A DNA stretch of 64,000 nt from Aurantiacibacter luteus (GTDB lineage Bacteria > Pseudomonadota > Alphaproteobacteria > Sphingomonadales > Sphingomonadaceae), in NCBI RefSeq assembly GCF_001010945.1, contig NZ_LBHB01000001.1, positions 372,001 through 436,000 of the forward strand. The letters run 5' to 3'. Below, in pieces: positions 1 through 64,000 of the stretch. The stretch's first letter is position 1. Every line of letters starts with the position of its first letter. The notes beneath the pieces were generated by a model. That model was not told where the DNA came from, made no database searches, and was given only the letters and a program-made list of their open reading frames with translations. The position numbers were made by a program, and so were the translations under genes.

Positions 1-111
1 GCGGTGGGCGACCGCCCGGTCCACTGGCTTGTCGAACGCGACGACGCGCCCGACCCATGGGCCAGCCTCGCCTCGAGCCTGCCAGCCGCCGCACGGACCT
101 TTGGCCGCTAG
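1..111 (+). CDS. C-terminal end of an unidentified protein (partial)
   Basis: A reading frame is open from the window edge to a TAG stop at 109-111, giving about 36 residues that include short motifs such as VHWLVERDD and [10 protein letters not shown]. It lies 40 bp upstream of cobT on the same strand, so it may be the preceding gene of that transcription unit. I do not recognise the family from so short a tail. The frame could also be chance, although its codon use looks normal for this genome. Confidence 0.4.
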
Positions 112-151
112 GCTTGGCGAGGGCTGCGTCCTGCTTCATAGCCGCCCCGCA

Positions 152-1972
152 ATGTCAGACGAATCCCCCCTCGACCGTTTCCGCCTCGCGCTGACCGGCG
201 CCACCCGCGCCATTGCCGGCGATGCCGAGGTGGACGTGGGCTTTACCGCCGATGCCGCCAGCGAAATGGGCAAGAGCGTGCGCGTGCCCATGCCCGCGCG
301 GAGCGTTCCCGCCGCCGACGCGCAGGAAGCGCGCGGGTTCGCCGACAGTTTCGCCCTGCGCCTGCGCCATCACGACGCGCGCCTGCACGACCGCGGCCGC
401 CCTGTAGATGCCGACGCGCGCGCCTGCTACGACGCCATCGAGCGCGTGCGCTACGAGGCCATCGGCGAAACCGGATACGCCGGGATGCGCGGCAACATGG
501 CCGCCATGCAGGACCGCCGCGCCATGGGTAGCGCGCTTGCCCGCGCCACCACGGCGGACGAAGTGCCGCTCCACGCCGCGCTCGCGCTGATGCTGCGCGA
601 ACAGCTGACCGGGCAGGCCCCGCCCGCCGCCGCGCGCCAAGGCGTCGAACTGGTGCGCGAGCACATCGAGGCGCGCACCGGCGACGATTTCGAGCAGCTC
701 GCCGAGGCGCTGCACGACCAGCGGGCCTTCCAGAAGCTGGGCCTCGACATGCTGCGCCATCTCGACATGGTTCCCGCCGAGCTCGACCCCGAGGACGGCG
801 GCGAGGACGATGACGGCGACGAGGCCGACGGCGAGGAGGAAGCGCCCGAGAACAACGAGGACACCGACCAGCCGCGCGAGAGCCCCGACGCTCGCTCCGA
901 AGCCGCCGAGGGCGAGGACGGCGAGGGCGAGAGCGAGGACCAGGCGCCCGGCGAGGACGAATTGGCCGAGGGCGACCCGGGCGACGACGGCGAGGAAATG
1001 ATGCTCCCGCAGCGCCGCAACGCGCCGTGGCAGGACATTCCCGACAGCTTCGACTACCAGGCCTTCACCACGGAATACGACGAGGTCGTCGAGGCGACGG
1101 ACCTGTGCGATTTCGAGGAACTCGATCGCCTGCGCGCCTATCTCGATAGCCAGCTGGCGGGCCTCGCGGGCGTCGTCACCCGGCTCGCCAACAGGCTCCA
1201 GCGCCGCCTGATGGCGCAGCAGAACCGCGCCTGGGATTTCGACCAGGAGGAGGGGATGCTCGACGCCGCCCGGCTGGCGCGCGTGATCATCAGCCCGGGC
1301 ACCTCACTCAGCTACAAGGTCGAGCAGGAACAGGACTTCAAGGACACCGTCGTCACCCTGCTGATCGACAATTCGGGCTCCATGCGCGGACGCCCGATCT
1401 CCATTGCTGCCATCAGCGCCGACATCCTCGCGCGCACGCTGGAGCGTTGCGGGGTGAAGGTGGAGGTGCTGGGCTTCACCACCCGCGCCTGGAAGGGCGG
1501 GCAGAGCCGCGAGCGCTGGCTGGCCGACGGCCGCCCCGAACACCCCGGCCGCCTCAACGACTTGAGGCACATCATCTACAAGAAAGCCGACGAGCCCATG
1601 CGCCGCGCCCGCCGCAGCCTCGGCCTGATGATGCGCGAGGGGCTGCTGAAGGAGAACATCGATGGCGAAGCGCTGCTCTGGGCCCACGAGCGCTTGCTCG
1701 CGAGACCAGAGGACCGCCGCATCCTGATGGTCATATCCGACGGTGCGCCGGTCGACGATTCGACGCTGTCGGTGAACTCGGCCGGTTACCTCGAGGCGCA
1801 CCTGCGCAAGGTGATCGAGTGGATCGAAAAGGTCAGCCCCGTGCAGCTAGTAGCCATCGGCATCGGCCACGACGTGACGCGATACTACAAGAAGGCGGTG
1901 ACGATCATGGACGTCGAACAGCTCGGCGGCACGATCATCGAGCAGCTGGCGGACCTGTTCGAGGTGGAGTGA
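152..1972 (+). CDS. cobT: Cobaltochelatase subunit CobT
   Basis: Predicted 606-residue cytoplasmic subunit of the aerobic cobaltochelatase (CobNST), in which CobS and CobT form the AAA+/VWA chaperone that drives cobalt insertion into hydrogenobyrinate a,c-diamide during B12 synthesis. An N-terminal helical domain (to about residue 208) is followed by a very acidic Asp/Glu linker (about 210-283), which is typical of CobT, and a C-terminal von Willebrand A domain. The VWA metal site DNSGSM lies at about 405-410 and SDGAP at about 529. I chose the ATG at 152 because the upstream extension from 29 is low-complexity and matches no CobT N-terminus. The stop overlaps the next ATG by one base, so the two are translationally coupled. 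CobS and CobN are not in the window. In sphingomonads this pair may serve scavenging or other chelation, which I cannot decide here. Confidence 0.93.
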
Positions 1973-2475
1973 TGCGTAAGCTCCTTGTCCTCGCCGTTAT
2001 CCTGCTGGCCCTGTTCGCCGGATGGTATTTCGCCTCGCCGTGGTGGGCCATGCGCTCGCTTGCCGATGCGGCGCGGAGCGGGGACGTGGCGGCGCTGGAG
2101 GGGAAGGTGGACTTTCCAGCCGTGCGCCGGTCCGCGCGCGAGCAATTGGGCGAACTCGTAGGCCAGCAGCGTGAGCGGGGCGGATTGTTCGGCATGGTAC
2201 CGGACGCAATCGTCGACCGGGCCGGGCGCGAGGTGATCGACCGGGCGGTGAATGCCGATTCGCTCGGCACGCTGGTCGCCACAGGCGCCATGGCCGCACC
2301 GTTCCTGCCCGAGCGGCTTCGCACGCAGGCCATCACCTGGGACGTCGAGCGCGACGACTTCGACCACTTCCGCGGCGTCGGCACTTTCGCGGACGGCACG
2401 CCCGGCCCGCAACTGCTGTTCCGGCGCGAGGGGGCTGGGTGGCTGGTGACGGGTTTCAAACTGCCGCCGCTCTGA
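1972..2475 (+). CDS. DUF2939 domain-containing membrane-anchored protein
   Basis: A 167-residue protein with one N-terminal hydrophobic segment (about residues 3-20, then FASPWWAMRSLADAA), followed by a soluble domain that is probably periplasmic. The pattern SPWWAMRSL...AARSGDVAALEGKVDFPAVR is characteristic of DUF2939 proteins of alphaproteobacteria, whose function is unknown. The start codon overlaps the cobT stop (TGATG), so the two are probably co-translated. This linkage alone does not imply a role in cobalt chelation. No catalytic motif is visible. Confidence 0.75.
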   Translation: MRKLLVLAVILLALFAGWYFASPWWAMRSLADAARSGDVAALEGKVDFPAVRRSAREQLGELVGQQRERGGLFGMVPDAIVDRAGREVIDRAVNADSLGTLVATGAMAAPFLPERLRTQAITWDVERDDFDHFRGVGTFADGTPGPQLLFRREGAGWLVTGFKLPPL

Positions 2476-2515
2476 CTTGCCGCAAGACCGTGCGCCCCCT
2501 AATCGCAGTGGCGCC

Positions 2516-3937
2516 ATGACCGACCTTCAGCTCTTCAACTCGCTCACCCGCCAGCTCGAAACCTTCGAGCCCGTCCACCCGGGCGAGGCGCGGGTCTATT
2601 CGTGCGGGCCGACGGTCTACAACTACCCGCACATCGGCAACATGCGCGCCTACGTCTTCGCCGACACGCTGGGGCGCACGCTGAGCTGGAAGGGCTACAA
2701 GCTCACCCACGTCATCAACATCACCGATGTCGGCCACCTGACGGACGATGCCGACGCGGGCGAGGACAAGCTGGAAAAGGCGGCGGCGGCGAAAGCCCAA
2801 TCGATCTGGGACATCGCGCGGCATTATACCGAGGCCTACTGGGCGGACGTGAAGGCGCTGAACATCCGCCAGCCGGCGCACTGGTCGATTGCCACCGACT
2901 ACGTCGAACAGATGATCGATTTCGCGAAAGGCATCGCGGACCGGCATTGCTACGAACTCGACAGCGGGCTCTATTTCGACGTCACGACTGTCAACGATTA
3001 CGGGCGTTTGGCGCGCGCAGTTACCGAAGAGGGAGAAGGCCGGATCGAGAGCGTCGAGGGCAAGCGCAATGCCGCCGACTTCGCCATCTGGCGCAAGACC
3101 CCGCCGGGCGAGACGCGGCAGATGGAGTGGAATTCGCCCTGGGGCCGCGGCGCGCCGGGCTGGCACCTCGAATGCTCGGTCATGGGCGAGGCGCTGCTCG
3201 GCTTCCCCTTCGACATCCACACCGGCGGCATCGACCACCGCGAAATTCACCATCCCAACGAGATCGCCCAGAACCAGGCTTTCTGCGGCAGCGACCACTC
3301 CGGCGCGCGGCTGTGGATGCACAACAACTTCCTGGTGGAACGCTCTGGAAAGATGAGCAAATCGGCGGGCGAGTTCCTGCGCCTGCAACTGCTGATCGAC
3401 AGGGGCTACCACCCACACGCCTACCGCATGATGTGTTTGCAGGCGCACTATCGCAGCGAACTGGAGTTCAGCTGGGAAGGCCTCGGTGCTGCACTGACGC
3501 GATTGAAGCGCATGGTCATGGCCGTCCAGCCGTTCCGCGATGCCGAGCTGTGTGAGACCGATCATCCCAAGTTCGCCGATGCCTTAGCGCGGTTCGACAC
3601 GGCAATGAGCGACGATCTAAACACCGCCGTCGCGCTCACCGCGCTCGAGGATGCACTGGCGACCAAGAAAGTCGATGCCGGCGTGAAGCGCGCCGTCATC
3701 GAGCGAATGGACGCCGTCCTCGGCCTCGGCCTTCTCGACATCGACCGCGCCGATCTGCGCCTCCGCCCCAAGTGGGCCATCATAACCGAGACCGAAATCG
3801 AAGCCGCGCTCGCCGCCCGCAAGGAAGCGCGCGCGGCCAAGGACTTCGCTCGCTCCGATGCCCTGCGCGACGAGCTGGCGGCGCAGGGCGTCGAGGTCAT
3901 GGACGGCGACCCGCTCGGCTGGGAATGGAAGCTCTGA
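2516..3937 (+). CDS. cysS: Cysteinyl-tRNA synthetase
   Basis: A 473-residue class I aminoacyl-tRNA synthetase that charges tRNA-Cys in the cytoplasm. The HIGH-type signature is present as PHIGN (about residues 37-41) and the KMSKS loop as GKMSKSAGEF (about 277). Cys in YSCGPTVYN, Cys in WHLECSVM and the His cluster IDHREIHHPNE match the family's zinc-binding site, which gives cysteine specificity. Length is normal for bacterial CysRS. I chose the ATG at 2516 over the in-frame TTG at 2477 because homologues begin close to the LQLFNSLTR segment. The 3' end overlaps the next gene by 13 bp. Confidence 0.97.
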   Translation: MTDLQLFNSLTRQLETFEPVHPGEARVYSCGPTVYNYPHIGNMRAYVFADTLGRTLSWKGYKLTHVINITDVGHLTDDADAGEDKLEKAAAAKAQSIWDIARHYTEAYWADVKALNIRQPAHWSIATDYVEQMIDFAKGIADRHCYELDSGLYFDVTTVNDYGRLARAVTEEGEGRIESVEGKRNAADFAIWRKTPPGETRQMEWNSPWGRGAPGWHLECSVMGEALLGFPFDIHTGGIDHREIHHPNEIAQNQAFCGSDHSGARLWMHNNFLVERSGKMSKSAGEFLRLQLLIDRGYHPHAYRMMCLQAHYRSELEFSWEGLGAALTRLKRMVMAVQPFRDAELCETDHPKFADALARFDTAMSDDLNTAVALTALEDALATKKVDAGVKRAVIERMDAVLGLGLLDIDRADLRLRPKWAIITETEIEAALAARKEARAAKDFARSDALRDELAAQGVEVMDGDPLGWEWKL

Positions 3938-4872
3938 TCCGCGCCGTCCTGCCGGAGTGGGCGCGGCCCGGGCTCGAGGGCCGCCTGCCTGACTGGATTG
4001 ACGTGGCCTGGTGGCGGGACGAGGCGCATCTGCTTTCGCTCGCCCCCTCGGCCGAGATCGGCTGGTTCGACATGCACGACAAGGCCCCCGCGCTTGCCGC
4101 CATCGCCGCCGCACCGCGGCTGCGGTGGCTCAGCAGCGCCTATGCCGGGGTCGACTGGATGCCGCTCGGCGAACTGGCGGAGCGCGGCGTGGTGCTGACC
4201 TGCGGGGCGGGGCTGGCGGCGAACCAGGTCGCGGAATTCGCCGTCATGACCATGCTCGGCCACGCGCGCGGCTATCGCGAGATCGTGCGCCTGCAGGAGC
4301 GGCACGGCTGGACCCGCCAGCCCCCGGGAGGGCGCGAGCTCATGGGCAGCCGCGCGTTGATTCTCGGTTACGGCGCGATCGGACAGGCGATCGCGCGCAT
4401 CCTCGCAGGGTTCGGGGTCGACTGCGTGCCCGTCCGTTCGCACGCAGGTAAAGGGGTTCTCGGCCCCGACGACTGGCGCGGCCAGCTCGCCAGCTTCGAC
4501 TGGATCGTGATGACGCTGCCCAGCACTTGCGAGACCCGGGCCATGCTCGGTGCCGCCGAGTTCGCGGAGATGAAGCCGGACGCCGTGGTGGTGAACTTCG
4601 GCCGCGCCGAGACGATCGACCAGCCTGCCCTCGTCGCCGCACTGGAAGCGGGCCAGGTTGGCGGCGCGATCCTCGACCTGACCGACCCGGAGCCGCTGCC
4701 GCCCGGCCACCCGCTATGGGCCCTGCCGAACGTGCAGATCACCATGCACCTCGCCGGCATTCCCAACGCCGCCAGCCGCCGGCGCGCCGCCGACCGCTTC
4801 CTGACGAACTGCGAACGTTTCCGCCGCGGCGAGCCGCTGGAGGCCGAGGTCGATCTCGCGCGCGGTTACTAG
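3925..4872 (+). CDS. D-2-hydroxyacid dehydrogenase family protein
   Basis: A 315-residue NAD(P)-dependent oxidoreductase of the D-isomer 2-hydroxyacid dehydrogenase family. The Rossmann dinucleotide motif GYGAIGQAI is at about 147-155. The catalytic Arg-Glu-His set can be traced as Arg in NFGRAE (about 226), Glu in DPEPLPPGHPLW and His in TMHLAGIPNA. The ATG lies inside the end of cysS, so it is probably translated by coupling. The substrate cannot be assigned; relatives reduce glyoxylate, hydroxypyruvate or other 2-oxoacids. The N-terminal substrate domain is shorter and more divergent than in SerA or GhrA. Confidence 0.85.
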   Translation: MEALIRAVLPEWARPGLEGRLPDWIDVAWWRDEAHLLSLAPSAEIGWFDMHDKAPALAAIAAAPRLRWLSSAYAGVDWMPLGELAERGVVLTCGAGLAANQVAEFAVMTMLGHARGYREIVRLQERHGWTRQPPGGRELMGSRALILGYGAIGQAIARILAGFGVDCVPVRSHAGKGVLGPDDWRGQLASFDWIVMTLPSTCETRAMLGAAEFAEMKPDAVVVNFGRAETIDQPALVAALEAGQVGGAILDLTDPEPLPPGHPLWALPNVQITMHLAGIPNAASRRRAADRFLTNCERFRRGEPLEAEVDLARGY

Positions 4873-4909
4873 GTCCGGACCCTTTGCGCCTCGCCCGCGT
4901 AGTTCGGGC

Positions 4910-6343
4910 ATGACCAAGCTCAAAGACACTTATCCGCTCTACCTCAACAACAAGGCCCAGCAGCCGAACACCGACCTTGAGGTGACCGACAAGTTCACCG
5001 GCGAGGTCGCCTTCCGCACCGCGCTCGCCAGTCCTCAGATCATCGACGAGGCCATCGCCGGTGCCGTGCGCGCGACCGAGCCGATGGCGCGGCTCGCCAG
5101 TTACGAGCGCAAGGCCGTGCTCGAACACTGCGTCGCGCGCTTCAAGGAGCGGCAGGAGGAGCTGGCCTATGCGCTGTGCGTCGAGGCCGGAAAGCCCATC
5201 GGCGACAGCGAGGGCGAGGTGACGCGCCTTATCGACACCTTCCAGATCGCCGCCGAGGAATCGGTGCGGATCGGCGGCGAGATCATGCCGCTCGACATCA
5301 GCGAGCGCGCCAAGGGCTACCAGTCGATGTGGAAGCGCGTGCCGCTCGGCCCGTGCAGCTTCATCAGCCCGTTCAACTTTCCGCTCAACCTCGCCGCGCA
5401 CAAGATCGCGCCCGCCATCGCGGTCGGCTGCCCCTTCGTGCTCAAGCCCGCCAGCAAGACGCCGCTGGGCGCGCTGATTATCGGCGAGGTTCTGGCCGAG
5501 ACCGACTTGCCCGAAGGCGCCTTCTCCATCCTCCCCGCCAGCCGCGACGGGGCGGACCTTTTCACCACCGACGAGCGGCTGAAGCTGTTGAGCTTCACCG
5601 GCTCCGACGAGGTGGGCTGGGCGCTGAAGGCGAAGGCGGGCAAGAAGAAGGTCATTCTCGAACTCGGCGGCAACGCGGCCTGCGTGATCGATGCCGATGC
5701 CGACCTTGAGGACGCCTGCGACCGCGTGATCACCGGCACTTTCTACCAGTCCGGCCAGAGCTGCATCAGCGTGCAGCGCGTGCTGGTGCACGAGCAGGTC
5801 TACGACGTCTTCCGCGACAAGCTGGTGGCGGCCGCGAAGAAGCTGAAGGCGGGCGATCCCAAGGACCGCGACACCTTTATCGGCCCGATGATCGACACCG
5901 GCGAGGCCGAGCGCCTCAAGGGCTGGATCGACGAGGCGGTGGACGGCGGCGCGACGCTGCTCTGCGGCGGCGGACAGGACGGCCAGATGTTCGAGGCGAC
6001 ACTGCTGGAGAACGTCGACAAGGCCGCCAAGATCGTCAACGAGGAAGCCTTCGGGCCGGTCGCCGTGCTGATGAAGTTCGCTGACTGGGACGAGGCGCTT
6101 GCCGAGGTTAACCGCAGCGAGTTCGGCCTGCAGGCGGGTATCTTCACGCGCGACCTGTTCAAGGTGATGGAGGCCTGGGACCGGCTCGAAGTCGGCGGGG
6201 TGATGGTGAACGACATCCCCAGCACCCGCGTCGACAACATGCCCTACGGCGGCGTCAAGAACTCCGGCCTCGGCCGCGAGGGCGTGCGCTTCGCCATGGA
6301 AGACATGAGCGAGATCCGGAACCTGGTGATACGGCGGACCTGA
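4910..6343 (+). CDS. Aldehyde dehydrogenase family protein
   Basis: A 477-residue NAD(P)+-dependent aldehyde dehydrogenase. Family signatures are SPFNFPLNL, the Rossmann-associated FTGSDEVGW, the general-base Glu in ELGGNA (about 251) and the catalytic Cys in SGQSCIS (about 284). NEEAFGPVAVLMKF and NSGLGREGVRFAMEDM are the usual C-terminal ALDH motifs. The GKP-rich N-terminal part and overall pattern resemble the branch that includes non-phosphorylating glyceraldehyde-3-phosphate and lactaldehyde dehydrogenases, but the substrate is not determined by what I can see. It follows the dehydrogenase gene by 37 bp on the same strand and could share its transcript. Confidence 0.88.
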   Translation: MTKLKDTYPLYLNNKAQQPNTDLEVTDKFTGEVAFRTALASPQIIDEAIAGAVRATEPMARLASYERKAVLEHCVARFKERQEELAYALCVEAGKPIGDSEGEVTRLIDTFQIAAEESVRIGGEIMPLDISERAKGYQSMWKRVPLGPCSFISPFNFPLNLAAHKIAPAIAVGCPFVLKPASKTPLGALIIGEVLAETDLPEGAFSILPASRDGADLFTTDERLKLLSFTGSDEVGWALKAKAGKKKVILELGGNAACVIDADADLEDACDRVITGTFYQSGQSCISVQRVLVHEQVYDVFRDKLVAAAKKLKAGDPKDRDTFIGPMIDTGEAERLKGWIDEAVDGGATLLCGGGQDGQMFEATLLENVDKAAKIVNEEAFGPVAVLMKFADWDEALAEVNRSEFGLQAGIFTRDLFKVMEAWDRLEVGGVMVNDIPSTRVDNMPYGGVKNSGLGREGVRFAMEDMSEIRNLVIRRT

Positions 6344-6359
6344 CCGCGGCAGCCGCGTC

Positions 6360-7076
6360 CTAGGGGCGCGGCACCACGCGCAGTTCGTAGGGGATGAAGA
6401 GCAGTACCTCTCCGGGCCCGGCGCGGGTCCACTGGACCGGCATGTTGAGACCGGCCAGTTCGATGGCGTAGTCCGCACCGACCAACGCGGCCTGCCGGCG
6501 GGAATCCGCCGCCACCTCGGCGATGATCGCATCGCGGTAGCTGTCCGGTCCGACGATCGAGAGCGTTGGATCGCCCACGGTGTCCATCTGCGCCCGGCCG
6601 ACCTCGGGCACACCCTCCACAAAAGCCGCGATGCGGCGCTGCGCCTCCTGCACGTTGGTCCCGGCGAGCGGAGCCTTGATGAGGAAGCTTACGAGCTCGC
6701 TGTCGGGGCGACGGTCGCCGACCAGCTCCAGTTCCGCCGCGTTCTGCGGGGTCAGGCGGGTCACGATGTATGTGCCCTGCGCCAGTTCCACGCCCGCGCT
6801 GCCGGCTCGTTCGATGGCGCGCAGCAGCATGGCGCGGATTTCCCGCTCGCGCTCCTCGCTGTCGCGGGTATCGCCTCGGATGACGACCTGCTGGACGAGG
6901 AAATCCGCCTGCCTCCGCAAACCCACGGCCGGCTGGTAGTCGGAGTAGTCGTCCTGATCGATGCGCGATCCGGTGACGATGATCTCCTGCCGCTCCAGGT
7001 CCTGTGCCATCGCGGGCGTAGCCGAGACCAGCAAAAGGCTGGCCATGAGCATGCAGGCGGTCAGGCGCATCATCAT
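6360..7076 (-). CDS. Secreted SIMPL (DUF541)-like protein with a TonB-plug-like N-terminus
   Basis: A 238-residue protein with an N-terminal signal peptide ending near PAMAQ (about residue 25). The mature start carries EIIVTGSRI, a motif normally found at the start of TonB-dependent receptor plugs, then a region like SIMPL/DUF541 proteins: FLVQQVVIRGDTRD, then SFLIKAPLAGTN and a conserved C-terminal VPRP end. There is no barrel, so it is not a receptor. SIMPL proteins are periplasmic or outer-membrane associated and have no settled function. A purine-rich SD (GAGGGG) lies just upstream of the ATG cluster. It converges with the aldehyde dehydrogenase gene. Confidence 0.55.
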   Translation of the reverse strand: MMMRLTACMLMASLLLVSATPAMAQDLERQEIIVTGSRIDQDDYSDYQPAVGLRRQADFLVQQVVIRGDTRDSEEREREIRAMLLRAIERAGSAGVELAQGTYIVTRLTPQNAAELELVGDRRPDSELVSFLIKAPLAGTNVQEAQRRIAAFVEGVPEVGRAQMDTVGDPTLSIVGPDSYRDAIIAEVAADSRRQAALVGADYAIELAGLNMPVQWTRAGPGEVLLFIPYELRVVPRP

Positions 7077-7127
7077 TCGATCCCCTCTGGTTCTATAAGC
7101 GATAATTGCGCCAGCCCTTGTGAGCGA

Positions 7128-7502
7128 TCAACCCTCCTCGAGCAGCAGCAGTTCGCAGGTCACCCGCATCAGCGGGGGCTCGAGCCGATGGTCGACCTCG
7201 GTCACCGCCGCATCGGCCACCAGCTGGCGGGGGACGGCGAATTCGTGCTCGGGCAGGTAGGCGATGAAGCATTCGCCGGTTTCGACAGCCTCGGCACCCT
7301 CGAACTCCATCGTCACCCGGTGGCGGGTGCCGGCAAAGGTGATGCTGGCCCAGCTCTTCTCGTGATGGGTGGCAATGCGACCATGGCCGCGGGCTAGCTG
7401 GAGGAGAGCCTCGGCGAGATGCTCGCGCGCACCCTTGCGCTGGCGGCGTGCGGTTTTGCCCCCGGCGGGAGCGGCGGTCTGGGTCTGCGGATCAATATGC
7501 AC
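7128..7502 (-). CDS. Conserved hypothetical protein (124 aa)
   Basis: A 124-residue soluble protein with no signal peptide or membrane segment. A basic N-terminal stretch (KTARRQRKGAREHLAEAL) precedes an alpha-beta region containing KSWASITFAGTRHRVTMEF. The start is a GTG at 7502, inside the end of the upstream small gene (stop at 7494-7492), so the two are probably coupled. I do not recognise a named family. The ordered hydrophobic pattern and the coupling argue that it is real rather than a shadow. Confidence 0.6.
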   Translation of the reverse strand: MHIDPQTQTAAPAGGKTARRQRKGAREHLAEALLQLARGHGRIATHHEKSWASITFAGTRHRVTMEFEGAEAVETGECFIAYLPEHEFAVPRQLVADAAVTEVDHRLEPPLMRVTCELLLLEEG

Positions 7503-7680
7503 CGGTGGTCTCCCGATATTCGTTCATGAAATGTTCCACCCGTGATTGCGTCGCGGGGCGCGGGGTGCGGCCATTGCGAAGATCGCCCTCGAAGCGCGGA
7601 TCGTGCGCGGCGAGGCGGCCGAATTTTGTCGCGGGCATCTTCGTGCGTTTCAGGAACACTTCGATCTGGCGAATGAGCAT
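7492..7680 (-). CDS. Small conserved protein, possible helix-turn-helix (62 aa)
   Basis: I take the ATG at 7680, preceded by GGGGAAG with 6-nt spacing, rather than the upstream ATG at 7749, which has no visible SD. The 62-residue product contains FLKRTKMPATKFGRLA and DLRNGRTPRP, which read like a compact DNA-binding helix pair (T-x-F-G-x-x-A-x-x-D-P then an Arg-rich turn). This is a pattern I associate with uncharacterised sphingomonad proteins. It is divergent from the S24-type regulator at 7827, and the two share an intergenic region with operator-like repeats. Function is unknown. Confidence 0.55.
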   Translation of the reverse strand: MLIRQIEVFLKRTKMPATKFGRLAAHDPRFEGDLRNGRTPRPATQSRVEHFMNEYRETTGAY

Positions 7681-7764
7681 CTGGCGCTTCCCCTTGGCTA
7701 TGGCTTCGCGGCGTCGGGCGACTCGATTCGCCGGCGGCCGATGGCCCATGAAAAGCGCGCGAAA

Positions 7765-7798
7765 TCCTACTTGTCTAGGAAAAATACATCGTGTAGGA
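7765..7798. promoter_or_regulatory. Operator-like inverted repeats between divergent genes
   Basis: TCCTA at 7765-7769 and TAGGA at 7776-7780 form an inverted repeat with a 6-base spacer, and a further TAGGA stands at 7794-7798. The cluster sits 29-62 bp upstream of the S24-type regulator start and upstream of the divergent small gene. By analogy with LexA/cI-type proteins it may be the regulator's own operator. This is inference from symmetry and position only. Confidence 0.4.
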
Positions 7799-7826
7799 AG
7801 TTTTCGTTCACCATCGAGGAAATGCC

Positions 7827-8465
7827 ATGGATGCCCGCGAGACATTGCTGGAAGCGGCCCGTGCGCGGGGGGAGAGCCTCGCCGCCCTGTCGCGCATGAT
7901 CGGTCGTAACGGTACGTATTTGCAGCAGTATGTCACCAAGGGCAGCCCCAAGAAGCTGGAAGAGGAGGATCGCCACAAGCTGGCGACTTTCCTAGGTATA
8001 AGCGAATCGGACTTGGGCGCTCCGCAGGATAAATCCTACATTCCCGCGCCGCGCGTGCGGGCCGAATGGATCGACGTTCCGCGCCTTGCCATCGACGCTT
8101 CCGCCGGACCCGGCGCCACACCAGCCGAGGAAGCCGAGTTCGACGCTTTCCGCTTCTCCCGCCGCTGGCTGGCCGAGCACGGCCTCGACGGCGCGCAGCT
8201 CTCCAGCATCCGCGTGGTCGGCGATTCGATGGAGCCGCTGTTGCGCGAAGGGGACGAGGTGCTCGTCGACCGCCGCGACCAGCCCTTCCGCGACGGCATC
8301 CACGTCGTCCGCCTCGACGACAGCCTGCTGGTCAAGCGCGTCGCCAGCCGCGGGGCGGGGCAGTTCAGCCTGCTCAGCCAGAACCTCGCCTATCCGCCGA
8401 TCCAGGTGAGTGCGGAGGATTTGCAGATCGTGGGGCGAGTGGTCTGGAAGAGCGGGCGGGTCTAG
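7827..8465 (+). CDS. LexA/cI-like transcriptional regulator with S24 peptidase domain
   Basis: A 212-residue protein with an N-terminal XRE-type helix-turn-helix (about 1-60, including LAALSRMIGRNGTYLQQY) and a C-terminal S24/LexA-like domain. The Ser-Lys dyad is visible: Ser134 in GDSMEP and Lys170 in LLVKRV. An Ala-Gly pair lies in DASAGPGA, near the interdomain linker where LexA-type proteins self-cleave, but cleavage is not certain because many members of this branch are non-cleaving. It is probably a stress or phage-type repressor, distinct from housekeeping LexA. TCCTA/TAGGA repeats lie just upstream and suggest autoregulation. Confidence 0.83.
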   Translation: MDARETLLEAARARGESLAALSRMIGRNGTYLQQYVTKGSPKKLEEEDRHKLATFLGISESDLGAPQDKSYIPAPRVRAEWIDVPRLAIDASAGPGATPAEEAEFDAFRFSRRWLAEHGLDGAQLSSIRVVGDSMEPLLREGDEVLVDRRDQPFRDGIHVVRLDDSLLVKRVASRGAGQFSLLSQNLAYPPIQVSAEDLQIVGRVVWKSGRV

Positions 8466-8509
8466 CCGCCCGCTTGCAACCGCGCGCCCGCGCGGCCATC
8501 TCGCTTGCC

Positions 8510-9175
8510 ATGACCACGCCAACCCCGATCCGCGCCGCCATCGTGCCCGTCACGCCGTTCCAGCAGAATTGCTCGCTGGTCTGGTGCACCAAGACGATGC
8601 GCGGGGCGCTTGTCGATCCGGGGGGTGAGCTGGACAAGCTCAAGGCGGCGGTCGCCAAGGCCGGGGTGACACTGGAGAAGATCCTCCTCACCCATGGCCA
8701 TGCCGATCACTGCGGGCAGGCGGGGATGCTCGCCGACGAGCTCGGCCTGCCGATCGAGGGGCCGCACGAAGCGGACCGCTTCTGGATCAGTCGGCTGGAG
8801 GACGACGCGCCCCGCTTCGGCATGACCTGCGAGGTGTTCGAACCCACGCGCTGGCTCGTCGATGGCGACACCGTCACCGTCGGAGACCTGACGCTGGAGG
8901 TTCTCCACTGCCCCGGCCATACGCCCGGCCACGTGGTATTCTTCCACCGCGAGAGCCAGTTCGCCTTCGTCGGCGACGTGCTGTTCCAGGGCAGCATCGG
9001 GCGGACCGATTTCCCCATGGGCAATCATCAGGACCTGCTCGACGCGATCACGCAGAAGCTCTGGCCGCTCGGCGACGGCGTCACCTTCGTGCCCGGCCAC
9101 GGCCCCACCAGCACCTTCGGCCGCGAGCGGGAGAGCAACCCCTTCGTGAGCGACGCGGCGATGGCCGCCGGTTAA
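8510..9175 (+). CDS. MBL-fold metallo-hydrolase (YcbL/glyoxalase II-like)
   Basis: A 221-residue cytoplasmic metallo-beta-lactamase-fold hydrolase. The metal-binding signature THGHADHCGQ is at about 60-69, with further ligands in CPGHTPGH, VGDVLF (Asp) and FVPGHGPTS (His). This set and the short length match YcbL-type glyoxalase II homologues, which hydrolyse thioesters such as S-lactoylglutathione; activity is inferred from family membership. The stop overlaps the convergent MAPEG gene by 4 bp. Confidence 0.88.
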   Translation: MTTPTPIRAAIVPVTPFQQNCSLVWCTKTMRGALVDPGGELDKLKAAVAKAGVTLEKILLTHGHADHCGQAGMLADELGLPIEGPHEADRFWISRLEDDAPRFGMTCEVFEPTRWLVDGDTVTVGDLTLEVLHCPGHTPGHVVFFHRESQFAFVGDVLFQGSIGRTDFPMGNHQDLLDAITQKLWPLGDGVTFVPGHGPTSTFGRERESNPFVSDAAMAAG

Positions 9176-9567
9176 AGCACCCGCGCGCCCACCAGCAGCG
9201 CCCACAGGCTCCAGAACAGCAGCAGCGCAAAGGTGACGATGATGCCGATCTGGCGTGTCCTTGCCGGATGGTCGGCCTGCATCCCCAGCGGGTGCAGCAG
9301 CCGCGCGGCGAAATAGGCGAGCGCCGTCAGCCCGAGCACCCAGCCGTCCTGGTCGGCAAGGTCGAGCACCAGGATCAGCACCAGCGCGAAGGTAGTATAC
9401 TCTACGAAGTTCGCCTGCGCGCGCATGTGACGCTGCATGGCCGCGTCGCCGCCATCGCCGTGCAGGATGCGATTGCTGATCCGCACCCGGCCGCAGCGCA
9501 TGGCCAGCCACAGGTTGATGATTGCCGCCAGCGCGGCGCTGAACAGGCTGATGTGCAGGTCTGCCAT
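9172..9567 (-). CDS. MAPEG family membrane protein
   Basis: A 131-residue inner-membrane protein with about four hydrophobic segments: near residues 5-23, then after the loop two central helices including FALVLILVLDLA, and the last ending LLFWSLWALLVG. The loop containing NRILHGDGGD and QANFVEYTTF is the MAPEG (eicosanoid and glutathione metabolism) signature. Bacterial members may be glutathione-dependent transferases or peroxidases, but the substrate is unknown. I chose the ATG at 9567 (MADLHIS) because the longer frame adds a basic, non-conserved extension. Confidence 0.82.
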   Translation of the reverse strand: MADLHISLFSAALAAIINLWLAMRCGRVRISNRILHGDGGDAAMQRHMRAQANFVEYTTFALVLILVLDLADQDGWVLGLTALAYFAARLLHPLGMQADHPARTRQIGIIVTFALLLFWSLWALLVGARVL

Positions 9568-9763
9568 TGTCTCGTCTCCCCTCGCGCCCCGGCGTGCGAT
9601 AGGAGACTGCCGCGCCGCTTGCAACGCGGGCGAAACCCGTTATAGCGCGCGCCTTCGCCGCATCCGGGCTTCGCTTCGGGTCGCCGCGCTTGCGCGGGGG
9701 CCGGGCATCGCCTAGGTCGGCATCGACACGTAATCGCTAGAAATTCAAGGAACGGGTGCCACC

Positions 9764-9946
9764 ATGGCTGTCCCCAAGAGAAAAGTTTCGCCGCATCGCC
9801 GCGGCAACCGCAGGTCGCACGATTCGCTCAAGGTCGAGGCGTTCCACGAATGCTCGAACTGCGGCGAACTCAAGCGCCCGCACAACCTGTGCCCCGCGTG
9901 CGGGCACTACAACGGCCGCCAGGTCGTTGAGCCCAAGGGCGTTTAA
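9764..9946 (+). CDS. rpmF: 50S ribosomal protein L32
   Basis: A 60-residue ribosomal protein. [19 protein letters not shown] is the typical bL32 start, and two CxxC pairs (CSNC at 30-33 and CPAC at 43-46) form the zinc ribbon, so this is the zinc-containing form. It is followed 30 bp downstream by plsX, the rpmF-plsX-fabH order common in proteobacteria that links ribosome and membrane lipid synthesis. Confidence 0.98.
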
Positions 9947-9976
9947 GACCTCGGCTTTGAACAGGAGCGCTAGCGC

Positions 9977-11050
9977 ATGAGCTTACCGCGTATCGCAATC
10001 GACGCGATGGGCGGGGATGAGGGCGTGCGCGTGATGGTGGAGGGCGCCGCGCTCGCGCGCCGCCGCCACGACAAGTTCCGCTTCCTGCTGGTGGGCGACG
10101 AGCCGCGCATCAAGGCCGCGCTCGAAGCGCATCCCAACATGCGCTCGGCCAGCGAGATCCTCCACTGCGACGAGGTGGTCTCCGGCGACGAGAAGCCCAG
10201 CCGGGCGCTCCGCCGCGCCAAGACCACCAGCATGGGCCTCGCCATCAACGCGGTGAAGACCGGCGACTGCGGCGCGGCCGTCAGCGGCGGCAACACCGGC
10301 GCGCTGATGGCCATGGGCAAGCTGGCGCTGCGCACCATGCCCGGCATCGACCGTCCCGCGCTCGCCGGCCTGATGCCGACGTTGGGCGAAAACGACGTGG
10401 TCATGCTCGACCTTGGCGCCAACACCGATTGCGATGCGGAAAACCTCATCCAGTTCGCCGTGATGGGCGCGGCCTATGCCCGCATCGTCACCGGCAAGGC
10501 GGCGCCGCGCGTGCGCCTGCTCAACATCGGCACGGAAAGCATCAAGGGCACCGACGATTTGCGCGGTGCGAGCCAGCGGCTGGCCGCCGCCACCGGCCTC
10601 GCCATGCAGTTCGACGGCTTCATCGAGGCCGACAAGATCAATCGCGGCGAGGTGGACGTGGTGGTGACGGACGGCTTTTCCGGCAACATCGCTCTAAAGG
10701 CCATCGAGGGATCGGCCCGCTTCGTGACCGACCTGCTCAAGACCGCCTTCACCAGCTCGCTGCGAAGCAAGGTGGGCTTCCTCGTCAGCCGTCCGGCGAC
10801 CGAGTTGCTGCGCCACCATCTCGACCCCAACAACCACAACGGCGGCGTCTTTCTCGGCCTCAACGGCGTGCTGGTGAAGAGCCACGGCAGCGCCAATGCC
10901 AAGGGCGTCTCCAACGCCGTGCACGTCTGCGCGCGGCTGCTGGAGGACGACATCACCCGCCGCATCGCCGCCGATCTGGCCGAGATCGGCGCGGGGATGG
11001 ACGCGCCCGCGCAAGGCCCCGCCGCCGCTATCGAGGCCGAAGCCAAGTAA
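9977..11050 (+). CDS. plsX: Phosphate acyltransferase PlsX
   Basis: A 357-residue peripheral membrane enzyme that makes acyl-phosphate from acyl-ACP for the PlsX/PlsY route to phosphatidic acid. The N-terminal [11 protein letters not shown], the SGGNTGALM segment, LNIGTES and [10 protein letters not shown] are family hallmarks. Length is normal. It sits between rpmF and fabH, and its TAA overlaps the fabH ATG by one base, so coupled translation with fabH is expected. Confidence 0.97.
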
Positions 11051-12015
11051 TGATCCGCAGCTGTATCATCGGCACCGGCAGCGCCCTGCCGCGCACCTGC
11101 GTCTCCAACGCCGAGCTGGCGGAGCGCGTCGACACCAGCGACGAGTGGATCCGCGAGCGCACGGGCATTACCCAGCGCTACATCGCCGAGCCGGACGAGA
11201 CGACCGGCAGCCTCGCCACCGCCGCCGCGCGTGCGGCGCTGGAGGATGCGGGCGTTGCCATCGCCGATGTCGACCTGATCGTGCTGGCCACCGCCACGCC
11301 CGATCGCACCTTTCCCGCCACCGCCACCACCGTGCAGCACGCGCTGGGCGGCAAGGGCTTCCCGGCCTTCGACGTGGCGGCGGTGTGCTCCGGCTTCCTC
11401 TACGCGCTGGGCACGGCGGACGCGATGATCCGCGCCGGCATGGCCAAGCGCGCCATCGTAATCGGGGCGGAGACCTTCAGCCGCATCCTCGACTGGGAGG
11501 ACCGCGGCACCTGCGTGCTGTTCGGCGACGGAGCCGGGGCTTTCGTGATCGAGCGGCGCGAGGTCGAGGAAGACGGCCCGGGTATCCTCGCCACCCGCCT
11601 CCATGCCGAGGGAGAGCATGGCGAACTGCTGTACGTCGACGGCGGCGCCTCCACCACCGGCGAGATCGGCAAGCTGCGCATGAAGGGCCGCGAGGTCTTC
11701 CGCCATGCCGTGGTCAACTTGGCCGAGGTACTGCGCGAGGTGCTGGACGAGGCGGGCAAGGGTCCCGCCGACATCGACTGGATCGTGCCGCACCAGGCCA
11801 ACGCCCGCATCCTCGATGCCACCGCGCGCAAGCTCGGCCTGCCGATGGAGCGCATGGTCGTCACCGTGGATCAGCACGCCAACACCAGCGCCGCCTCCGT
11901 TCCACTGGCCTACGACGTGGCGAAGAAGGACGGGCGCATCAAGCCGGGCGACCTGGTAATGCTGGAAGCGATGGGCGGCGGCTTCACCTGGGGTGCCAGC
12001 CTGTTGCGGGCGTGA
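11050..12015 (+). CDS. fabH: 3-oxoacyl-ACP synthase III (FabH)
   Basis: A 321-residue beta-ketoacyl-ACP synthase III that starts fatty acid synthesis by condensing acyl-CoA with malonyl-ACP. The Cys-His-Asn catalytic set is complete: Cys113 in AAVCSGF, His248 in VPHQANARI and Asn278 in HANTSAAS. The C-terminal [12 protein letters not shown] is the usual KASIII end. The ATG overlaps the plsX stop. Length is standard. Confidence 0.98.
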
Positions 12016-12108
12016 GATTATTCCCGGTTTTCAATCGTAGATATCCTTGCCTTAATTTGCATCAATGTTCATATTAACTCTTGAGGTCGCAACGCTGGGA
12101 GAGACTGG

Positions 12109-12414
12109 ATGGACATGATGCGCTCCGTCGGAACACTGACTCGCGCCGACCTGGCCGAAACGATCAATCGCAAGATGGGCTTCTCGCGCGCCGAGAGCCT
12201 CGACCTCGTCGAGAAGATTCTCGCCAAGATGTGCGAGGCGATGGGTAACGGCGAAAACGTGAAGATCTCCGGCTTCGGCAGCTTCGTGCTGCGCGACAAG
12301 AAGGAGCGCATCGGTCGCAATCCCAAGACCGGGATCGAGGTGCCGATCACCCCGCGCCGGGTGATGACCTTTCGCGCCAGCCACAAGCTCAAGGACCGGA
12401 TCGCGCGCGGCTGA
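12109..12414 (+). CDS. ihfA: Integration host factor subunit alpha
   Basis: A 101-residue DNA-bending nucleoid protein of the HU/IHF family. [10 protein letters not shown], the dimer helix region, [12 protein letters not shown] and the arm motif [12 protein letters not shown] are diagnostic, and the alphaproteobacterial [13 protein letters not shown] start identifies the alpha chain. Start could be the ATG at 12109 or the one at 12118. IHF shapes promoters and recombination sites genome-wide. The stop overlaps the start of the next MerR gene (TGATGG), an arrangement conserved in alphaproteobacteria. Confidence 0.96.
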
Positions 12415-12803
12415 TGGCCGGCGAGGGGCCTCTTTTTGCGGACGGCAAGGACGAGGGTGCGATGCGCACCATCGGCGAGGTTTCGTCGGCCTATGGCATC
12501 AAGCCCCATGTGCTGCGTTACTGGGAACAGCAGTTTCCCATGCTCCAGCCGTTGAAGCGCAGCGGTGGGCGGCGGCTTTATCGTGCCGAGGACATGGCCG
12601 TGATCGAGGCTATCGACCGGCTGGTCAACCGCGACGGCTACACACTCAAGGGCGCGCGGCAGGCCATCGCTCAGGGCACTGGGTCAAGCGCCGCGGCTCC
12701 CGCCGCTACGAAATCGACCGCGGAGACGAGGACGTTGCCGGGTGACGCAACACGCCAGTTACGCGCCATACGCGAACGGCTGGCGCAGGCCCTGGCCGGC
12801 TGA
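12414..12803 (+). CDS. MerR family transcriptional regulator
   Basis: A 129-residue regulator with a MerR-type winged helix (about 17-85): RTIGEVSSAYGIKPHVLRYWEQQFP, seen here as RTIGEVSSAYG then HVLRYWEQQF, with GRRLYRAEDMAVI following. The C-terminal tail is short and has no recognisable effector domain or metal-binding cysteines, so the signal is unknown. It is translationally coupled to ihfA, which suggests co-expression. A second in-frame ATG (MRTIG) could be the real start. Confidence 0.9.
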   Translation: MAGEGPLFADGKDEGAMRTIGEVSSAYGIKPHVLRYWEQQFPMLQPLKRSGGRRLYRAEDMAVIEAIDRLVNRDGYTLKGARQAIAQGTGSSAAAPAATKSTAETRTLPGDATRQLRAIRERLAQALAG

Positions 12804-13097
12804 GGATTCGACCCCTCCCAGGGTCCGTGCAGGATTCATTTCCGTGGAGATCGGGGGTTCTACGCGGATGCCCGGACGAGGAATGTTTGCGACGTTTGCC
12901 TAACGTCTCGGCATGATCATCGCCCGCAATCACGACCATCGCCAGTCCGCCGCGATACGCCGCGCGCGTATGCGGCTTCGCCTGTTCGTGCTGCCCGTAC
13001 GCGGCTGGCATCGCGGCCAGCGTGTCTGGTTCTGGGGCTTGGTTCGGTGCCGCTTTTCAGGGCGGATGCGCTGCTGGGTGTGCGAGCCGCAGACCGG
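12804..13097. other. Intergenic stretch without a supported gene
   Basis: This 294-bp gap separates the convergent merR and sixA genes. Frames on both strands read through it but have the Arg/Pro/Ser-rich composition of shadows, and I found no SD-start pair, tRNA or clear terminator hairpin. Confidence 0.5.
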
Positions 13098-13631
13098 TCA
13101 GCGCAGCGTTTCGGGACCAAGCTCCGGGTCGAGATCGCGCGGGCGGGCGAAATGGACGAGCTTGCCGCAACCGTCCGCGATATCAGCCCAGCGATCGATG
13201 GCGAGTTCGAACACGGCATAGGCCGCCGTCGGATACTTGTGCATCACCTCGTCGAACAGCGCGTCCTCTCCATCGGGCGGGACGAGCGCCAGCGCCAGTT
13301 CCTGCAGGCCCGGATTGTGCGCCGCCAGCAGCACCGCTCCATCCTCCTCGTCCAGACCGCGCAGCAGCGCCATCAGCGCGGCCGGATCGGCGAGGTAAAT
13401 GTCCTGCTCGAAGATGATCGGCGCGGCCAGCGCGCTGGCCTCCAGCGTGCGCTTCACCCGCTCCGCCGGGCTGGCGAGCACGCGGTCCCAGCGATGGCCC
13501 AGCGCGCGGATGTGCTCGCCCATCAAGGCCGCGCCGCGCCGCCCGCGGTCGTTCAGCCCGCGATCGAAATCGCGCAGCGACATATCGTCCCAGTCGGACT
13601 TGGCGTGGCGCAGCAGGCCGAGGCGTTTCAA
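13098..13631 (-). CDS. SixA-like histidine phosphatase
   Basis: A 177-residue member of the histidine phosphatase (phosphoglycerate mutase-like) superfamily. The N-terminal LLRHAKSDW carries the phospho-accepting His9 (RHG/RHA box), the second conserved His is in LLAAHNPGL, and SPAERVKRT supplies the conserved Arg. SixA removes phosphate from histidine phosphotransfer domains, and alphaproteobacterial relatives are often annotated only as histidine phosphatases, so the target is uncertain. The ATG overlaps the stop of the upstream helicase gene by 4 bp, so the two are probably one transcript. Confidence 0.87.
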   Translation of the reverse strand: MKRLGLLRHAKSDWDDMSLRDFDRGLNDRGRRGAALMGEHIRALGHRWDRVLASPAERVKRTLEASALAAPIIFEQDIYLADPAALMALLRGLDEEDGAVLLAAHNPGLQELALALVPPDGEDALFDEVMHKYPTAAYAVFELAIDRWADIADGCGKLVHFARPRDLDPELGPETLR

Positions 13632-16366
13632 ATGGGCAGGTCCTGTGTGCTGGAAGCCGCCTGCGTTTCAACACCGTGGCCGAGGCGTTGTAAAGCCTCG
13701 TCGAGCGTGACGCGCAGCACCGGCACGCCGGGCGGAAAGGCGCTGAGCAGGCGCGAGGGGAAGGCGGGCGAAAGGACGACGAAATGGCCCCGGTCCCCGG
13801 CCGAGCGGATCAGTCGCCCGAAGGCCTGCGCCAGTCGCGCGCGGATGATGCGGTCGTCGTAGGTGGAGCCACCTCCGGAAGCCCGTCGCGCGCGGTGGAG
13901 GATGCTCGGCTTGGGCCAGGGCACCTGCTCCATTACGACGCAGCGCAGCGATTCGCCCGGCACGTCCACCCCGTCGCGCAGGGCATCGGTGCCGAGCAAG
14001 CTGGCCTGCGCATCGTCGCGGAAGATGTCGACCAGCGTCCCGGTATCGATCGGGTCGACGTGCTGAGCATAGAGGGGCAGCCCCTCGCGCGCGAGGCGGT
14101 CGGCGATACGGCCGTGCACGGCGCGCAGGCGGCGGATCGCGGTAAACAGGCCGAGCACGCCGCCGCCGCATCGCTCGATGATTTTCGCGTAGGCCCCGGC
14201 AAGGCCCGCGAGATCGCCCTTCCTGACGTCGGTGACGATCAACACCTCGGCGCTGGCGGCATAGTCGAAGGGGCTCTCGGCCTCGGCGGTATGCGGCTGG
14301 ACCTCGATATGCGGCGCGCCGGAGCGAGCGACGGCCTCCGCCCAGTCGCGGCCATCGGGGCTGCGGTCGGTCAGCGTGGCGCTGGTCAGCATGACGCCGT
14401 GCGCGCCTTCGAGCACGGTGCGGGCAAACGGCTTCATCGGGTCGAGGAAATGGCGGTAGAGACCGACATCGAACTCGCGCGCGTCGTTGCGGTCGACCGC
14501 CAGCCAGTCGACGAATTCGGGATCGGCCGCGCCGCCGAGTCGCCCGAGCAGCGCTTCCCACGCCGCCAGAGTATCGATGCGCCAGGCAAGCGAGTGGCGC
14601 GCGCCGTCGATACGCGCGCGGCCCTGTCCGTCGAGCCAGTCGGGCGGATCCTCCAGCATGGCCTCCAGCCGCACGCCGAGCTTGATCAGCGGCTGGCGGA
14701 TTTGGGCAAGTGCCTGTGCCGCGGCCTGCGCCAGCTCGACGAAATTGCCCTCCAGACCCGCGGCCTCTGTCTCGATGCCGTAGCCCATGTCCGCCGCGCC
14801 GCTCTCGTCGCGGGCGTAGGTGAGCGCCCGCACGGCGCCAAGCAGTGCCTCGACCGGGCCGCTGGGCGCGCCTTCGGCGATGCGGCCGAGCCAGCCGTCG
14901 GAGGGGAGGGCGCCCGCCGCTTCGCGCGCCGCCTCGATGGCCTCGCCACCGGCCTCGTCGTAGCTGGCGACGTCGGCGAGGCGAGCCGAGAGGCCCCTGC
15001 GGCGTCCCTTGCTGCCCCGTTCCGGCCCCACGATCCAGCGCCTGAGTTCGATGGTCTCGGCTCCGGTCAAGGCTGCGGAAAAGGTCGAGTCCGCTGCGTC
15101 GAAGACGTGGTGCCCCTCGTCGAAGACGATGCGCGTAGGGCGCTGGGCGTGGTCCCGCCCGCGCGCGGCGTTGACCATCACCAGCGCGTGGTTGGCGATG
15201 ACGAGATCGGCCTGTGCGCTGGCCCGCGCGGCGCGCTCGATGAAGCATTTGCGGTAATGCGGGCACCCGGCATAGACGCATTCGCCGCGCTGGTCGGTCA
15301 GCGACTTGATCGCGCGGCTGCGGAACAGCGTGCCGAGCCAGCCCGGAAGGTCGCCGCCGATCATGTCGCCGTCCTGCGAATAGGCCGCCCAGCGCGCCAC
15401 CAGCTGCGCCAGCACCGCCGCGCGCCCGCCGAAGCCGCCCTGCAGCGCGTCCTCCAGGTTGAGCAGGCACAGATAGTTCTCGCGCCCCTTGCGAACGACC
15501 ACGGGGCGGGTGCCGTCCTCGCGGTGCTCGGGCCAGGCACGGCGGCTTTCGCTGCGCAGCTGGCGCTGCAGGTTCTTGGTAAAGGTGCTGACCCAGACAG
15601 TGCCCTTCGCGGCGCTGGCCCAGAGCGAGGCGGGAGCGAGATAGCCCAGCGTCTTGCCGATGCCCGTGCCCGCCTCCGCCAGCAAAACGTGCGGGCGGCC
15701 GCGTGTCTCGCGCGGGGCGAAGATGCGGCGCACGGCGGCGGAGTAGTGGCGCTGCCCCTCGCGTTGTTCCGCCCCTTCGCCGATCAAGCGGGCGAGCTGG
15801 CCGCGCACCTCCTCCTCGCCGATGAGCACCTGCCCGGGCTGCGGGCGTTCGGGCGCCTCCTCCCATTCCGGCAGGCGGGAGAAGAGCCACTTCTCGGCCT
15901 TTTCCGGTCGGCGCACGTGGGGGCCGAGCACCTGCGCCCACGGCCAGCGCAGGCGAGTGAGCGATTGCAGCGTGCTCCACGCGCCCTCGCGCTCCGCCCA
16001 GTCGTCGTCCTCGCACCGGGCGAGCAGGACCGCCGCGGCCGCTTGCAGGAACATTGGCACATCGCCCCCGTCGCCCGGCTCCGCCATGCCCAGCACATGG
16101 GCCAGTCCCTTGGGCGTGGGCACGCAGAAGCGCGCCGGGTGGACGAAGGCGAACAGTTCCAATAGGTCGAGCCCCGAGAGATCGGGATAGCCGAGCCGCG
16201 TCGCGACCAGCGGCGCGTTGAGGACGAGATGCGGCGTATCGGCTGCAGCCATCACCGCCTCGCCCTTGGCCACCGCGCGCGTGAGCCCATTGGCGATCCA
16301 GCTTCCCGCATGGCTGGCGTGGAGCGCGGGCAGGGCTATCGGCGGAGGCGGGAACGGCGCGGCCAT
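13628..16366 (-). CDS. ATP-dependent DNA helicase, DinG/XPD-like
   Basis: A 912-residue superfamily 2 helicase. Walker A is EAGTGIGKTLGY (about 229-240), followed by a cysteine cluster CVYAGCPHYRKC (about 358-370) expected to hold a 4Fe-4S centre, the DEGHHVFD Walker B box (about 414) and a late AFGRLIRS motif VI. These features define the DinG/XPD group of 5'-3' helicases that act on R-loops, D-loops and damaged DNA. It is longer than E. coli DinG owing to an N-terminal extension of about 220 residues of unknown role. I chose the ATG at 16366 (MAAPFPPPP) because the upstream frame is not protein-like. It is coupled to sixA. Confidence 0.88.
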   Translation of the reverse strand: MAAPFPPPPIALPALHASHAGSWIANGLTRAVAKGEAVMAAADTPHLVLNAPLVATRLGYPDLSGLDLLELFAFVHPARFCVPTPKGLAHVLGMAEPGDGGDVPMFLQAAAAVLLARCEDDDWAEREGAWSTLQSLTRLRWPWAQVLGPHVRRPEKAEKWLFSRLPEWEEAPERPQPGQVLIGEEEVRGQLARLIGEGAEQREGQRHYSAAVRRIFAPRETRGRPHVLLAEAGTGIGKTLGYLAPASLWASAAKGTVWVSTFTKNLQRQLRSESRRAWPEHREDGTRPVVVRKGRENYLCLLNLEDALQGGFGGRAAVLAQLVARWAAYSQDGDMIGGDLPGWLGTLFRSRAIKSLTDQRGECVYAGCPHYRKCFIERAARASAQADLVIANHALVMVNAARGRDHAQRPTRIVFDEGHHVFDAADSTFSAALTGAETIELRRWIVGPERGSKGRRRGLSARLADVASYDEAGGEAIEAAREAAGALPSDGWLGRIAEGAPSGPVEALLGAVRALTYARDESGAADMGYGIETEAAGLEGNFVELAQAAAQALAQIRQPLIKLGVRLEAMLEDPPDWLDGQGRARIDGARHSLAWRIDTLAAWEALLGRLGGAADPEFVDWLAVDRNDAREFDVGLYRHFLDPMKPFARTVLEGAHGVMLTSATLTDRSPDGRDWAEAVARSGAPHIEVQPHTAEAESPFDYAASAEVLIVTDVRKGDLAGLAGAYAKIIERCGGGVLGLFTAIRRLRAVHGRIADRLAREGLPLYAQHVDPIDTGTLVDIFRDDAQASLLGTDALRDGVDVPGESLRCVVMEQVPWPKPSILHRARRASGGGSTYDDRIIRARLAQAFGRLIRSAGDRGHFVVLSPAFPSRLLSAFPPGVPVLRVTLDEALQRLGHGVETQAASSTQDLPI

Positions 16367-16514
16367 CGGATGCACTAGGCAGAGGTGGAACGAAAAGTAA
16401 ACACGCCGCACCTCACCGCTCGTCGTGGCAGGAATGCAACTTGCCCAGCCTTTGGAACGCCGTGCGCAATTGTTCATGTGAGGGCGGGCGTTCGGCGACT
16501 ATAGAGCGCAGCCC

Positions 16515-17390
16515 ATGTTCCGACGCATCGCCTACCCTCTTGCCGCCGCCCTGCTTGCCGTTCCCTTCGGCGCGCAGGCGCAGCAGCGGCTGCCCGATTT
16601 CCAGCTTCCGCCCAATCCGTCCTCGACGCCCGATCCGCGGCAGGGGCCGGAGCTGCCGCCGGTCCCGCGCGCCACGCCGACGCCGACGCCAATGCCCGTG
16701 GCAACGCCCACGCGGGCTCCTTCGCCCACGGCCACACCCTCTCCGCGTCAGGACACGCCTGCCCCTGTGCAGACGCGGCAGGCGACGCCGCAGCCGCGAG
16801 CCACCGCAAGCGCCACGTCGCGCGTCGGCGAACCTCGCGAGACCGCGCCTGCCCCGATCGCCTCGCCGGAAACTGCCGCATCGCCCGAGCCGACGCCCGC
16901 GCTGCCGTCAGCCGCCGCGACCCCCGCGCCCGCTCCGGTCGTGGCCGCGCCGACTGCGCCTGTTGTGGCCGAGGACGAGGGCGGCGGCTGGACCGTTCTG
17001 TGGTGGCTGCTCGGCCTCCTGCTTGTCGCCGGCGTCGCGGGCTATGCCTTCCTGCGCTGGAAATTCGCGCGGGAGGAGACCGTGGTCGTCGAGCGTATCC
17101 AGCCCTATCGCCCCCTGACGGTGTCGGCAGCGACGCCCGCCGCGGAGCAGCCGCAGCCACGGCCGGAAGCGGCACCGCAACCCTCCCGGGCCGCTCAGTT
17201 CGTCACCTCGCCGTCAGGCTTCGTCCAGATCCAGCGTCCGACACTTGGCGGGGTCGTGGCAGCGGGCAACGGCAAGGCCGCGCCCGCCGGAACGGTACAG
17301 GTATCGCGACCCGTGCGGCCGCCCGCTCCCGCTCCGGCTCCGGTGCCGAACGACGGCGGCGTTTACGCGCGGCCTATCCGTCGTTCCTGA
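16515..17390 (+). CDS. Secreted/membrane protein with Pro-Ala-Thr-rich region
   Basis: A 291-residue protein with a signal peptide ending at GAQAQ (about residue 23), a Pro/Thr/Ala-rich low-complexity stretch (about 30-150), one strongly hydrophobic transmembrane helix (about 157-180, VLWWLLGLLLVAG) and a second Pro/Ala-rich tail. The charged FLRWKFAREE after the helix suggests a cytoplasmic end. I recognise no domain. The composition suggests an extended periplasmic spacer. It is divergent from the helicase gene. Confidence 0.7.
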   Translation: MFRRIAYPLAAALLAVPFGAQAQQRLPDFQLPPNPSSTPDPRQGPELPPVPRATPTPTPMPVATPTRAPSPTATPSPRQDTPAPVQTRQATPQPRATASATSRVGEPRETAPAPIASPETAASPEPTPALPSAAATPAPAPVVAAPTAPVVAEDEGGGWTVLWWLLGLLLVAGVAGYAFLRWKFAREETVVVERIQPYRPLTVSAATPAAEQPQPRPEAAPQPSRAAQFVTSPSGFVQIQRPTLGGVVAAGNGKAAPAGTVQVSRPVRPPAPAPAPVPNDGGVYARPIRRS

Positions 17391-17441
17391 ACGCCTCCGT
17401 CCGAGCGGGCTGGCTGGAATTTGCCTTTCCGGATCGGGCGG

Positions 17442-18326
17442 TCAGTCTTCGCCGCCCGTCAGCCCCAGGTCGCCCTTGCGGCCCAGCGGCACGACTTCCT
17501 TGAAGGTGTGGGTGATGTAGGGGAAGGGTATCTCGATCCCCGCTTCGTCCAGCGCGCGCTTGATCGCCTTGATCGCGACGCTGCGCGCCTGCCAGCCATC
17601 CCTCGGCTTGGACCCGGTCCAGAAGCGTACCTTGAAATCGATGGAGCTCGAGTTGAACTCGGTCGCGTAGACCTCCACCCCCTTCGACTGGTCGATCCCC
17701 TCGAGCGCCTCGACCGCGTCGCGGATGACCCGTTCGGCCTGCTCGAGATCGGTGTCGTAGCTGACCCCGGCGACGATTTCGGTGCGCGCGAGGCTATCGT
17801 CGGTCAGGATCTTGACCGGGTTCTTGAAGATCATCGAATTGGGCATGATCGTCAGCTCATTGGAAAGCTGGCGGATGTGCGTCTCTCGCAAGGTGATGTG
17901 TTCGACGCGACCGGTAACGCCCTCGACCTCGATCACGTCGCCGATCCGCATCTTCTCGCGCAGCATGATAAGCACGCCGGCGAGGAAGTTCTCGAAGATG
18001 TCCTGAAAGGCGAAGCCGATGGCGACTGCGCCGATGCCGAGGCCCGCGATCGCGCCCGCGGGGGTGAAGCCGGGCACGGCAACGGCGGCGGCGACGAGGA
18101 TGCCGACCATCCAGATCGCCAGCTTGACCACGGTTTCCGTCAGATTGCGCAGGCTCGCGCGCAGCTTGGTGCGGCCGACCAGCGCGTCTGCGATCCTCAC
18201 AGCGAACCTAGCTACGATCCACGTGATGATCAGGACGACGAGCGCGATGGCGAGGTTGGGCAGGGCGGCGACGATACTGTTAGCCATGCCCTGCAACTGG
18301 TCTTGCAAGGTTTGTACGTAGTTCAA
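17442..18326 (-). CDS. Small-conductance mechanosensitive channel, MscS family
   Basis: An inner-membrane channel of about 294 residues with three transmembrane helices (IALVVLIITWIVARF, then VVKLAIWMVGILVAA, then the pore helix AIAGLGIGAVAIGFAFQD) and the MscS beta domain GDVIEVEGVTGRVEHI. These gate under membrane tension to release solutes during osmotic downshock. I place the start at TTG 18326, which has GGGGAG 6 nt upstream; the ATG at 18287 is a shorter alternative, and the upstream ATG at 18380 lacks an SD. It is divergent from lysS. Confidence 0.9.
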   Translation of the reverse strand: MNYVQTLQDQLQGMANSIVAALPNLAIALVVLIITWIVARFAVRIADALVGRTKLRASLRNLTETVVKLAIWMVGILVAAAVAVPGFTPAGAIAGLGIGAVAIGFAFQDIFENFLAGVLIMLREKMRIGDVIEVEGVTGRVEHITLRETHIRQLSNELTIMPNSMIFKNPVKILTDDSLARTEIVAGVSYDTDLEQAERVIRDAVEALEGIDQSKGVEVYATEFNSSSIDFKVRFWTGSKPRDGWQARSVAIKAIKRALDEAGIEIPFPYITHTFKEVVPLGRKGDLGLTGGED

Positions 18327-18430
18327 AGAAAACTCCCCGTTTCTGCCATAATGAGCGGACGCGGGGCGGGGTTCCGACAAGCCTTTCGCACTTGCGAAGA
18401 ACGGCGCGCTGGGCCTAAGCCGCGCACACC

Positions 18431-20044
18431 ATGTTCAGCACCGATCTCATCGAAGCCGCCCGCGTATCGAAGTCCTGGCCGTTCCAGGAGGCGCAGCGGC
18501 TGGCCAAGCGGTATCCGGATGGGAAGCGGGGCGGCGAACCGGTGCTGTTCGAGACCGGATACGGCCCCAGCGGCCTGCCGCACATCGGGACGTTCCAGGA
18601 GGTGCTGCGGACCACGCTGGTGCGCAAGGCCTACGAGATCGTGGCGAGCACCGACGGCACGCCTGCACCCACGCGGCTGGTCGCCTTCAGCGACGATATG
18701 GACGGCCTCAGGAAGGTGCCCGACAACGTGCCCAACAAGGCGCTGCTCGAGGCGAACCTGCACAAGCCCCTGTCGCGCATTCCCGACCCGTTCGAGAAGT
18801 ACGAGAGCTTCGCCGCGCACAACAATGCGATGCTGCGCGAATTCCTCGACCGCTTCGGCTTCGACTACGAGTTCGTGGCCGCCAGCGAGCGATACAACTC
18901 GGGCGCCTTCGACGATGCCCTGCGCGGCGTTCTGCGCAACAACCAGGCAATCCTCGACATCATGCTGCCGACGCTTAGGGCAGAGCGCGCGGCGACCTAT
19001 TCGCCGATCATGCCGATCAGCCCTTCGACCGGCCACGTCCTGCAGGTGCCGGTCGAGGTGGTGGATGCCGAGGCGGGCATCGTCCGCTTCACCGACGAGG
19101 ACGGCACTGTCATCGAACAGAGCGCGCTCGGCGGCATGGCCAAGCTGCAATGGAAGGTCGATTTCGCCATGCGCTGGGTGGCGCAGGGCGTCGATTACGA
19201 GATGTACGGCAAGGACCTGACCGACACCGGCATCCAGTCGGGCAAGATCGCCCAGGTGCTCGGCGGCCGCAAGCCGGAGGGGCTGATCTACGAGCTCTTC
19301 CTCGACGCGAACGGCGAGAAGATTTCCAAGTCCAAGGGCAACGGCCTCACCATCGAGGAATGGCTGACCTATGGCAGCGAGGAGAGCCTCGGCCACTACA
19401 TCTTCCCCAATCCCAAGAGCGCCAAGCAGCTGCACGCGGGCGTCATTCCCAAGGCGGTGGACGACTACTGGCAGTTCCGCGCTGCCATCCCGGACCAGTC
19501 ATGGGACAAGCGGCTGGGCAACCCGGCGTGGAACCTGCTCAATGTTTCCGGCGAGGCCGAGAGCGGGGCGGGTGACACGCTTCCCGTCACCTTCGCACTG
19601 CTGCTGAACCTCGTCGGCGTGCTCGGCGCGGATGCTTCGGCGGAGCAGGTGTGGAGCTATCTCGGCAACTACATCGACGACGCGCGGCCCGAGGCGCACC
19701 TGGCGCTCGCCACGCTGGTGGAGCGGGCGTTGGCCTACAACCGCGATTTCGTCGCGCCCACGCTGGTCAAGCGCGCGCCGGCCCTCAACGAGGCCGAGGC
19801 CTTGCGCGAACTCGACGCGCGACTGGCGGCGCTAGAGCCGGGCACGAGCGCCGAGGATATCCAGAACATCGTCTACGAGATCGGCAAGGACGAACGCTTC
19901 GGCTTCGGCAATCTGCGCGACTGGTTCCGCGCCCAGTACGAGACGCTGCTGGGTTCCGAGCAAGGCCCGCGCATGGGCAGCTTCATCGCGCTCTACGGCG
20001 TCGACAACAGCCGCCGCCTCATCGCCGAGGCGCTGGCGCGGTAA
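18431..20044 (+). CDS. lysS: Class I lysyl-tRNA synthetase
   Basis: A 537-residue archaeal-type (class I) lysyl-tRNA synthetase. Class I signatures are present: PSGLPHIGTF (HIGH box at about 50) and EKISKSKG (KMSKS equivalent at about 297), with YGKDLTDTGIQSGKI characteristic of LysRS-I. Most bacteria use the unrelated class II enzyme; class I LysRS is known in many alphaproteobacteria. No class II lysS is in the window. It lies downstream of a divergent promoter region shared with mscS. Confidence 0.95.
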   Translation: MFSTDLIEAARVSKSWPFQEAQRLAKRYPDGKRGGEPVLFETGYGPSGLPHIGTFQEVLRTTLVRKAYEIVASTDGTPAPTRLVAFSDDMDGLRKVPDNVPNKALLEANLHKPLSRIPDPFEKYESFAAHNNAMLREFLDRFGFDYEFVAASERYNSGAFDDALRGVLRNNQAILDIMLPTLRAERAATYSPIMPISPSTGHVLQVPVEVVDAEAGIVRFTDEDGTVIEQSALGGMAKLQWKVDFAMRWVAQGVDYEMYGKDLTDTGIQSGKIAQVLGGRKPEGLIYELFLDANGEKISKSKGNGLTIEEWLTYGSEESLGHYIFPNPKSAKQLHAGVIPKAVDDYWQFRAAIPDQSWDKRLGNPAWNLLNVSGEAESGAGDTLPVTFALLLNLVGVLGADASAEQVWSYLGNYIDDARPEAHLALATLVERALAYNRDFVAPTLVKRAPALNEAEALRELDARLAALEPGTSAEDIQNIVYEIGKDERFGFGNLRDWFRAQYETLLGSEQGPRMGSFIALYGVDNSRRLIAEALAR

Positions 20045-20051
20045 GCGGCGC

Positions 20052-20735
20052 TCAGTTCCAGGGCTTCGTCCGGTACCACTTGGTGATGATGTACTTGGCG
20101 CCCTGCAAAACCGGGCGGCCGGCGTGCATGGTCTTGGGGTTGGTCGTCCCGTCGGGCAGGGCGTTGTTCCAGGCCAGCAGCACGCCCTGCTTCGGCTCGA
20201 TCGAGATGCCGACGTCAATGAAGTCCGTCGTGCCGCCCGCCTCGGGCTCGTTGAGGAAGACCATGGCGGTATAGCTGCGCTGCCCGCCGCGGGCCATTTC
20301 GAGGTCCCAGTAGCTGGTTTCCGGGTGGAACCAATCGTGGTGCGGCTGGAATTCCTGCCCGGGCATATATCGCTGGCCCTGGATGGACTCGCCGAAGCCC
20401 GGCTCGATATCGAGGAGGTCGTCGATGCGGCGATTGATCTTCTTCACGAAGGGATCGTGCGGATCGACGTCACCCGAATACGAGGTGCGATAGCCGCTCG
20501 AGTAATCGAGGTCGAAAACCCGGCTCGGCTGAGCGGTGGCGTCGATCAGCTCGATCATCTTCTGGCATTCGGCGGGCGTCATGAAATCCCCGATGGCGTG
20601 CAGCTCCACGTCCTCGGTCGGCACCTTGTAGGCGGCGGGGTTTGCGGCGAGCCGCTCGCGCACGGCCTTGCCGACCTTTTTCAGGCCCGCGCGGTCGGCA
20701 TCGGGGGGGAAACGGCTGGTCTTGCTCTCGCTCAT
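20052..20735 (-). CDS. Prolyl 4-hydroxylase-like 2OG-Fe(II) oxygenase
   Basis: A 227-residue 2-oxoglutarate- and Fe(II)-dependent dioxygenase of the prolyl 4-hydroxylase alpha-subunit fold. The iron ligands are visible as HxD in QPHHDWFHPE and the distal His in TMHAGRPV; Lys in YIITKWYR is positioned to bind 2-oxoglutarate. SSGYRTSYSGDVD and TAMVFLNEPEAGGTTDF are typical P4H segments. No signal peptide is visible, so it is probably cytoplasmic. Bacterial members hydroxylate prolines in proteins or free substrates; the target is unknown. I chose the ATG at 20735 (MSESKT). Confidence 0.88.
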   Translation of the reverse strand: MSESKTSRFPPDADRAGLKKVGKAVRERLAANPAAYKVPTEDVELHAIGDFMTPAECQKMIELIDATAQPSRVFDLDYSSGYRTSYSGDVDPHDPFVKKINRRIDDLLDIEPGFGESIQGQRYMPGQEFQPHHDWFHPETSYWDLEMARGGQRSYTAMVFLNEPEAGGTTDFIDVGISIEPKQGVLLAWNNALPDGTTNPKTMHAGRPVLQGAKYIITKWYRTKPWN

Positions 20736-20813
20736 CGTGGGCCACGCTTTTTCATTGCTTTGGATTTTGTGCAAGCGCAGGAAGCCGTCAACCATAACGA
20801 TGACGAGGGAAGC

Positions 20814-21383
20814 ATGACCAAGCCTCAGCGGTATTCAGCCGGTGCGATGTTCTTTCACTGGACGATCGCCGTCCTCGTCATCTGGAACTGGCGGCTGGCG
20901 GAGAACGCCAACCACGCGGGCGACCGGGCGCAGGCCATGGCCATCTTCGCCGATCACAAGGCCATCGGCATCCTCATCCTCGTGCTGACCGTGTTCCGCC
21001 TGATCTGGCGCCTGACGCACCCCGTGCCCCCGCTGCCGGGCAACTACGCGCCGTGGGAGCGGATCCTGGCGCGCACCACGCACATCGTCTTCTACGTTCT
21101 GCTGCTGGCCCTGCCCATCGGGGCATGGCTGGCCAATTCGCTCGCCGGACGCGACATCGACATGTTCGGCCTGTTCACCATTCCCGCGCTGCCGGTCGGC
21201 CGCAACGAGGGGCTGGCCGAGACCATCTTCGGCATCCACGGCACCGGCGGGGAGATCATGATCTACCTCATCGGCCTGCACATCCTGGGCGCGCTGAAGC
21301 ACACCTTCTTCGACAAGGACGGTGGCATCTTCCGGATGTTGCCGTTCGGCCGGGTTGGCAAGGAGCGCAGCTCGCTGCGATGA
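20814..21383 (+). CDS. Cytochrome b561-type membrane protein
   Basis: A 189-residue inner-membrane protein with four transmembrane helices (near FFHWTIAVLVIW, GILILVLTVFRLIW, HIVFYVLLLALPIG and GEIMIYLIGLHILGALKH). Histidines in FFHW, DHKAIG, THIVFY and GLHILGALKH are placed as haem b ligands in the cytochrome b561/b6 N-terminal fold. Such proteins pass electrons from quinol to periplasmic or membrane acceptors; the partner is not evident. It is divergent from the oxygenase gene and is followed by a strong hairpin. Confidence 0.87.
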   Translation: MTKPQRYSAGAMFFHWTIAVLVIWNWRLAENANHAGDRAQAMAIFADHKAIGILILVLTVFRLIWRLTHPVPPLPGNYAPWERILARTTHIVFYVLLLALPIGAWLANSLAGRDIDMFGLFTIPALPVGRNEGLAETIFGIHGTGGEIMIYLIGLHILGALKHTFFDKDGGIFRMLPFGRVGKERSSLR

Positions 21384-21390
21384 AAAGAAA

Positions 21391-21418
21391 CCCCCCGACC
21401 TCTCTCGAGATCGGGGGG
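21391..21418. terminator. Bidirectional rho-independent terminator
   Basis: CCCCCCGA (21391-21398) pairs with TCGGGGGG (21411-21418) across a 12-base loop. Read on the minus strand the stem is followed by TTTCTTTT, a U-tract suited to ending the RcnB-like gene. On the plus strand it lies 8 bp after the cytochrome stop but lacks a good U-tract. Confidence 0.75.
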
Positions 21419-21462
21419 CCATTGCCGGCCACTCGCTCCGACAATCCGTTGGCTTCCGGCGC

Positions 21463-22407
21463 TTACCAGAAGAAGTCGTAGATCACGTCGACCACCTCGC
21501 CGCGGTAGATGTCGACCAGCAGCACGTCGTCGTAATAGCGCACCCAGCGATAGGGGCCGTAGACCTGCGGCAGGCGATAGCGCCACGGATCGTTGATGTA
21601 ATAGCGGCTGCCGTAGAACCCGCTGTCTATCCGGTATCCGATGTTGAATCGGCGATAGCTGTAGTTGCGGTAGGGCGAATAGTACCGGCCGAGGCGGAAG
21701 ACATCGCGATTGTTGTAGCGGTAGCTGTTCCAGTCGTACCGCCGGTCGCGCCGCCAGCCTTCGCGGTTCCAGCGCTGGTGATTGTCGTAACGCCGCCCGT
21801 CGCGATAGTCGCGCTGGTCGCGGTACTGGCCGGAATAGCGATCGCGGTAGCGCTGGTCCGCGCCATAATCGCCGCGCCGATCCGAGCCGTAAGAACGCCC
21901 CACGACGCCGCTGTCGCGTGCCCGGTCCTGTCCGCGGTCGTAGGCGCGGCTGTCACGGTTGTCGCCGCGATCCCAGCCGCGCCCGTCGCGGTTGTCGCCA
22001 CGATCCCATGCGCGGCCATCGCGGTTGTCACCGCGATCCCGGGCGCGGTCATCGCGGTTTTCGCCGCGCTGCCAGGAGCGATCCTGGTCCTGGCGCGAAC
22101 GGGCGACCGGAGCCTGCTGCTGCGCCTGCTGACCCTGTTCTTGGCGCACCCGCTCGCGCACTTCGGCGAGGCGATCGCGCACGGGCCGGCCGGTCTGGCT
22201 GCCCTGGTCGGGGCGCTGCCACTGGTCTCGGCTTTCGCGCGGCGCACGCGCTTCACCGCCGCCGCGGCGGCCCTGCCGGGCCTGCTCTCCGTCGCGCTGC
22301 TGCTGTTCGGCGGTAACGTCCGCGGCAAGGGCGGGGGCGGCGACTGCGGCGCTCGAGGCGATGGCCAGCGCCGCCAGGGCACAGGATTTGAGAAATACAA
22401 CACGCAT
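21463..22407 (-). CDS. RcnB-like periplasmic protein with Asp/Arg/Asn-rich tandem repeats
   Basis: A 314-residue protein with a signal peptide (cleavage near PALAAD), a Gln/Arg-rich segment, then at least three near-perfect DRGDNRDGR-type repeats, a long Tyr/Arg-rich region, and a C-terminal RcnB-like domain (LPQVYGPYRWVRYYDDVLLVDIYRGEVV in part: YGPYRWVRYYDD, VDVIYDFFW). RcnB in E. coli is a periplasmic protein that helps maintain nickel and cobalt balance; the charged insert here is unusual and may bind metal or cell-wall polymers. The ATG at 22407 has GGAG 8 nt upstream. It ends at the terminator at 21391-21418. Confidence 0.72.
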   Translation of the reverse strand: MRVVFLKSCALAALAIASSAAVAAPALAADVTAEQQQRDGEQARQGRRGGGEARAPRESRDQWQRPDQGSQTGRPVRDRLAEVRERVRQEQGQQAQQQAPVARSRQDQDRSWQRGENRDDRARDRGDNRDGRAWDRGDNRDGRGWDRGDNRDSRAYDRGQDRARDSGVVGRSYGSDRRGDYGADQRYRDRYSGQYRDQRDYRDGRRYDNHQRWNREGWRRDRRYDWNSYRYNNRDVFRLGRYYSPYRNYSYRRFNIGYRIDSGFYGSRYYINDPWRYRLPQVYGPYRWVRYYDDVLLVDIYRGEVVDVIYDFFW

Positions 22408-22564
22408 CGTGGCAACTCCATGCAAGGTCGATCCGCGCCGCCCGAGTGCTGCGGCCACCGAGGGCAGGCCTCGACGAATCGTGGCCTAGCCCCGACGGGC
22501 TGTCGGCTCACTGAACCGGGCGGAGAGGCAATCGTTCAGGTTCAGGGCGCTCGGGATGAACGGC

Positions 22565-23074
22565 TCAGACATCCTCGCCCGGGGTCATCAGCTCGATGAC
22601 GCGGCGCAGCGTGCGATAGAGCACCGTCACGGTCGCGCCCACAAGGCCGACCATCACCACGCAGGAGGCGAACAGCCCGTCATAGAGCCGGACGAACCAG
22701 TCGTCGGGCATCTCGTCGAACTCGCCCACGGGCAGGGTAAAGGCGAGCAGCACGACCAGCCCGATCATCAGCGAGGCCGTGGCGAGGCGGGCGATGAGGT
22801 CGATGTTGCGATAGGTCTGGGTGTCGAACTCGGCGTCCATGCGCTTGATCATGCCGATCAGCGTCAGCATCAGCGCCAGCGTGGTGATGGATGCGGTGAC
22901 GATGGCCGAGCCGAGGTAGAGCCCGGCATTGGCCAGCGCCTCGATCAGGTCGGTCGCCTGCGCGCTGGAATAGACCCGGCCAATCGCCCGCCGCGCCGCG
23001 AACCCGAGCACGCAGATCAGCGCGAAGACGACGGTTGCCCAGACGTGGTTGCGGATGGTGGAGGTGAACGCCAT
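22565..23074 (-). CDS. Four-helix integral membrane protein, unknown function
   Basis: A 169-residue protein with about four transmembrane helices (VWATVVFALICVLGF, LGSAIVTASITTLALMLTLIG, LMIGLVVLLAFTLP and SCVVMVGLVGATVTVLY). TYRNIDLIARLA in the cytoplasmic loop and a conserved-looking RTLRRVI end are visible, but no catalytic motif. I do not recognise a named family. Confidence 0.7.
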   Translation of the reverse strand: MAFTSTIRNHVWATVVFALICVLGFAARRAIGRVYSSAQATDLIEALANAGLYLGSAIVTASITTLALMLTLIGMIKRMDAEFDTQTYRNIDLIARLATASLMIGLVVLLAFTLPVGEFDEMPDDWFVRLYDGLFASCVVMVGLVGATVTVLYRTLRRVIELMTPGEDV

Positions 23075-23280
23075 GCCCGGAGTAACGGGCGGGGCGGTTT
23101 AACGTTTCGACGAAGCCTGGCTTAGGCCGCCCCGGCGCTTGACGAAGCAGGTGGCCGTCGCGATTGCCAGCAGGTTGCATTCGGCAGTTTGCAGCAGGCC
23201 GTCGACATGGTCCTCCTAAACTCACACGTTAAGTTTGGGACGCGTGAAAATCGCACCAAGTATTGGATAATCAGATCAGT

Positions 23281-24036
23281 TTAGATCTCGATCAGCCCGG
23301 CTTCGATGCCTGCTACGGCAGCTGAGACGCGGTCATTGACCCCCAGCTTCTTAAAAATTCGACGAGTGTAGGTGTCGACTGAGGCGCTGCTAATCCGCAG
23401 GATCAGAGCCACTTCCATTGCTGACTTTCCCTTTGCAATCCAGTTTAAAACCTCGGTCTCTCTTTCAGATAAAAGATTTTCCTCGCCTGCTGGACGGTAA
23501 AAGATGCGTACGAATTCGCAATGCATAGAGGGCAAAATATTAGCGACGCATTCAAGTAATTCTAGGCAATTGCTTCCAAGTTTGCGGTCAAAGCCAAATG
23601 ATATCACTGCATCAATACGATGGGGGCCATAAACTGGTATGCAAAATGCATCCTTATAGCCATTGGCTAGAACGGATTCATGAAAGTTTGAAGCGCCTTT
23701 TGCCTGCCTTAAAGACTCTTGGCGTAATAGAGTATTGAGCGATACCGGGTTGCCGTTAGCAATTACGCTTTTTACCCAAGCAGCGTCGGCATCGCCGAAA
23801 CCCCGTCGCTCGCTGAAACGTGCGATAGACTTCCTGCTGGCATAAAATGCGAATCCAGTGGGTTCGCCGGTAAGATCTGGGCGTCCGGCAAGATTATAGG
23901 CCATTGAACGCGCATTCAATTTTGCTGCGAAACCCCGCAGCATTCTGGCAAGGGCAATTGGACCGATGCCGTTAAGTTGTTTCGACCACCAAAGAAGTTC
24001 GTCGACGATCGTTTTCGTTGAGAGCGGTGCTTGCAT
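23281..24036 (-). CDS. LuxR family regulator with putative autoinducer-binding domain (LuxR solo)
   Basis: A 251-residue regulator. The C-terminal LuxR helix-turn-helix (about 185-245) contains LSERETEVLNWIAKGKS and ISSASVDTYTRRIFKKLGV. The N-terminal half resembles the acyl-homoserine-lactone-binding domain of LuxR proteins only loosely: NPVSLN stands where DPV is usual, and ligand-contacting Trp/Tyr positions are not all evident. No luxI-type synthase is in the window, so it would be a solo receptor. The ATG at 24036 has GGGGA close by; a GTG at 24081 is an alternative. Base composition is clearly lower in GC than the neighbours. Confidence 0.78.
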   Translation of the reverse strand: MQAPLSTKTIVDELLWWSKQLNGIGPIALARMLRGFAAKLNARSMAYNLAGRPDLTGEPTGFAFYASRKSIARFSERRGFGDADAAWVKSVIANGNPVSLNTLLRQESLRQAKGASNFHESVLANGYKDAFCIPVYGPHRIDAVISFGFDRKLGSNCLELLECVANILPSMHCEFVRIFYRPAGEENLLSERETEVLNWIAKGKSAMEVALILRISSASVDTYTRRIFKKLGVNDRVSAAVAGIEAGLIEI

Positions 24037-24354
24037 GCCATTCCCCGATGACAGGCGATCTGCGAAATAAATCCCCTGCACACATGCAGGGCCGCCGATA
24101 GTCTGAAAACAAGTTTAACAAGTGATAATTTCGTGTGAACGAAGTGGAGGCATCTATCAATATGCCGGATGGCAAATGTCCACGTCTAAAACGCTTGCTC
24201 CTGGCGCGCGGTGAACCAGTCTGCCGAAGAGTGAAGGAGTTTCCACGGCATTCGCAGGAGATCACGAATTTACGTGACATGACATATGGCTTCGCATTTG
24301 GAAGTATGCATCACACACGAATTGACTTTCGCCAACTTTCGAATGGAGGCGGAG
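24037..24354. promoter_or_regulatory. Divergent intergenic region between two LuxR-type genes
   Basis: About 318 bp of relatively AT-rich DNA between divergent regulator genes, expected to hold both promoters. Frames crossing it lack an SD-start pair and look like chance. I could not find a convincing 18-20 bp lux-box palindrome by eye. Confidence 0.45.
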
Positions 24355-24738
24355 ATGAACGGCGGGTTTGAACGGGAAGCTAGCGAAGCGCTTAAAATGG
24401 CACGGCATTGGCGCGGTGAAAATTTGCGAGCCCCGGCTTCTTCGACATCCGGTCAAAAACTGCTGCGAAAATTCAATGTAACCGAAAATGCACTGAGCGG
24501 ATTTCTGCATCATGCTCGTATTGCGCGAGATTTAGTCAATCGCCTTTCTGATCGAGAAAGATCAACGCTGACTTTAATTGTTAAAGGCTTTTCGAATAAA
24601 CAGATCGCACATGAAATGAACCTTAGTCCGCGAACTGTCGAAAATCACCGGGCTAATGCTTTCACAAAAATCAACGCTCGGACAACGGCGGACGCTGTCC
24701 GAACTGGCATCTACGCAGGCTTGGATGCTGAACCTTGA
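24355..24738 (+). CDS. LuxR/FixJ-type DNA-binding protein without a receiver domain
   Basis: A 127-residue protein that is almost only a LuxR-type HTH: LSDRERSTLTLIVKGFSNKQIA then LSPRTVENHRANAF in its C-terminal half (about 65-120). This closely follows FixJ-like response regulators, but there is no phospho-receiver; the first 60 residues have no recognisable domain. I chose the ATG at 24355, which has GGAGG 5 nt upstream. The 3' end overlaps the convergent hypothetical gene by 68 bp. It may be a constitutive or partner-controlled regulator. Confidence 0.8.
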   Translation: MNGGFEREASEALKMARHWRGENLRAPASSTSGQKLLRKFNVTENALSGFLHHARIARDLVNRLSDRERSTLTLIVKGFSNKQIAHEMNLSPRTVENHRANAFTKINARTTADAVRTGIYAGLDAEP

Positions 24739-25153
24739 ATTCCTTTTCCTGCGCTCTTTCTGCGGCTTGGTTCACCAAACGCAGCCATCCGAGTAAAAGG
24801 CAACTGTCTTTTCCAATAGCTTTTGCGAACGCGCTGGCGCCGATAATCGTACTTGAAATTTTGGTACGAAATTGACCTTCCCGAAAATCAATTTCGGACT
24901 GAAAGCCCATGGAATCCAATAGAGCTTCAGCTGCTTGAACGTACCTGCCAGCTTCTAGCCGGCTTTCGTATTCAGCTTCATCAGGTAGATTATAGACAGC
25001 GGTATCGAACGGTGGTGGCGCAAGCTGGACAAGATGAAAGGCATGGCGCAACGCGCTTTCGATTTCGGCTTCAGCGCCACTCACCCGTTCTTCGAGCAAG
25101 AGAATACGCTTGTGCCATACTGAAGCGACCATCCTCTCATTTTCGTCCCCCAC
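24671..25153 (-). CDS. Hypothetical protein (160 aa) overlapping a LuxR-type gene
   Basis: A 160-residue soluble protein starting at a GTG (25153) preceded by a strong GGAGGGG. It begins with a predicted helical stretch (WHKRILLLEERVSGAEAEIESALRHAF in part: LLLEERVSGAEAE), consistent with a short coiled coil, then an alpha-rich region. The last 22 or so codons run into the end of the receiver-less LuxR gene on the other strand. No family is recognised. Low GC matches the regulator islet. Confidence 0.5.
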   Translation of the reverse strand: MGDENERMVASVWHKRILLLEERVSGAEAEIESALRHAFHLVQLAPPPFDTAVYNLPDEAEYESRLEAGRYVQAAEALLDSMGFQSEIDFREGQFRTKISSTIIGASAFAKAIGKDSCLLLGWLRLVNQAAERAQEKEFKVQHPSLRRCQFGQRPPLSER

Positions 25154-25291
25154 GCAACCCCTCCAAGTCTCGTCCCCAGCGGAATTTTTCTTTCGACTTT
25201 ACCCCTTTGATACGCGGGCGCAAGATTTCGCTTAATCAAATCGTGTGAAGCAAATCTTTCGACGTAGTCATTCTCGTGGCGGAAGTGGTTC

Positions 25292-26965
25292 CTATCGAGT
25301 CAGCTTCTTGTACGCGAGCCGCGTCGGCCGGTCCGCCGCGTCGCCCAGGCGGCGGCGCTTGTCTTCCTCGTAGGCTTCGAAGTTGCCCTCGAACCACTCC
25401 ACGTGGCTGTCGCCCTCGAAGGCGAGGATGTGGGTGGCCAGGCGGTCGAGGAAGAAGCGGTCGTGGCTGATGACCACGGCGCAGCCGGCGAAGTTCTCGA
25501 TGGCCTCCTCCAGCGCGCCCAGCGTTTCCACGTCGAGGTCGTTGGTCGGCTCGTCCAGAAGCAGCACGTTGCCGCCGGTCTTGAGCATCTTGGCGATGTG
25601 CACGCGGTTACGCTCGCCGCCCGACAGCTTGCCGACGTTCTTCTGCTGGTCCGGCCCCTTGAAGTTGAACGCGCCGACATAGGCCCTGGTGCTGGTGTCG
25701 TGGCCGTTGACCTTCATGTAGTCGAGCCCGTCGGAGATCTCCTCCCAGACGTTGTTCTTGGGGTCGAGGTGGTCGCGGCTCTGGTCGACGTAGCCGAGGC
25801 GCACGGTCTCGCCGATCTCAACCTTGCCCTCGTCGGGCTCTTCCTTGCCGGTCAGGATCTTGAACAGCGTGGACTTGCCCGCGCCGTTGGGGCCGATGAC
25901 GCCCACGATGCCGCCCGGCGGCAGCATGAAGGACAGGTTCTCGAACAACAGCTTGTCGCCATAGGACTTGGTGATGCCCTTGGCCTCGATCACCTTGCCG
26001 CCGAGGCGCTCGGGCACCTGGATGACGATCTGCGCCTTGCCGATCCGGCGGTCGTTCTGGCTGTTCTGCAGCTCCTCGAACTTGCGGATGCGCGCCTTGG
26101 ACTTGGTCTGGCGCGCGGCAGGCGTCTGCCGGATCCACTCGAGCTCGCGCGAGAGGGCCTTCTGCTTGCCCGATTCCTCGCGGCTTTCCTGCTCGAGGCG
26201 CTTGGCCTTCTTCTCGAGGTAGGTCGAGTAGTTGCCCTCGTACGGGTAGTAGCTGCCGCGGTCGAGTTCGAGGATCCAGCCCACCACGTTATCGAGGAAG
26301 TAGCGGTCGTGGGTGATCATCAGGACGGAGCCGGCGTAGTCCTTCAGGTGGTTCTCCAACCACTGCACGCTCTCGGCATCGAGGTGGTTGGTGGGCTCGT
26401 CCAGCAGCAGGATGTCGGGCTTCTGGATCAGCAGGCGGGTGAGCGCCACGCGGCGCTTCTCGCCGCCCGACAGGCTTTCCACGCCCGTGTCGCCCGGCGG
26501 GCAGCGCAGGGCCTCCATCGCCACTTCCAGCTGGTTGTCGAGCGTCCAGCCGTCGACCGCGTCGATCTTGTCCTGCAGTTCGGCCATCTCGGTACTGAGC
26601 GCGTCGAAGTCCGCATCGGGCTCGCCCATCTCCATGCCGATGGCGTTGAAGCGCTCGACCATGTCGGCGGTCTCGCGCGCGCCGTCCTTGACGTTCTCCA
26701 GCACGGTCTTGGTGGGATCGAGCTCGGGCTCCTGCTCCAGGTAGCCGACAGTGATGTTCTCGCCCGGCCAGGCCTCGCCCGCGAAATCCTTGTCGATGCC
26801 GGCCATGATCTTGATCAGCGTGGACTTGCCCGCGCCGTTGGGGCCGACGATGCCGATCTTCGCGCCGCGGTAGAACTGCAGGTTGATGTTCGAGAGCACC
26901 GGCTTGTTCGCGCCGGGGAAGGTCTTGGTCATGTCCTTCATGACGTAGGCGTATTGGGCGGCCAT
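25292..26965 (-). CDS. ettA: Energy-dependent translational throttle protein EttA (ABC-F)
   Basis: A 557-residue ABC-F ATPase with two nucleotide-binding domains and no membrane segments. Both Walker A motifs are VGPNGAGKST/IGPNGAGKST, both signature motifs are present (SLSGGEKRRVA, KLSGGERNRVH), and both Walker B motifs read LLLDEPTN. The P-site tRNA interaction linker lies between them (about 240-320) and contains PAARQTKSKARIRKFEEL, typical of EttA. EttA binds the ribosomal E site and gates entry into elongation according to energy charge. The ATG at 26965 has GAGGA upstream. It is divergent from the DUF421 gene. Confidence 0.95.
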   Translation of the reverse strand: MAAQYAYVMKDMTKTFPGANKPVLSNINLQFYRGAKIGIVGPNGAGKSTLIKIMAGIDKDFAGEAWPGENITVGYLEQEPELDPTKTVLENVKDGARETADMVERFNAIGMEMGEPDADFDALSTEMAELQDKIDAVDGWTLDNQLEVAMEALRCPPGDTGVESLSGGEKRRVALTRLLIQKPDILLLDEPTNHLDAESVQWLENHLKDYAGSVLMITHDRYFLDNVVGWILELDRGSYYPYEGNYSTYLEKKAKRLEQESREESGKQKALSRELEWIRQTPAARQTKSKARIRKFEELQNSQNDRRIGKAQIVIQVPERLGGKVIEAKGITKSYGDKLLFENLSFMLPPGGIVGVIGPNGAGKSTLFKILTGKEEPDEGKVEIGETVRLGYVDQSRDHLDPKNNVWEEISDGLDYMKVNGHDTSTRAYVGAFNFKGPDQQKNVGKLSGGERNRVHIAKMLKTGGNVLLLDEPTNDLDVETLGALEEAIENFAGCAVVISHDRFFLDRLATHILAFEGDSHVEWFEGNFEAYEEDKRRRLGDAADRPTRLAYKKLTR

Positions 26966-27092
26966 CGGGGGTCCTCGCGTGATCAGGTAATGCGTTGGAA
27001 AATGTGCGCGCCAGATAGGCGCTGGAGGCTGCGCGGGCAAGCGCGGGCGAACACTTTCGGAACGTTGCCCTTGTGCCGCCCGTTCGACCCGC

Positions 27093-27611
27093 ATGTTCCT
27101 CGATACCCCCTGGCCCGATACGATGCTGCGCGGCTTCCTCTTGGCCGTGGTCGCGCTGCTCTGGGTCGTGCTGCACATTCGCGTGGTCGGCCTGCGCTCG
27201 CTGTCGAAGATGACGAGCTTCGACTTCATCATGACCGTGGCGCTGGGATCGCTGCTGGCGGGCGCCTCGCAGGTGGAAACTTGGCGCGCCTTTGCCCAGC
27301 CGATGGCCGGGATCACCGGCCTCTTCGCCATCCAGTGGCTGGCGGCGCGGCTGCGCAAGAATTCGGACGCGGTCGAGAGCCTGCTGCAGAACGAGCCCGT
27401 CCTGCTGATGCGCGACGGGGTAATCGATCATGCGGCGCTGGAGGCCACCCGCGTCGCCGAGAGCGATCTTTACGCCAAGCTGCGCGAGGCCAACGTGCTG
27501 GCGCTGGGCGAAGTGCGTGCCGTGGTGCTGGAGACGACCGGCGACGTCTCGGTGCTCCACGGCGAGCGGCTGGAGGAGGAATTGCTGAGCGGCATCACCC
27601 GCAATCCGTAA
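27093..27611 (+). CDS. DUF421 (YetF-like) membrane protein
   Basis: A 172-residue protein with two to three N-terminal transmembrane helices (LRGFLLAVVALLWVVLHI onward) and a cytoplasmic C-terminal domain. LRSLSKMTSFDFIMTVALGS is the DUF421 signature and PVLLMRDGVIDHAAL begins the conserved soluble domain. YetF-family proteins are of unknown function; some are linked to spore or stress phenotypes. It precedes an M28 peptidase by 48 bp on the same strand. Confidence 0.85.
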   Translation: MFLDTPWPDTMLRGFLLAVVALLWVVLHIRVVGLRSLSKMTSFDFIMTVALGSLLAGASQVETWRAFAQPMAGITGLFAIQWLAARLRKNSDAVESLLQNEPVLLMRDGVIDHAALEATRVAESDLYAKLREANVLALGEVRAVVLETTGDVSVLHGERLEEELLSGITRNP

Positions 27612-27659
27612 CGGATCGGGCCTTGGCAGCGGCGCGGGCTTGGCCTAGCCATCGCTCCC

Positions 27660-29042
27660 ATGCACAAGTCACTGCTCGCGCTAGCCGCGCTCTCGCTCGC
27701 CCTTCCTGCCACCGCCGATGCCCAGCGCTACGACGCCCGCTTCGGCCTGCCGCCGGGTGCGCATGACGAGATCGCGTGGGACTTTCTCGAAGGCCTGACC
27801 ACCGAGATCGGGCCGCGTCTCGCGGGCACGCCTGACGAGGCGCGGGCAAGGGCCTGGGCCATCGAGTGGCTGCGCGCTCGTGGCTTCGTGAACGTTCGCG
27901 ACGAGCCTTTCCCCATGCCCGGCTGGCAGCGCGGCGAGGAGCGCGCACGGATCGTGGGCGACAACGCGCAGCCCGTGGTGCTCACGGCGCTCGGCTACAG
28001 TGGAGCCACCCCGCCCGAGGGCATCACCGCCGAGGTTGTCGCTTTCGCCTCGATCGAGGACCTGCGCGCCGCGCCTGCGGGCAGCCTGACAGGCAAGATC
28101 GCCTATGTCGGCAATGCCATGACCGCGACGCAGGACGGCTCGCACTACGGCTACTTCGGCTCGCCGCGCAGGCAGGGACCGGGCGTGGCGGCGCAGAAGG
28201 GCGCAATCGGCTACGTCATCCGCTCCATCGGCACCGACAACGATCGTATGCCGCACACCGGTTCCACCACCTGGCCCGAGGGCGTAACTCCGATCCCCGC
28301 CGCCGCGCTCAGCAGCCCGGATGCCGACCAGCTGGAACGCCTGATCGCCCGCAACGATGCGCCGGTGCGCATGGAAATATTGCTCACCCCGCGCATGCTG
28401 GGCGAGGTCATGAGCGGCAACGTCACGGCCGAGATCACCGGCCGCGATCCCTCGCTGCCGCCGGTGCTGCTCGCCTGTCACCTCGATAGCTGGGACCAAG
28501 GCACCGGCGCCATCGACGATGCCTCGGGCTGCGCCATCGCGGCGACCACGGCGCTGCGTGTGGCCGAACAGGGCCGCCCGCTGCGCACCATCCGCGTGCT
28601 GTTCGCCGGGGCCGAGGAGAACGGACTGTGGGGCTCTGCTGCCTACTCCGCCGCGCACATCGACGAGCCTATCGCCGTCGGCATCGAGAGCGATTTCGGC
28701 GCGGGCCGCATCTGGCGCATGGATACCAATTTCGCCCAGACCAATCCCGACCTCTTCGCCCGGCTCTCGCGTGCTGTCGCCCGCTATGGCGTGCTGCCCG
28801 CGGCCAATCAGGTAGCGGGCGGCGGGGCCGACTTGAACATCGTGCGGGACCAGGGCGGGGCGCTGGTCGACCTGCAGCAGGACGGCCTGCGCTATTTCGA
28901 CCTGCACCACACCGCCAACGACACGCTCGACAAGGTGGACCCGGCCGACATGGCCCAGAACGTCGCGGTATGGACGGCGGTGGTGCAGGTGCTCGCCAAC
29001 GAGGCTGGGTCGATCCTCGGCACGGCGACCCCTGCCGAGTAA
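27660..29042 (+). CDS. M28 family zinc metallopeptidase, secreted
   Basis: A 460-residue peptidase with a signal peptide (cleavage near ADAQR, about 22), a protease-associated (PA-like) insert at about 110-230, and an M28 catalytic domain. Di-zinc ligands and catalytic Glu are visible: His and Asp in CHLDSWD, Asp in AIDDASG, Glu-Glu in AGAEENGLWGS, Asp in IESDFG and His in LHHTANDT. Probable aminopeptidase or carboxypeptidase in the periplasm. This layout matches bacterial glutamate-carboxypeptidase/PGCP-like enzymes. Confidence 0.9.
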   Translation: MHKSLLALAALSLALPATADAQRYDARFGLPPGAHDEIAWDFLEGLTTEIGPRLAGTPDEARARAWAIEWLRARGFVNVRDEPFPMPGWQRGEERARIVGDNAQPVVLTALGYSGATPPEGITAEVVAFASIEDLRAAPAGSLTGKIAYVGNAMTATQDGSHYGYFGSPRRQGPGVAAQKGAIGYVIRSIGTDNDRMPHTGSTTWPEGVTPIPAAALSSPDADQLERLIARNDAPVRMEILLTPRMLGEVMSGNVTAEITGRDPSLPPVLLACHLDSWDQGTGAIDDASGCAIAATTALRVAEQGRPLRTIRVLFAGAEENGLWGSAAYSAAHIDEPIAVGIESDFGAGRIWRMDTNFAQTNPDLFARLSRAVARYGVLPAANQVAGGGADLNIVRDQGGALVDLQQDGLRYFDLHHTANDTLDKVDPADMAQNVAVWTAVVQVLANEAGSILGTATPAE

Positions 29043-29088
29043 CGCGCTTGAAGCAAGGCCCGCGCGGCGATAGGGCCGCTCGGGCTGG

Positions 29089-29164
29089 GGGCCTGTAGCT
29101 CAGCGGTTAGAGCTGGCCGCTCATAACGGCTAGGTCGCGGGTTCGAATCCTGCCGGGCCCACCA
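29089..29164 (+). tRNA. tRNA with anticodon CAU, probably tRNA-Ile2 (lysidine-modified)
   Basis: The cloverleaf closes fully: acceptor GGGCCTG with CGGGCCC, D arm GCTC/GAGC, anticodon stem GGCCG/CGGCT with loop CTCATAA (anticodon CAT), T arm GCGGG/CCTGC with loop TTCGAAT, discriminator A and encoded CCA. An 8-base D loop (AGCGGTTA) and the variable AGGTC resemble ileX-type tRNA-Ile2 rather than elongator Met, which usually has a longer D loop. Initiator Met is excluded by the paired first base and by the anticodon stem, which lacks the run of three G-C pairs. Confidence 0.88.
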
Positions 29165-29174
29165 GCGCCTTTTC

Positions 29175-29564
29175 TCAGGCGACGCGGTCGATCAGGGCGG
29201 GGCAGTCCGCCGCCACCAGCCGCTCGTCGTCCCAGCGCGCAACGTAATAGGCCTGCCGTGCGGCAAGCTGCGCACAGGCGACATTGACGCCGCCCGCATA
29301 GACCACCGCCAGCGTGCGCCCATACCGGTCGCGACCCAGCCGCACGATGGTGAGGTCCGCGCCTTCGATCATGGCCTGCATCGCCCGTGTCGATGCGGCC
29401 CCGTCACCCGGCACGCATTGCCGTCCCTGCCGGCAAGCGCGGGTTTCGGGCGCGTCGATGCCGGTGATGCGGATGCGCTCGTCACCGCAGCGCAGGGTGT
29501 CGCCATCGGTGACGGAGCAGGGCACCGAAAGCGCCACGGCGAGGCTGAGGAAGGCTGTGACCAT
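29175..29564 (-). CDS. Thermonuclease (SNase-like) family protein
   Basis: A 129-residue secreted protein with a short signal sequence followed by a staphylococcal-nuclease-like OB fold. [25 protein letters not shown] in part ([14 protein letters not shown]) and [13 protein letters not shown] give the conserved Asp/Arg catalytic set. It is slightly short for the family but carries the core. Probable periplasmic or surface nuclease. It ends 11 bp after the tRNA on the opposite strand. Confidence 0.85.
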
Positions 29565-29741
29565 GACGCCGGCCTAGGCGCCGATGACGCACGAATTGCG
29601 CCGCTCTGCCTCCGCCTCGGAGGCATTGCCGGTGGCCGACCTACGCAGTCATGCACAGGTCTTCGCCTGTCCGCGCTCGAATGCAGCTTGCACCGCAATG
29701 GCGCAGTCCTTAGGGGCGGAGCCGACGGATCCGCCCGGTGT

Positions 29742-29818
<77 letters not shown>

Positions 29819-29849
29819 ACCGATCCGTGCCGTCGCGCCAGGCGACGCT

Positions 29850-30848
29850 TCAGCGCTCTATCGAGAGCATCACGTCCTTCACGCTCGATCGCTTCACGCC
29901 GCGCTGGTCGAGGTAGGTGAAGACCCGCCGCCACCAGTCGTAGAGCGTGTCGAGATCTTCCTCGGTCCGCACGTAGGGCGTGTCGCCGGGGCGCAGCGAG
30001 GGGCTGTGGAAGCTGAACATCAGCAGCGGCAAACCCTCGTCGAGGGCCATGTCGATGCCGCGAATGGCTTCTTCCACGCTCACGCCCTCGGGGGTCAGCG
30101 GCACGCGTTCGAGCAGGCCGACGCGGGAAAGCAGCCCGCGCAGCGACGGCGCGCACCAGAGCGCGGGGTAGATCCAGTCGCCCTGTCGCCGCAGTAGCCC
30201 CCAGAAACAGGTCGTCAGCGGCAATTCGAGCAGCGTTCGCCCGTCGTCCAGCCAGTAGGGAGCGGTGGGATGGCGGCGATAGTCCGGTCCGCCCGCACTG
30301 GAATAATCGAACTTGGGCCGCACAGAGGTGTCGACGGCGATGCCCTGCCGGCCGAGGATGGCGGCGGTGTTGGGTCCGGCACCGTAGCGGCCCGCGCGGT
30401 AGATCAGGGGCGCCATTCCGAACCTGTCCTCGATGGCATCGCGCAGGCGTCCTAGCTTGGCTTCCTCGAGGCCGGGGTGAAGATTGCCGGCAAACGAGTT
30501 GGCCTGGCACACCTCTTCCTCGAACGGCGGATTGACCCACGGATGCAACTGCACGCCGATCTCCGCCCGCCCGCGCGCCAGCGGTTCGCGCAGGATTTCC
30601 GCCGCCAGCCGCGAATTGGCGATCGGCCAGTCGACGAGATAGACCGGCACCACCCCCTCGTGCTCGCAGAATTCCTGGAACTTGGAGAGCCGGCCAACGT
30701 GTTCGATACCGTGGGTTTCGCGCGTGAGTGGCTTGTCCCAGTCGAATTCCTCTTCGGTATCGACGGTCAGCATGTAGCGCGGAATGCGGTCGCGAAAACG
30801 GGCGATGGCGTGCCGGGGTGGCGGTTCGGGAATGCTCCGCGAAGCCAA
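29850..30848 (-). CDS. Polysaccharide deacetylase family protein
   Basis: A 332-residue protein with a carbohydrate esterase 4-like (NodB) fold. [14 protein letters not shown] carries the catalytic-base/metal Asp segment, [12 protein letters not shown] the metal-binding His, and YRAGRYGAG the conserved Arg motif; a late FSFHSPSL supplies another His. Such enzymes deacetylate surface or cell-wall polysaccharides; some relatives have been called WalW. The start is TTG 30848 with AGGAG upstream, because the only early ATG lies within the core motif. It is downstream of the histidine-kinase-like gene by 52 bp on the same strand. Confidence 0.83.
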
Positions 30849-30900
30849 GTGGCATCTCCTGTTGCGGCACGAAGGGATGGGCCGCGCCGGGTTGCGCCGC

Positions 30901-32526
30901 TCAGCCCTTCGCTTGTCCCTCCTGCGCGCTATGGCTCTCGTCAGCCTCGGTCAAGGCGGGAACATACATAGTCACGCGATCCTTTCGAAAGCGTAATTCG
31001 CCGCCAGCCGCGCGCGCCTCGGCCTGCGCCAGCCGGAAGGTGAATTTCGGTCCGAACATTCCGGCACTTACCGCGCTGCGGCGCGGTGGGTCGCGGTCTT
31101 GGCCTTCGAGATCGGCCAGCACGTCGGGGATCGGCATCCGCATCCTGATGCGCTCGGCCTTCCGGTCGAGTCGCACCGTGATCGTCTCACCCGGAGCCAT
31201 CGCGCCCGCCACGCTCGCCAGCAAGCGCCAGACGAGCGCAAGAGTCTCCGCCCGTTCCAGCGCGACGAGGAACGGCCCTTCCTTTGCGGCGAGTTCGAGC
31301 GTGGCACCGCGCGGGCGCAGGACGCCTTGCAGGCGGCGGATCGTATCCTGCGTCGCCTCGTGCAGGTCGCTGTTGCCGGCAGCGAGTCCTGCCGCCCCGC
31401 TTTCCAGTTTCGCCATGCGATCGACCTCGTCGAAACCCGCGAGCAGCTTGGCGGCGTCCACTGCGATCGCCGCGGCATGGGCGCGGTATTCGTGCGGGGC
31501 CGGGCCGAACAGCTGCTGCTGGATGATCTCGGCAAAGCCCTGGATCGCGCCGACGGGCGTGCGCAGTTCGTGGAGCACCTGCCGCATCGCGTCGGCCTCG
31601 CCCGCATCGTTGGCAGCGGGCGCTACGGGCGGGGCGGGACGGGAGAGGCGACCCCGGTAGCCGGTGAAACCGCCCGTGATCGCGTCGAACAGCGGTACCG
31701 CATCGCACAGCCAGTCGCCGCTGAGCATCGGCGCGGCATCGATGGTCACGGGTTCGCCGGCGAGCGGCTGGCGCGCGGCAAGGCGCGCGCTGGCCCTCGG
31801 GCCGCGTGTGACGAGCTCGCCTGCGCGCGGGGCGGCAAGGCGCAGGCCGACGGCCAGCGGCGCCACCGCGTCGCTCGCCCACACAACGCTACCGCGCGCG
31901 TCTGTTGCGAAATCGAACTTGGCGAGTGGTGCGGGCTGACGAGTTTCCGTCTCGGCAGCGGTCAGCGACTTGCGCGTTTCGCGAAAGGCCTCAATGCGCC
32001 GCAAAAGCGCGCCGATTCCCTCGGACGAGCCGCCCTGTCGTGGCTCGCCGGGCAGGTCTGCTTCGGGTCGAGTGGGCGCGAGGCCGGGGTCGGGCAGGAC
32101 CATGTCGACGACGCCGAGCTCCGCCAGCTGGCGCTTCACGCGCGCGGGCAGGTCGCGGCGGTGTCGCAGGAAGCCGCGCGCGGCGATCGGCAGGTCCGGG
32201 ATGAGGGCAAGCCAGTCATCTTCGTCCAGCCGGGCCGTGGCCATGGCCGCAGCCGCGGGCTTGGCCTCCCCGGCGGCGAGGAAGGCCACGATCTCGCGAT
32301 TGCGCAGGCGCAGGCCGGGCTGGCGCAGGATGCGCGACTGGTCTTCCTGCGGAAGCTGCGCCATCAGTTCGCCCAGCCGGGCATAGCCTTCGGCGCGCAG
32401 GCCGTTCGAGGCGGCCGGCGCGCGGCTGCCGAGCAGGTCGAGCAATTGTCGGAACTGCGTGCGCAGGACCGCATCGCTCCCGGCGCGCATGCGCAGCACG
32501 GTGGCAAGGCGGTCGTCGAACTGCAT
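30901..32526 (-). CDS. Histidine-kinase-like protein with degenerate catalytic domain
   Basis: A 541-residue protein with no transmembrane segment. An N-terminal helical region is followed by a PAS-like segment and a HisKA-type H box, HELRTPVGAIQGFAEII (about 317), which keeps the phospho-acceptor His. The expected ATPase motifs are poor: where G1/G2 boxes (DxGxG, GLGL) are usual, I see AGMFGPKFTFRLAQAEARAAGGELRF in part (GMFGPKFTF, AAGGEL), and no clear N box. It may be a phosphotransfer scaffold or pseudokinase rather than an active kinase. The ATG at 32526 (MQFDDRL) is the better start. No response regulator is adjacent. Confidence 0.7.
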   Translation of the reverse strand: MQFDDRLATVLRMRAGSDAVLRTQFRQLLDLLGSRAPAASNGLRAEGYARLGELMAQLPQEDQSRILRQPGLRLRNREIVAFLAAGEAKPAAAAMATARLDEDDWLALIPDLPIAARGFLRHRRDLPARVKRQLAELGVVDMVLPDPGLAPTRPEADLPGEPRQGGSSEGIGALLRRIEAFRETRKSLTAAETETRQPAPLAKFDFATDARGSVVWASDAVAPLAVGLRLAAPRAGELVTRGPRASARLAARQPLAGEPVTIDAAPMLSGDWLCDAVPLFDAITGGFTGYRGRLSRPAPPVAPAANDAGEADAMRQVLHELRTPVGAIQGFAEIIQQQLFGPAPHEYRAHAAAIAVDAAKLLAGFDEVDRMAKLESGAAGLAAGNSDLHEATQDTIRRLQGVLRPRGATLELAAKEGPFLVALERAETLALVWRLLASVAGAMAPGETITVRLDRKAERIRMRMPIPDVLADLEGQDRDPPRRSAVSAGMFGPKFTFRLAQAEARAAGGELRFRKDRVTMYVPALTEADESHSAQEGQAKG

Positions 32527-32753
32527 GGCGGCTCCGTTTTGCGCTCGCGCAAGGGCGGCGGGGCATGGGTAAGGGTTTGGAAACCATGCCATAGGCGCGC
32601 CGTGCCCATCCGGCATTCGCCCTGCGGGCTGCGTTGCAAAAGGGGACAGTTGCGTGCATAGGGAATAATCGGTCCGCGTTTCACGCTAGGGCGTACCGAA
32701 AGTTTCTCCCGCCGCTAAAGGGATTGCGGCGGGTTATTGTGGGGCAGGCATCC

Positions 32754-33218
32754 ATGGCAACGCTCGATTCCATCGACCGGAAACTCCTGTCGGAGCTGCA
32801 ATCGGAGGGGCGGGTGACGAATGTCGACCTCGCCCGCCGTGTGGGCCTGACCGCCCCGCCGTGCCTGCGCCGGGTTCGCGCGCTGGAGGAAGAGGGCGTG
32901 ATCCGCGGTTACCACGCCGATCTCGACGCCTCGAAACTGGGCTTCGCCATCACCGTCTTCGCCATGGTCAGCCTGCGCAGCCAGGCCGAGGAGGATCTCA
33001 GGGCCTTCGAGAACCACATCAAGACGCTGCCAGAAGTGCGCGAGTGTCACATGCTGAACGGCGAGATCGATTTCATCCTGAAGATCGTCAGCAAGGACCT
33101 GCAGAGCTTCCAGGAATTCCTCACCAGCAAACTGACGCCCGCGCCCAACGTCGCCAGTGTCAAGACCAGCCTGACGATCCGCACCGCCAAGCACGAACCG
33201 GGCGTGCCGCTGGAGTAG
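32754..33218 (+). CDS. Lrp/AsnC family transcriptional regulator
   Basis: A 154-residue regulator with an N-terminal helix-turn-helix (SIDRKLLSELQSEGRVTNVDLA, seen as LLSELQSEGRV, then LTAPPCLRRVRALEEEGVI) and a C-terminal RAM/ligand-binding domain (ECHMLNGEIDFILKIVSKDL). This is the size and order of feast/famine regulators that sense amino acids. The ATG at 32754 begins at the conserved SIDRKLL; the longer frame has no support. It is divergent from the kinase-like gene. Confidence 0.93.
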   Translation: MATLDSIDRKLLSELQSEGRVTNVDLARRVGLTAPPCLRRVRALEEEGVIRGYHADLDASKLGFAITVFAMVSLRSQAEEDLRAFENHIKTLPEVRECHMLNGEIDFILKIVSKDLQSFQEFLTSKLTPAPNVASVKTSLTIRTAKHEPGVPLE

Positions 33219-33222
33219 GGCG

Positions 33223-33654
33223 GTGGCCGCGCCTGTCATCGAGGGTCATTGCCTGTGCGGCGCGATCCGCGTCATTCTCCTGGAGCCGAAACAAGCGGTC
33301 GAGCTTTGCCATTGCGACATGTGCCGCCGCTGGGGCGGGGCCTTTTATTCCGCTTTGTCGGGAAAGGACTACCGGATTGACGGCGAGGACAAGCTCGGCG
33401 TCTACCGCTCCAGCGACTGGGCGACGCGGGACTTCTGCACGGTTTGCGGTAGCCACATCGGGTACAGCTTCCTTCCCGCCGGCACGCGCAGCTTTCTAGC
33501 CGGCCTGTTCGACGACGCGCATGATCTGCCGATCGAAAAAGAAATTTTCGTCGACGAGAAACCGCGGTGGTGCGATCTATCCGGCAATCACCCTTGCCAG
33601 ACCGGGGCCGAGGTGATCGCGGAGGCCGAGGCCGCCGGATACAGCTTCGACTGA
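33223..33654 (+). CDS. GFA family (glutathione-dependent formaldehyde-activating-like) protein
   Basis: A 143-residue protein with the zinc-binding cysteines of the GFA/CENP-V fold: GHCLCGAI, CHCDMCRRW and CTVCGSHI. The name derives from Gfa, which forms S-hydroxymethylglutathione, but most members have unproven activity. GTG start at 33223, 4 bp after the Lrp stop, so it is probably co-transcribed with the regulator. It converges with the S9 peptidase gene. Confidence 0.85.
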   Translation: MAAPVIEGHCLCGAIRVILLEPKQAVELCHCDMCRRWGGAFYSALSGKDYRIDGEDKLGVYRSSDWATRDFCTVCGSHIGYSFLPAGTRSFLAGLFDDAHDLPIEKEIFVDEKPRWCDLSGNHPCQTGAEVIAEAEAAGYSFD

Positions 33655-33657
33655 ACC

Positions 33658-35598
33658 CTAGTCCGCGCCCAGCAGGTGGCGCTGGATGAACATCAGGTTC
33701 GCCCAGGTGTAGTAGTCGGCGTTCTCCTTGCGGGCGAAGCCGTGGCCTTCGTTCGCGGCGAGGAAGTGCCAGGCCTCGCGGCCGTTGGCGCGTACCGCCG
33801 TGATGACCTGGTCGGCCTCCGACGCGGGTACGCGCGGATCGTTGGCGCCGGTCGCCACCATCAGCGGGATGTCGAGCTCTTCGATGCGGGTCAGCGGGCT
33901 GATCGCCATGAGCTGCGCGCGCTGCGCGGGATCGCGCTCGTCGCCGTATTCGACGCGGCGCAGGTCGCGGCGGTAGCTTTCGGTGTTCTCGAGGAAAGTG
34001 ACGAAGTTGCTGATCGCCACCACGCAGCTCGCCGCGTCGAAGCGGTCGCCGTAACGGATGGCGCTGGCGTAGCACATGTAGCCGCCGTAGCTGCCGCCGC
34101 TCACCATCATGCGGTCCGCATCGATGCCGGGGTCCGCCTCCAACGCGTCGAGAAAGGCGCCGATGTCCTGTACCGAATTCTCGCGCTGGAAGGGCCCGTT
34201 GTCGAGGCTGACGAAGCGTTTGCCGAAACCCGTGGAGCCGCGCACGTTGGGCAGGAAGAGCGCCACGCCCAGCTCGTTGATCATGTAGTTGTTGCGACCG
34301 AGGAAGCCGGCGGTGGACTGGCCTTCCGGCCCGCCGTGAATGCTCATCACCAGCGGGCGCGGGCCGGGGAAGCGGGCCGGGTCGGGGCGGTAGAGCAGGC
34401 CGGACATCCGCTCGCCATCGAAGCTTGCGATCTCCACCAGTTCGGGGAGGGCGTTGCGCGCAGGGTCGAGCCCGCCGGTCTCGCTCTGCGTCCAGCGGGT
34501 GAGCGCGAGCGTCTGCGGGTTGACGCTGTAGGCATCGGAGGCGGCCTGGTTCGAGCTGAAGGTCAGCCCGATCTCCCCCCACGGCGCGATCTCGAAATTG
34601 CCGAGCACGCCGGGAGGCAGGTCGACCGCGCGGCTGGTGCCGCTCGCCACGTCGAGCACCTTCAACTGCGACAATCCCGCGGCGTTCACGCCGTAGGCGA
34701 TGAAGCTGCCGTCCTCCGAAATGTCGAACCCGGCGATATCCCAGGCTTCCTCGACGACCGGGGTGAATGCACCGGTGGCAAGGTTCAGCGTGCCCAGTTG
34801 CTTGAAATCGCTGCCCGCGTCGGTCGTCACCCACAGGCGGCCGGCGGGGTCGAACTGGATGCCGGAGAACGAGGCCGGGCTGGCCGGGTCGGTCACGCGC
34901 CGCTCGGCCCCGGTGGCGAGGTCAATGAGGTAGAGGTCCATCTGCTGGACCGAGATGTAGTTGCCCACCAGCGCCTGGCGTCCATCGGGCGTGAAGTCCG
35001 CCACGAACCAGCCGCCGCCCTCGCGCTCGGCAAGCAGGCGCGTGGTCGCCGGGTCGCGCGGGTCCATCAGGTAGAGATCGGTGTCGCGCCCGTTGCGCTT
35101 TGTAGAGCTGAAGGCGACCATCGATCCGTCCTCCATCCACGCGCCGAGGCCGTTGCGGCTGGTGCCGTCGGTCAGCAGCACGAGGCGGCCGTTGTCGTAG
35201 CGGTAGAGCTGGTCGAACTCGTTGCCGCCGATGTCCTTTTCGATCAGCAGCAGGCTGCCATCGGGGGAATAGCTGGCGCCGCCGATGGGCTCTTCCTCGA
35301 AGGTGAGTTGGGTGCGAGCGCCGCCGGGCGCGGCCACGCGGTGGATCTGGTTGGTGTCGCCGAACCGCGTGCCGATTATCATCGAGCGATCCTGCGCGTT
35401 CCAGCCGGAAAACCCGGCGGTGCGGTACTCGAAATAGGGGCGCGTGGCCTCTGCCAGTTCGGCGGGGACGGGCGGGATCCCGTCGGCGGTGATTGCCGCG
35501 GGTTTCACCACGACATCGACGCTCGCGTCGGCAGCGTCCTGCGCGAAGGCCGAGGTCGACGCCAGAAGCGCCGCTAGAGTTGGAACAAGCAGGCGCAT
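33658..35598 (-). CDS. S9 family prolyl oligopeptidase-like peptidase
   Basis: A 646-residue secreted or periplasmic serine peptidase. It has a signal peptide (cleavage near SAFAQ, about 20), a beta-propeller-like region with repeated SPDG/TPDG blades (about 60-400), and an alpha/beta-hydrolase domain. The catalytic triad is Ser in VSGGSYGGYM, Asp in ATGANDPRVP and His in NEGHGFARK. Such enzymes cleave after proline or act as acylaminoacyl peptidases on short peptides. It is the last gene of a run aroQ-accB-accC-peptidase but has 23 bp spacing only, so it may be transcribed with them. Confidence 0.92.
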   Translation of the reverse strand: MRLLVPTLAALLASTSAFAQDAADASVDVVVKPAAITADGIPPVPAELAEATRPYFEYRTAGFSGWNAQDRSMIIGTRFGDTNQIHRVAAPGGARTQLTFEEEPIGGASYSPDGSLLLIEKDIGGNEFDQLYRYDNGRLVLLTDGTSRNGLGAWMEDGSMVAFSSTKRNGRDTDLYLMDPRDPATTRLLAEREGGGWFVADFTPDGRQALVGNYISVQQMDLYLIDLATGAERRVTDPASPASFSGIQFDPAGRLWVTTDAGSDFKQLGTLNLATGAFTPVVEEAWDIAGFDISEDGSFIAYGVNAAGLSQLKVLDVASGTSRAVDLPPGVLGNFEIAPWGEIGLTFSSNQAASDAYSVNPQTLALTRWTQSETGGLDPARNALPELVEIASFDGERMSGLLYRPDPARFPGPRPLVMSIHGGPEGQSTAGFLGRNNYMINELGVALFLPNVRGSTGFGKRFVSLDNGPFQRENSVQDIGAFLDALEADPGIDADRMMVSGGSYGGYMCYASAIRYGDRFDAASCVVAISNFVTFLENTESYRRDLRRVEYGDERDPAQRAQLMAISPLTRIEELDIPLMVATGANDPRVPASEADQVITAVRANGREAWHFLAANEGHGFARKENADYYTWANLMFIQRHLLGAD

Positions 35599-35621
35599 CC
35601 GGTGTCTCCCTCGATTGAAAA

Positions 35622-36977
35622 TCAGCCCTCGACCTCGCGCTTGGCGAGCCACTCCTCGAGCCACTTGATGGTGTAGTCGCCGCTGATGACGTCGGGCTGC
35701 TTGATCAGCTCGCAGTGCAGCGGGATGTTCGTCTTGACCCCGCCCACGACCATCTCCTCCAGCGCGCGGCGAAGGCGCATCAGGCACCCTTCGCGCGTGC
35801 GGCCGTAGACGATCAGCTTTGCGATCATGGAATCGTAGTAGGGCGGGATCGAATAGCCGGCGTAGAGCCCGCTATCGACGCGCACGTGCATGCCGCCCGC
35901 CGCGTGATAGGTGGTGATCTTGCCGGGGCTGGGCGCGAAAGTGAACGGGTCTTCGGCGTTGATGCGGCACTCGATCGCGTGGCCCTTGAACTCGATGTCC
36001 TCCTGCGCGACGGAGAGCGGCTTGCCATCGGCAATGCGGATCTGCTCGCGCACCAGGTCGAGGCCGGTGATCGCCTCGGTCACGGGATGCTCCACCTGCA
36101 GGCGGGTGTTCATCTCGATGAAGTAGAACTCGCCGTTCTCCCACAGGAACTCGATCGTGCCCGCGCCGCGGTAGCCCATGTCGGCCATGGCCTTGGCCAC
36201 GATGCCGCCCATCCGGTCCCGCTCCTCGGGCGTGATGACGGGAGAGGGGGCTTCCTCGAACACCTTCTGGTGACGACGCTGGAGCGAGCAGTCGCGCTCG
36301 CCGAGGTGAATGGCGTTACCGTTGCCGTCGCCGAAAACCTGGAACTCGATGTGCCGCGGATTGCCGAGGTACTTCTCGAGGTACATGGTGTCGTCGCCGA
36401 AGGCGGCCTTGGCCTCGCTCATGGCCTGCTTGACGAGGCTTTCGAGGCTCTCCTCGTCGGGCACCACCTTCATGCCGCGCCCGCCGCCGCCTGCCGCGGC
36501 CTTGGCCAGCACGGGATAGCCGATCTCCTTGGCGATGGCGCGCATCTCGTCGAAGTCGGCGACCGCGCCGGGGCTACCGGGCACCAGCGGCAGGCCGAGC
36601 GCGCCGGCGGTGATCTTTGCCTGCACCTTGTCGCCCATGGTGCGAATGTGTTCGGGCTTGGGCCCGATCCAGGTGATCCCGTGCGCTTCCACGATGTCGG
36701 CGAACTGGGCGTTTTCGCTCAGGAAGCCGTATCCTGGGTGGATGGCATCGGCTTGGGTGATCTCGGCCGCCGAGATGATCGCGGCGACGTTGAGGTAGCT
36801 GTCCTTGGCCGCGGGCGGGCCGATGCACACGGCATGGTCGGCGAGCCGCACGTGCATGGCATCGGCATCTGCGGTGGAGTGCACCGCCACCGTCTCGATC
36901 CCCATCTCGTGCGCGGCGCGGTGGATACGCAGCGCGATCTCGCCGCGATTGGCGATCAGGATGCGCGAAATACCCAT
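35622..36977 (-). CDS. accC: Biotin carboxylase subunit of acetyl-CoA carboxylase
   Basis: A 451-residue ATP-grasp enzyme that carboxylates biotin on AccB using bicarbonate and [16 protein letters not shown], the glycine-rich loop [23 protein letters not shown] and [14 protein letters not shown] are family hallmarks. The ATG overlaps the accB stop by one base (TAATG). Standard length. Confidence 0.98.
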
Positions 36978-37489
36978 TACGATACGACGATGAGCGGCTG
37001 GTCGAATTCCACCGGGGTGCCGTTGTCGACGAGCAGCGCCTGCACCGTGCCGTCACGCGGCGAAGTGATGGGGTTCATCACCTTCATCGCCTCGACGATA
37101 AGCAGGGTATCGCCCTTCTTCACGGTGTCGCCCACGGCAACGAAGTTGGAGGCGCCCGGATCGGGAGCGAGATAGCAGGTGCCGACCATCGGCGACTTGA
37201 CCGCGTTGGCAGTATCAGCGGCGGCAGGCGCGCTCTCGGCGGTGGCAGCGGCAGCAGCGGCGGGTTCGGGCGCCAGCGTGGCAGCAGGCGCGGCGGCGTG
37301 CGTCACGGCCTGGGCGGGCGCGGCCAGCCCCCCGCGCGAGACGCGGATGCGGCGGTCGCCGTCCTCCACTTCGATCTCGGTGAGGCCGGTGTCGGCCAGC
37401 ATCTCTGCCAGCTCGCGCACGAGGCCGGTATCCACGGTCATGCCACCGGCGCGGGTGCGGCTGGCGGCGGTTGCCTTCTGTTCGGGCAT
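36977..37489 (-). CDS. accB: Biotin carboxyl carrier protein of acetyl-CoA carboxylase
   Basis: A 170-residue protein with an N-terminal domain ([21 protein letters not shown]), an Ala/Pro-rich flexible linker (about 60-95) and a C-terminal biotinyl domain in which the biotinylated lysine is in VEAMKVM. It forms the carrier between AccC and the carboxyltransferase AccAD. The ATG at 37489 is preferred, although MTVDTGL is an alternative start. aroQ lies just upstream on the same strand. Confidence 0.96.
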
Positions 37490-37559
37490 TGCGGTCCCAT
37501 TGTTACTGAATGATGGCAGCGGGCTAGAACCATGCACGCGCCAAGGCAAGCGTGCCGAA

Positions 37560-37994
37560 CTAGAGTGCGGCCACCTTTTCCAGCGCCACGATGTAGCTGC
37601 GCGCGCCGAGGCCCTTCACGCAGTCTACCGCCGCCATGCCGACATAGGAGACGTGGCGGAAAGGCTCGCGGGTTTCAGGGTCGGAGAGGTGCACCTCGAT
37701 CACCGGCACCTTGATGGCCTTGATGGCATCGAGAAGGGCGATGGAGGTGTGGGTGTAGGCCCCGGCGTTGAGCAGCACGGCGCGGGCGCCGTCGGCGTTC
37801 GCCTCGTGGAGCCAGTCGACGAGGTGCCCCTCGTGGTTGGACTGGCGCATGTCCACGTCCAGCCCCAGTTCCTGGCCCCGGTCCTCGAGCATTCCGGCAA
37901 TGTCGTCGAGCGTGTCTGCGCCGTAGATCTCCGGCTCGCGCAGGCCGAGCAGATTGAGATTGGGGCCGTTGAGGACGAAGACTGTGTCGGTCAT
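37560..37994 (-). CDS. aroQ: Type II 3-dehydroquinate dehydratase
   Basis: A 144-residue shikimate-pathway enzyme that dehydrates 3-dehydroquinate to 3-dehydroshikimate. VLNGPNLNLLGLREPEIYG in part (NGPNLNLLG, EPEIYG) includes the lid Arg and catalytic Tyr; NAGAYTHTSIALLDA and VHLSDPETREPFRH carry the substrate-binding Asn, His and Arg. The aroQ-accB-accC order is common in proteobacteria. The ATG at 37994 (MTDTVFVL) is the conserved start. Confidence 0.97.
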   Translation of the reverse strand: MTDTVFVLNGPNLNLLGLREPEIYGADTLDDIAGMLEDRGQELGLDVDMRQSNHEGHLVDWLHEANADGARAVLLNAGAYTHTSIALLDAIKAIKVPVIEVHLSDPETREPFRHVSYVGMAAVDCVKGLGARSYIVALEKVAAL

Positions 37995-38061
37995 GATAGC
38001 TCGCATAAGGATGCGGCCGCGCATTGCCAAGCGGGCGCGCGTGGCCGTAGGAACGGGCGCG

Positions 38062-39069
38062 ATGAGAGACGAGGACCGCGCCGCCTATCGCCGCTTCGTC
38101 GAGCGTTACAGGGCCCACGGCGGCAGCCCGCGCGAGGACCTGCTGTTCGCGCGTCACGCGGCGCAGCTCGGCCGGAACGAGCCGTTCCGCACCCTGACCG
38201 TCACCGACTACCTGGATGGCGAAGGCGCGGGCTCGCGGGCGCTGATGTTGCTATGGACCATGGGCTTTTGCCGCATCTTCGGTGTCGCCTACGCGCACAC
38301 TCCCCTCACCCGCCTGACCCATGCCGACCGCCCTCAGGCGGAGTTCGATACGGCGTGGGAGGCCTTTTTCAATCTCGGTGCGGGGGAGGCGGCGGCGGGC
38401 GACGATGCTGCGGACCTCTTCCTGCTGAGCCACGTCAAGCTGCCCGAAGGCGGCGACTGCACGCGCTTTCTCGACCCGCCGCTGGAGCGGCCGCGCCCGG
38501 CCTATTATCTGGAAATCGACAGCCTGGAGCACGACGCGTTGCGGCGCTTCTACGCGTTCGAATTCGTCGAGGTGCTGTCCGCCGCTCTGCCCGAAGCGCG
38601 CCGCCGGTTTCGGGCGGCGAACCCGCGCGCCGGCAGCGACTTGGTGAAGGTCGCCGTCCACCTGCGGCGCGGCGATGTCGGGCCGGAGCGGTCCGATATG
38701 TGGACGAGCGACGAACAGGTGGCCGCCACGCTGGCCGGCGTGGCGGGCGTTCTCGATGCCATGGGGCTGGCGCACCGGATAACGCTCTATTCGGAAGGCG
38801 AGCGCGGCCAGTTCGCCGCACTGGAAGGGCTGCGGCCGCGCATGGTGCTGGATGGCGATCCCATCCAAACCATGCGCGGCCTTGCCGATGCCGATGTGCT
38901 GGTGAGCGCGAAAAGCTGTTTCAGCTACGTCGCGGGTCTGCTCGGCGACGGGGTGGTGCTGGCGGAGGCGAGCCGCTGGCCCGCGATGCCGGGGTGGATC
39001 GAGCGCGGCACCGACGGCAGCTTCGACGGCGCCGCGCTCGAAGCGGCGCTTACTGCTCGACGCCCTTGA
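38062..39069 (+). CDS. Putative fucosyltransferase-like glycosyltransferase (HxRRxD motif)
   Basis: A 335-residue protein with no signal peptide or membrane helix. VAVHLRRGDVG (about 190-200) matches motif I (HxRRxD) of GDP-fucose-dependent alpha-1,2/alpha-1,6 fucosyltransferases and protein O-fucosyltransferases; further along, ITLYSEGERGQF and ADVLVSAKSCFSYVAGLL resemble the later nucleotide-sugar-binding motifs. The rest is divergent, so the sugar donor and acceptor are unknown. It is divergent from aroQ, and its 3' end overlaps the holin-like gene by 20 bp. Confidence 0.6.
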   Translation: MRDEDRAAYRRFVERYRAHGGSPREDLLFARHAAQLGRNEPFRTLTVTDYLDGEGAGSRALMLLWTMGFCRIFGVAYAHTPLTRLTHADRPQAEFDTAWEAFFNLGAGEAAAGDDAADLFLLSHVKLPEGGDCTRFLDPPLERPRPAYYLEIDSLEHDALRRFYAFEFVEVLSAALPEARRRFRAANPRAGSDLVKVAVHLRRGDVGPERSDMWTSDEQVAATLAGVAGVLDAMGLAHRITLYSEGERGQFAALEGLRPRMVLDGDPIQTMRGLADADVLVSAKSCFSYVAGLLGDGVVLAEASRWPAMPGWIERGTDGSFDGAALEAALTARRP

Positions 39070-39463
39070 TCTTCCCCCATTGGCGCGCCGCGGTGTAGCC
39101 GAGGTAGCCCGTGCCGAAGAGAGCGTAGAGCTCGCCCGGCAGGCCGCGCAGGTAGCTGGTGATGCCGCCGCCGATCTGGCTCGCCGCCTCGTTGCTGAAG
39201 GCGGAGAGCACGCCCATCGGGATACAAAACAGGATGATCGCATACATCACGTAGAGGAAGCTCGGGCGCGCGCGGCTAGTCCACGGGTCCTGGCTGTTCG
39301 CCTCGGCGATGATGGCGGAAAGCTGCGTCTCGATGCGCTGCATTTCCTGCGTGCCCTGCAATGCCAGGAGCTCCAGCTTGGCGCGGTCGCGTGCGTCGCG
39401 GTCGGGTATGACCTTGTCGATGATGGAAGCGATGGGGCCGATGAGCGATTCGAGGATGGCCAT
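39050..39463 (-). CDS. Gene-transfer-agent-type 3TM holin family protein (orphan)
   Basis: A 137-residue protein whose N-terminal cytoplasmic helix (IASIIDKVIPDRDARDRAKLELLALQ in part: IPDRDARDRAKLEL) is followed by a conserved EANSQDPWTSRARP segment and about two transmembrane helices (FLYVMYAIILFCIPMG, YLRGLPGELYALFGTGYLG). This is the pattern of the GTA_holin_3TM family, which permeabilises the inner membrane to let endolysin through when gene transfer agents or phages leave the cell. No endolysin, portal, capsid or terminase gene is nearby, so it is an orphan: a phage/GTA remnant or a co-opted regulator of lysis. It overlaps the glycosyltransferase-like gene by 20 bp. Confidence 0.82.
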   Translation of the reverse strand: MAILESLIGPIASIIDKVIPDRDARDRAKLELLALQGTQEMQRIETQLSAIIAEANSQDPWTSRARPSFLYVMYAIILFCIPMGVLSAFSNEAASQIGGGITSYLRGLPGELYALFGTGYLGYTAARQWGKIKGVEQ

Positions 39464-39540
39464 GCGATAAGAACTCCCGTTCCGGTTGGATTGACGGGAT
39501 CGCGTGAACCGCAGCGGTTCGTGTAGGAAAGCGGTTTTGT

Positions 39541-39957
39541 CTAGAGGCTGAAAGCGGCGGGAAGCAGGGTCGCGATGTCCGTCTCGGCCGGGTTGCGTCC
39601 GCGGTGGTCGTGACAGATCACGGCGATGTTGCGACCCGATAGCTGCGCCGCCTCTGCAATCGCCTGCCGGCATCCGCCGCACGGCATCACCGCATCGCCC
39701 GGCTCCTCTCCCGCATCGGCGAAGCCGCCGACGACAGCGATGCGCGCCACGTTTTCCAGCCCGAAGGCCTGCTGCGCGGCCGCTAGCGCGCTCTGTTCGG
39801 CGCAGACACCGAGGCGGTAGCAGGCGTTTTCCATGTTGGCGCCGACGGCCACCTCGCCGTCGACGCTCTCGACTGCGCAGCCGACGTGAAAGCGGGAGTA
39901 GGGCGCGTGGGCCCGGTCGCGTGCGGCCAATGCTGCCTCGACCAGCGGATCGCTCAT
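39541..39957 (-). CDS. cdd: Cytidine deaminase
   Basis: A 138-residue homotetrameric-type cytidine deaminase that converts cytidine and deoxycytidine to uridine forms for pyrimidine salvage. The catalytic zinc motif is visible as CAEQSAL and PCGGCRQ. The start ATG at 39957 overlaps the stop of the upstream transporter gene (ATGA), so the two are coupled. Confidence 0.95.
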   Translation of the reverse strand: MSDPLVEAALAARDRAHAPYSRFHVGCAVESVDGEVAVGANMENACYRLGVCAEQSALAAAQQAFGLENVARIAVVGGFADAGEEPGDAVMPCGGCRQAIAEAAQLSGRNIAVICHDHRGRNPAETDIATLLPAAFSL

Positions 39958-40631
39958 GCGTCGAGCCGCTTCGCCAGCGCGACCGCACCCGCGATCAGGA
40001 ACGGCACCAGCACCAGGCTCAGCACGATCTTTGCCACGGCTTGCCCGACCAGCAACGGGCCGATGGGAAACTCGCCGTAGAAGGCCAGCGTGATGAAGAT
40101 CAGCGTGTCGACGGCCTGGCTGATCGCAGAAGCGATGGCCCCGCGCGCCATGAGCCAGAACCCGCCGCCGGTCGTTCCCTTGCCGCGCAGCCGGTCGAAG
40201 ATCCACACGTTGAGCAGCAGCGAGACGCCGTAGGCCACCGGCCCTGCCGCCATGATTCGCGGTGTCTGTCCGTGAACGAGATTGAAGGCGGCGAGATTTT
40301 CCGCCGGCATGTCGGGCGAGGCGGGGAGGGAGAGTACGATACTTAGCAGGACGATCGAAATCGCCAGCGGCATGAAACCCCACAGCACTACGCGGTTGGC
40401 CACGGACTTGCCGAAGAGCTGTGCCAGCGTGCTGGAAATCACAACCAGCAGCAGGAAGGCCAGAATCCCGCTCTCCACCACGATGGGGCCGAGGGCGAAC
40501 TGCTTGAAGGCGAGCACGCCGGCAATCACGGTCATCCCGCCATAGAGCATGGTGAGCACGAACAGCGAGCGCGGCATCCCGGTATCGGTCGAGGGCGGGG
40601 TGAAGGGCGAGGTGGCGGAGTCGGTCATCAC
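39954..40631 (-). CDS. Queuosine precursor transporter (YhhQ/QPTR family)
   Basis: A 225-residue inner-membrane protein with about six helices. ESGILAFLLLVVISSTLAQLFGK in part (SSTLAQLFGK), RGAIASAISQAVDTLIFITLAF and the final KIVLSLVLVPFLI follow the YhhQ/DUF165 pattern; these proteins import preQ0/preQ1 for tRNA queuosine. I found no preQ1 riboswitch motif upstream by eye. It is coupled to cdd through a 4-bp overlap, which places it in a nucleoside-salvage context. Confidence 0.88.
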   Translation of the reverse strand: MMTDSATSPFTPPSTDTGMPRSLFVLTMLYGGMTVIAGVLAFKQFALGPIVVESGILAFLLLVVISSTLAQLFGKSVANRVVLWGFMPLAISIVLLSIVLSLPASPDMPAENLAAFNLVHGQTPRIMAAGPVAYGVSLLLNVWIFDRLRGKGTTGGGFWLMARGAIASAISQAVDTLIFITLAFYGEFPIGPLLVGQAVAKIVLSLVLVPFLIAGAVALAKRLDA

Positions 40632-40758
40632 TTCTGGCTATGGCCGCCGCCGCCGGCTTGGCAAGAGCGAGCCGGGGGAAACGCACGGGATTGTGTTTGA
40701 ACCGGCGCGCGCTTTGCGCGAAAGGCGCATCTGAAACCATCCTGACGGGGAATCGCCC

Positions 40759-42081
40759 TTGCCGCCGCAACTCATCTCCCTTGCCGGGATCGCCGTGATC
40801 CTGCTGATCGCCTTCCTGCTTTCCAGCGCGAAGCGATCGATCAACCTGCGCGTGGTGGCCGCGGCCTTCCTGCTGCAGGCGGGTATCGCTTTGCTGGTGC
40901 TGCGCACGCCCTGGGGCGCTGCGGGTATTCAGGGCATGGCGACGGGGGTCGAGAACCTGCTCAGCTATGCCACGGCGGGCACCGAATTCCTCTTCGGCGC
41001 GAGTGAGAACAACCCGCTGTCGGGCACCTTTGCGCTGGGCGCGCTTCCGGTCATCGTGTTCTTCGCCTCGCTGGTTTCGATCCTTTACCACCTCGGCATC
41101 ATGCAGAAGGTGGTGCGCTGGGTGGGCGGGGCCATCGGCTGGATCACCGGCATATCCAAGGTGGAGAGCCTGGGCGCGGCGGCCAATATCTTCGTCGGCC
41201 AGTCGGAAAGCCCGCTGGTGGTGCGTCCCTACCTCGCCGCGCTCTCGCCCAGCCGGCTGTTCACACTGATGACGGTGGGCATGGCGGGCGTCGCCGGCAC
41301 GATCCTGGCGGCCTATGCCGGGCTGCTGGGGCCGAGCTACCTGCCGGTGCTGCTCGCCGCCGCCTTCATGTCCGCGCCCGGCGGTATCCTGATGGCGAAG
41401 ATCATCATGCCCGACACCGACGAGCCTTCGCCCGAGGCGGAGGGCGAGATCGCGCTGCCGAAGGCCCGCATCAGTGCCGAGGGGCCCGCCGCCATCGTGG
41501 AAGCGGGCGACAAGCCGCACGAGGTGGCCGTGGCCGAGCACTTCGACGAGAGCGGCCGCGCCGCCAACATCATCGAGGCTGCCGCGCAGGGCGCGCAGAC
41601 CGGCCTCAAGCTGGCTGTTGCCGTGGGCGCCATGGTGCTGACCTTCGTCGCGCTGATCGCGCTCGCCAACGGCATCCTCGGCGGCATCGGCGGCTGGTTC
41701 GGCCAGCCCGACCTCACCTTCCAGTCGCTGCTCGGCTTCCTGTTTGCGCCAATCATGTTCCTGCTCGGCATTCCCTGGGCGGAGGCGCAGGTCGCGGGCG
41801 GGCTGTTCGGCACCAAGATCGTGCTGAACGAGTTCGTCGCCTTCATCGATCTCGGCGCGCTGGAAGGCGCGGCGCTGAGCGAGCGGGCGCGGGCCATCGT
41901 CACCTTTGCCCTGTGCGGCTTTGCCAATTTCAGCTCCATTGCCATCCAGATGGCCGTCACCGGCGGCCTCGCGCCCAACCAACGCCCGGTCATCGCCAAG
42001 CTTGGACTCAAGGCGCTGGCGGCCGGGTCGCTCTCCAACCTCATGAGCGCGGCGCTCGCCGGGCTGCTCCTCCCACTCTAG
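40759..42081 (+). CDS. nupC: Concentrative nucleoside transporter NupC
   Basis: A 440-residue inner-membrane transporter of the CNT family that imports nucleosides by cation symport. Conserved segments include [31 protein letters not shown], the long [11 protein letters not shown] loop and [18 protein letters not shown], near the nucleoside site. A cytoplasmic acidic insert (about 215-255) separates the domains. TTG start at 40759 with a GGGG-rich SD. It is divergent from the queuosine transporter/cdd pair. Confidence 0.93.
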
Positions 42082-42091
42082 GTTTTCGCCA

Positions 42092-43015
42092 ATGCCCGAC
42101 ATCGCCTCCATCTCGCTCGCCCGTCCGCTTGCGGAGTTTTCCGACGAGCTCGGCCGCAGCTTCGCAGAATTCGGTTTTGCCATCGTGCGCGATCACGGCA
42201 TCCCGCAGGACCTGATCGATCGCGCCGAGGCCAAGGCGAGGGAATTCTTCGCCCTGCCGGTGGAGACCAAGCAGGCCTATCACATTCCCGGCGGCGGCGG
42301 TGCGCGCGGCTACACCCCGTTCGGCAAGGAAATCGCCAAGGACGCCGAGGTTCACGACCTCAAGGAATTCTGGCACGTTGGCCGCAGCCTGCCCGAGGGC
42401 CACCCGCTGAGCGACGTCATGGCTCCCAATGTGTGGCCGGACGAGATCGTGGGTTTCCGCGAAACTTTCGACGAGCTTTACGCCGCCTTCGAGAAGGCCG
42501 GAGAGCGCATTCTTGCCGCAATCGCGCTGCACCTGGGGCTGCCGGAGGACTACTTCGTCGCCACAGTTGAAGACGGCAACTCGGTCATGCGCCTGCTGCA
42601 CTATCCGCCGCTCGGCGATCACGTGCCCGACAAGGCCATCCGCGCTGCCGCGCACGGCGACATCAACACCATCACCCTGCTGCTCGGGGCCGAGGAAGCC
42701 GGGCTGGAGCTGCTGAGCAAGAAGGGCGAATGGGTGCCGGTCAGCCCGCCGCCGGGTGCGCTGGCGGTGAACGTGGGCGACATGCTGGAGCGGCTGACCA
42801 ACGGTCGCCTGCGCTCTACCACGCACCGCGTCGTCAATCCCGGCGGAGAGGCGGCGCGGCGGGCGCGCTATTCCATGCCGTTCTTCCTTCACTTCCGCCC
42901 CGATTTCACCATCGAGGCGCTGGAGCAGTGCGTGGCCGAAGGCGAGGAAACCCAGCCGCCGATCACCGCGCACGCGTTTCTTCAACAGCGACTTCGTGAG
43001 ATCGGTCTCGCCTGA
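42092..43015 (+). CDS. Isopenicillin-N-synthase-like 2OG-Fe(II) oxygenase
   Basis: A 307-residue non-haem iron dioxygenase. The N-terminal DIOX_N region contains GFAIVRDHGIP, and the C-terminal core has the iron triad HxD in AAHGDINTITLL and the distal His in STTHRVVNP with Arg in RYSMPFF binding 2-oxoglutarate. The family includes isopenicillin N synthase, gibberellin oxidases and bacterial oxidations of diverse small molecules; the substrate is unknown. It is 10 bp after nupC on the same strand. Confidence 0.87.
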   Translation: MPDIASISLARPLAEFSDELGRSFAEFGFAIVRDHGIPQDLIDRAEAKAREFFALPVETKQAYHIPGGGGARGYTPFGKEIAKDAEVHDLKEFWHVGRSLPEGHPLSDVMAPNVWPDEIVGFRETFDELYAAFEKAGERILAAIALHLGLPEDYFVATVEDGNSVMRLLHYPPLGDHVPDKAIRAAAHGDINTITLLLGAEEAGLELLSKKGEWVPVSPPPGALAVNVGDMLERLTNGRLRSTTHRVVNPGGEAARRARYSMPFFLHFRPDFTIEALEQCVAEGEETQPPITAHAFLQQRLREIGLA

Positions 43016-43189
43016 GGAGAACGGCGCGGCGATTCGCGGGGATCGGGCGGTCACACGGCGGACCCGCCCATTGTGTTGCGCCGCAGCAACAGCGCTCAGG
43101 GGAATCGCACTGGCGGTGTTGGTTTCCTCTGAAAATTCCCGCCCCCCGCTCGACGAGTCTTGGAATCGTCACGCAGTTAAGTCTTAGGC

Positions 43190-43212
43190 AGCCGCAGCGC
43201 CGCCCTGCGGCT
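43190..43212 (+). other. Hairpin in the 5' leader of the TonB receptor gene
   Basis: AGCCGCAG (43190-43197) pairs perfectly with CTGCGGCT (43205-43212) over a 7-base loop, 43 bp before the receptor ATG. It lies within the 240-bp leader and is not followed by a U-tract, so it is unlikely to be a terminator. It could affect mRNA stability or translation; no riboswitch class is recognised. Confidence 0.5.
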
Positions 43213-43255
43213 TCTCGCCTCCACACTTCGTCTCACGACAAGGGATCGTCCTGAC

Positions 43256-46200
43256 ATGAAACTGCGTTACCTGCTCGCCGCCAGCCTCGGCACCGTTGCC
43301 ACCGCCACCATGCTGCCCGCCGCCTCCGCGATGGCGCAGCAGATCACCACGGGTATCGAGGGCACCGTCACCGACGAAGCGGGTAACCCGGTCAGCAACG
43401 CCACCGTCACCGTAACCGACACCCGCACCGGCGCGAGCCGCACCTTCACCACGGGCGCGACCGGCAACTTCGCCGCGACCGGCCTCACCACTGGCGGCCC
43501 CTACACCGTCACCGCCGATGCGGACGGCCTGGAAGGCCAGACGATCGAGGGCGTGAACACCACCCTGCAGGGCAACACCAGCCTGACCTTCAGCCTGTCA
43601 AGCGGCGGCGGCGTGATCGTCGTCAGCGCCGCGCGCGTCCAGCTGACCCAGCTCGCCGTCGGCCCCGGCATCAGCTTCGGCACCGACGTGCTGGAAACCG
43701 CGCCGAGCTTCAACCGCGACATCCGCGACGTCATCCGCCTCGATCCGCGCGTCAGCCTCGATCGTGACGATGGCGGCTCGGGCCAGGACCGCATCTCGTG
43801 CCTTGGCGGTAACGACCGCGGCAACGCCTTCACCGTTGACGGCATCAGCCAGGGCGACGTCTACGGCCTCAACGACACCGGCTTCTCGTCGCGTTCGTCG
43901 ACCCCGATCCCCTACGACGCCCTGCGCGAGACGCAGGTGCAGTTCGCCCCGTTCGATGTCGAATACGGCAACTTCACCGGTTGCGCCGTCAACGTCGTCA
44001 CCAAGTCGGGCACCAACGAATTCCGCTTCGGTGGCTTCTTCGAATATTCCGACAACTCGCTGCGCGGTGACAGCGTGGCCGGCCAGCCGGTCGCCCCGAT
44101 CCAGGCGGAAAACCGCTACGGCGTGTACCTCGGCGGCCCGATCTGGCGCGACCGCCTGTTTTTCTTCGGCGCCTACGAGCACCAGGACGCCGGCCAGTCG
44201 CAGGACGACGGCCCGGTCGGCGCCGGTTATGCCAACGAGCAGACCGGCATCACCGTCGATCAGTTCAACGAAATCTCGCGGGTGCTATCCAGCGTCTACG
44301 GCATCGACACCGGTCCGCTGGTGACCAGCCGTCCGTTCGAGAACGACCGCTATTTCGGCCGCCTCGATTTCCAGATTACCGACGATCATCGCCTGGAAGC
44401 CACCTACCAGCGCCTGGAGGAAGGCTCGACCCGCGCGGACGACCTGTTCACCGGCACCTCGCCGCAGGCCGTCGGCCAGAACACCTTCTACGTCAGCGGC
44501 ACCAAGTCGAACTATTACTCGGGTCGTCTGTACTCGCAGTGGAACGACAACCTCTCGACCGAACTGCGCTACTCGCGTTCGGAAGTGCGCGACCGGCAGG
44601 ATCCGATCGGCGGCGGCGAGGCGCAGTCGGACAACCCGATCCCGCGCATCATCGTCGGCATCGACAACCCCACCGGCATCGACGGCACCGTGCTGGCCGG
44701 CCCGGGCAATTCGCGCTCGGCCAACGACCTGCGTTCGGACATCGACCAGTACCGCTTCCTCGCCACCGTCAACGTGGGTGACCACACCTTCAAGGCCGGC
44801 GCCGAGGTCAACCATGCGAACCTGTTCAACCTGTTCGTGCAGAACGCCACCGGCACGCTGGTCTTCCGCAACCTGGCCGACCTTCGCGAAGGCTTGCTTT
44901 CGCCCGGCACCGGCAACAACCTGACCGACACCCGCCCGAACAACGTCGTCAGCGGCGCGACCGAAGGTGCCTTCGGCAACTTCTCGTCCACCGGGGACAT
45001 CAATGACGCAGCCGCCCGGTTCAACCGCACGATCTACTCGATCTTCGGCCAGGACGAATGGCAGGTGACCGACAACCTCTCCGCCGTGCTCGGTGTGCGC
45101 GTGGACTGGTACGACGGCGGCCACCCGGCCGCCAACCCGCTGTTCCGCCAGCGCTACGGCTTCGCCAACACTGCCGGCTTCAGCAACCTCGATCCGCTAG
45201 TGATGCCCCGCCTGGCGCTGACCTACGACTTCGACGATTTCTCCGTGTTCTCGCGGATGACCGTTCGCGGCGGCGTGGGCATCTTCTCCGGCGGTGACCC
45301 GCTGGTGTGGTTCGGCAACGCCTTCCAGAACGACGGTCGCGGCTTCTCGCAGGGCACCACGCAGGATTCCGCCTGCGGCACCGCCCGCATCGATGTCGTG
45401 CAGAACGGCCAGTTCACCGGCCTTCCGACCTGCTTCCAGCAGGCTGCCTCTGCCAGCGCGGCGCAGGGTCGTGGCGACACCCAGTCGATCAGCCCGAACA
45501 TCGAGCAGCCCTCGGTCGTGCGTGCGAACATCGGCCTGCAGACCGGTCTCGACTTCGCGCCGAGCGGCTTCTTCAGCGGCTGGAACCTGAACCTCGACTA
45601 CATCTACAGCCACTACCGCAACCCGCTGACGCTGGTCGATCTGGCGGCGACGGTGAACCCGGCACTGGGCCTTAACGGCTTCACTATCGACGGTCGTCCG
45701 ATCTATCGCTCGATCGATCCGACGGTCACCGGTTGCTCCGCCAGCCTCGTCGACCTGAACCCGGCCCCGGTTTACCAGAACGTCAACGCGCCCTGCTTCA
45801 ACACCAGCCGCGACGACGAACTGCAGCTGACCAACGCCGGCAGCTTCGACGGGCACGTGGCCTCGTTCATCCTGTCGAATTCCTTCGACGGCGGCATCTT
45901 CACCGAGAACGGCGGCATCGATTTCAACATCGGCTATGCCTATACCGACGTGCAGGACCGGCGGAACATGTACAACTCCACGGCCGGGTCGAACTACGAC
46001 CTGTCCGCGGCGTTCGACCGCCAGAACCCCGATGCCTCGCGCGGCTTCTTCAGCTCGAAGCACAACATCTCGGCGCGCCTCGCCTTCCGCGAGGAGTTCT
46101 TCGACGACCTGGCGAGCCGCCTGTCGATGACCTTCGTGGCGCGCTCGGGCCGTCCGTACAGCCTAACCTGGTCGGGCGGCGGACAGTTCGGCGACAGCGT

Positions 46201-46690
46201 TTCGGGCAATGACAACGCGCTTGTCTACCTGCCGACCGGCGTGGGCGATCCCAACGTCTCGCCGCTGTCGAACGCGACCGCCGTCGCCGACCTTGCCGCC
46301 TTCGCGGCCAGCCTCGACTGCGCGAAGGACTACATCGGACGCACCATCGAGCGTAACACCTGCGACAACGACTGGTATTACGACATGGACCTGTCGATCT
46401 CGCAGGAAATCCCCGGTCCGGGTCGCTTCTTCGGCCGCGACGATCGCCTGCGGCTCTACGCTACGATGGACAACTTCCTGAACTTCCTGAACGACGACTG
46501 GAACGTGCAGCGCCGCCGCAACTTCGCCGGCCTGCAGGACATCGCCTCGCTCGGCGGCACCGCCGTCGATTCGCAGGGCCGTTACAACATCCAGAGCTTC
46601 AACGGGGTCCAGCAGTTCGAGGACGACAACACCATCAACGTCAGCTCCTCGGTGTGGCGTCTGAAGGTCGGCATCAGCTACGACTTCTGA
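43256..46690 (+). CDS. Oar-like TonB-dependent receptor
   Basis: A 1144-residue outer-membrane protein. A signal peptide ends near ASAMAQQ (about 27), followed by a carboxypeptidase-regulatory-like (transthyretin-like) domain (about 30-115: GIEGTVTDEAGNPVSNATV), a plug-like region (about 120-250, with GGNDRGNAFTVDGISQGDV in part) and a long beta-barrel ending in VGISYDF, with the terminal Phe preferred for BAM recognition. This architecture is that of Oar/SusC-like receptors. Substrate is not visible; its neighbours are nucleotide-degrading enzymes. A 240-bp leader with a hairpin precedes it and a strong terminator follows. Confidence 0.9.
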   Translation: MKLRYLLAASLGTVATATMLPAASAMAQQITTGIEGTVTDEAGNPVSNATVTVTDTRTGASRTFTTGATGNFAATGLTTGGPYTVTADADGLEGQTIEGVNTTLQGNTSLTFSLSSGGGVIVVSAARVQLTQLAVGPGISFGTDVLETAPSFNRDIRDVIRLDPRVSLDRDDGGSGQDRISCLGGNDRGNAFTVDGISQGDVYGLNDTGFSSRSSTPIPYDALRETQVQFAPFDVEYGNFTGCAVNVVTKSGTNEFRFGGFFEYSDNSLRGDSVAGQPVAPIQAENRYGVYLGGPIWRDRLFFFGAYEHQDAGQSQDDGPVGAGYANEQTGITVDQFNEISRVLSSVYGIDTGPLVTSRPFENDRYFGRLDFQITDDHRLEATYQRLEEGSTRADDLFTGTSPQAVGQNTFYVSGTKSNYYSGRLYSQWNDNLSTELRYSRSEVRDRQDPIGGGEAQSDNPIPRIIVGIDNPTGIDGTVLAGPGNSRSANDLRSDIDQYRFLATVNVGDHTFKAGAEVNHANLFNLFVQNATGTLVFRNLADLREGLLSPGTGNNLTDTRPNNVVSGATEGAFGNFSSTGDINDAAARFNRTIYSIFGQDEWQVTDNLSAVLGVRVDWYDGGHPAANPLFRQRYGFANTAGFSNLDPLVMPRLALTYDFDDFSVFSRMTVRGGVGIFSGGDPLVWFGNAFQNDGRGFSQGTTQDSACGTARIDVVQNGQFTGLPTCFQQAASASAAQGRGDTQSISPNIEQPSVVRANIGLQTGLDFAPSGFFSGWNLNLDYIYSHYRNPLTLVDLAATVNPALGLNGFTIDGRPIYRSIDPTVTGCSASLVDLNPAPVYQNVNAPCFNTSRDDELQLTNAGSFDGHVASFILSNSFDGGIFTENGGIDFNIGYAYTDVQDRRNMYNSTAGSNYDLSAAFDRQNPDASRGFFSSKHNISARLAFREEFFDDLASRLSMTFVARSGRPYSLTWSGGGQFGDSVSGNDNALVYLPTGVGDPNVSPLSNATAVADLAAFAASLDCAKDYIGRTIERNTCDNDWYYDMDLSISQEIPGPGRFFGRDDRLRLYATMDNFLNFLNDDWNVQRRRNFAGLQDIASLGGTAVDSQGRYNIQSFNGVQQFEDDNTINVSSSVWRLKVGISYDF

Positions 46691-46712
46691 TTGCAGTGTA
46701 ATGCGTTAAGGG

Positions 46713-46748
46713 AAGGGGCGGCTGCACCGGACGGTGTGGCCGCCCCTT
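46713..46748 (+). terminator. Rho-independent-type terminator after the TonB receptor
   Basis: AAGGGGCGGC (46713-46722) pairs with GCCGCCCCTT (46739-46748), extended inward by CACC/GGTG, then TTTCGATT and CTCTTTT. It follows the receptor stop by 23 bp and precedes the 5'-nucleotidase ATG by 29 bp. Confidence 0.78.
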
Positions 46749-46777
46749 TCGATTCTGCTCTTTTGGAAAGCGCGACG

Positions 46778-48430
46778 ATGACCGCCAGGCTCCTTCCCAT
46801 CCTGCTTGCCGCTTCCACCCTGTCGGCCTGCGCCACCGCGCCCGCCGCCGGTCCGGTCGAGGTGCAATTGCTCGCCATCAACGATTTCCACGGCAACCTG
46901 GAGGTGCCGCAGTCGAGCGAGAGCTGGCTCGCCGAGGACGGCACCGAGCGCCGCGAGCGCGTGGGCGGGGCGGCGCGGCTGGCGGCGGCGCTGGCTGCGC
47001 AGCGGCGCACCAATTCGCTTACCGTGGCGGCGGGCGACCTGATCGGCGCCAGCCCCCTGACATCGGCGTTGTTCCTCGACGAGCCCAGCATCAAGGCGCT
47101 CTCGCAGATGCGGCTCGACGTCGCCTCTGTCGGTAATCACGAATTCGACCGGGGCACCGCCGAACTGCGCCGGATGCAGGCGGGCGGATGCGAGCGCTTC
47201 ACCCGGCGTGACCCCTGTGCGCTCGAGCCCTTTGCGGGTGCGGGGTTCGATTACCTCGCCGCCAACGTGGTCGCCGAAGACGGCACGACGCTGTTCCCCG
47301 CCACGGCCATGCGCGAGGTCGGCGGGGCGCGGATCGGCTTCGTCGGCATGACGCTGGAGGGCACACCCGGCCTCGTTGCCGACAGCGCGACGGCGGGCTT
47401 CCGCTTCCTCGACGAGGCCGAGACCGCCAATCGCCACGCACGCGAACTGCGCGCCGCCGGGGCGGATGCGGTCGTGGTGCTGATCCACCAGGGCGGCGAC
47501 ATGGAGCCGCGCTTCAACCTCGGTCCGTGCCCTGCCATCAGCGGCGACATCGGCGAGATCGTCGCGAGGCTCGACCCCGCCATCGACCTCGTCGTTTCCG
47601 GCCACACCCACCGCGCCTACGTGTGCGAGGGCACCAATGCCGCGGGCGGGCGGGTGCTGCTGACATCGGGCGGGCGCTTCGGCGGGTTCCTGACAGACAT
47701 TGCGATGGTCGTGGACCCGGCTGCGGACCGCGTGCTCTCCGTCACCGCGCGCAACCTGCCGGTCGACGGCAGCGCGGGCGAGGATGCAGATGTCGCCGGC
47801 ACGGTCGCTGCCTACGTCGCGGCGGCCGGCCCAGTGGTGAATCGCGCCGTGGGCACGATCACGGGCGAGCAGGTGTTCGATCCGGACTGCGGCGACACCC
47901 CTGCGCAGGATTTCATCGCCGACGCCTATCTCCACGCCGGCCGCGCCGCGCTGGGCGAGAGCGTGGACCTCGCGCTGGTCAATTCCGGCGGCGTGCGCTC
48001 GCAACTGGCAGGCGCGGCCGACGGCGTTCTGAGTTATGGCGAGCTGGCGCAGATGGCGCCGTTCAACAACGGGCTGATCGTGCTCGAGATCACCGGTGCG
48101 GACCTTGCCGCCGCGGTACAGCAGATGATCTGCGACGACGAGATCTGCGACTCCGTTCTCATCCCGTCGGCAGGTGCCGCCATTGCCATCGGCGAGGGGC
48201 GGGCGGTGCTGAGCCTCGACGGCCAGCCGCTCGATCCTGCGCGCCGCTATCGCCTCGTCACCAACAGCTTCCTCGCCGGCGGCGGCGACGGGTTTACCCG
48301 GCTGAAGGACGCGCGACAGGTGGCCAACATCGGTTTCGATATCGAAGGTATCGAGGCCTATGCCGCCAGCGGTCCGCTGACCGTGCCGACCTGCGGCCGG
48401 GTCCGCGGAACACCAGCCGCCGACCTCTAG
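46778..48430 (+). CDS. 5'-nucleotidase/bifunctional metallophosphatase lipoprotein
   Basis: A 550-residue outer-membrane or periplasmic lipoprotein: STLSACAT is the lipobox with Cys about 20 residues from the start. The metallophosphatase domain has NDFHGNLE, VGNHEFDRG and VSGHTHRAY, and the C-terminal 5'-nucleotidase domain contains VNSGGVRSQL and FLAGGGDGFT. It should hydrolyse extracytoplasmic nucleotides to nucleosides and phosphate. The ATG at 46778 with GGAAAG upstream is chosen because it is the start of the lipoprotein signal. It is convergent with AMP nucleosidase. Confidence 0.93.
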   Translation: MTARLLPILLAASTLSACATAPAAGPVEVQLLAINDFHGNLEVPQSSESWLAEDGTERRERVGGAARLAAALAAQRRTNSLTVAAGDLIGASPLTSALFLDEPSIKALSQMRLDVASVGNHEFDRGTAELRRMQAGGCERFTRRDPCALEPFAGAGFDYLAANVVAEDGTTLFPATAMREVGGARIGFVGMTLEGTPGLVADSATAGFRFLDEAETANRHARELRAAGADAVVVLIHQGGDMEPRFNLGPCPAISGDIGEIVARLDPAIDLVVSGHTHRAYVCEGTNAAGGRVLLTSGGRFGGFLTDIAMVVDPAADRVLSVTARNLPVDGSAGEDADVAGTVAAYVAAAGPVVNRAVGTITGEQVFDPDCGDTPAQDFIADAYLHAGRAALGESVDLALVNSGGVRSQLAGAADGVLSYGELAQMAPFNNGLIVLEITGADLAAAVQQMICDDEICDSVLIPSAGAAIAIGEGRAVLSLDGQPLDPARRYRLVTNSFLAGGGDGFTRLKDARQVANIGFDIEGIEAYAASGPLTVPTCGRVRGTPAADL

Positions 48431-48433
48431 CGC

Positions 48434-49888
48434 CTAGCGCAGCGGCGGCTCGTCGAAACTGCGCAGCTTGCGGCTGTGCAGGCTGTCGCCCTGTTTGCTG
48501 AGCAGGCCGAGCGTCTCAATGCCGATGCGCAGGTGCTGGCTGACCGACTTCTCGTAAAAGGCGTTGGCCTGGCCGGGCAGCTTGATCTCGCCGTGGATCG
48601 GCTTGTCCGACACGCACAGCAGGGTGCCGTAGGGCACGCGGAAGCGATAGCCCTGCGCCGCCACGGTGGCCGACTCCATGTCGATGGCGACGGCCCGGCT
48701 CTGGTTGAAGCGCAGCGCCGAGCGGGTGTAGTGCAGTTCCCAGTTGCGGTCGTCGGTGGTGACGACGGTGCCAGTGCGCAGACGCCGCTTGAGCACCTCG
48801 TCCGGTTCGCCCGTGACCTTGCGCGCCGCCTCGTACATCGCAGTCTGCACCTCGGCGATGGGCGGGATGGGGATCTCCGGCGGGATCTCGGCATCGAGCA
48901 CGTTGTCGTCGCGCAGGTAGGCGTGGGCGAGGACGTAGTCGCCGATGGTCTGGCTGGGGCGCAGGCCGCCGCAGTGGCCGATCATCAGCCAAACCTCGGG
49001 CCGCAGAACCGCGATGTGATCGCAGATGGTCTTGGCGTTGGACGGACCGACGCCGATGTTGACGAGCGTGATCCCCTCGCCGTTGGCACCCATCAGGTGG
49101 TAGGCGGGCATCTGGTGCTTGCGCCAAGTTCCCGCCGCCACCTGCGCGCGCGACTGCTCGCGGTCGCCGCGTTCGAGCAGGATGCCCGGCGCCGAGAAGC
49201 GGTCGAACCCGCTTTCCTTGTCGCTCAGGGCGTCGAGCGCGAAGTCGATGAACTCCTCGACGTAGCGGATATAGTTCGTGAACAGCACGTAGCGCTGGAA
49301 ATGCCCCGCCGGGGTGCCGGTGTAGTGGCGCAGGCGCGCGAGGCTGTAGTCGGTGCGCGGCGCATCGAACAGGGCGAGCGGGCGCTTGCCGCCGGGCATC
49401 AGCGTCCAGGTGCCGTCGGCCACCTCGTCGCCGATGTTGGCGAGGTCGGTGGAGGGGAAATGCCGCACCAGCTCGGCGCTGGAAAGGCCCTGCACGTCCA
49501 CACCCGACCCGTCGAGCACGTATTGGTAGGGGATTTCCGCCGAGGAAGTGCCGACCTCGATCGTCACGTCGTAGTCGGCGACGAGATGGCTCAGCTGCTC
49601 GTGCAGGTAGGCGCGGAACAGCGCGGGGTCGGCGATCGACACGCTGTAGGTGCCGGGCTGGTTCAGCCGCGCATAGGCCCGCGCCGGATGGCCCCGCGCA
49701 CCGTCATCGGCATAGTGCAGGGTCAGGGAGGGGTATCCGAACTGCCGGCCCGAACGCGCATCGGCGGCCGGCGGCGTGCGGTCGTCGGCAAAGCGCCGCA
49801 GCGCCTCGACGAGGTTCTGGCGCGAACGGTCGTAGGTCGCCTCGAGCCGGTCGAGGATGGCGTCGATATCGGAAACTGTCGTGGTCAT
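48434..49888 (-). CDS. amn: AMP nucleosidase
   Basis: A 484-residue cytoplasmic enzyme that splits AMP to adenine and ribose 5-phosphate. An N-terminal regulatory domain (about 1-175) precedes a phosphorylase-like catalytic domain: VNIGVGPSNAKTICDH, MIGHCGGLRPSQTIGDYV and AIDMESATVAAQGYR. SDKPIHGEIKLPGQANAFY is typical of Amn. It is convergent with the 5'-nucleotidase gene with a 3-bp gap. Confidence 0.95.
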   Translation of the reverse strand: MTTTVSDIDAILDRLEATYDRSRQNLVEALRRFADDRTPPAADARSGRQFGYPSLTLHYADDGARGHPARAYARLNQPGTYSVSIADPALFRAYLHEQLSHLVADYDVTIEVGTSSAEIPYQYVLDGSGVDVQGLSSAELVRHFPSTDLANIGDEVADGTWTLMPGGKRPLALFDAPRTDYSLARLRHYTGTPAGHFQRYVLFTNYIRYVEEFIDFALDALSDKESGFDRFSAPGILLERGDREQSRAQVAAGTWRKHQMPAYHLMGANGEGITLVNIGVGPSNAKTICDHIAVLRPEVWLMIGHCGGLRPSQTIGDYVLAHAYLRDDNVLDAEIPPEIPIPPIAEVQTAMYEAARKVTGEPDEVLKRRLRTGTVVTTDDRNWELHYTRSALRFNQSRAVAIDMESATVAAQGYRFRVPYGTLLCVSDKPIHGEIKLPGQANAFYEKSVSQHLRIGIETLGLLSKQGDSLHSRKLRSFDEPPLR

Positions 49889-49945
49889 GTGTGGGTCTAG
49901 CGCAAGGTTGGCATTCTGGCGAGCGGCAAGCGGGCGGCAGGGCGC

Positions 49946-50767
49946 TCAGCTCTCGGCAAACACCCAGTCGAGGTAGGCGGCGAGGCGCACGCCCGATTGC
50001 AGCAGGCGGTGCTCGACGGTCGGGGCCCACTGCCAGTTGTAGTCGTAGCCGAGCCGCACCGGGGCCTCCAGCGTGCCCATGCCAAGCTCGGGCCCGTAGG
50101 CGGGATAGAGCTCCTCGCGCAGCGCCACGCTCTCGTCGATCCATGTGGCAGGCGTGGGGGTCCACCAGGCCAGCACTTTGCCCGGCGTCAGGCGACCTTC
50201 CAGCCGCTCGGCATATTCGCTGAAGCTGAGTTGCTGGCGCAGGATCATGCCCTCGTCCCACACCCAGTGCAGGTTGGTCTGCTGACCGAACCAGTCGACC
50301 CGCACGTCGTTGCCGCCGCGGTCGCCGGGCTGCCCGGCGTGGAGCGGCATGTGCAGGTCCGATACGAGGTGGACGACGAAGCGCAGTGCCAGCTGCCGGT
50401 CTTCGGGAGAGGCATTCTCGTCGCGAAGCACGGCGGTGAACTGCTCGAGCGCGGTCAGCGCGTCGCCTTCCGCCGGATGCTCGATGTCGATGGCGCGGGT
50501 GCCGTCGGGCAGGGTGACGTAATGCCAGGGCGAGGCAGTTCGCTGCCAGAACTCGTCGGGGTTTGAGCGTTCTTCATCGGGAAAGGTGCTCGCCTCCGCC
50601 AGGCTCTCGCCCCCGATGATGCCGGCGATCTCGGCGCGGGTGCGGCCGGATATCTCGTGCTCGGCGATGGTGGCGGTTACGCGGTGGCCGGTCGGCCCCC
50701 AGGCTTGTGCGGGAACGGCGAGGGCCAGCAGGCCGCCGGTGACGATGGATGCGAATGTGCGCTGCAT
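49946..50767 (-). CDS. Secreted S1/P1-type nuclease
   Basis: A 273-residue zinc nuclease with a signal peptide ending PAQA; the mature protein begins with Trp, which binds zinc in this family (WGPTGHRVTATIAE). Other ligands are in TFPDE, ASPWHYV, HLVSDLHMPLHAG and NLHWVWDEG. Such enzymes degrade single-stranded DNA and RNA to 5'-mononucleotides outside the cytoplasm. It is divergent from virB2; 84 bp separate the starts. Confidence 0.92.
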   Translation of the reverse strand: MQRTFASIVTGGLLALAVPAQAWGPTGHRVTATIAEHEISGRTRAEIAGIIGGESLAEASTFPDEERSNPDEFWQRTASPWHYVTLPDGTRAIDIEHPAEGDALTALEQFTAVLRDENASPEDRQLALRFVVHLVSDLHMPLHAGQPGDRGGNDVRVDWFGQQTNLHWVWDEGMILRQQLSFSEYAERLEGRLTPGKVLAWWTPTPATWIDESVALREELYPAYGPELGMGTLEAPVRLGYDYNWQWAPTVEHRLLQSGVRLAAYLDWVFAES

Positions 50768-50851
50768 TGCGATGCGCTAGCAAAGCTCGCTCGCAATGCC
50801 ATCGGATATTTTTCCGCTTTATGCCTCGTGCAAGCGGGTTAGGGTGCGGCG

Positions 50852-51220
50852 ATGTTCGAGACGACCGCCAACGCGCAACCGATTGCCGCCGCGATGGGCT
50901 GGATCGTGGACGTGTTGCTGGGAGAGGTTGCGGCGACGCTGTGCGTCATTGCGATCGCATTTGTCGGCTATTCGATGCTGACCGGCCGACTCGCGATTCG
51001 TCGCGGGGCGCAGGTCGTGCTGGGTTGTTTCGTCCTGCTGGGGGCACCCGCCATCGCGGCGGGCATGGTCGGCCTGTGGGAGCCGGAAGGGCGTGCGGCA
51101 CGCTCGGCGGTCGTGGTCTACGAAGCCCGACCGCGCGGCGAGCTCGTGCCATCCGGTTACAGCCCATACCTCGCTCCCGAGCCTGTGCCCGCACCGCAGG
51201 AGACCGGCACCCCGCCTTAG
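50852..51220 (+). CDS. virB2: TrbC/VirB2-like pilin of the type IV secretion locus
   Basis: A 122-residue protein with two hydrophobic helices (LCVIAIAFVGYSML and VVLGCFVLLGAPAIAAGMVG) separated by a basic turn GRLAIRRG, the layout of VirB2/TrbC pilins. It has a longer, Pro-rich hydrophilic tail than most pilins (about 75-122) and no obvious long leader. It starts the co-directional secretion block but is 3 kb from virB3, separated by the YbjN-like, collar and peptide genes. Identity rests on topology and context more than on sequence. Confidence 0.7.
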   Translation: MFETTANAQPIAAAMGWIVDVLLGEVAATLCVIAIAFVGYSMLTGRLAIRRGAQVVLGCFVLLGAPAIAAGMVGLWEPEGRAARSAVVVYEARPRGELVPSGYSPYLAPEPVPAPQETGTPP

Positions 51221-51307
51221 GCCTTGCTGACCGGCGCCATGGCGCGCGGGCGATTGCCAAGCCTTATGGCGGACTTTAACGCGAATTATCGCATAGCGGA
51301 GGGGCGT

Positions 51308-51868
51308 ATGATGAAGCATCGTTTGATTACCGGAGTTTGCGCACTGGCATTCACGCTGATCGGATCGGGTGCATCGGCTCAGACGCGCCCTGTCGACAGC
51401 ATCGACCAGACCGAAACGCTGGCCTCGCTCGGTCCGTCAGCCGTCCTGCCCGCGCTGTCGGTGGCGACCGCGAATCAGGTTGTCGAAGTGCAAGCTGACG
51501 GCACGCCCTTCGTCAGCGCCACGGCGTCGAACGGACTTTTGATGCAGATGTATTTCACCGCGTGCGACGATGGCGGGCAGACGGGGTGCAAAGGCATGTC
51601 GATCGTATCCGTCTGGCCGCGTGTCGCGGAGGAAACCGTTCCGGCCGTGGCGGCGGCCACACGCAGTTTCCTGCTCGACCACCCGCTGGCCAACGCGGGG
51701 CAGTTCGACGACAACAGGCCCTATTTTTCACGCTACGTTATCGCCGACTACGGGATTGCGCAGGGCAATCTTCTCTCCGAATTTTCGAATTTCATTCGCG
51801 GGGCGACCGAGTTTCACAATATGCTGGCGGGTATCGAAGGCGGGCTGGGAGCTCCGGACGCGCAGTGA
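51308..51868 (+). CDS. Secreted YbjN-like protein within the T4SS locus
   Basis: A 186-residue protein with a signal peptide ending near GASAQ (about 24). The mature domain resembles YbjN (a type III-chaperone-like fold): QADGTPFVSATASNGLLMQMYFTAC, seen here in short as DGTPFVSA and LMQMYFTAC, then ADYGIAQGNLLSEFSNFI. Two close cysteines (CDDGGQTGC) could form a disulfide in the periplasm. YbjN-fold proteins are often chaperone-like; here it may assist the collar proteins or the machine, which is inference from position. The ATG at 51308 or 51311 has GGAGGGG upstream. Confidence 0.6.
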   Translation: MMKHRLITGVCALAFTLIGSGASAQTRPVDSIDQTETLASLGPSAVLPALSVATANQVVEVQADGTPFVSATASNGLLMQMYFTACDDGGQTGCKGMSIVSVWPRVAEETVPAVAAATRSFLLDHPLANAGQFDDNRPYFSRYVIADYGIAQGNLLSEFSNFIRGATEFHNMLAGIEGGLGAPDAQ

Positions 51869-51995
51869 GGGCGGAGCGCAGCGCTAGCTGCGGAAGAAAA
51901 AGTCGTTCGAGTTGCCAGATTGAAATTTAACGATTAACCAATCTGCAACAGACCGAAACGACTCGCTCGTTTTGGCAAACCTTGGGGGGACACTC

Positions 51996-52607
51996 GTGAA
52001 AGCTTCTGCTCTTTCCGGCGCCGCGATTCTCGCTCTGGTCGCGGCCAGTGCTTTTCCGGCCCCGGCGCAGGCGCAAAACTCGTTCGTTGGGCAAATTTCC
52101 CTTTACGCGAATTCCTTCTGCCCTCGGGAGACGGCAGAAGCGAACGGGCAGCTTCTTGCTATCTCTACAAATGACGCGTTGTTCTCGCTTTACGGCACGA
52201 CCTACGGAGGGGATGGAATTACGACGTTTGCCCTTCCCGACCTCCGGGGCCGAAGGGCTATCGGGGACGGGCAGGGGCTTGGTCTTTCCGCATACTCTCT
52301 GGGTCAGCGAGCAGGCACGGAGACGGTCACACTCACCCTGGCTCAAATGCCTGCTCATAATCACGTCGGGGCCATGCGGGCATTCCCCGTCGATGGATCG
52401 ACGACGCAGCCCGTGCGCAATTTCATCGCTCGGGCGAGCGCCGGGGCAAATTCGTACAGTTCGGATACGACATCGCTTGTGGACATGAATGCAGGTTCGG
52501 TGAGCCTGATGAACACCGGTGACGGGCAGCCGCACGAAAACCGGTCCCCCTACCTTGCGATGCGCTGGTGCGTCACCTTGTTTGGAATCTATCCATCGAG
52601 GGACTGA
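51996..52607 (+). CDS. Secreted phage tail collar-domain protein, copy 1
   Basis: A 203-residue protein with a Sec signal peptide (cleavage near PAQAQ, about 27) and a tail-collar (short-tail-fibre, gp12-like) domain: FSLYGTTYGGDG, FALPDLRGR and the PAHNH histidine motif. It ends SPYLAMRWCVTLFGIYPSR. It is the most divergent of three tandem copies: CPRETAEANGQLL replaces the usual CPRGWA. Two conserved Cys (near the N-terminus and near the end) suggest a disulfide. GTG start at 51996 with GGGGGGA upstream. Base composition is lower in GC than the virB genes. May be a tip adhesin or exported effector. Confidence 0.82.
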   Translation: MKASALSGAAILALVAASAFPAPAQAQNSFVGQISLYANSFCPRETAEANGQLLAISTNDALFSLYGTTYGGDGITTFALPDLRGRRAIGDGQGLGLSAYSLGQRAGTETVTLTLAQMPAHNHVGAMRAFPVDGSTTQPVRNFIARASAGANSYSSDTTSLVDMNAGSVSLMNTGDGQPHENRSPYLAMRWCVTLFGIYPSRD

Positions 52608-52646
52608 CCTTTCGATCTGTGTCGCCACGGTGCCTTGGGAGCTGAC

Positions 52647-53264
52647 ATGAAAAACGTCCGAATTATTGCGGCAACTGCCCTGGCGCTTTGCGGGGCAGCT
52701 TTGAATCCCGTTCCCGCCTTCGCGCAGGCTAATCCATATATCGGGCAGGTCGTGCTGACCCCGTATAATTTCTGTCCTCGAGGTTTCGCATCTGCGCAGG
52801 GTCAGATCTTGTCCATTTCGCAGAACACTGCGCTTTTCTCGCTCATCGGGACGACCTACGGGGGCAACGGACAAACGACGTTCGCCTTGCCAGACCTTCG
52901 CGGCCGCACGCCGATCGCGCAGGGTCAGGGCCCCGGCTTAACTCCGTATCCTTTGGGTCAACAAGGCGGTGTCGACCAGGTAACGCTGACTGTTTCGCAG
53001 ATGCCTGCCCATGGCCACACCGGGACGCTGCGTGCCGCTTCTGCTGCGGGTAGCACCAATCAACCAGTGCGCAATATATTCGCCCAGGGTACCACTGACC
53101 GCGAAACCTACACAGCCAGCGCGACTGCACCCACGAACTTCATGGACCGCAACGAGCTGAATGTTTTCTCCGCGGGCAGCAGCCAGCCGCACACGAACAA
53201 CTCGCCCTATCTTGCGTTGCAATGGTGCATTGCGCTTGTCGGCATCTATCCTTCGCGGCCGTAA
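52647..53264 (+). CDS. Secreted phage tail collar-domain protein, copy 2
   Basis: A 205-residue paralogue of the neighbouring genes with a signal peptide ending PAFAQ (about 27) and the same motifs: NFCPRGFA, FSLIGTTYGGNG, FALPDLRGR, PAHGH and WCIALVGIYPSR. The stretch between the His motif and the SPYL end (about 130-180) varies among the copies, as expected for a receptor-binding region. ATG at 52647 with GGGAG upstream; 39 bp after copy 1. Probably co-transcribed. Confidence 0.83.
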   Translation: MKNVRIIAATALALCGAALNPVPAFAQANPYIGQVVLTPYNFCPRGFASAQGQILSISQNTALFSLIGTTYGGNGQTTFALPDLRGRTPIAQGQGPGLTPYPLGQQGGVDQVTLTVSQMPAHGHTGTLRAASAAGSTNQPVRNIFAQGTTDRETYTASATAPTNFMDRNELNVFSAGSSQPHTNNSPYLALQWCIALVGIYPSRP

Positions 53265-53312
53265 TCGCCGCGGTCGGTCCCAATGTTCTTCCGGGCTAGC
53301 GAGGTTTCAAAG

Positions 53313-53933
53313 ATGAAAGTTTCCGCATTCTTGGCAACCTCGGCCCTCGCGGTGAGTGCAATGCTCGTCCCGGCGGCTCCTGCAAGCGCGCAGGCTGACG
53401 AACCCCTCCTCGGCCAACTGATGCTGGTCGGTTATAATTTCTGTCCGCGGGGATGGGCGCAGGCCAGCGGTCAGCTGTTACCAATAAGCCAGAACTCGGC
53501 GCTCTTCTCCCTTCTCGGTACGACTTACGGCGGCAATGGAACGTCGAATTTCCAGCTTCCCGATCTGCGGGGCCGTGCCGCCATCGGGATCGGTCAGGGC
53601 CCCGGTCTCGCTGACCGGGTCCTCGGTGAGCTGGGCGGCGTGGAGACAGTGACCTTGTCGCTGGCCCAATTGCCGAGCCACACCCACGTCGGCGGAGTGC
53701 GAGCCTTTCCGAGCGTAGCGACCACCACCGATCCGGCCGGCAATTACCTTGCCCAGGCGGCCGGAGGAAACCTCGCCTACGCGGCGAGCACGACCGCGCC
53801 GACGAATTTCATGAACCCGGAAACCGTCAGCGTGAGTGGCGCCGGTGGCTCGCAAGCGCATAGCAACCTGTCGCCCTATCTCACGCTCAAGTGGTGCATT
53901 GCGCTTCAGGGTATCTTCCCCTCGCGCAATTGA
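53313..53933 (+). CDS. Secreted phage tail collar-domain protein, copy 3
   Basis: A 206-residue paralogue with a signal peptide ending near ASAQA (about 28) and the most family-like sequence of the three: NFCPRGWAQASGQLL, FSLLGTTYGGNG, FQLPDLRGR, PSHTH and WCIALQGIFPSR. The same two conserved cysteines are present. ATG at 53313; it is 48 bp after copy 2 and 46 bp before the small peptide gene. Confidence 0.83.
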   Translation: MKVSAFLATSALAVSAMLVPAAPASAQADEPLLGQLMLVGYNFCPRGWAQASGQLLPISQNSALFSLLGTTYGGNGTSNFQLPDLRGRAAIGIGQGPGLADRVLGELGGVETVTLSLAQLPSHTHVGGVRAFPSVATTTDPAGNYLAQAAGGNLAYAASTTAPTNFMNPETVSVSGAGGSQAHSNLSPYLTLKWCIALQGIFPSRN

Positions 53934-53979
53934 TAGCCTTGCGCGGATTTCTTGCACTCTTTCGATTACGAGGATTGAT

Positions 53980-54120
53980 ATGACCGTCTCCGAACCCATC
54001 GCCAAGGCGACCTGGCAGACCCCTGTTCTGGTCGAACTGGACCGCGAAACCAGCGATATCGAGAACGGCTACGCATTCGGAACCGACGGCAACGGTGGAT
54101 TCTCCACCTCGATGAGCTGA
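53980..54120 (+). CDS. Small peptide, possible RiPP-like precursor or pilus-associated peptide (46 aa)
   Basis: A 46-residue frame with ATG at 53980 and GAGGA 5 nt upstream. The first half (to about 28) is acidic with WQTPVL, close to the aromatic-x-x-P-x-L motif of lasso and other RiPP leaders, then ELDRETSD; the second half is Gly/Ser/Thr-rich (GYAFGTDGNGG, FSTSMS). If cleaved before the Gly at about residue 30, an Asp would stand at position 7 of the core, but the usual Thr near the leader end is absent, and no cyclase, protease or PqqD-like gene is in the window. It sits between collar copy 3 and virB3, so it may instead be a structural or export peptide. Confidence 0.6.
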   Translation: MTVSEPIAKATWQTPVLVELDRETSDIENGYAFGTDGNGGFSTSMS

Positions 54121-54195
54121 TCTGTCGCTGGCCGGCGAAGTTTATCTCCCGGCGGCGGGTGGCACGCAGCGGGACAAACGGATCGGTAAGGCTCG

Positions 54196-54483
54196 ATGGC
54201 GGAACAACTGCGCAGCGATACCCTGTTCGTGGCTCTCACTCGCCCGCAGATGTTCGCGGGCGTGACCTATAGCTATTTCGTTATCAATGCGATTGTCGCG
54301 GTCGAACTGTTCCTGATCTTCAAGAGCTTCTGGGTCCTGCTCGTCGCGCTGGCGATTCACCTTTTCGGGATGATCGTCTCGCTGCGTGAACCGCGCATCG
54401 TCGATCTCTGGCTGACCCGCGTGCGCTACTGCCCGCGGGTCAGGAACCACGATTACTGGCAATGCAATTCCTATCGCCCGTGA
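54196..54483 (+). CDS. virB3: T4SS inner-membrane protein VirB3
   Basis: A 95-residue protein with a cytoplasmic start RSDTLFVALTRPQMFAGV, which is the VirB3 signature, and two adjacent hydrophobic helices (YFVINAIVAVELFLIF, VLLVALAIHLFGMIV), ending with the VirB3-like EPRIVDLWLTR. It overlaps virB4 by 22 bp. VirB3 joins VirB4 at the base of the machine. Confidence 0.88.
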   Translation: MAEQLRSDTLFVALTRPQMFAGVTYSYFVINAIVAVELFLIFKSFWVLLVALAIHLFGMIVSLREPRIVDLWLTRVRYCPRVRNHDYWQCNSYRP

Positions 54484-56840
54484 AGCGTAGCCGGGGCGAA
54501 CGGGCACGCCGCGAGGTGCCTGCCGGCATTCACCTTCCCTATGCCAGACACCTCGACGAAGCGACGCTCGAAACCCGCGACGGGTTGCTGCTGCAGACGA
54601 TCCGGATCGGCGGCTTCCACTTCGAGACGGCCGACAGCGAAGAGCTGAATTATCGCACGGAACTGCGCGACGCGATGCTGCGTGCCCTGGGCAATTCGCG
54701 CTTTGCCGTCTATCATCACGTCGTGCGCCGCCGCGCCGACGTGGCGCTGGATGGCGAACACCGCGATCGTTTCTCGCAGGGGCTCGATGCCCGCTGGAAG
54801 CAACGGCTGGCGGCGAAGAACCTCTACGTCAACGACCTCTTCCTCACCATCGTGCGCCGCCCGCTGCAAGGCCGCATCGGGATCGCCGAACGGGCGGGCA
54901 ACTGGTTTACCCGTGGTTCGAGCCGCAATGCCGCACTGGTCGCGGCGGAACTGCACGCGCTGCACAACGCCTGCTCGGCAATGGTCTCGGCTCTCCGGCA
55001 ATACGACCCGCGGGTGCTGACCACCTATGAAACGGCCGACGGCATGCGGTCGGAGCCGCTGGAATTTCTCTCCCATCTCTACAATGCCGACATGCGGCCG
55101 GTCGAGGTGCCGCATGGCGACATGGGCAGGCACATACCTGCACGGCGTATAAGTTTCGGTGCCGATACCGTCGAACTCGCACCCTCCGGTTCCTTGTCCC
55201 GCCGTTTCATCGCGCTGGTATCCATCAAGGATTACCCGGGCCGCACGATGCCCGGCATGTTCGACGAACTCTACCGCCTGCCCTTCGAGATGGACGTGAC
55301 GCAGAGTTTCGCCTTCGTCGAGCGCGCGGCGGCGCTGGGGCGGATGAATCTCGCCCTCCGGCGGATGCGCTCCGCCGAGGACGAGGCGCTTAGCCTGCGT
55401 GACGAGCTGGTGACGGCAAAGGACGAAGTTTCCGCCGGCCGTGCCGGTTTCGGGGAGCATCACACCACGATCGCCATCCATGCGGACGACCTTCGCCGGC
55501 TGGACGCGCAAGTGGCGGAGGTCATCGCACTGCTCGCCGACCTGGGGATCGTCGCCGTGCGCGAGGACCTGGCGTTGGAGCCGACGTTCTGGGCGCGCTT
55601 TCCGGGCAACTTCAAGTACATCAGCCGGCGCGGGCTCGTCTCGACGACGAATTTTGCCGGTCTTGCAAGCCTGCACAGCTTTCCCACCGGCCGGGCGCGC
55701 GGCAACCACTGGGGCGATGCGGTGACGCTTTTCGAAACCACGGCGGCGGGACCGTACTTCTTCAACTTTCACCAGCGCGACCTCGGCAACTTCACGATCA
55801 TCGGGCCTTCGGGCAGTGGCAAGACGGTGGTGATGAACTTCCTCCTCGCCCAGGCGCGGAGGTTCGATCCGCGCATCATCTTCTTCGACAAGGATCGCGG
55901 GGCCGAGCTATTCATCCGTGCGATCGGTGGGCAATACGACAGGCTCTCGTCAGACCGCGCCTCCGGTCTCAATCCGTTGCAACTGGAGGATACCCCCGCC
56001 AACCGTCAGTTCCTGATCGACTGGCTGGCCTTATTGGCGGGCGGCGCCGACGAAGCGGAGCTCCAGCAGATCCGCGATGCCGTGGACACCAGTTTCTCGC
56101 AGCCGCCTGAGCGCCGGAGGCTGCGCTACATCGTCGAGTTGTTCCGCGGCGGCGCGCGCCCTCACGCACGCGATCTTCATGCGCGGCTGCGACCGTGGTG
56201 GGGGGAGGGCGAGCGCGCCTGGCTGTTCGACAACGAACGCGACACCACCGACCTCGACGCCCAGGCTGTCGGTTTCGACATGACCGCGATCCTCGACGAT
56301 GCCGCCGCGCGCACTCCGGCCCTCATGTATTTCTTCCATCGCGTGGAGCAGCGGCTTGACGGCACCCCGGCGATCATCGTCGTGGACGAAGGCTGGAAGG
56401 CGCTCGACGACGAGGTTTTCGTGCGCCGGATCAAGGACTGGGAAAAGACCATCCGCAAGCGCAACGGCATCGTGGGTTTTGCGACGCAAAGCGCACAGGA
56501 CGCGCTCGAGAGCCGCATAGCCAGCGCCATCATCGAGCAGGCGGCAACGCAGATTTTCATGATCAACCCCAAGGCCAGGGCCGAGGATTACATCAACGGC
56601 TTCGGTCTTACCCGTCACGAATTCGATCTCGTGCGGACCATGCCCGACGAATCCCACTGTTTTCTCATCAAGCACGGCAACGACAGCGTCGTCGCCCGGC
56701 TCGACCTCACCGGCGAACGCGACTTGCTGACCATCCTGTCGGGCCGCGAGAGCACGGTGCGCCTGTTCGACGAAGTGGTCGCGCAGACCGGTCCCGATCC
56801 GGCGCGATGGTTGCCCCGTCTGCTCGAACGCGCGGCCTGA
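54462..56840 (+). CDS. virB4: T4SS ATPase VirB4
   Basis: A 792-residue AAA+-type ATPase at the cytoplasmic base. The N-terminal CagE/TrbE/VirB domain (about 1-430) is followed by Walker A GPSGSGKT (448-455) and Walker B IIVVDEGW (about 638), with ATQSAQDAL as a sensor segment. VirB4 powers pilus assembly and substrate passage. The start lies inside virB3, and the stop overlaps virB6 (TGATG). Confidence 0.95.
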   Translation: MQFLSPVKRSRGERARREVPAGIHLPYARHLDEATLETRDGLLLQTIRIGGFHFETADSEELNYRTELRDAMLRALGNSRFAVYHHVVRRRADVALDGEHRDRFSQGLDARWKQRLAAKNLYVNDLFLTIVRRPLQGRIGIAERAGNWFTRGSSRNAALVAAELHALHNACSAMVSALRQYDPRVLTTYETADGMRSEPLEFLSHLYNADMRPVEVPHGDMGRHIPARRISFGADTVELAPSGSLSRRFIALVSIKDYPGRTMPGMFDELYRLPFEMDVTQSFAFVERAAALGRMNLALRRMRSAEDEALSLRDELVTAKDEVSAGRAGFGEHHTTIAIHADDLRRLDAQVAEVIALLADLGIVAVREDLALEPTFWARFPGNFKYISRRGLVSTTNFAGLASLHSFPTGRARGNHWGDAVTLFETTAAGPYFFNFHQRDLGNFTIIGPSGSGKTVVMNFLLAQARRFDPRIIFFDKDRGAELFIRAIGGQYDRLSSDRASGLNPLQLEDTPANRQFLIDWLALLAGGADEAELQQIRDAVDTSFSQPPERRRLRYIVELFRGGARPHARDLHARLRPWWGEGERAWLFDNERDTTDLDAQAVGFDMTAILDDAAARTPALMYFFHRVEQRLDGTPAIIVVDEGWKALDDEVFVRRIKDWEKTIRKRNGIVGFATQSAQDALESRIASAIIEQAATQIFMINPKARAEDYINGFGLTRHEFDLVRTMPDESHCFLIKHGNDSVVARLDLTGERDLLTILSGRESTVRLFDEVVAQTGPDPARWLPRLLERAA

Positions 56841-58057
56841 TGAGTTGCCCGCAAATCCTGACCGGCAGCGAATTCGTCAGCCGTCTAGTAGATCACATCG
56901 ACTGCCAATCGCGCTATCTTGGCAGCTATGGGTACGAAGCGCTGGGGCAGCCCGGCTCGCTGGCGGCAGTGGCGATGTCGGCGCTGCTGACCCTCTTCGT
57001 GGCGATATGGGGCCTCCGACTCCTGTTCGGCTCGACCATGCCGGACGGGCGGGACATGGTGGGCGGCCTGCTGAAAATCGGCATCGTCCTGACGCTGGCC
57101 TTTTCCTGGCCGGCCTTTCGCACGGTCGTTCACGACCTGACACTTGACGGACCGGCGCAGATCGCCGGCACGCTCGCCAATCCCGGGATCGCCACGACAT
57201 CGAGCAATTTCGTCGATCGCCTTCAGAACGTCGACCAAGCCATGCTCTCGCTCATAGACGTCGGCACCGGGCGCTGGTCGGATCGCTTCCTGCAGGGGCA
57301 GGCCGGCAACTCCAGTTTTGCCGGATCCGCCTTGCAGGACGACAGTGCGCTCGGCTGGGCGCGTCTTATCTATCTGGCAGGCATCATCGGCTCGCTAGGT
57401 CTGCTGCGGCTGCTTGCCGGACTCCTGCTGGCGCTGGCTCCGCTGGCTGCGGGTCTGTTGCTGTTCGAGGCGACGCGCGGCATATTCTCCGGCTGGCTGC
57501 GGGCCCTCGTGCTCACCCTGCTCGGAACGATCGGGGTCACGGTGATCCTCGCCGTCGAACTCGCCGTGCTCGAGCCATTTCTGCGCGATGCCTTTTACGT
57601 GAGGTCGAGCGGGTTTGCAGCGCCGAGCGCGCCGATCGAGCTGTTCGCCATGGTCGGCGGGTTCACGCTGGTGCAGTTCCTCACGATCTGGCTTCTGGCG
57701 AAGGTCGCCTTCATGCGCGGCTGGAGCGATACCGTTCGGCTTCCTGACTTCGTTACGGCAAATGGCGCAGTGCCCCAGCCAACATGGCGGCCCGCGCCGG
57801 ACCGGGTTTCCGCACCTGCGCGCGCGGATCGCATCGCCACGCAGATCGAGAACAGGATGAGGTTCGAGCAAGGCCGCGTCGCGCGCGTGCCTGCTGCGCC
57901 CGGCATTTCGCCGGCGACCGGGTTTGATTCGAGAACCGGCAAGGGGGGCGTCGGAAATGGGGGCGACGCGCGTGTGCAACTTCCCCAAAGGTTGGGAAGC
58001 TCCTATCGCCGGACCGCACATTCGCGCTCCATGTCGAGCCGCAGGAGGGATGGGTGA
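56840..58057 (+). CDS. virB6: T4SS polytopic inner-membrane protein VirB6
   Basis: A 405-residue protein with several transmembrane helices (about 40-65 VAMSALLTLFVAIWG, 80-95, 185-225 SLGLLRLLAGLLLALAPLAAGLLLF in part, 235-260 and 280-300). The arrangement and position fit VirB6/TrbL, which forms part of the inner-membrane channel. It has a long Arg/Gly-rich hydrophilic tail (about 320-405). Start overlaps the virB4 stop; the end overlaps the virB8 start. Confidence 0.88.
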   Translation: MSCPQILTGSEFVSRLVDHIDCQSRYLGSYGYEALGQPGSLAAVAMSALLTLFVAIWGLRLLFGSTMPDGRDMVGGLLKIGIVLTLAFSWPAFRTVVHDLTLDGPAQIAGTLANPGIATTSSNFVDRLQNVDQAMLSLIDVGTGRWSDRFLQGQAGNSSFAGSALQDDSALGWARLIYLAGIIGSLGLLRLLAGLLLALAPLAAGLLLFEATRGIFSGWLRALVLTLLGTIGVTVILAVELAVLEPFLRDAFYVRSSGFAAPSAPIELFAMVGGFTLVQFLTIWLLAKVAFMRGWSDTVRLPDFVTANGAVPQPTWRPAPDRVSAPARADRIATQIENRMRFEQGRVARVPAAPGISPATGFDSRTGKGGVGNGGDARVQLPQRLGSSYRRTAHSRSMSSRRRDG

Positions 58058-58782
58058 CCGCACAAGGCTCCCTGGACGACGATTTCGACTTCGCCGACAC
58101 CTGGGCGACCAGCGTTACCGACGAGCTGGAACGCTCGCGCCGCATCGCCTGGATCGTGGCGACCGTGGCTGCCGCAATAGCGCTGCTCCTGGCGATCGCG
58201 ATCGTGGTGATGCTGCCGCTCAAGACGACCGAGCCCTACACCATCCTGGTGGATCGCCAGACGGGCAACGTGGAGACCCTGGCGCCTTTCGACGAGGATC
58301 TGGTGGCGGCCGATGCCGCGCTGACGCGGTCCTTCCTCGTGCAGTATGTCATTGCGCGCGAAGGCTACGATTACCCGGATCTCCAGGAGGATTTTCGCAA
58401 GGTTTCCCTGTGGAGCGCGGGGGAGGCGCGACAGCGCTATGACCAGCTGATGCGGGCCGGTCAGGCGACCAGCCCCGTCGTCCTCTACGGCCGGGACACC
58501 CGTGTGACGGCCGAAGTTCGCAGCGTGTCCTCGCTCGATCAGAACCGCGCACTGGTGCGTTTCTCGACGGTGCGTTCCGACCGCGGCGGCCAGCCCGGCG
58601 TGGCGCAGCACTGGGCCGCCGTGATCGATTTCGAATTCAGCGCCGCAGGAATGAGCGAGCAGGACCGGTATCTCAATCCCCTCGGCTTCCAGGTCACGCG
58701 CTATCGCCGGGATGCGGAAACGCTGCCCGAAGCGTTGCCGAGCGAAATTCCCGCTGAGCTGCAGGTGGACGCGCCAGCGTGA
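58054..58782 (+). CDS. virB8: T4SS periplasmic scaffold VirB8
   Basis: A 242-residue bitopic protein: short cytoplasmic tail, one transmembrane helix (about 30-53, IAWIVATVAAAIALLLAIAIV) and a periplasmic NTF2-like domain. EPYTILVDRQTGNVETL and NPLGFQVTRYRRDAE are VirB8 segments. GTG start overlaps the virB6 TGA (GTGA). Confidence 0.92.
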   Translation: MTAQGSLDDDFDFADTWATSVTDELERSRRIAWIVATVAAAIALLLAIAIVVMLPLKTTEPYTILVDRQTGNVETLAPFDEDLVAADAALTRSFLVQYVIAREGYDYPDLQEDFRKVSLWSAGEARQRYDQLMRAGQATSPVVLYGRDTRVTAEVRSVSSLDQNRALVRFSTVRSDRGGQPGVAQHWAAVIDFEFSAAGMSEQDRYLNPLGFQVTRYRRDAETLPEALPSEIPAELQVDAPA

Positions 58783-59480
58783 GGATCGCGGTCGCTCTCG
58801 CCCTGCTCATGGTCGCATCGGGCGCGCAGGCGCAGGTCGTACCGGACATCCCGCTCGACAATCCGCGCCTTCAGACGGTGACGTGGTCGGAGGGCGAGGA
58901 AGTTCTTTTGACGGTCATGCCGCCCACCGGGCTCACGGTCATGTTCGAACGCGGCGAGCGTATCGAGCGCATTTCGCTGACGGACCAGGCCGCCTTCCAG
59001 GTTCGCGTGTCCCCCGATGGCGACAGCATGCTGGTTCTGCCGCTCGTCGACAGCACCACGACACAGATGCAGGTCGAGACGGATCGTCGCAGCTATCCCT
59101 TCACCGTGCGCACGGGCACCGGCCTGACCGCGGCCTATCTCGTCCGCTTCGCCTATGACGGCGCGGAACTCGCTCCGCTGCGTGCGGTGGAGTCAGCGGC
59201 GGCGGACGGCCCAAGATGGTCCTATCGTATGCGCGGAGATGCGGTCGTGCGCCCGGCGGCGATCCGTGACGATGCGCGGCGAACCTACATAACTTATGGT
59301 CCGGAACAGGCCCTCCCCGCAGTCTTTGCCGTCGGACCAACGGGGGAGGAGGAGATGGTCAACGGTTACATGCGCGGCGACACCTACGTGATCGATCGGG
59401 TCTATGGATCCCTCGTCTTCAGGCTCGACGAGGAACGGGCCACTGCCACCCGCAACGCCGCGCCGGACGCCGCGCAATGA
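58779..59480 (+). CDS. virB9: T4SS outer-membrane core protein VirB9
   Basis: A 233-residue periplasmic protein with a signal peptide ending GAQAQ (about 19). The C-terminal domain (RTYITYGPEQALPAVFAV and the late NGYMRGDTYVIDRVYGSLVFRLD) is the VirB9/CagX signature that binds VirB7 and VirB10 in the core complex. No VirB7 lipoprotein is seen, so the partner is missing or unrecognised. GTG start overlaps virB8. Confidence 0.92.
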   Translation: MRIAVALALLMVASGAQAQVVPDIPLDNPRLQTVTWSEGEEVLLTVMPPTGLTVMFERGERIERISLTDQAAFQVRVSPDGDSMLVLPLVDSTTTQMQVETDRRSYPFTVRTGTGLTAAYLVRFAYDGAELAPLRAVESAAADGPRWSYRMRGDAVVRPAAIRDDARRTYITYGPEQALPAVFAVGPTGEEEMVNGYMRGDTYVIDRVYGSLVFRLDEERATATRNAAPDAAQ

Positions 59481-60523
59481 CCCCTCGCACGGATCCGATG
59501 GACGGCGACCAGATGCCGGTGGTTTGCACCGGCGTGCGCGGCAATTACGGCCTGTGGGCGTTTGTCGCCGTACTGCTGGTGGGCGGAGCATGGCTGTTCG
59601 CAACGCTGAACGCGGCGCGCGAAGCTTCGCAGTCGCCGTCGACCTTTGCTACCGGGCCTGCAGAAGGGCTGATTTCCTCGCCCCCGCCGCTCGTCGTGCC
59701 GCCAGACGCACGGCGGCTGCCGCGGGAAGTTCGGGACAGCGGTCCGGTCATGCTGCGCGAAGTACCGGGTTCGGCGTTTGCGCCGCCGCGATATCCTGTG
59801 CCCGGCCCTCCGCCGCCACAGCCCAGCGCACCCTACGTCGCTCCGTATCAACCGCCTGCCGAGCCGCCGTTGATTCTGAGCGATGTGCCCACTCCGCCAA
59901 GCAGCGATCGCGGTTTCGAGCGTGCTTTCGATCCCGCGCCCACCGCTCCGGATACCGGAAATCGCATATCGGCCGTGCGGCTTGCCAATCCCTCCTTCAC
60001 CGTCCCGCAAGGCACGATCATTCCAGCCGTACTGGAGACCGCCTTCGATTCGACACGGCAGGGAAGGGTGCGCGCACTCGTGCAGCGCAACGTCTACAGC
60101 TTCGACGGTACGCGGGTGCTCATCCCGCGCGGAAGCCGGCTTTTCGGTGAATACGGGGCGGGGATCGCCCCGGGCGAACGCCGCGCCGAGATCAACTGGA
60201 CACGACTGATGCGGCCCGACGGGGCGACCATCGCGCTGGATTCCCCGGCCGCCGACCCGCTTGGACGCGCCGGCGTGGAGGGCGAGGTCAATTCGCGCTT
60301 TCTTGCCCGCTTCGGAAATGCACTGCTGCAGACCGTGCTCGACATCGGTGCCGGCCTTGCCACGCGGTCGTCGTCGGACGGGGTAATCGTCGCTTTGCCC
60401 GGCAGCACCCAGAACATCTCCGGCAATGCCAACCAGCCGCGCCCGGTGCTGGTGATCGACCATGGGACCAGCGTTTCGGTCTACGTCGCGCGCGACCTCG
60501 ACTTTTCCTCCGTCGATCGCTGA
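59477..60523 (+). CDS. virB10: T4SS core-complex protein VirB10
   Basis: A 348-residue protein with one transmembrane helix (about 25-45, LWAFVAVLLVGGAWLF), a Pro-rich periplasmic span (about 65-150) and a C-terminal TrbI-like beta-barrel domain (GTIIPAVLETAFDSTRQG, IPRGSRLFGEY) that spans to the outer membrane. ATG overlaps the virB9 stop (ATGA). Confidence 0.94.
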   Translation: MTPRTDPMDGDQMPVVCTGVRGNYGLWAFVAVLLVGGAWLFATLNAAREASQSPSTFATGPAEGLISSPPPLVVPPDARRLPREVRDSGPVMLREVPGSAFAPPRYPVPGPPPPQPSAPYVAPYQPPAEPPLILSDVPTPPSSDRGFERAFDPAPTAPDTGNRISAVRLANPSFTVPQGTIIPAVLETAFDSTRQGRVRALVQRNVYSFDGTRVLIPRGSRLFGEYGAGIAPGERRAEINWTRLMRPDGATIALDSPAADPLGRAGVEGEVNSRFLARFGNALLQTVLDIGAGLATRSSSDGVIVALPGSTQNISGNANQPRPVLVIDHGTSVSVYVARDLDFSSVDR

Positions 60524-60535
60524 GCGGGAAGGAGC

Positions 60536-61513
60536 ATGGCGGACGCCGGTTACTACCTCGACAACTTCCTCGCGCCACTGGAACCCTGGCTTTCGCGCGC
60601 CGACATCACCGACATCTGGATCAATCGCGAAGGCGAGGTGTGGTTCGAGAGCACGGGCGGGGTGATAGAGTGCGAAAGCGTGGACCGGCTCGACGAAGCG
60701 ACGCTTGGTCGCCTGGCACGGCAGGTGGCCGCCCACTCCGCCCAAGGCATAAGCCGGGCGCAGCCCTTGCTGGCGGCGACCTTGCCCGATGGATCGCGTA
60801 TTCAGATCGTCGCGCCGCCTGCAACCCGGCGCGGTCACATCGTCGCCATCCGCAAGCACGTCGCGCCAGAGCTGTCGCTCGACCAGTGGAGCGAGGCCGG
60901 CGCATTCGATGGTCTGGGCTCAGGCGAGGCACGGCTCGAACACGCAGTCAGCGATAGACTGGTGGGCGCAGGCGAGGCACCTGCCGTCTTGCGCGAGGCG
61001 GTGCGGGCCAGGCGCAACATCCTTGTTGCTGGCGGAACCTCCAGCGGGAAGACCACCTTCCTGAATGCGCTTCTGGCCGAAATTCCCCCTGAGGAACGCC
61101 TCGTCCTGATCGAGGATACGGAAGAGTTGCGATTGCGGCACGAAAATGCGGTCGGCCTTATCGCTGCCCGGGGATCGGAGAGCGAAGCGCAAGTGAGCGC
61201 CGAGGACCTGCTGATCGCCGCGCTGCGACTGCGACCGGACCGCATCATTCTTGGCGAGCTGCGCGGCAGCGAGGCGTTCACGTTTCTGCGCGCGATCAAC
61301 ACCGGCCACCCCGGATCGATGACGACCATCCACGCCGACACACCTGCGCGGGCGATCGAGCAGTTGGTGCTGCTGGTCCTGCAGGCCGGTTCGCGCCTGG
61401 GCCGCGACGACGTGCGCCATTACGTGCGCGAAAGCGTGGACGTGTTCGTGCAACTCGGCCGCGAGGGTGGCCGGCGCAAGGTTTCGCAGGTGATGGTGGC
61501 GGAACGGGTCTGA
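60536..61513 (+). CDS. virB11: T4SS traffic ATPase VirB11
   Basis: A 325-residue hexameric ATPase of the secretion superfamily. An N-terminal domain is followed by Walker A GGTSSGKT (165-172), Asp box LIEDTEELRL, Walker B RIILGELRG (about 240) and the His box GHPGSMTTIHAD (about 263). It switches the machine between pilus and export modes. It is 12 bp after virB10 and closes the locus. Confidence 0.95.
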   Translation: MADAGYYLDNFLAPLEPWLSRADITDIWINREGEVWFESTGGVIECESVDRLDEATLGRLARQVAAHSAQGISRAQPLLAATLPDGSRIQIVAPPATRRGHIVAIRKHVAPELSLDQWSEAGAFDGLGSGEARLEHAVSDRLVGAGEAPAVLREAVRARRNILVAGGTSSGKTTFLNALLAEIPPEERLVLIEDTEELRLRHENAVGLIAARGSESEAQVSAEDLLIAALRLRPDRIILGELRGSEAFTFLRAINTGHPGSMTTIHADTPARAIEQLVLLVLQAGSRLGRDDVRHYVRESVDVFVQLGREGGRRKVSQVMVAERV

Positions 61514-61548
61514 CGCGCGCCGGGTCAGATTTCAAAGGGGAATACCAC

Positions 61549-61625
61549 TGGTCGGGACGACTGGATTCGAACCAGCGACCCCCACACCCCCAGTATGGTG
61601 CGCTACCAGACTGCGCTACGTCCCG
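61549..61625 (-). tRNA. tRNA-Pro (anticodon GGG)
   Basis: Read on the minus strand: acceptor CGGGACG/CGTCCCG, D arm GCGC/GCGC, anticodon stem CCATA/TGTGG with loop CTGGGGG (anticodon GGG), T arm GCTGG/CCAGT with loop TTCGAAT, discriminator A and encoded CCA. Its 3' end faces the T4SS locus, but I found no attachment repeat. Confidence 0.93.
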
Positions 61626-61799
61626 ACACCAGTGGTGCCGGGGCCTATATGCAGGCGGCGCGGCAAAGACAAGCGCCTCGATTGCACCCATTATGCAACA
61701 GTGCTAGGCGCTCGGCGCGCGTGGCGGGCGGGTGCGACTTGAACCAGTCCTGCGCCTCCCCATTCCACCTAGACTGCACATTTGTGACGGACGGTTTTC

Positions 61800-62117
61800 A
61801 TGCTCGATATTCTCGCCGCCGCCGGAGCGGACACGGCTCCGGTCTGGTTCAGCTACCTGCCCATCGTGGGCATGGTGCTGATCTTCTGGTTCTTCCTCTT
61901 CCGCCCGCAGATGAAGCGCGCGAAGGAACACCAGACCAAGATTTCCGGCCTCAAGCGGAACGACCGCGTGGTGACCGCGGGCGGCCTGGTCGGCAAGATC
62001 GTGGCGGTGGACGATATCTATGTCGACCTCGAACTCGCCAAAGGCGTGCGCGTGAAGGCGGTGAAGAGCACCATCGGCGACGTGATCGCACCCGGCGCCG
62101 CGCCGGCCAACGACTGA
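61800..62117 (+). CDS. yajC: Preprotein translocase accessory subunit YajC
   Basis: A 105-residue protein with one transmembrane helix (about 17-35, LPIVGMVLIFWFFLF), then RPQMKRAKEHQTKISGLKRND in part (RPQMKRAKEH) and VVTAGGLVGKIVAV, the YajC signature. It is part of the SecDF-YajC complex and precedes secD by 18 bp. Confidence 0.96.
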   Translation: MLDILAAAGADTAPVWFSYLPIVGMVLIFWFFLFRPQMKRAKEHQTKISGLKRNDRVVTAGGLVGKIVAVDDIYVDLELAKGVRVKAVKSTIGDVIAPGAAPAND

Positions 62118-62135
62118 CCTGAGGGCTAATCGGCA

Positions 62136-63734
62136 ATGCTCGACTTCCCGCTCTGGCGCCGCATCATGCTGTGGGGCTTCACGCTCCTGCTGGCGATCGC
62201 CGCGCTTCCCTCCATCGCCACGCTGGCGGGCAGCAACGCCTTCGAGGATTCGGGCATCCCCGAGATCAATCTCGGGCTCGACCTCGCCGGCGGCAGCCAC
62301 ATCCTGCTCGAGGCGGACAGCCGCGAAGTCGCGACGCAGCGGCTCGAGACGCTGGAGGAATCGGTTCGCGACACGCTCGCCAATGCAGAGCCGCGGATCG
62401 TGGTCGGCGACGTGTCGACCGCGGGCGGGCGCCTGTCGTTCATGCTGGAAAACCCCGCCGACGTGGACCGCGCGCGCGAGGAACTGCTGCCGCTGATCAA
62501 CGGCGGGGGCACCGTGCGCGAGTGGGACATGACGATGGAGGACGGCAATCGCATGATCCTCTCGCCCACCGAGCAGGGGCTGGACGTGGCGGTGACCAAC
62601 GCGATGGACGCCGCGACCGAAGTCGTGCGCCGCCGCATCGACGGCCTCGGCACGCGCGAGCCGACGATCATCCGCCAGGGCGACACCCGTATCGTCGTGC
62701 AGGTGCCGGGCCTCGACGATCCGCAGGCGCTGAAGGACCTGCTGGGCCAGACGGCCAACCTCGAATTCAAGCTGGTCGATCCCAACGCGCTGCCTACCGA
62801 CGTGGCGCAGGGCATCGCCAATCCGGGCAGCGAGATCCTGATCGGCGCGCCGGGCTCCGACTACGAAGGCCAGACCATCGCCGTGCGGCGACTGGGCGGC
62901 ATTCGCGGCGACAGCCTGACCGAGGCCCAGCCGAGCAAGAACCCCCAGACCAACGAGGATATCGTCAACATCCGCTTCGACCAGCAAGGCGGGGCGCGGT
63001 TCTGCCAGCTGACGACGCAGAACGTGGGCAAGCCTTTCGCGATCATCCTCGACGACGAGGTTCTCTCCGCGCCCAACATCAACGAGCCGATCTGCGCGGG
63101 CAGCGCACAGATTTCCGGCGGCTTCACCAGCGACACCGCGCAGGCGCTGGCGATCCAGCTCAACTCCGGCGCGCTGCCGGTGCAGCTCTCGGTCATCGAG
63201 GAGCGCACCGTCGGTCCGGAACTCGGCCGCGATTCGATCATCAAGGGCGCCGTCGCGATGGGCGTGGGCACCGGCCTCGTCATCCTGCTGATGATCTTCT
63301 CCTACGGCCGCTTCGGCATCTACGCCACGGCGGCGCTGGTGCTGAACGTGCTGATGATCCTGGGCTTCATGGCGCTGATCAATTCCACCCTGACGTTGCC
63401 CGGCATCGCCGGATTCGTGCTGACGATCGGCGCGGCGGTGGACGCCAATGTGCTTATCAACGAGCGCATACGCGAGGAACGAAAGCGCGGGCGGCGCGTG
63501 GTCGCCGCGGTGGAGAACGGCTACAAGGAAGCCAGCCGCGCGATCTTCGATGCCAACATCACCAACTTCATCGCCGGTGCGCTCCTGCTGATCTTCGGCA
63601 GCGGGCCGGTGCGCGGCTTCGCGGTGGTGCTGATCATAGGCCTCGTCACCAGCGTGTTCACCGCCGTCACGCTCACCCGCATGTGGGTCGCCCGCTGGCT
63701 GAAGCGCGCGCGCCCGCAGGAACTGCACATCTAG
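62136..63734 (+). CDS. secD: Protein translocase subunit SecD
   Basis: A 532-residue inner-membrane RND-family protein. A first helix is followed by NLGLDLAGGSHILLEA, a large periplasmic P1 domain (about 60-340) and five C-terminal helices with GFVLTIGAAVDANVLINERI, typical of SecD. SecD and SecF use the proton-motive force to pull proteins across the membrane. Standard length. Confidence 0.97.
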   Translation: MLDFPLWRRIMLWGFTLLLAIAALPSIATLAGSNAFEDSGIPEINLGLDLAGGSHILLEADSREVATQRLETLEESVRDTLANAEPRIVVGDVSTAGGRLSFMLENPADVDRAREELLPLINGGGTVREWDMTMEDGNRMILSPTEQGLDVAVTNAMDAATEVVRRRIDGLGTREPTIIRQGDTRIVVQVPGLDDPQALKDLLGQTANLEFKLVDPNALPTDVAQGIANPGSEILIGAPGSDYEGQTIAVRRLGGIRGDSLTEAQPSKNPQTNEDIVNIRFDQQGGARFCQLTTQNVGKPFAIILDDEVLSAPNINEPICAGSAQISGGFTSDTAQALAIQLNSGALPVQLSVIEERTVGPELGRDSIIKGAVAMGVGTGLVILLMIFSYGRFGIYATAALVLNVLMILGFMALINSTLTLPGIAGFVLTIGAAVDANVLINERIREERKRGRRVVAAVENGYKEASRAIFDANITNFIAGALLLIFGSGPVRGFAVVLIIGLVTSVFTAVTLTRMWVARWLKRARPQELHI

Positions 63735-63744
63735 GAACCGGACG

Positions 63745-64000
63745 ATGAAACTTCTGAAACTCGTCCCCGACGACACCAACATCCACTTCCTCAAGTGGCG
63801 AGTGCCCTTCTACGTCATTAGCTGCCTGCTGATCGCGGCGAGCTGGGCGCTCGTGCTGACCAAGGGCCTCAACTACGGCGTAGACTTTGCCGGCGGGCAG
63901 GAGGTGACGGGCACTTTCACGCAAGAGGCCGACGCCCCCGTGGCGGAGCTGCGCGAGACGCTGAGCGGTCTCGACTACGGCGAGCCCTCGATCCAGCGAT
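63745..64000 (+). CDS. secF: Protein translocase subunit SecF (5' part, cut by window edge)
   Basis: The ATG at 63745, 10 bp after secD, opens a frame to the window edge (about 85 residues). FYVISCLLIAASWALVLTKGLNYGVDFAGGQEV in part (LLIAASWALVL, NYGVDFAGGQ) is the SecF start with its first transmembrane helix. The rest is outside the window. Confidence 0.93.
   Translation, partial: MKLLKLVPDDTNIHFLKWRVPFYVISCLLIAASWALVLTKGLNYGVDFAGGQEVTGTFTQEADAPVAELRETLSGLDYGEPSIQR

Follow-up and report, generated by a model that had tools for sequence, protein, structure and literature searches.

Gene content of the virB locus

The window, by which we mean the whole 64,000-nucleotide stretch of Aurantiacibacter luteus DNA analyzed here, contains a set of virB genes that all lie on one strand, as the original prediction held (+ strand, 50852-61513). 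Pfam supports the identity of each: virB2, which is TrbC/VirB2 pilin-like (50852..51220; PF04956, E 2.9e-12); virB3 (54196..54483; PF05101, E 2.8e-27); the virB4 ATPase (54462..56840; PF03135, with TIGR00929 over its cut-off); virB6 (56807..58057; PF04610, E 3.9e-17); virB8 (58054..58782; PF04335, E 2.9e-56); virB9 (CagX; 58779..59480; PF03524, E 7.4e-35); virB10 (TrbI; 59477..60523; PF03743, E 5e-46); and the virB11 ATPase (60536..61513; PF00437, E 3.7e-32). The tight spacing described earlier is likewise apparent: virB3 through virB10 overlap, and virB11 follows after a 12-bp gap. Between virB2 and virB3 we find the predicted insert, comprising a YbjN-fold gene, three collar paralogs and a gene for a 46-aa peptide, with spacings of 90, 127, 39, 48, 46 and 75 bp that are looser than those of the virB part. 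In the orthologous loci of four genomes (G013, G014, G099 and G114), virB2 is placed after virB11.

A search for sigma-70-type promoters gave no match at the locus, where 0.8 were expected. Terminator-like matches number nine against 3.8 expected, seven of them inside genes; two overlapping weak matches (5 pairs) separate the peptide gene from virB3, which is mild evidence against a single transcript.

The Pfam-scanned genes of 50852-61513 include no virB1, virB5 or virD4, and those at 43256-63734 include neither a relaxase nor a VirD4. The VirB set is nonetheless of conjugation type, and one sister locus (L115) lies on a plasmid according to its record title, so the T4SS might formerly have moved DNA, with the insert as functionless cargo. 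We consider this conjugative origin very improbable: a P-loop screen of 199 long flank genes from the window and 80 orthologous loci gave 20 candidates, and just 1 of the 16 scanned for VirD4 was a VirD4-type coupling protein.

The collar proteins are encoded on the + strand at 51996..52607 (PF07484, E 5e-21), 52647..53264 (E 9e-26) and 53313..53933 (E 1e-24). The collar genes, the first and third among them, and the YbjN-fold gene carry predicted Sec-type N-terminal signals, as judged by sequence reading and a heuristic of our own, which is positive in 4/100 VirB4 and 0/84 VirB11 proteins, in 54/65 VirB9 and in 66/76 VirB8, an inner-membrane protein. Signal peptides are absent from the T4SS-linked collars of two other loci (L086 and L087), which counts against the original prediction. 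A profile built from 15 collars matches the T4 short tail fibre (1ocy, also 1pdi) and a long tail fibre (8kec), and the collars match PHROG tail families; their predicted structure reaches a pLDDT of only 50. Unlike T4 gp12 and other phage collar or short tail fibre proteins, which share the PF07484 domain, the window collars are small, separate and apparently secreted, and Pfam found no phage genes among the scanned neighbors of the insert.

The YbjN-fold protein (185 aa; 51311..51868, +) starts at the ATG at 51311, with a longer TTG start at 51224 possible. The original label "YbjN-like" has little support at the level of sequence and stands at the level of fold. Pfam YbjN (PF10722) matches one of four homologs (best E 3e-4) and does not match the window protein itself. 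A Foldseek search with the predicted model (pLDDT 72) ranks DR_1245 first (E 6e-4) and E. coli YbjN third (E 8e-3), with type III secretion chaperones also among the matches, supporting a predicted YbjN/T3SS chaperone-type fold. Among the loci examined, homologs of this protein adjoin only collars and precursors or virB2 (L047, L050, L067, L011 and L157).

A lasso-precursor-like peptide and lasso enzymes elsewhere

The 46-aa peptide (53980..54120, +) has no match in Pfam, NCBIfam or PHROGs. In L011, three peptides next to a complete lasso cluster match it by tblastn (E 1e-8 to 2e-6). The leader motif (Y/W)xxPxL is satisfied by WQTPVL, giving WxxPxL, and in the register of PMC10368454 the peptide has Ile at position -2, Asp at core position 8 and a C-terminal Ser. 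In an alignment of 11 peptides the W, P and D are invariant, and all 11 have Ile or Val at -2 and end in Ser; the L157 peptide likewise has all of these features. The motifs are kept between species despite divergence of the remaining sequence, which also argues against an insert of functionless cargo. Judged by these features, the window peptide is a likely Ile/Val(-2) lasso precursor. With Ile at -2, core residue 1 would be Asn; cleavage one residue later would make it Gly, with Asp at 7 and Ile at -3. Core position 1 of lasso peptides is usually Gly, Ala, Ser or Cys, and Asn is unusual there, so the cleavage register of the window peptide is uncertain. Read in this way, the peptide gene ties the insert to lasso biosynthesis, a connection absent from the original prediction.

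No match to B1, B2 or the cyclase lies near the window precursor. The full lasso enzyme set of this genome is found about 225 kb away, at 194.6-201.1 kb of G000:C1 (L127), and comprises a PqqD-type RRE, a B2 protease, an HPr-type kinase, a sulfotransferase, a lasso cyclase and an ABC transporter. Aurantiacibacter marinus has an orthologous set (L128; 59-73% identical to L127) and the same split between precursor and enzymes, and no plausible precursor or collar lies beside the enzymes in 19 kb of L127 or 18 kb of L128. A second lasso cluster in A. marinus (L129) has its own precursor candidate, and either enzyme set might act in that species, which we count against a split cluster.

Lasso enzymes adjoin collars in at least 9 of the 30 collar-bearing genomes of the family. 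In G019, a YbjN-collar-collar-precursor (x3) array adjoins a complete lasso enzyme set. At L067, genes for YbjN, collars, cyclase, precursor, PqqD, sulfotransferase and kinase all lie upstream of virB3, and in Porphyrobacter TH134 (L130) the neighbors of a very similar core are three collars, AsnS, HPrK, SulfoT, PqqD and B2. The A. zhengii locus (L050) has PqqD, two precursors and B2 upstream of the T4SS, and on the downstream side a nucleotidyltransferase and two collars. No cyclase or kinase was seen at this locus, and the ABC gene there encodes a soluble two-ATPase type of protein and not an exporter; we count both points against the interpretation that follows.

We propose that the lasso cluster of this genome is split in two, with the substrate and accessory half forming the virB2-virB3 insert as a payload cassette within the operon of a T4SS whose locus has no virD4. 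Leaving aside the route by which the collars would be used, we put this explanation as a whole at roughly 60%; the identity of the cassette as the lasso substrate/accessory half is, taken by itself, highly probable.

Linkage, co-occurrence and the island context

The original prediction also called for a test of whether collars and T4SS are linked in relatives more often than by chance. This is the case for orthologous T4SS loci, 8/80 of which have linked collars against about 0.06 expected. It does not extend to most collar-bearing relatives: in a family survey of 149 genomes, 30 of them collar-bearing, a collar and VirB3 lie within 25 kb of each other in the window alone (1/30, among the matches listed). 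By the refuting condition that the original prediction set itself, this counts against it, so that its interpretation is supported in part. Taken by itself, the family survey would suggest that collars and T4SS are unlinked, a reading that the scan of orthologous T4SS loci revises. A weak collar match at L063 (29%) falls inside an RHS gene and was not confirmed by the profile; it was excluded from the count.

Co-occurrence goes beyond linkage. Collars are found in 6/7 T4SS genomes of the genus versus 2/24 others, and in 11/25 T4SS genomes of the family versus 19/124 others, although the pair is linked only in the window. Other VirB3-bearing genomes show no collar association (p 0.46), and lasso B2 does not co-occur with this T4SS class (11/25 vs 51/124, p 0.48). 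The association is not obligate. Collars with lasso genes but without any VirB3 match occur in G019, G082, G086 and G144, where the T4SS is therefore dispensable for them. G177 has both collars and T4SS, but 1.7 Mb separates them, and the 19 kb around its collars contain no match to lasso enzymes.

That collars, and not lasso B2, accompany this T4SS class would fit collars that serve the T4SS as a surface adhesin in place of VirB5, for which no gene was found at the locus by Pfam, with the lasso link secondary. At three further loci with T4SS-linked collars (L047, L109 and L120), lasso enzymes have no match, as such an adhesin would predict. We nevertheless regard it as rather unlikely, given the precursor gene inside the cassette, the lasso enzymes next to collars in other family members and the 72/80 T4SS loci without a collar in their examined flanks, many of which end at contig edges.

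The locus belongs to an island spanning approximately 39.6-61.5 kb of the window; tblastx synteny comparison is noisy, and these borders rest on comparison with L137 and L138. The island ends at tRNA-Pro(ggg) (61549..61625, - strand), a border that the original prediction did not mention. The lasso-collar genes and the T4SS could simply be island genes that share landing sites such as tRNA genes, with no working relation. In two genomes (G002 and G091), this tRNA-Pro(ggg)/secD site also borders a collar-lasso cluster without a T4SS of this class, the T4SS is absent from that site in 20/20 other genomes of the genus that were compared, and the left neighbors of T4SS plus cassette differ among L047, L157 and the window. 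Yet the order virB2-YbjN-collar-precursor-virB3 is common to these three despite their different neighbors, and the family-wide co-occurrence, with no such association for other VirB3-bearing genomes, points the same way. Moreover, no direct repeat of the tRNA end of 11 or more bases lies in 36.0-61.5 kb, and three of 10 bases are as many as expected by chance; integration at the tRNA itself is putative. Overall, we judge such hitchhiking somewhat unlikely.

Proposed function and relation to known systems

If the insert is half of a split lasso cluster, the L127 enzymes (PqqD-type RRE, B2 protease, HPr-type kinase, sulfotransferase and cyclase) would process the 46-aa precursor in the cytosol, both modifying and cleaving it. 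The kinase would act on a serine, either the C-terminal Ser, as in paeninodin-type systems, or Ser3, as in bsf, a system with Ile(-2). The mature lasso peptide would leave through the ABC transporter of the same cluster. The YbjN-fold protein and the three collars would cross to the periplasm via Sec, where the former may serve as a chaperone. Export of the collars by VirB is plausible: they may assemble into a fibre-like receptor binder, and the VirB channel would either export this binder or keep it on the cell surface, perhaps as a replacement for VirB5 at the tip of the pilus. In that way the lasso peptide would be used on contact with a target cell. This last step is tentative, and we would give it somewhat less than even odds. 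What we observe directly is the gene content, the motifs, the homology, the split in two species, and the linkage and co-occurrence; the enzymatic steps, the oligomer state of the collars, the export route and the purpose are inferred.

The closest known systems are phosphorylated lasso clusters (paeninodin; bsf of Bradymonas sediminis, with Ile(-2); and the Sphingobium yanoikuyae type), which share the leader motif (YxxPxL there, WxxPxL here), the Ile/Val at -2, the ring-position Asp, the C-terminal Ser, the HPr-type kinase, the PqqD-type B1, a separate B2, the cyclase and the ABC gene. The window system differs in that about 225 kb separate the precursor from the enzymes and that the precursor has a T4SS operon as its setting, with secreted collar and YbjN-fold genes next to it. 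Some such clusters also include sulfotransferase and nucleotidyltransferase genes (PMC8498205); the words "collar", "sulfotransferase" and "secretion" are absent from the main text of PMC10368454.

The arrangement also recalls ptx-ptl, in that cargo with Sec signals lies directly upstream in the same direction and no virD4 was found at the window locus. The pertussis ptx-ptl system is a VirD4-less T4SS with Sec-exported cargo. The window cargo differs in having no toxin domain by Pfam, in lying within the virB order and in that its export is putative.

Lasso peptides are regarded as products that compact clusters make and that are released freely. Here, by contrast, a secretion operon contains the likely precursor gene, at a distance from the genes for its likely enzymes and beside genes for proteins resembling phage receptor binders. 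If these parts cooperate, the secreted collars would gain a role, a substrate would be at hand for a T4SS class whose loci have no coupling gene, and harmless marine bacteria would allow tests of whether a RiPP can be delivered or displayed on contact. Even without cooperation, genome-mining rules that require a precursor beside the enzymes would miss this product because of the split.

Secreted RHS-repeat proteins flank 34/80 sister loci of this T4SS class, and in none of the 80 do they accompany collars or lasso genes. By the union of motif and sequence cluster, RHS proteins flank 0/10 loci with collars or lasso genes versus 34/70 others (p 0.004), and by motif alone the exclusivity is weaker (0/10 vs 23/70, p 0.055); both p values are soft, as the loci are related and many are incomplete at contig ends. 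These proteins fit a machine without virD4 at the locus that sits beside Sec-exported payloads. A broader and speculative idea, which we think unlikely to hold in full, is that this Sphingomonadales T4SS class without its own coupling gene is a platform for exchangeable payloads, RHS in some lineages and lasso plus collar in others, with VirB presenting collars on the surface and so directing the lasso peptide at chosen neighbors. Most long RHS proteins carry Sec-like signals by our heuristic (26/31), which is also positive for 83/251 other long genes.

The virB operon and its lasso-precursor-like insert

The gene map of the original prediction is confirmed: at 50852-61513, virB2, one gene for a secreted protein, three for collar proteins (PF07484 domain), one for a small peptide, and then virB3, virB4, virB6, virB8, virB9, virB10 and virB11 follow one another in the claimed order, all on the + strand. 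No virB1, virB5 or virD4 was found among the genes scanned at this locus. The 2.89-Mb genome (22 contigs) carries a paralogous second locus, virB2-virB11, on another contig (G000:C11:895000-912000, L026), and no other collar match was found in it. Its VirB4 is 87% identical to that of A. marinus, which suggests that the genome belongs to Aurantiacibacter.

The small gene at 53980-54120 encodes 46 residues, with a leader containing WQTPVL and with Ile-Glu directly ahead of an 18-residue core that has Asp at position 8 and Ser as its last residue. The peptide matches three tandem peptides of another genome, G019 (locus L011; E 1e-8 to 2e-6), which adjoin a full complement of lasso genes, namely those for a cyclase, an HPr-type kinase, a sulfotransferase, a PqqD-type B1, a transglutaminase-like B2 and an ABC transporter; a YbjN-fold gene and two collar genes lie in between. 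Beside these precursors, at L011 4690-6506, are two further genes that we take to resemble DUF692/DUF2063 (MNIO-type RiPP) genes. The W, P, Asp8, Ile/Val(-2) and final Ser are kept in all 11 aligned peptides. One study shows that a lasso leader can function with Ile(-2), describes the kinase BsfK as acting on Ser3, and reports Sphingomonadales precursors with Ile/Val(-2) (PMC10368454); another describes HPr kinase homologues that phosphorylate a C-terminal Ser, and sulfotransferase and nucleotidyltransferase genes in phosphorylated lasso-type clusters (PMC8498205). Overall, the insert between virB2 and virB3 is likely a cassette of a lasso precursor and accessory genes that sits inside the T4SS operon, away from the enzymes that probably act on it, a reading that the original prediction did not contain. 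No description of such a layout was found in the literature searched.

Likely lasso enzymes encoded apart from the precursor-like gene

The single lasso B2 gene of the window genome belongs to a group of lasso enzyme genes (L127; G000:C1 194.6-201.1 kb), ~225 kb from the T4SS, and no plausible precursor or collar was found in the 19 kb that cover this region. Its B1, B2 and cyclase were identified by Pfam; the enzyme names further draw on NCBIfam and on homology between loci. The NCBIfam lasso cyclase (E 4.5e-64) and HprK-related kinase (E 7e-10) matches both fall under their cut-offs, and the Pfam check of the name sulfotransferase covered only a weak relative in the A. zhengii locus (L050).

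The orthologous enzymes of A. marinus (L047/G149) are encoded at L128 and are 59-73% identical to those of L127; there too, no plausible precursor or collar was found in 18 kb. This species has a YbjN gene, two collars and a precursor between virB2 and virB3. It also carries a second, different lasso cluster (L129) with its own enzymes and a Thr(-2)-type precursor candidate. The order virB2-YbjN-collars-precursor-virB3-virB4 recurs in G178 (L157), also of this genus. In A. zhengii, the YbjN gene is still between virB2 and virB3, with PqqD, two precursors and B2 upstream of the T4SS; downstream of it are two collars and a nucleotidyltransferase. Neither a cyclase nor a kinase was found there. 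Between A. marinus and G178, identity is 90-95% for VirB2, VirB3, VirB4 and VirB6, 62% for the YbjN-fold protein, and 51% for the collar and precursor; by these identities, the cassette diverges faster than the VirB machine.

Linkage of collars to the T4SS

A scan with the window VirB4 confirmed 104 T4SS loci, and the counts here refer to the best 80. Collars occur at eight of these (L047, L050, L067, L069, L086, L087, L109 and L120), lasso-type enzyme genes at seven (L050, L067, L069, L076, L086, L087 and L113; L069 counted on a nucleotidyltransferase-like gene alone and L113 on B2 alone), and one or the other at ten. The genome of L069 has its lasso genes on a separate contig (L130), which apparently carries the rest of the collar gene broken off in L069. 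Among these orthologous loci, linkage to collars is far above chance, with 8/80 against ~0.06 collar loci expected (taking ~0.21 collar clusters for each genome, flanks of 870 kb in total and a genome size assumed to be 3.2 Mb). Although the 80 loci include related species and are not independent, the at least five different layouts observed argue for repeated association. Fifteen loci of the paralogous T4SS class had no collar and none of six lasso enzyme families.

Co-occurrence was scored by p values uncorrected for kinship on a tree. Among 31 genomes of the genus, with the T4SS class called by the window VirB8, seven have the class and eight have collars: 6/7 with the class versus 2/24 without (Fisher one-sided 2.5e-4), or 4/5 versus 2/20 when the 25 genomes of ≥90% completeness are counted (p 0.005). 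The two are linked in four of the seven (window, A. marinus, A. zhengii and G178), far apart in G177 and on short contigs in G162; G176 has RHS genes on both sides of the T4SS and no collar. Among 149 genomes of the family (VirB8 at ≥42% identity), collars are found in 11/25 with the class versus 19/124 without (p 0.0025), or 7/15 versus 14/74 when each genus is represented by a single genome (p 0.029). There is no collar excess in genomes whose VirB3 genes (≥60 bits) are of other kinds (12/56 versus 18/93, p 0.46). Collars also accompany lasso B2 (21/62 genomes versus 9/87, p 5e-4), and lasso B2 shows no association with the T4SS class (p 0.48).

The partnership is not a required one. Linkage is not typical of collar-bearing relatives: among the VirB3 matches listed, a collar lies 25 kb or less from one in the window alone, out of 30 collar genomes in the 149. 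In G019, G082, G086 and G144, collars lie beside lasso genes without any VirB3 match, and lasso enzyme genes are present in 7 of 20 fetched collar loci and absent from 13. No signal peptide is evident in the collars of L086, L087, L006, L018, L019 and L024, which are therefore unlikely to be exported through Sec. Three collar domains share a single long open frame (G098:C1:670714-671592; L014), of 743 aa in G098 and 507 aa in G046. Three genomes (G004, G032 and G122) have a weak VirB3/TrbD-like match ~9 kb from a lasso B2 gene, which suggests lasso clusters on conjugative elements.

Other neighbours and the chromosomal site

RHS-repeat proteins occur at 34 of the best 80 of 104 T4SS loci, 31 by sequence cluster and three more by motif (RHS/YD-repeat loci include L052, L054, L056, L060, L061, L062, L075, L084, L093, L097 and L107), and at none of the ten collar or lasso loci (p 0.004; motif alone p 0.055). 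They mostly have Sec-like signals, vary at their C-termini and flank the T4SS on both sides in some loci; PF05593 was present in all three scanned. One VirD4-type gene was found among 16 P-loop candidates scanned, from 20 picked out of 199 long flank genes. From gene content, the T4SS looks like a machine mostly without a neighbouring coupling gene, beside different predicted secreted products in different species. The proposal of a T4SS set beside secreted cargo is supported in part: its neighbours are RHS or collar/lasso products according to species, but the tie to collars is not obligate.

A gap of 35 bp separates the T4SS from tRNA-Pro(ggg), with secD next. At this site, none of the 20 other genomes of the genus that were compared shows a T4SS, collar or lasso match (one stretch being only 8 kb). 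In L137 and L138, a homologue of window 39.04-39.56 kb adjoins the tRNA, which implies ~22 kb extra in the window. These comparisons support island traffic. The T4SS and the collar-lasso genes might then be hitchhikers, island genes that merely share sites, an explanation kept alive by a collar-lasso cluster at the same tRNA-Pro(ggg) in G002 and G091, although no flanking repeat was found at the island. Also on this island, at 39541-50767, is a set of genes for nucleotide scavenging (cytidine-deaminase domain protein, 2OG oxygenase, TonB-type outer membrane protein, 5'-nucleotidase, AMP nucleosidase and S1/P1 nuclease), two members of which have homologues beside the T4SS in L157.
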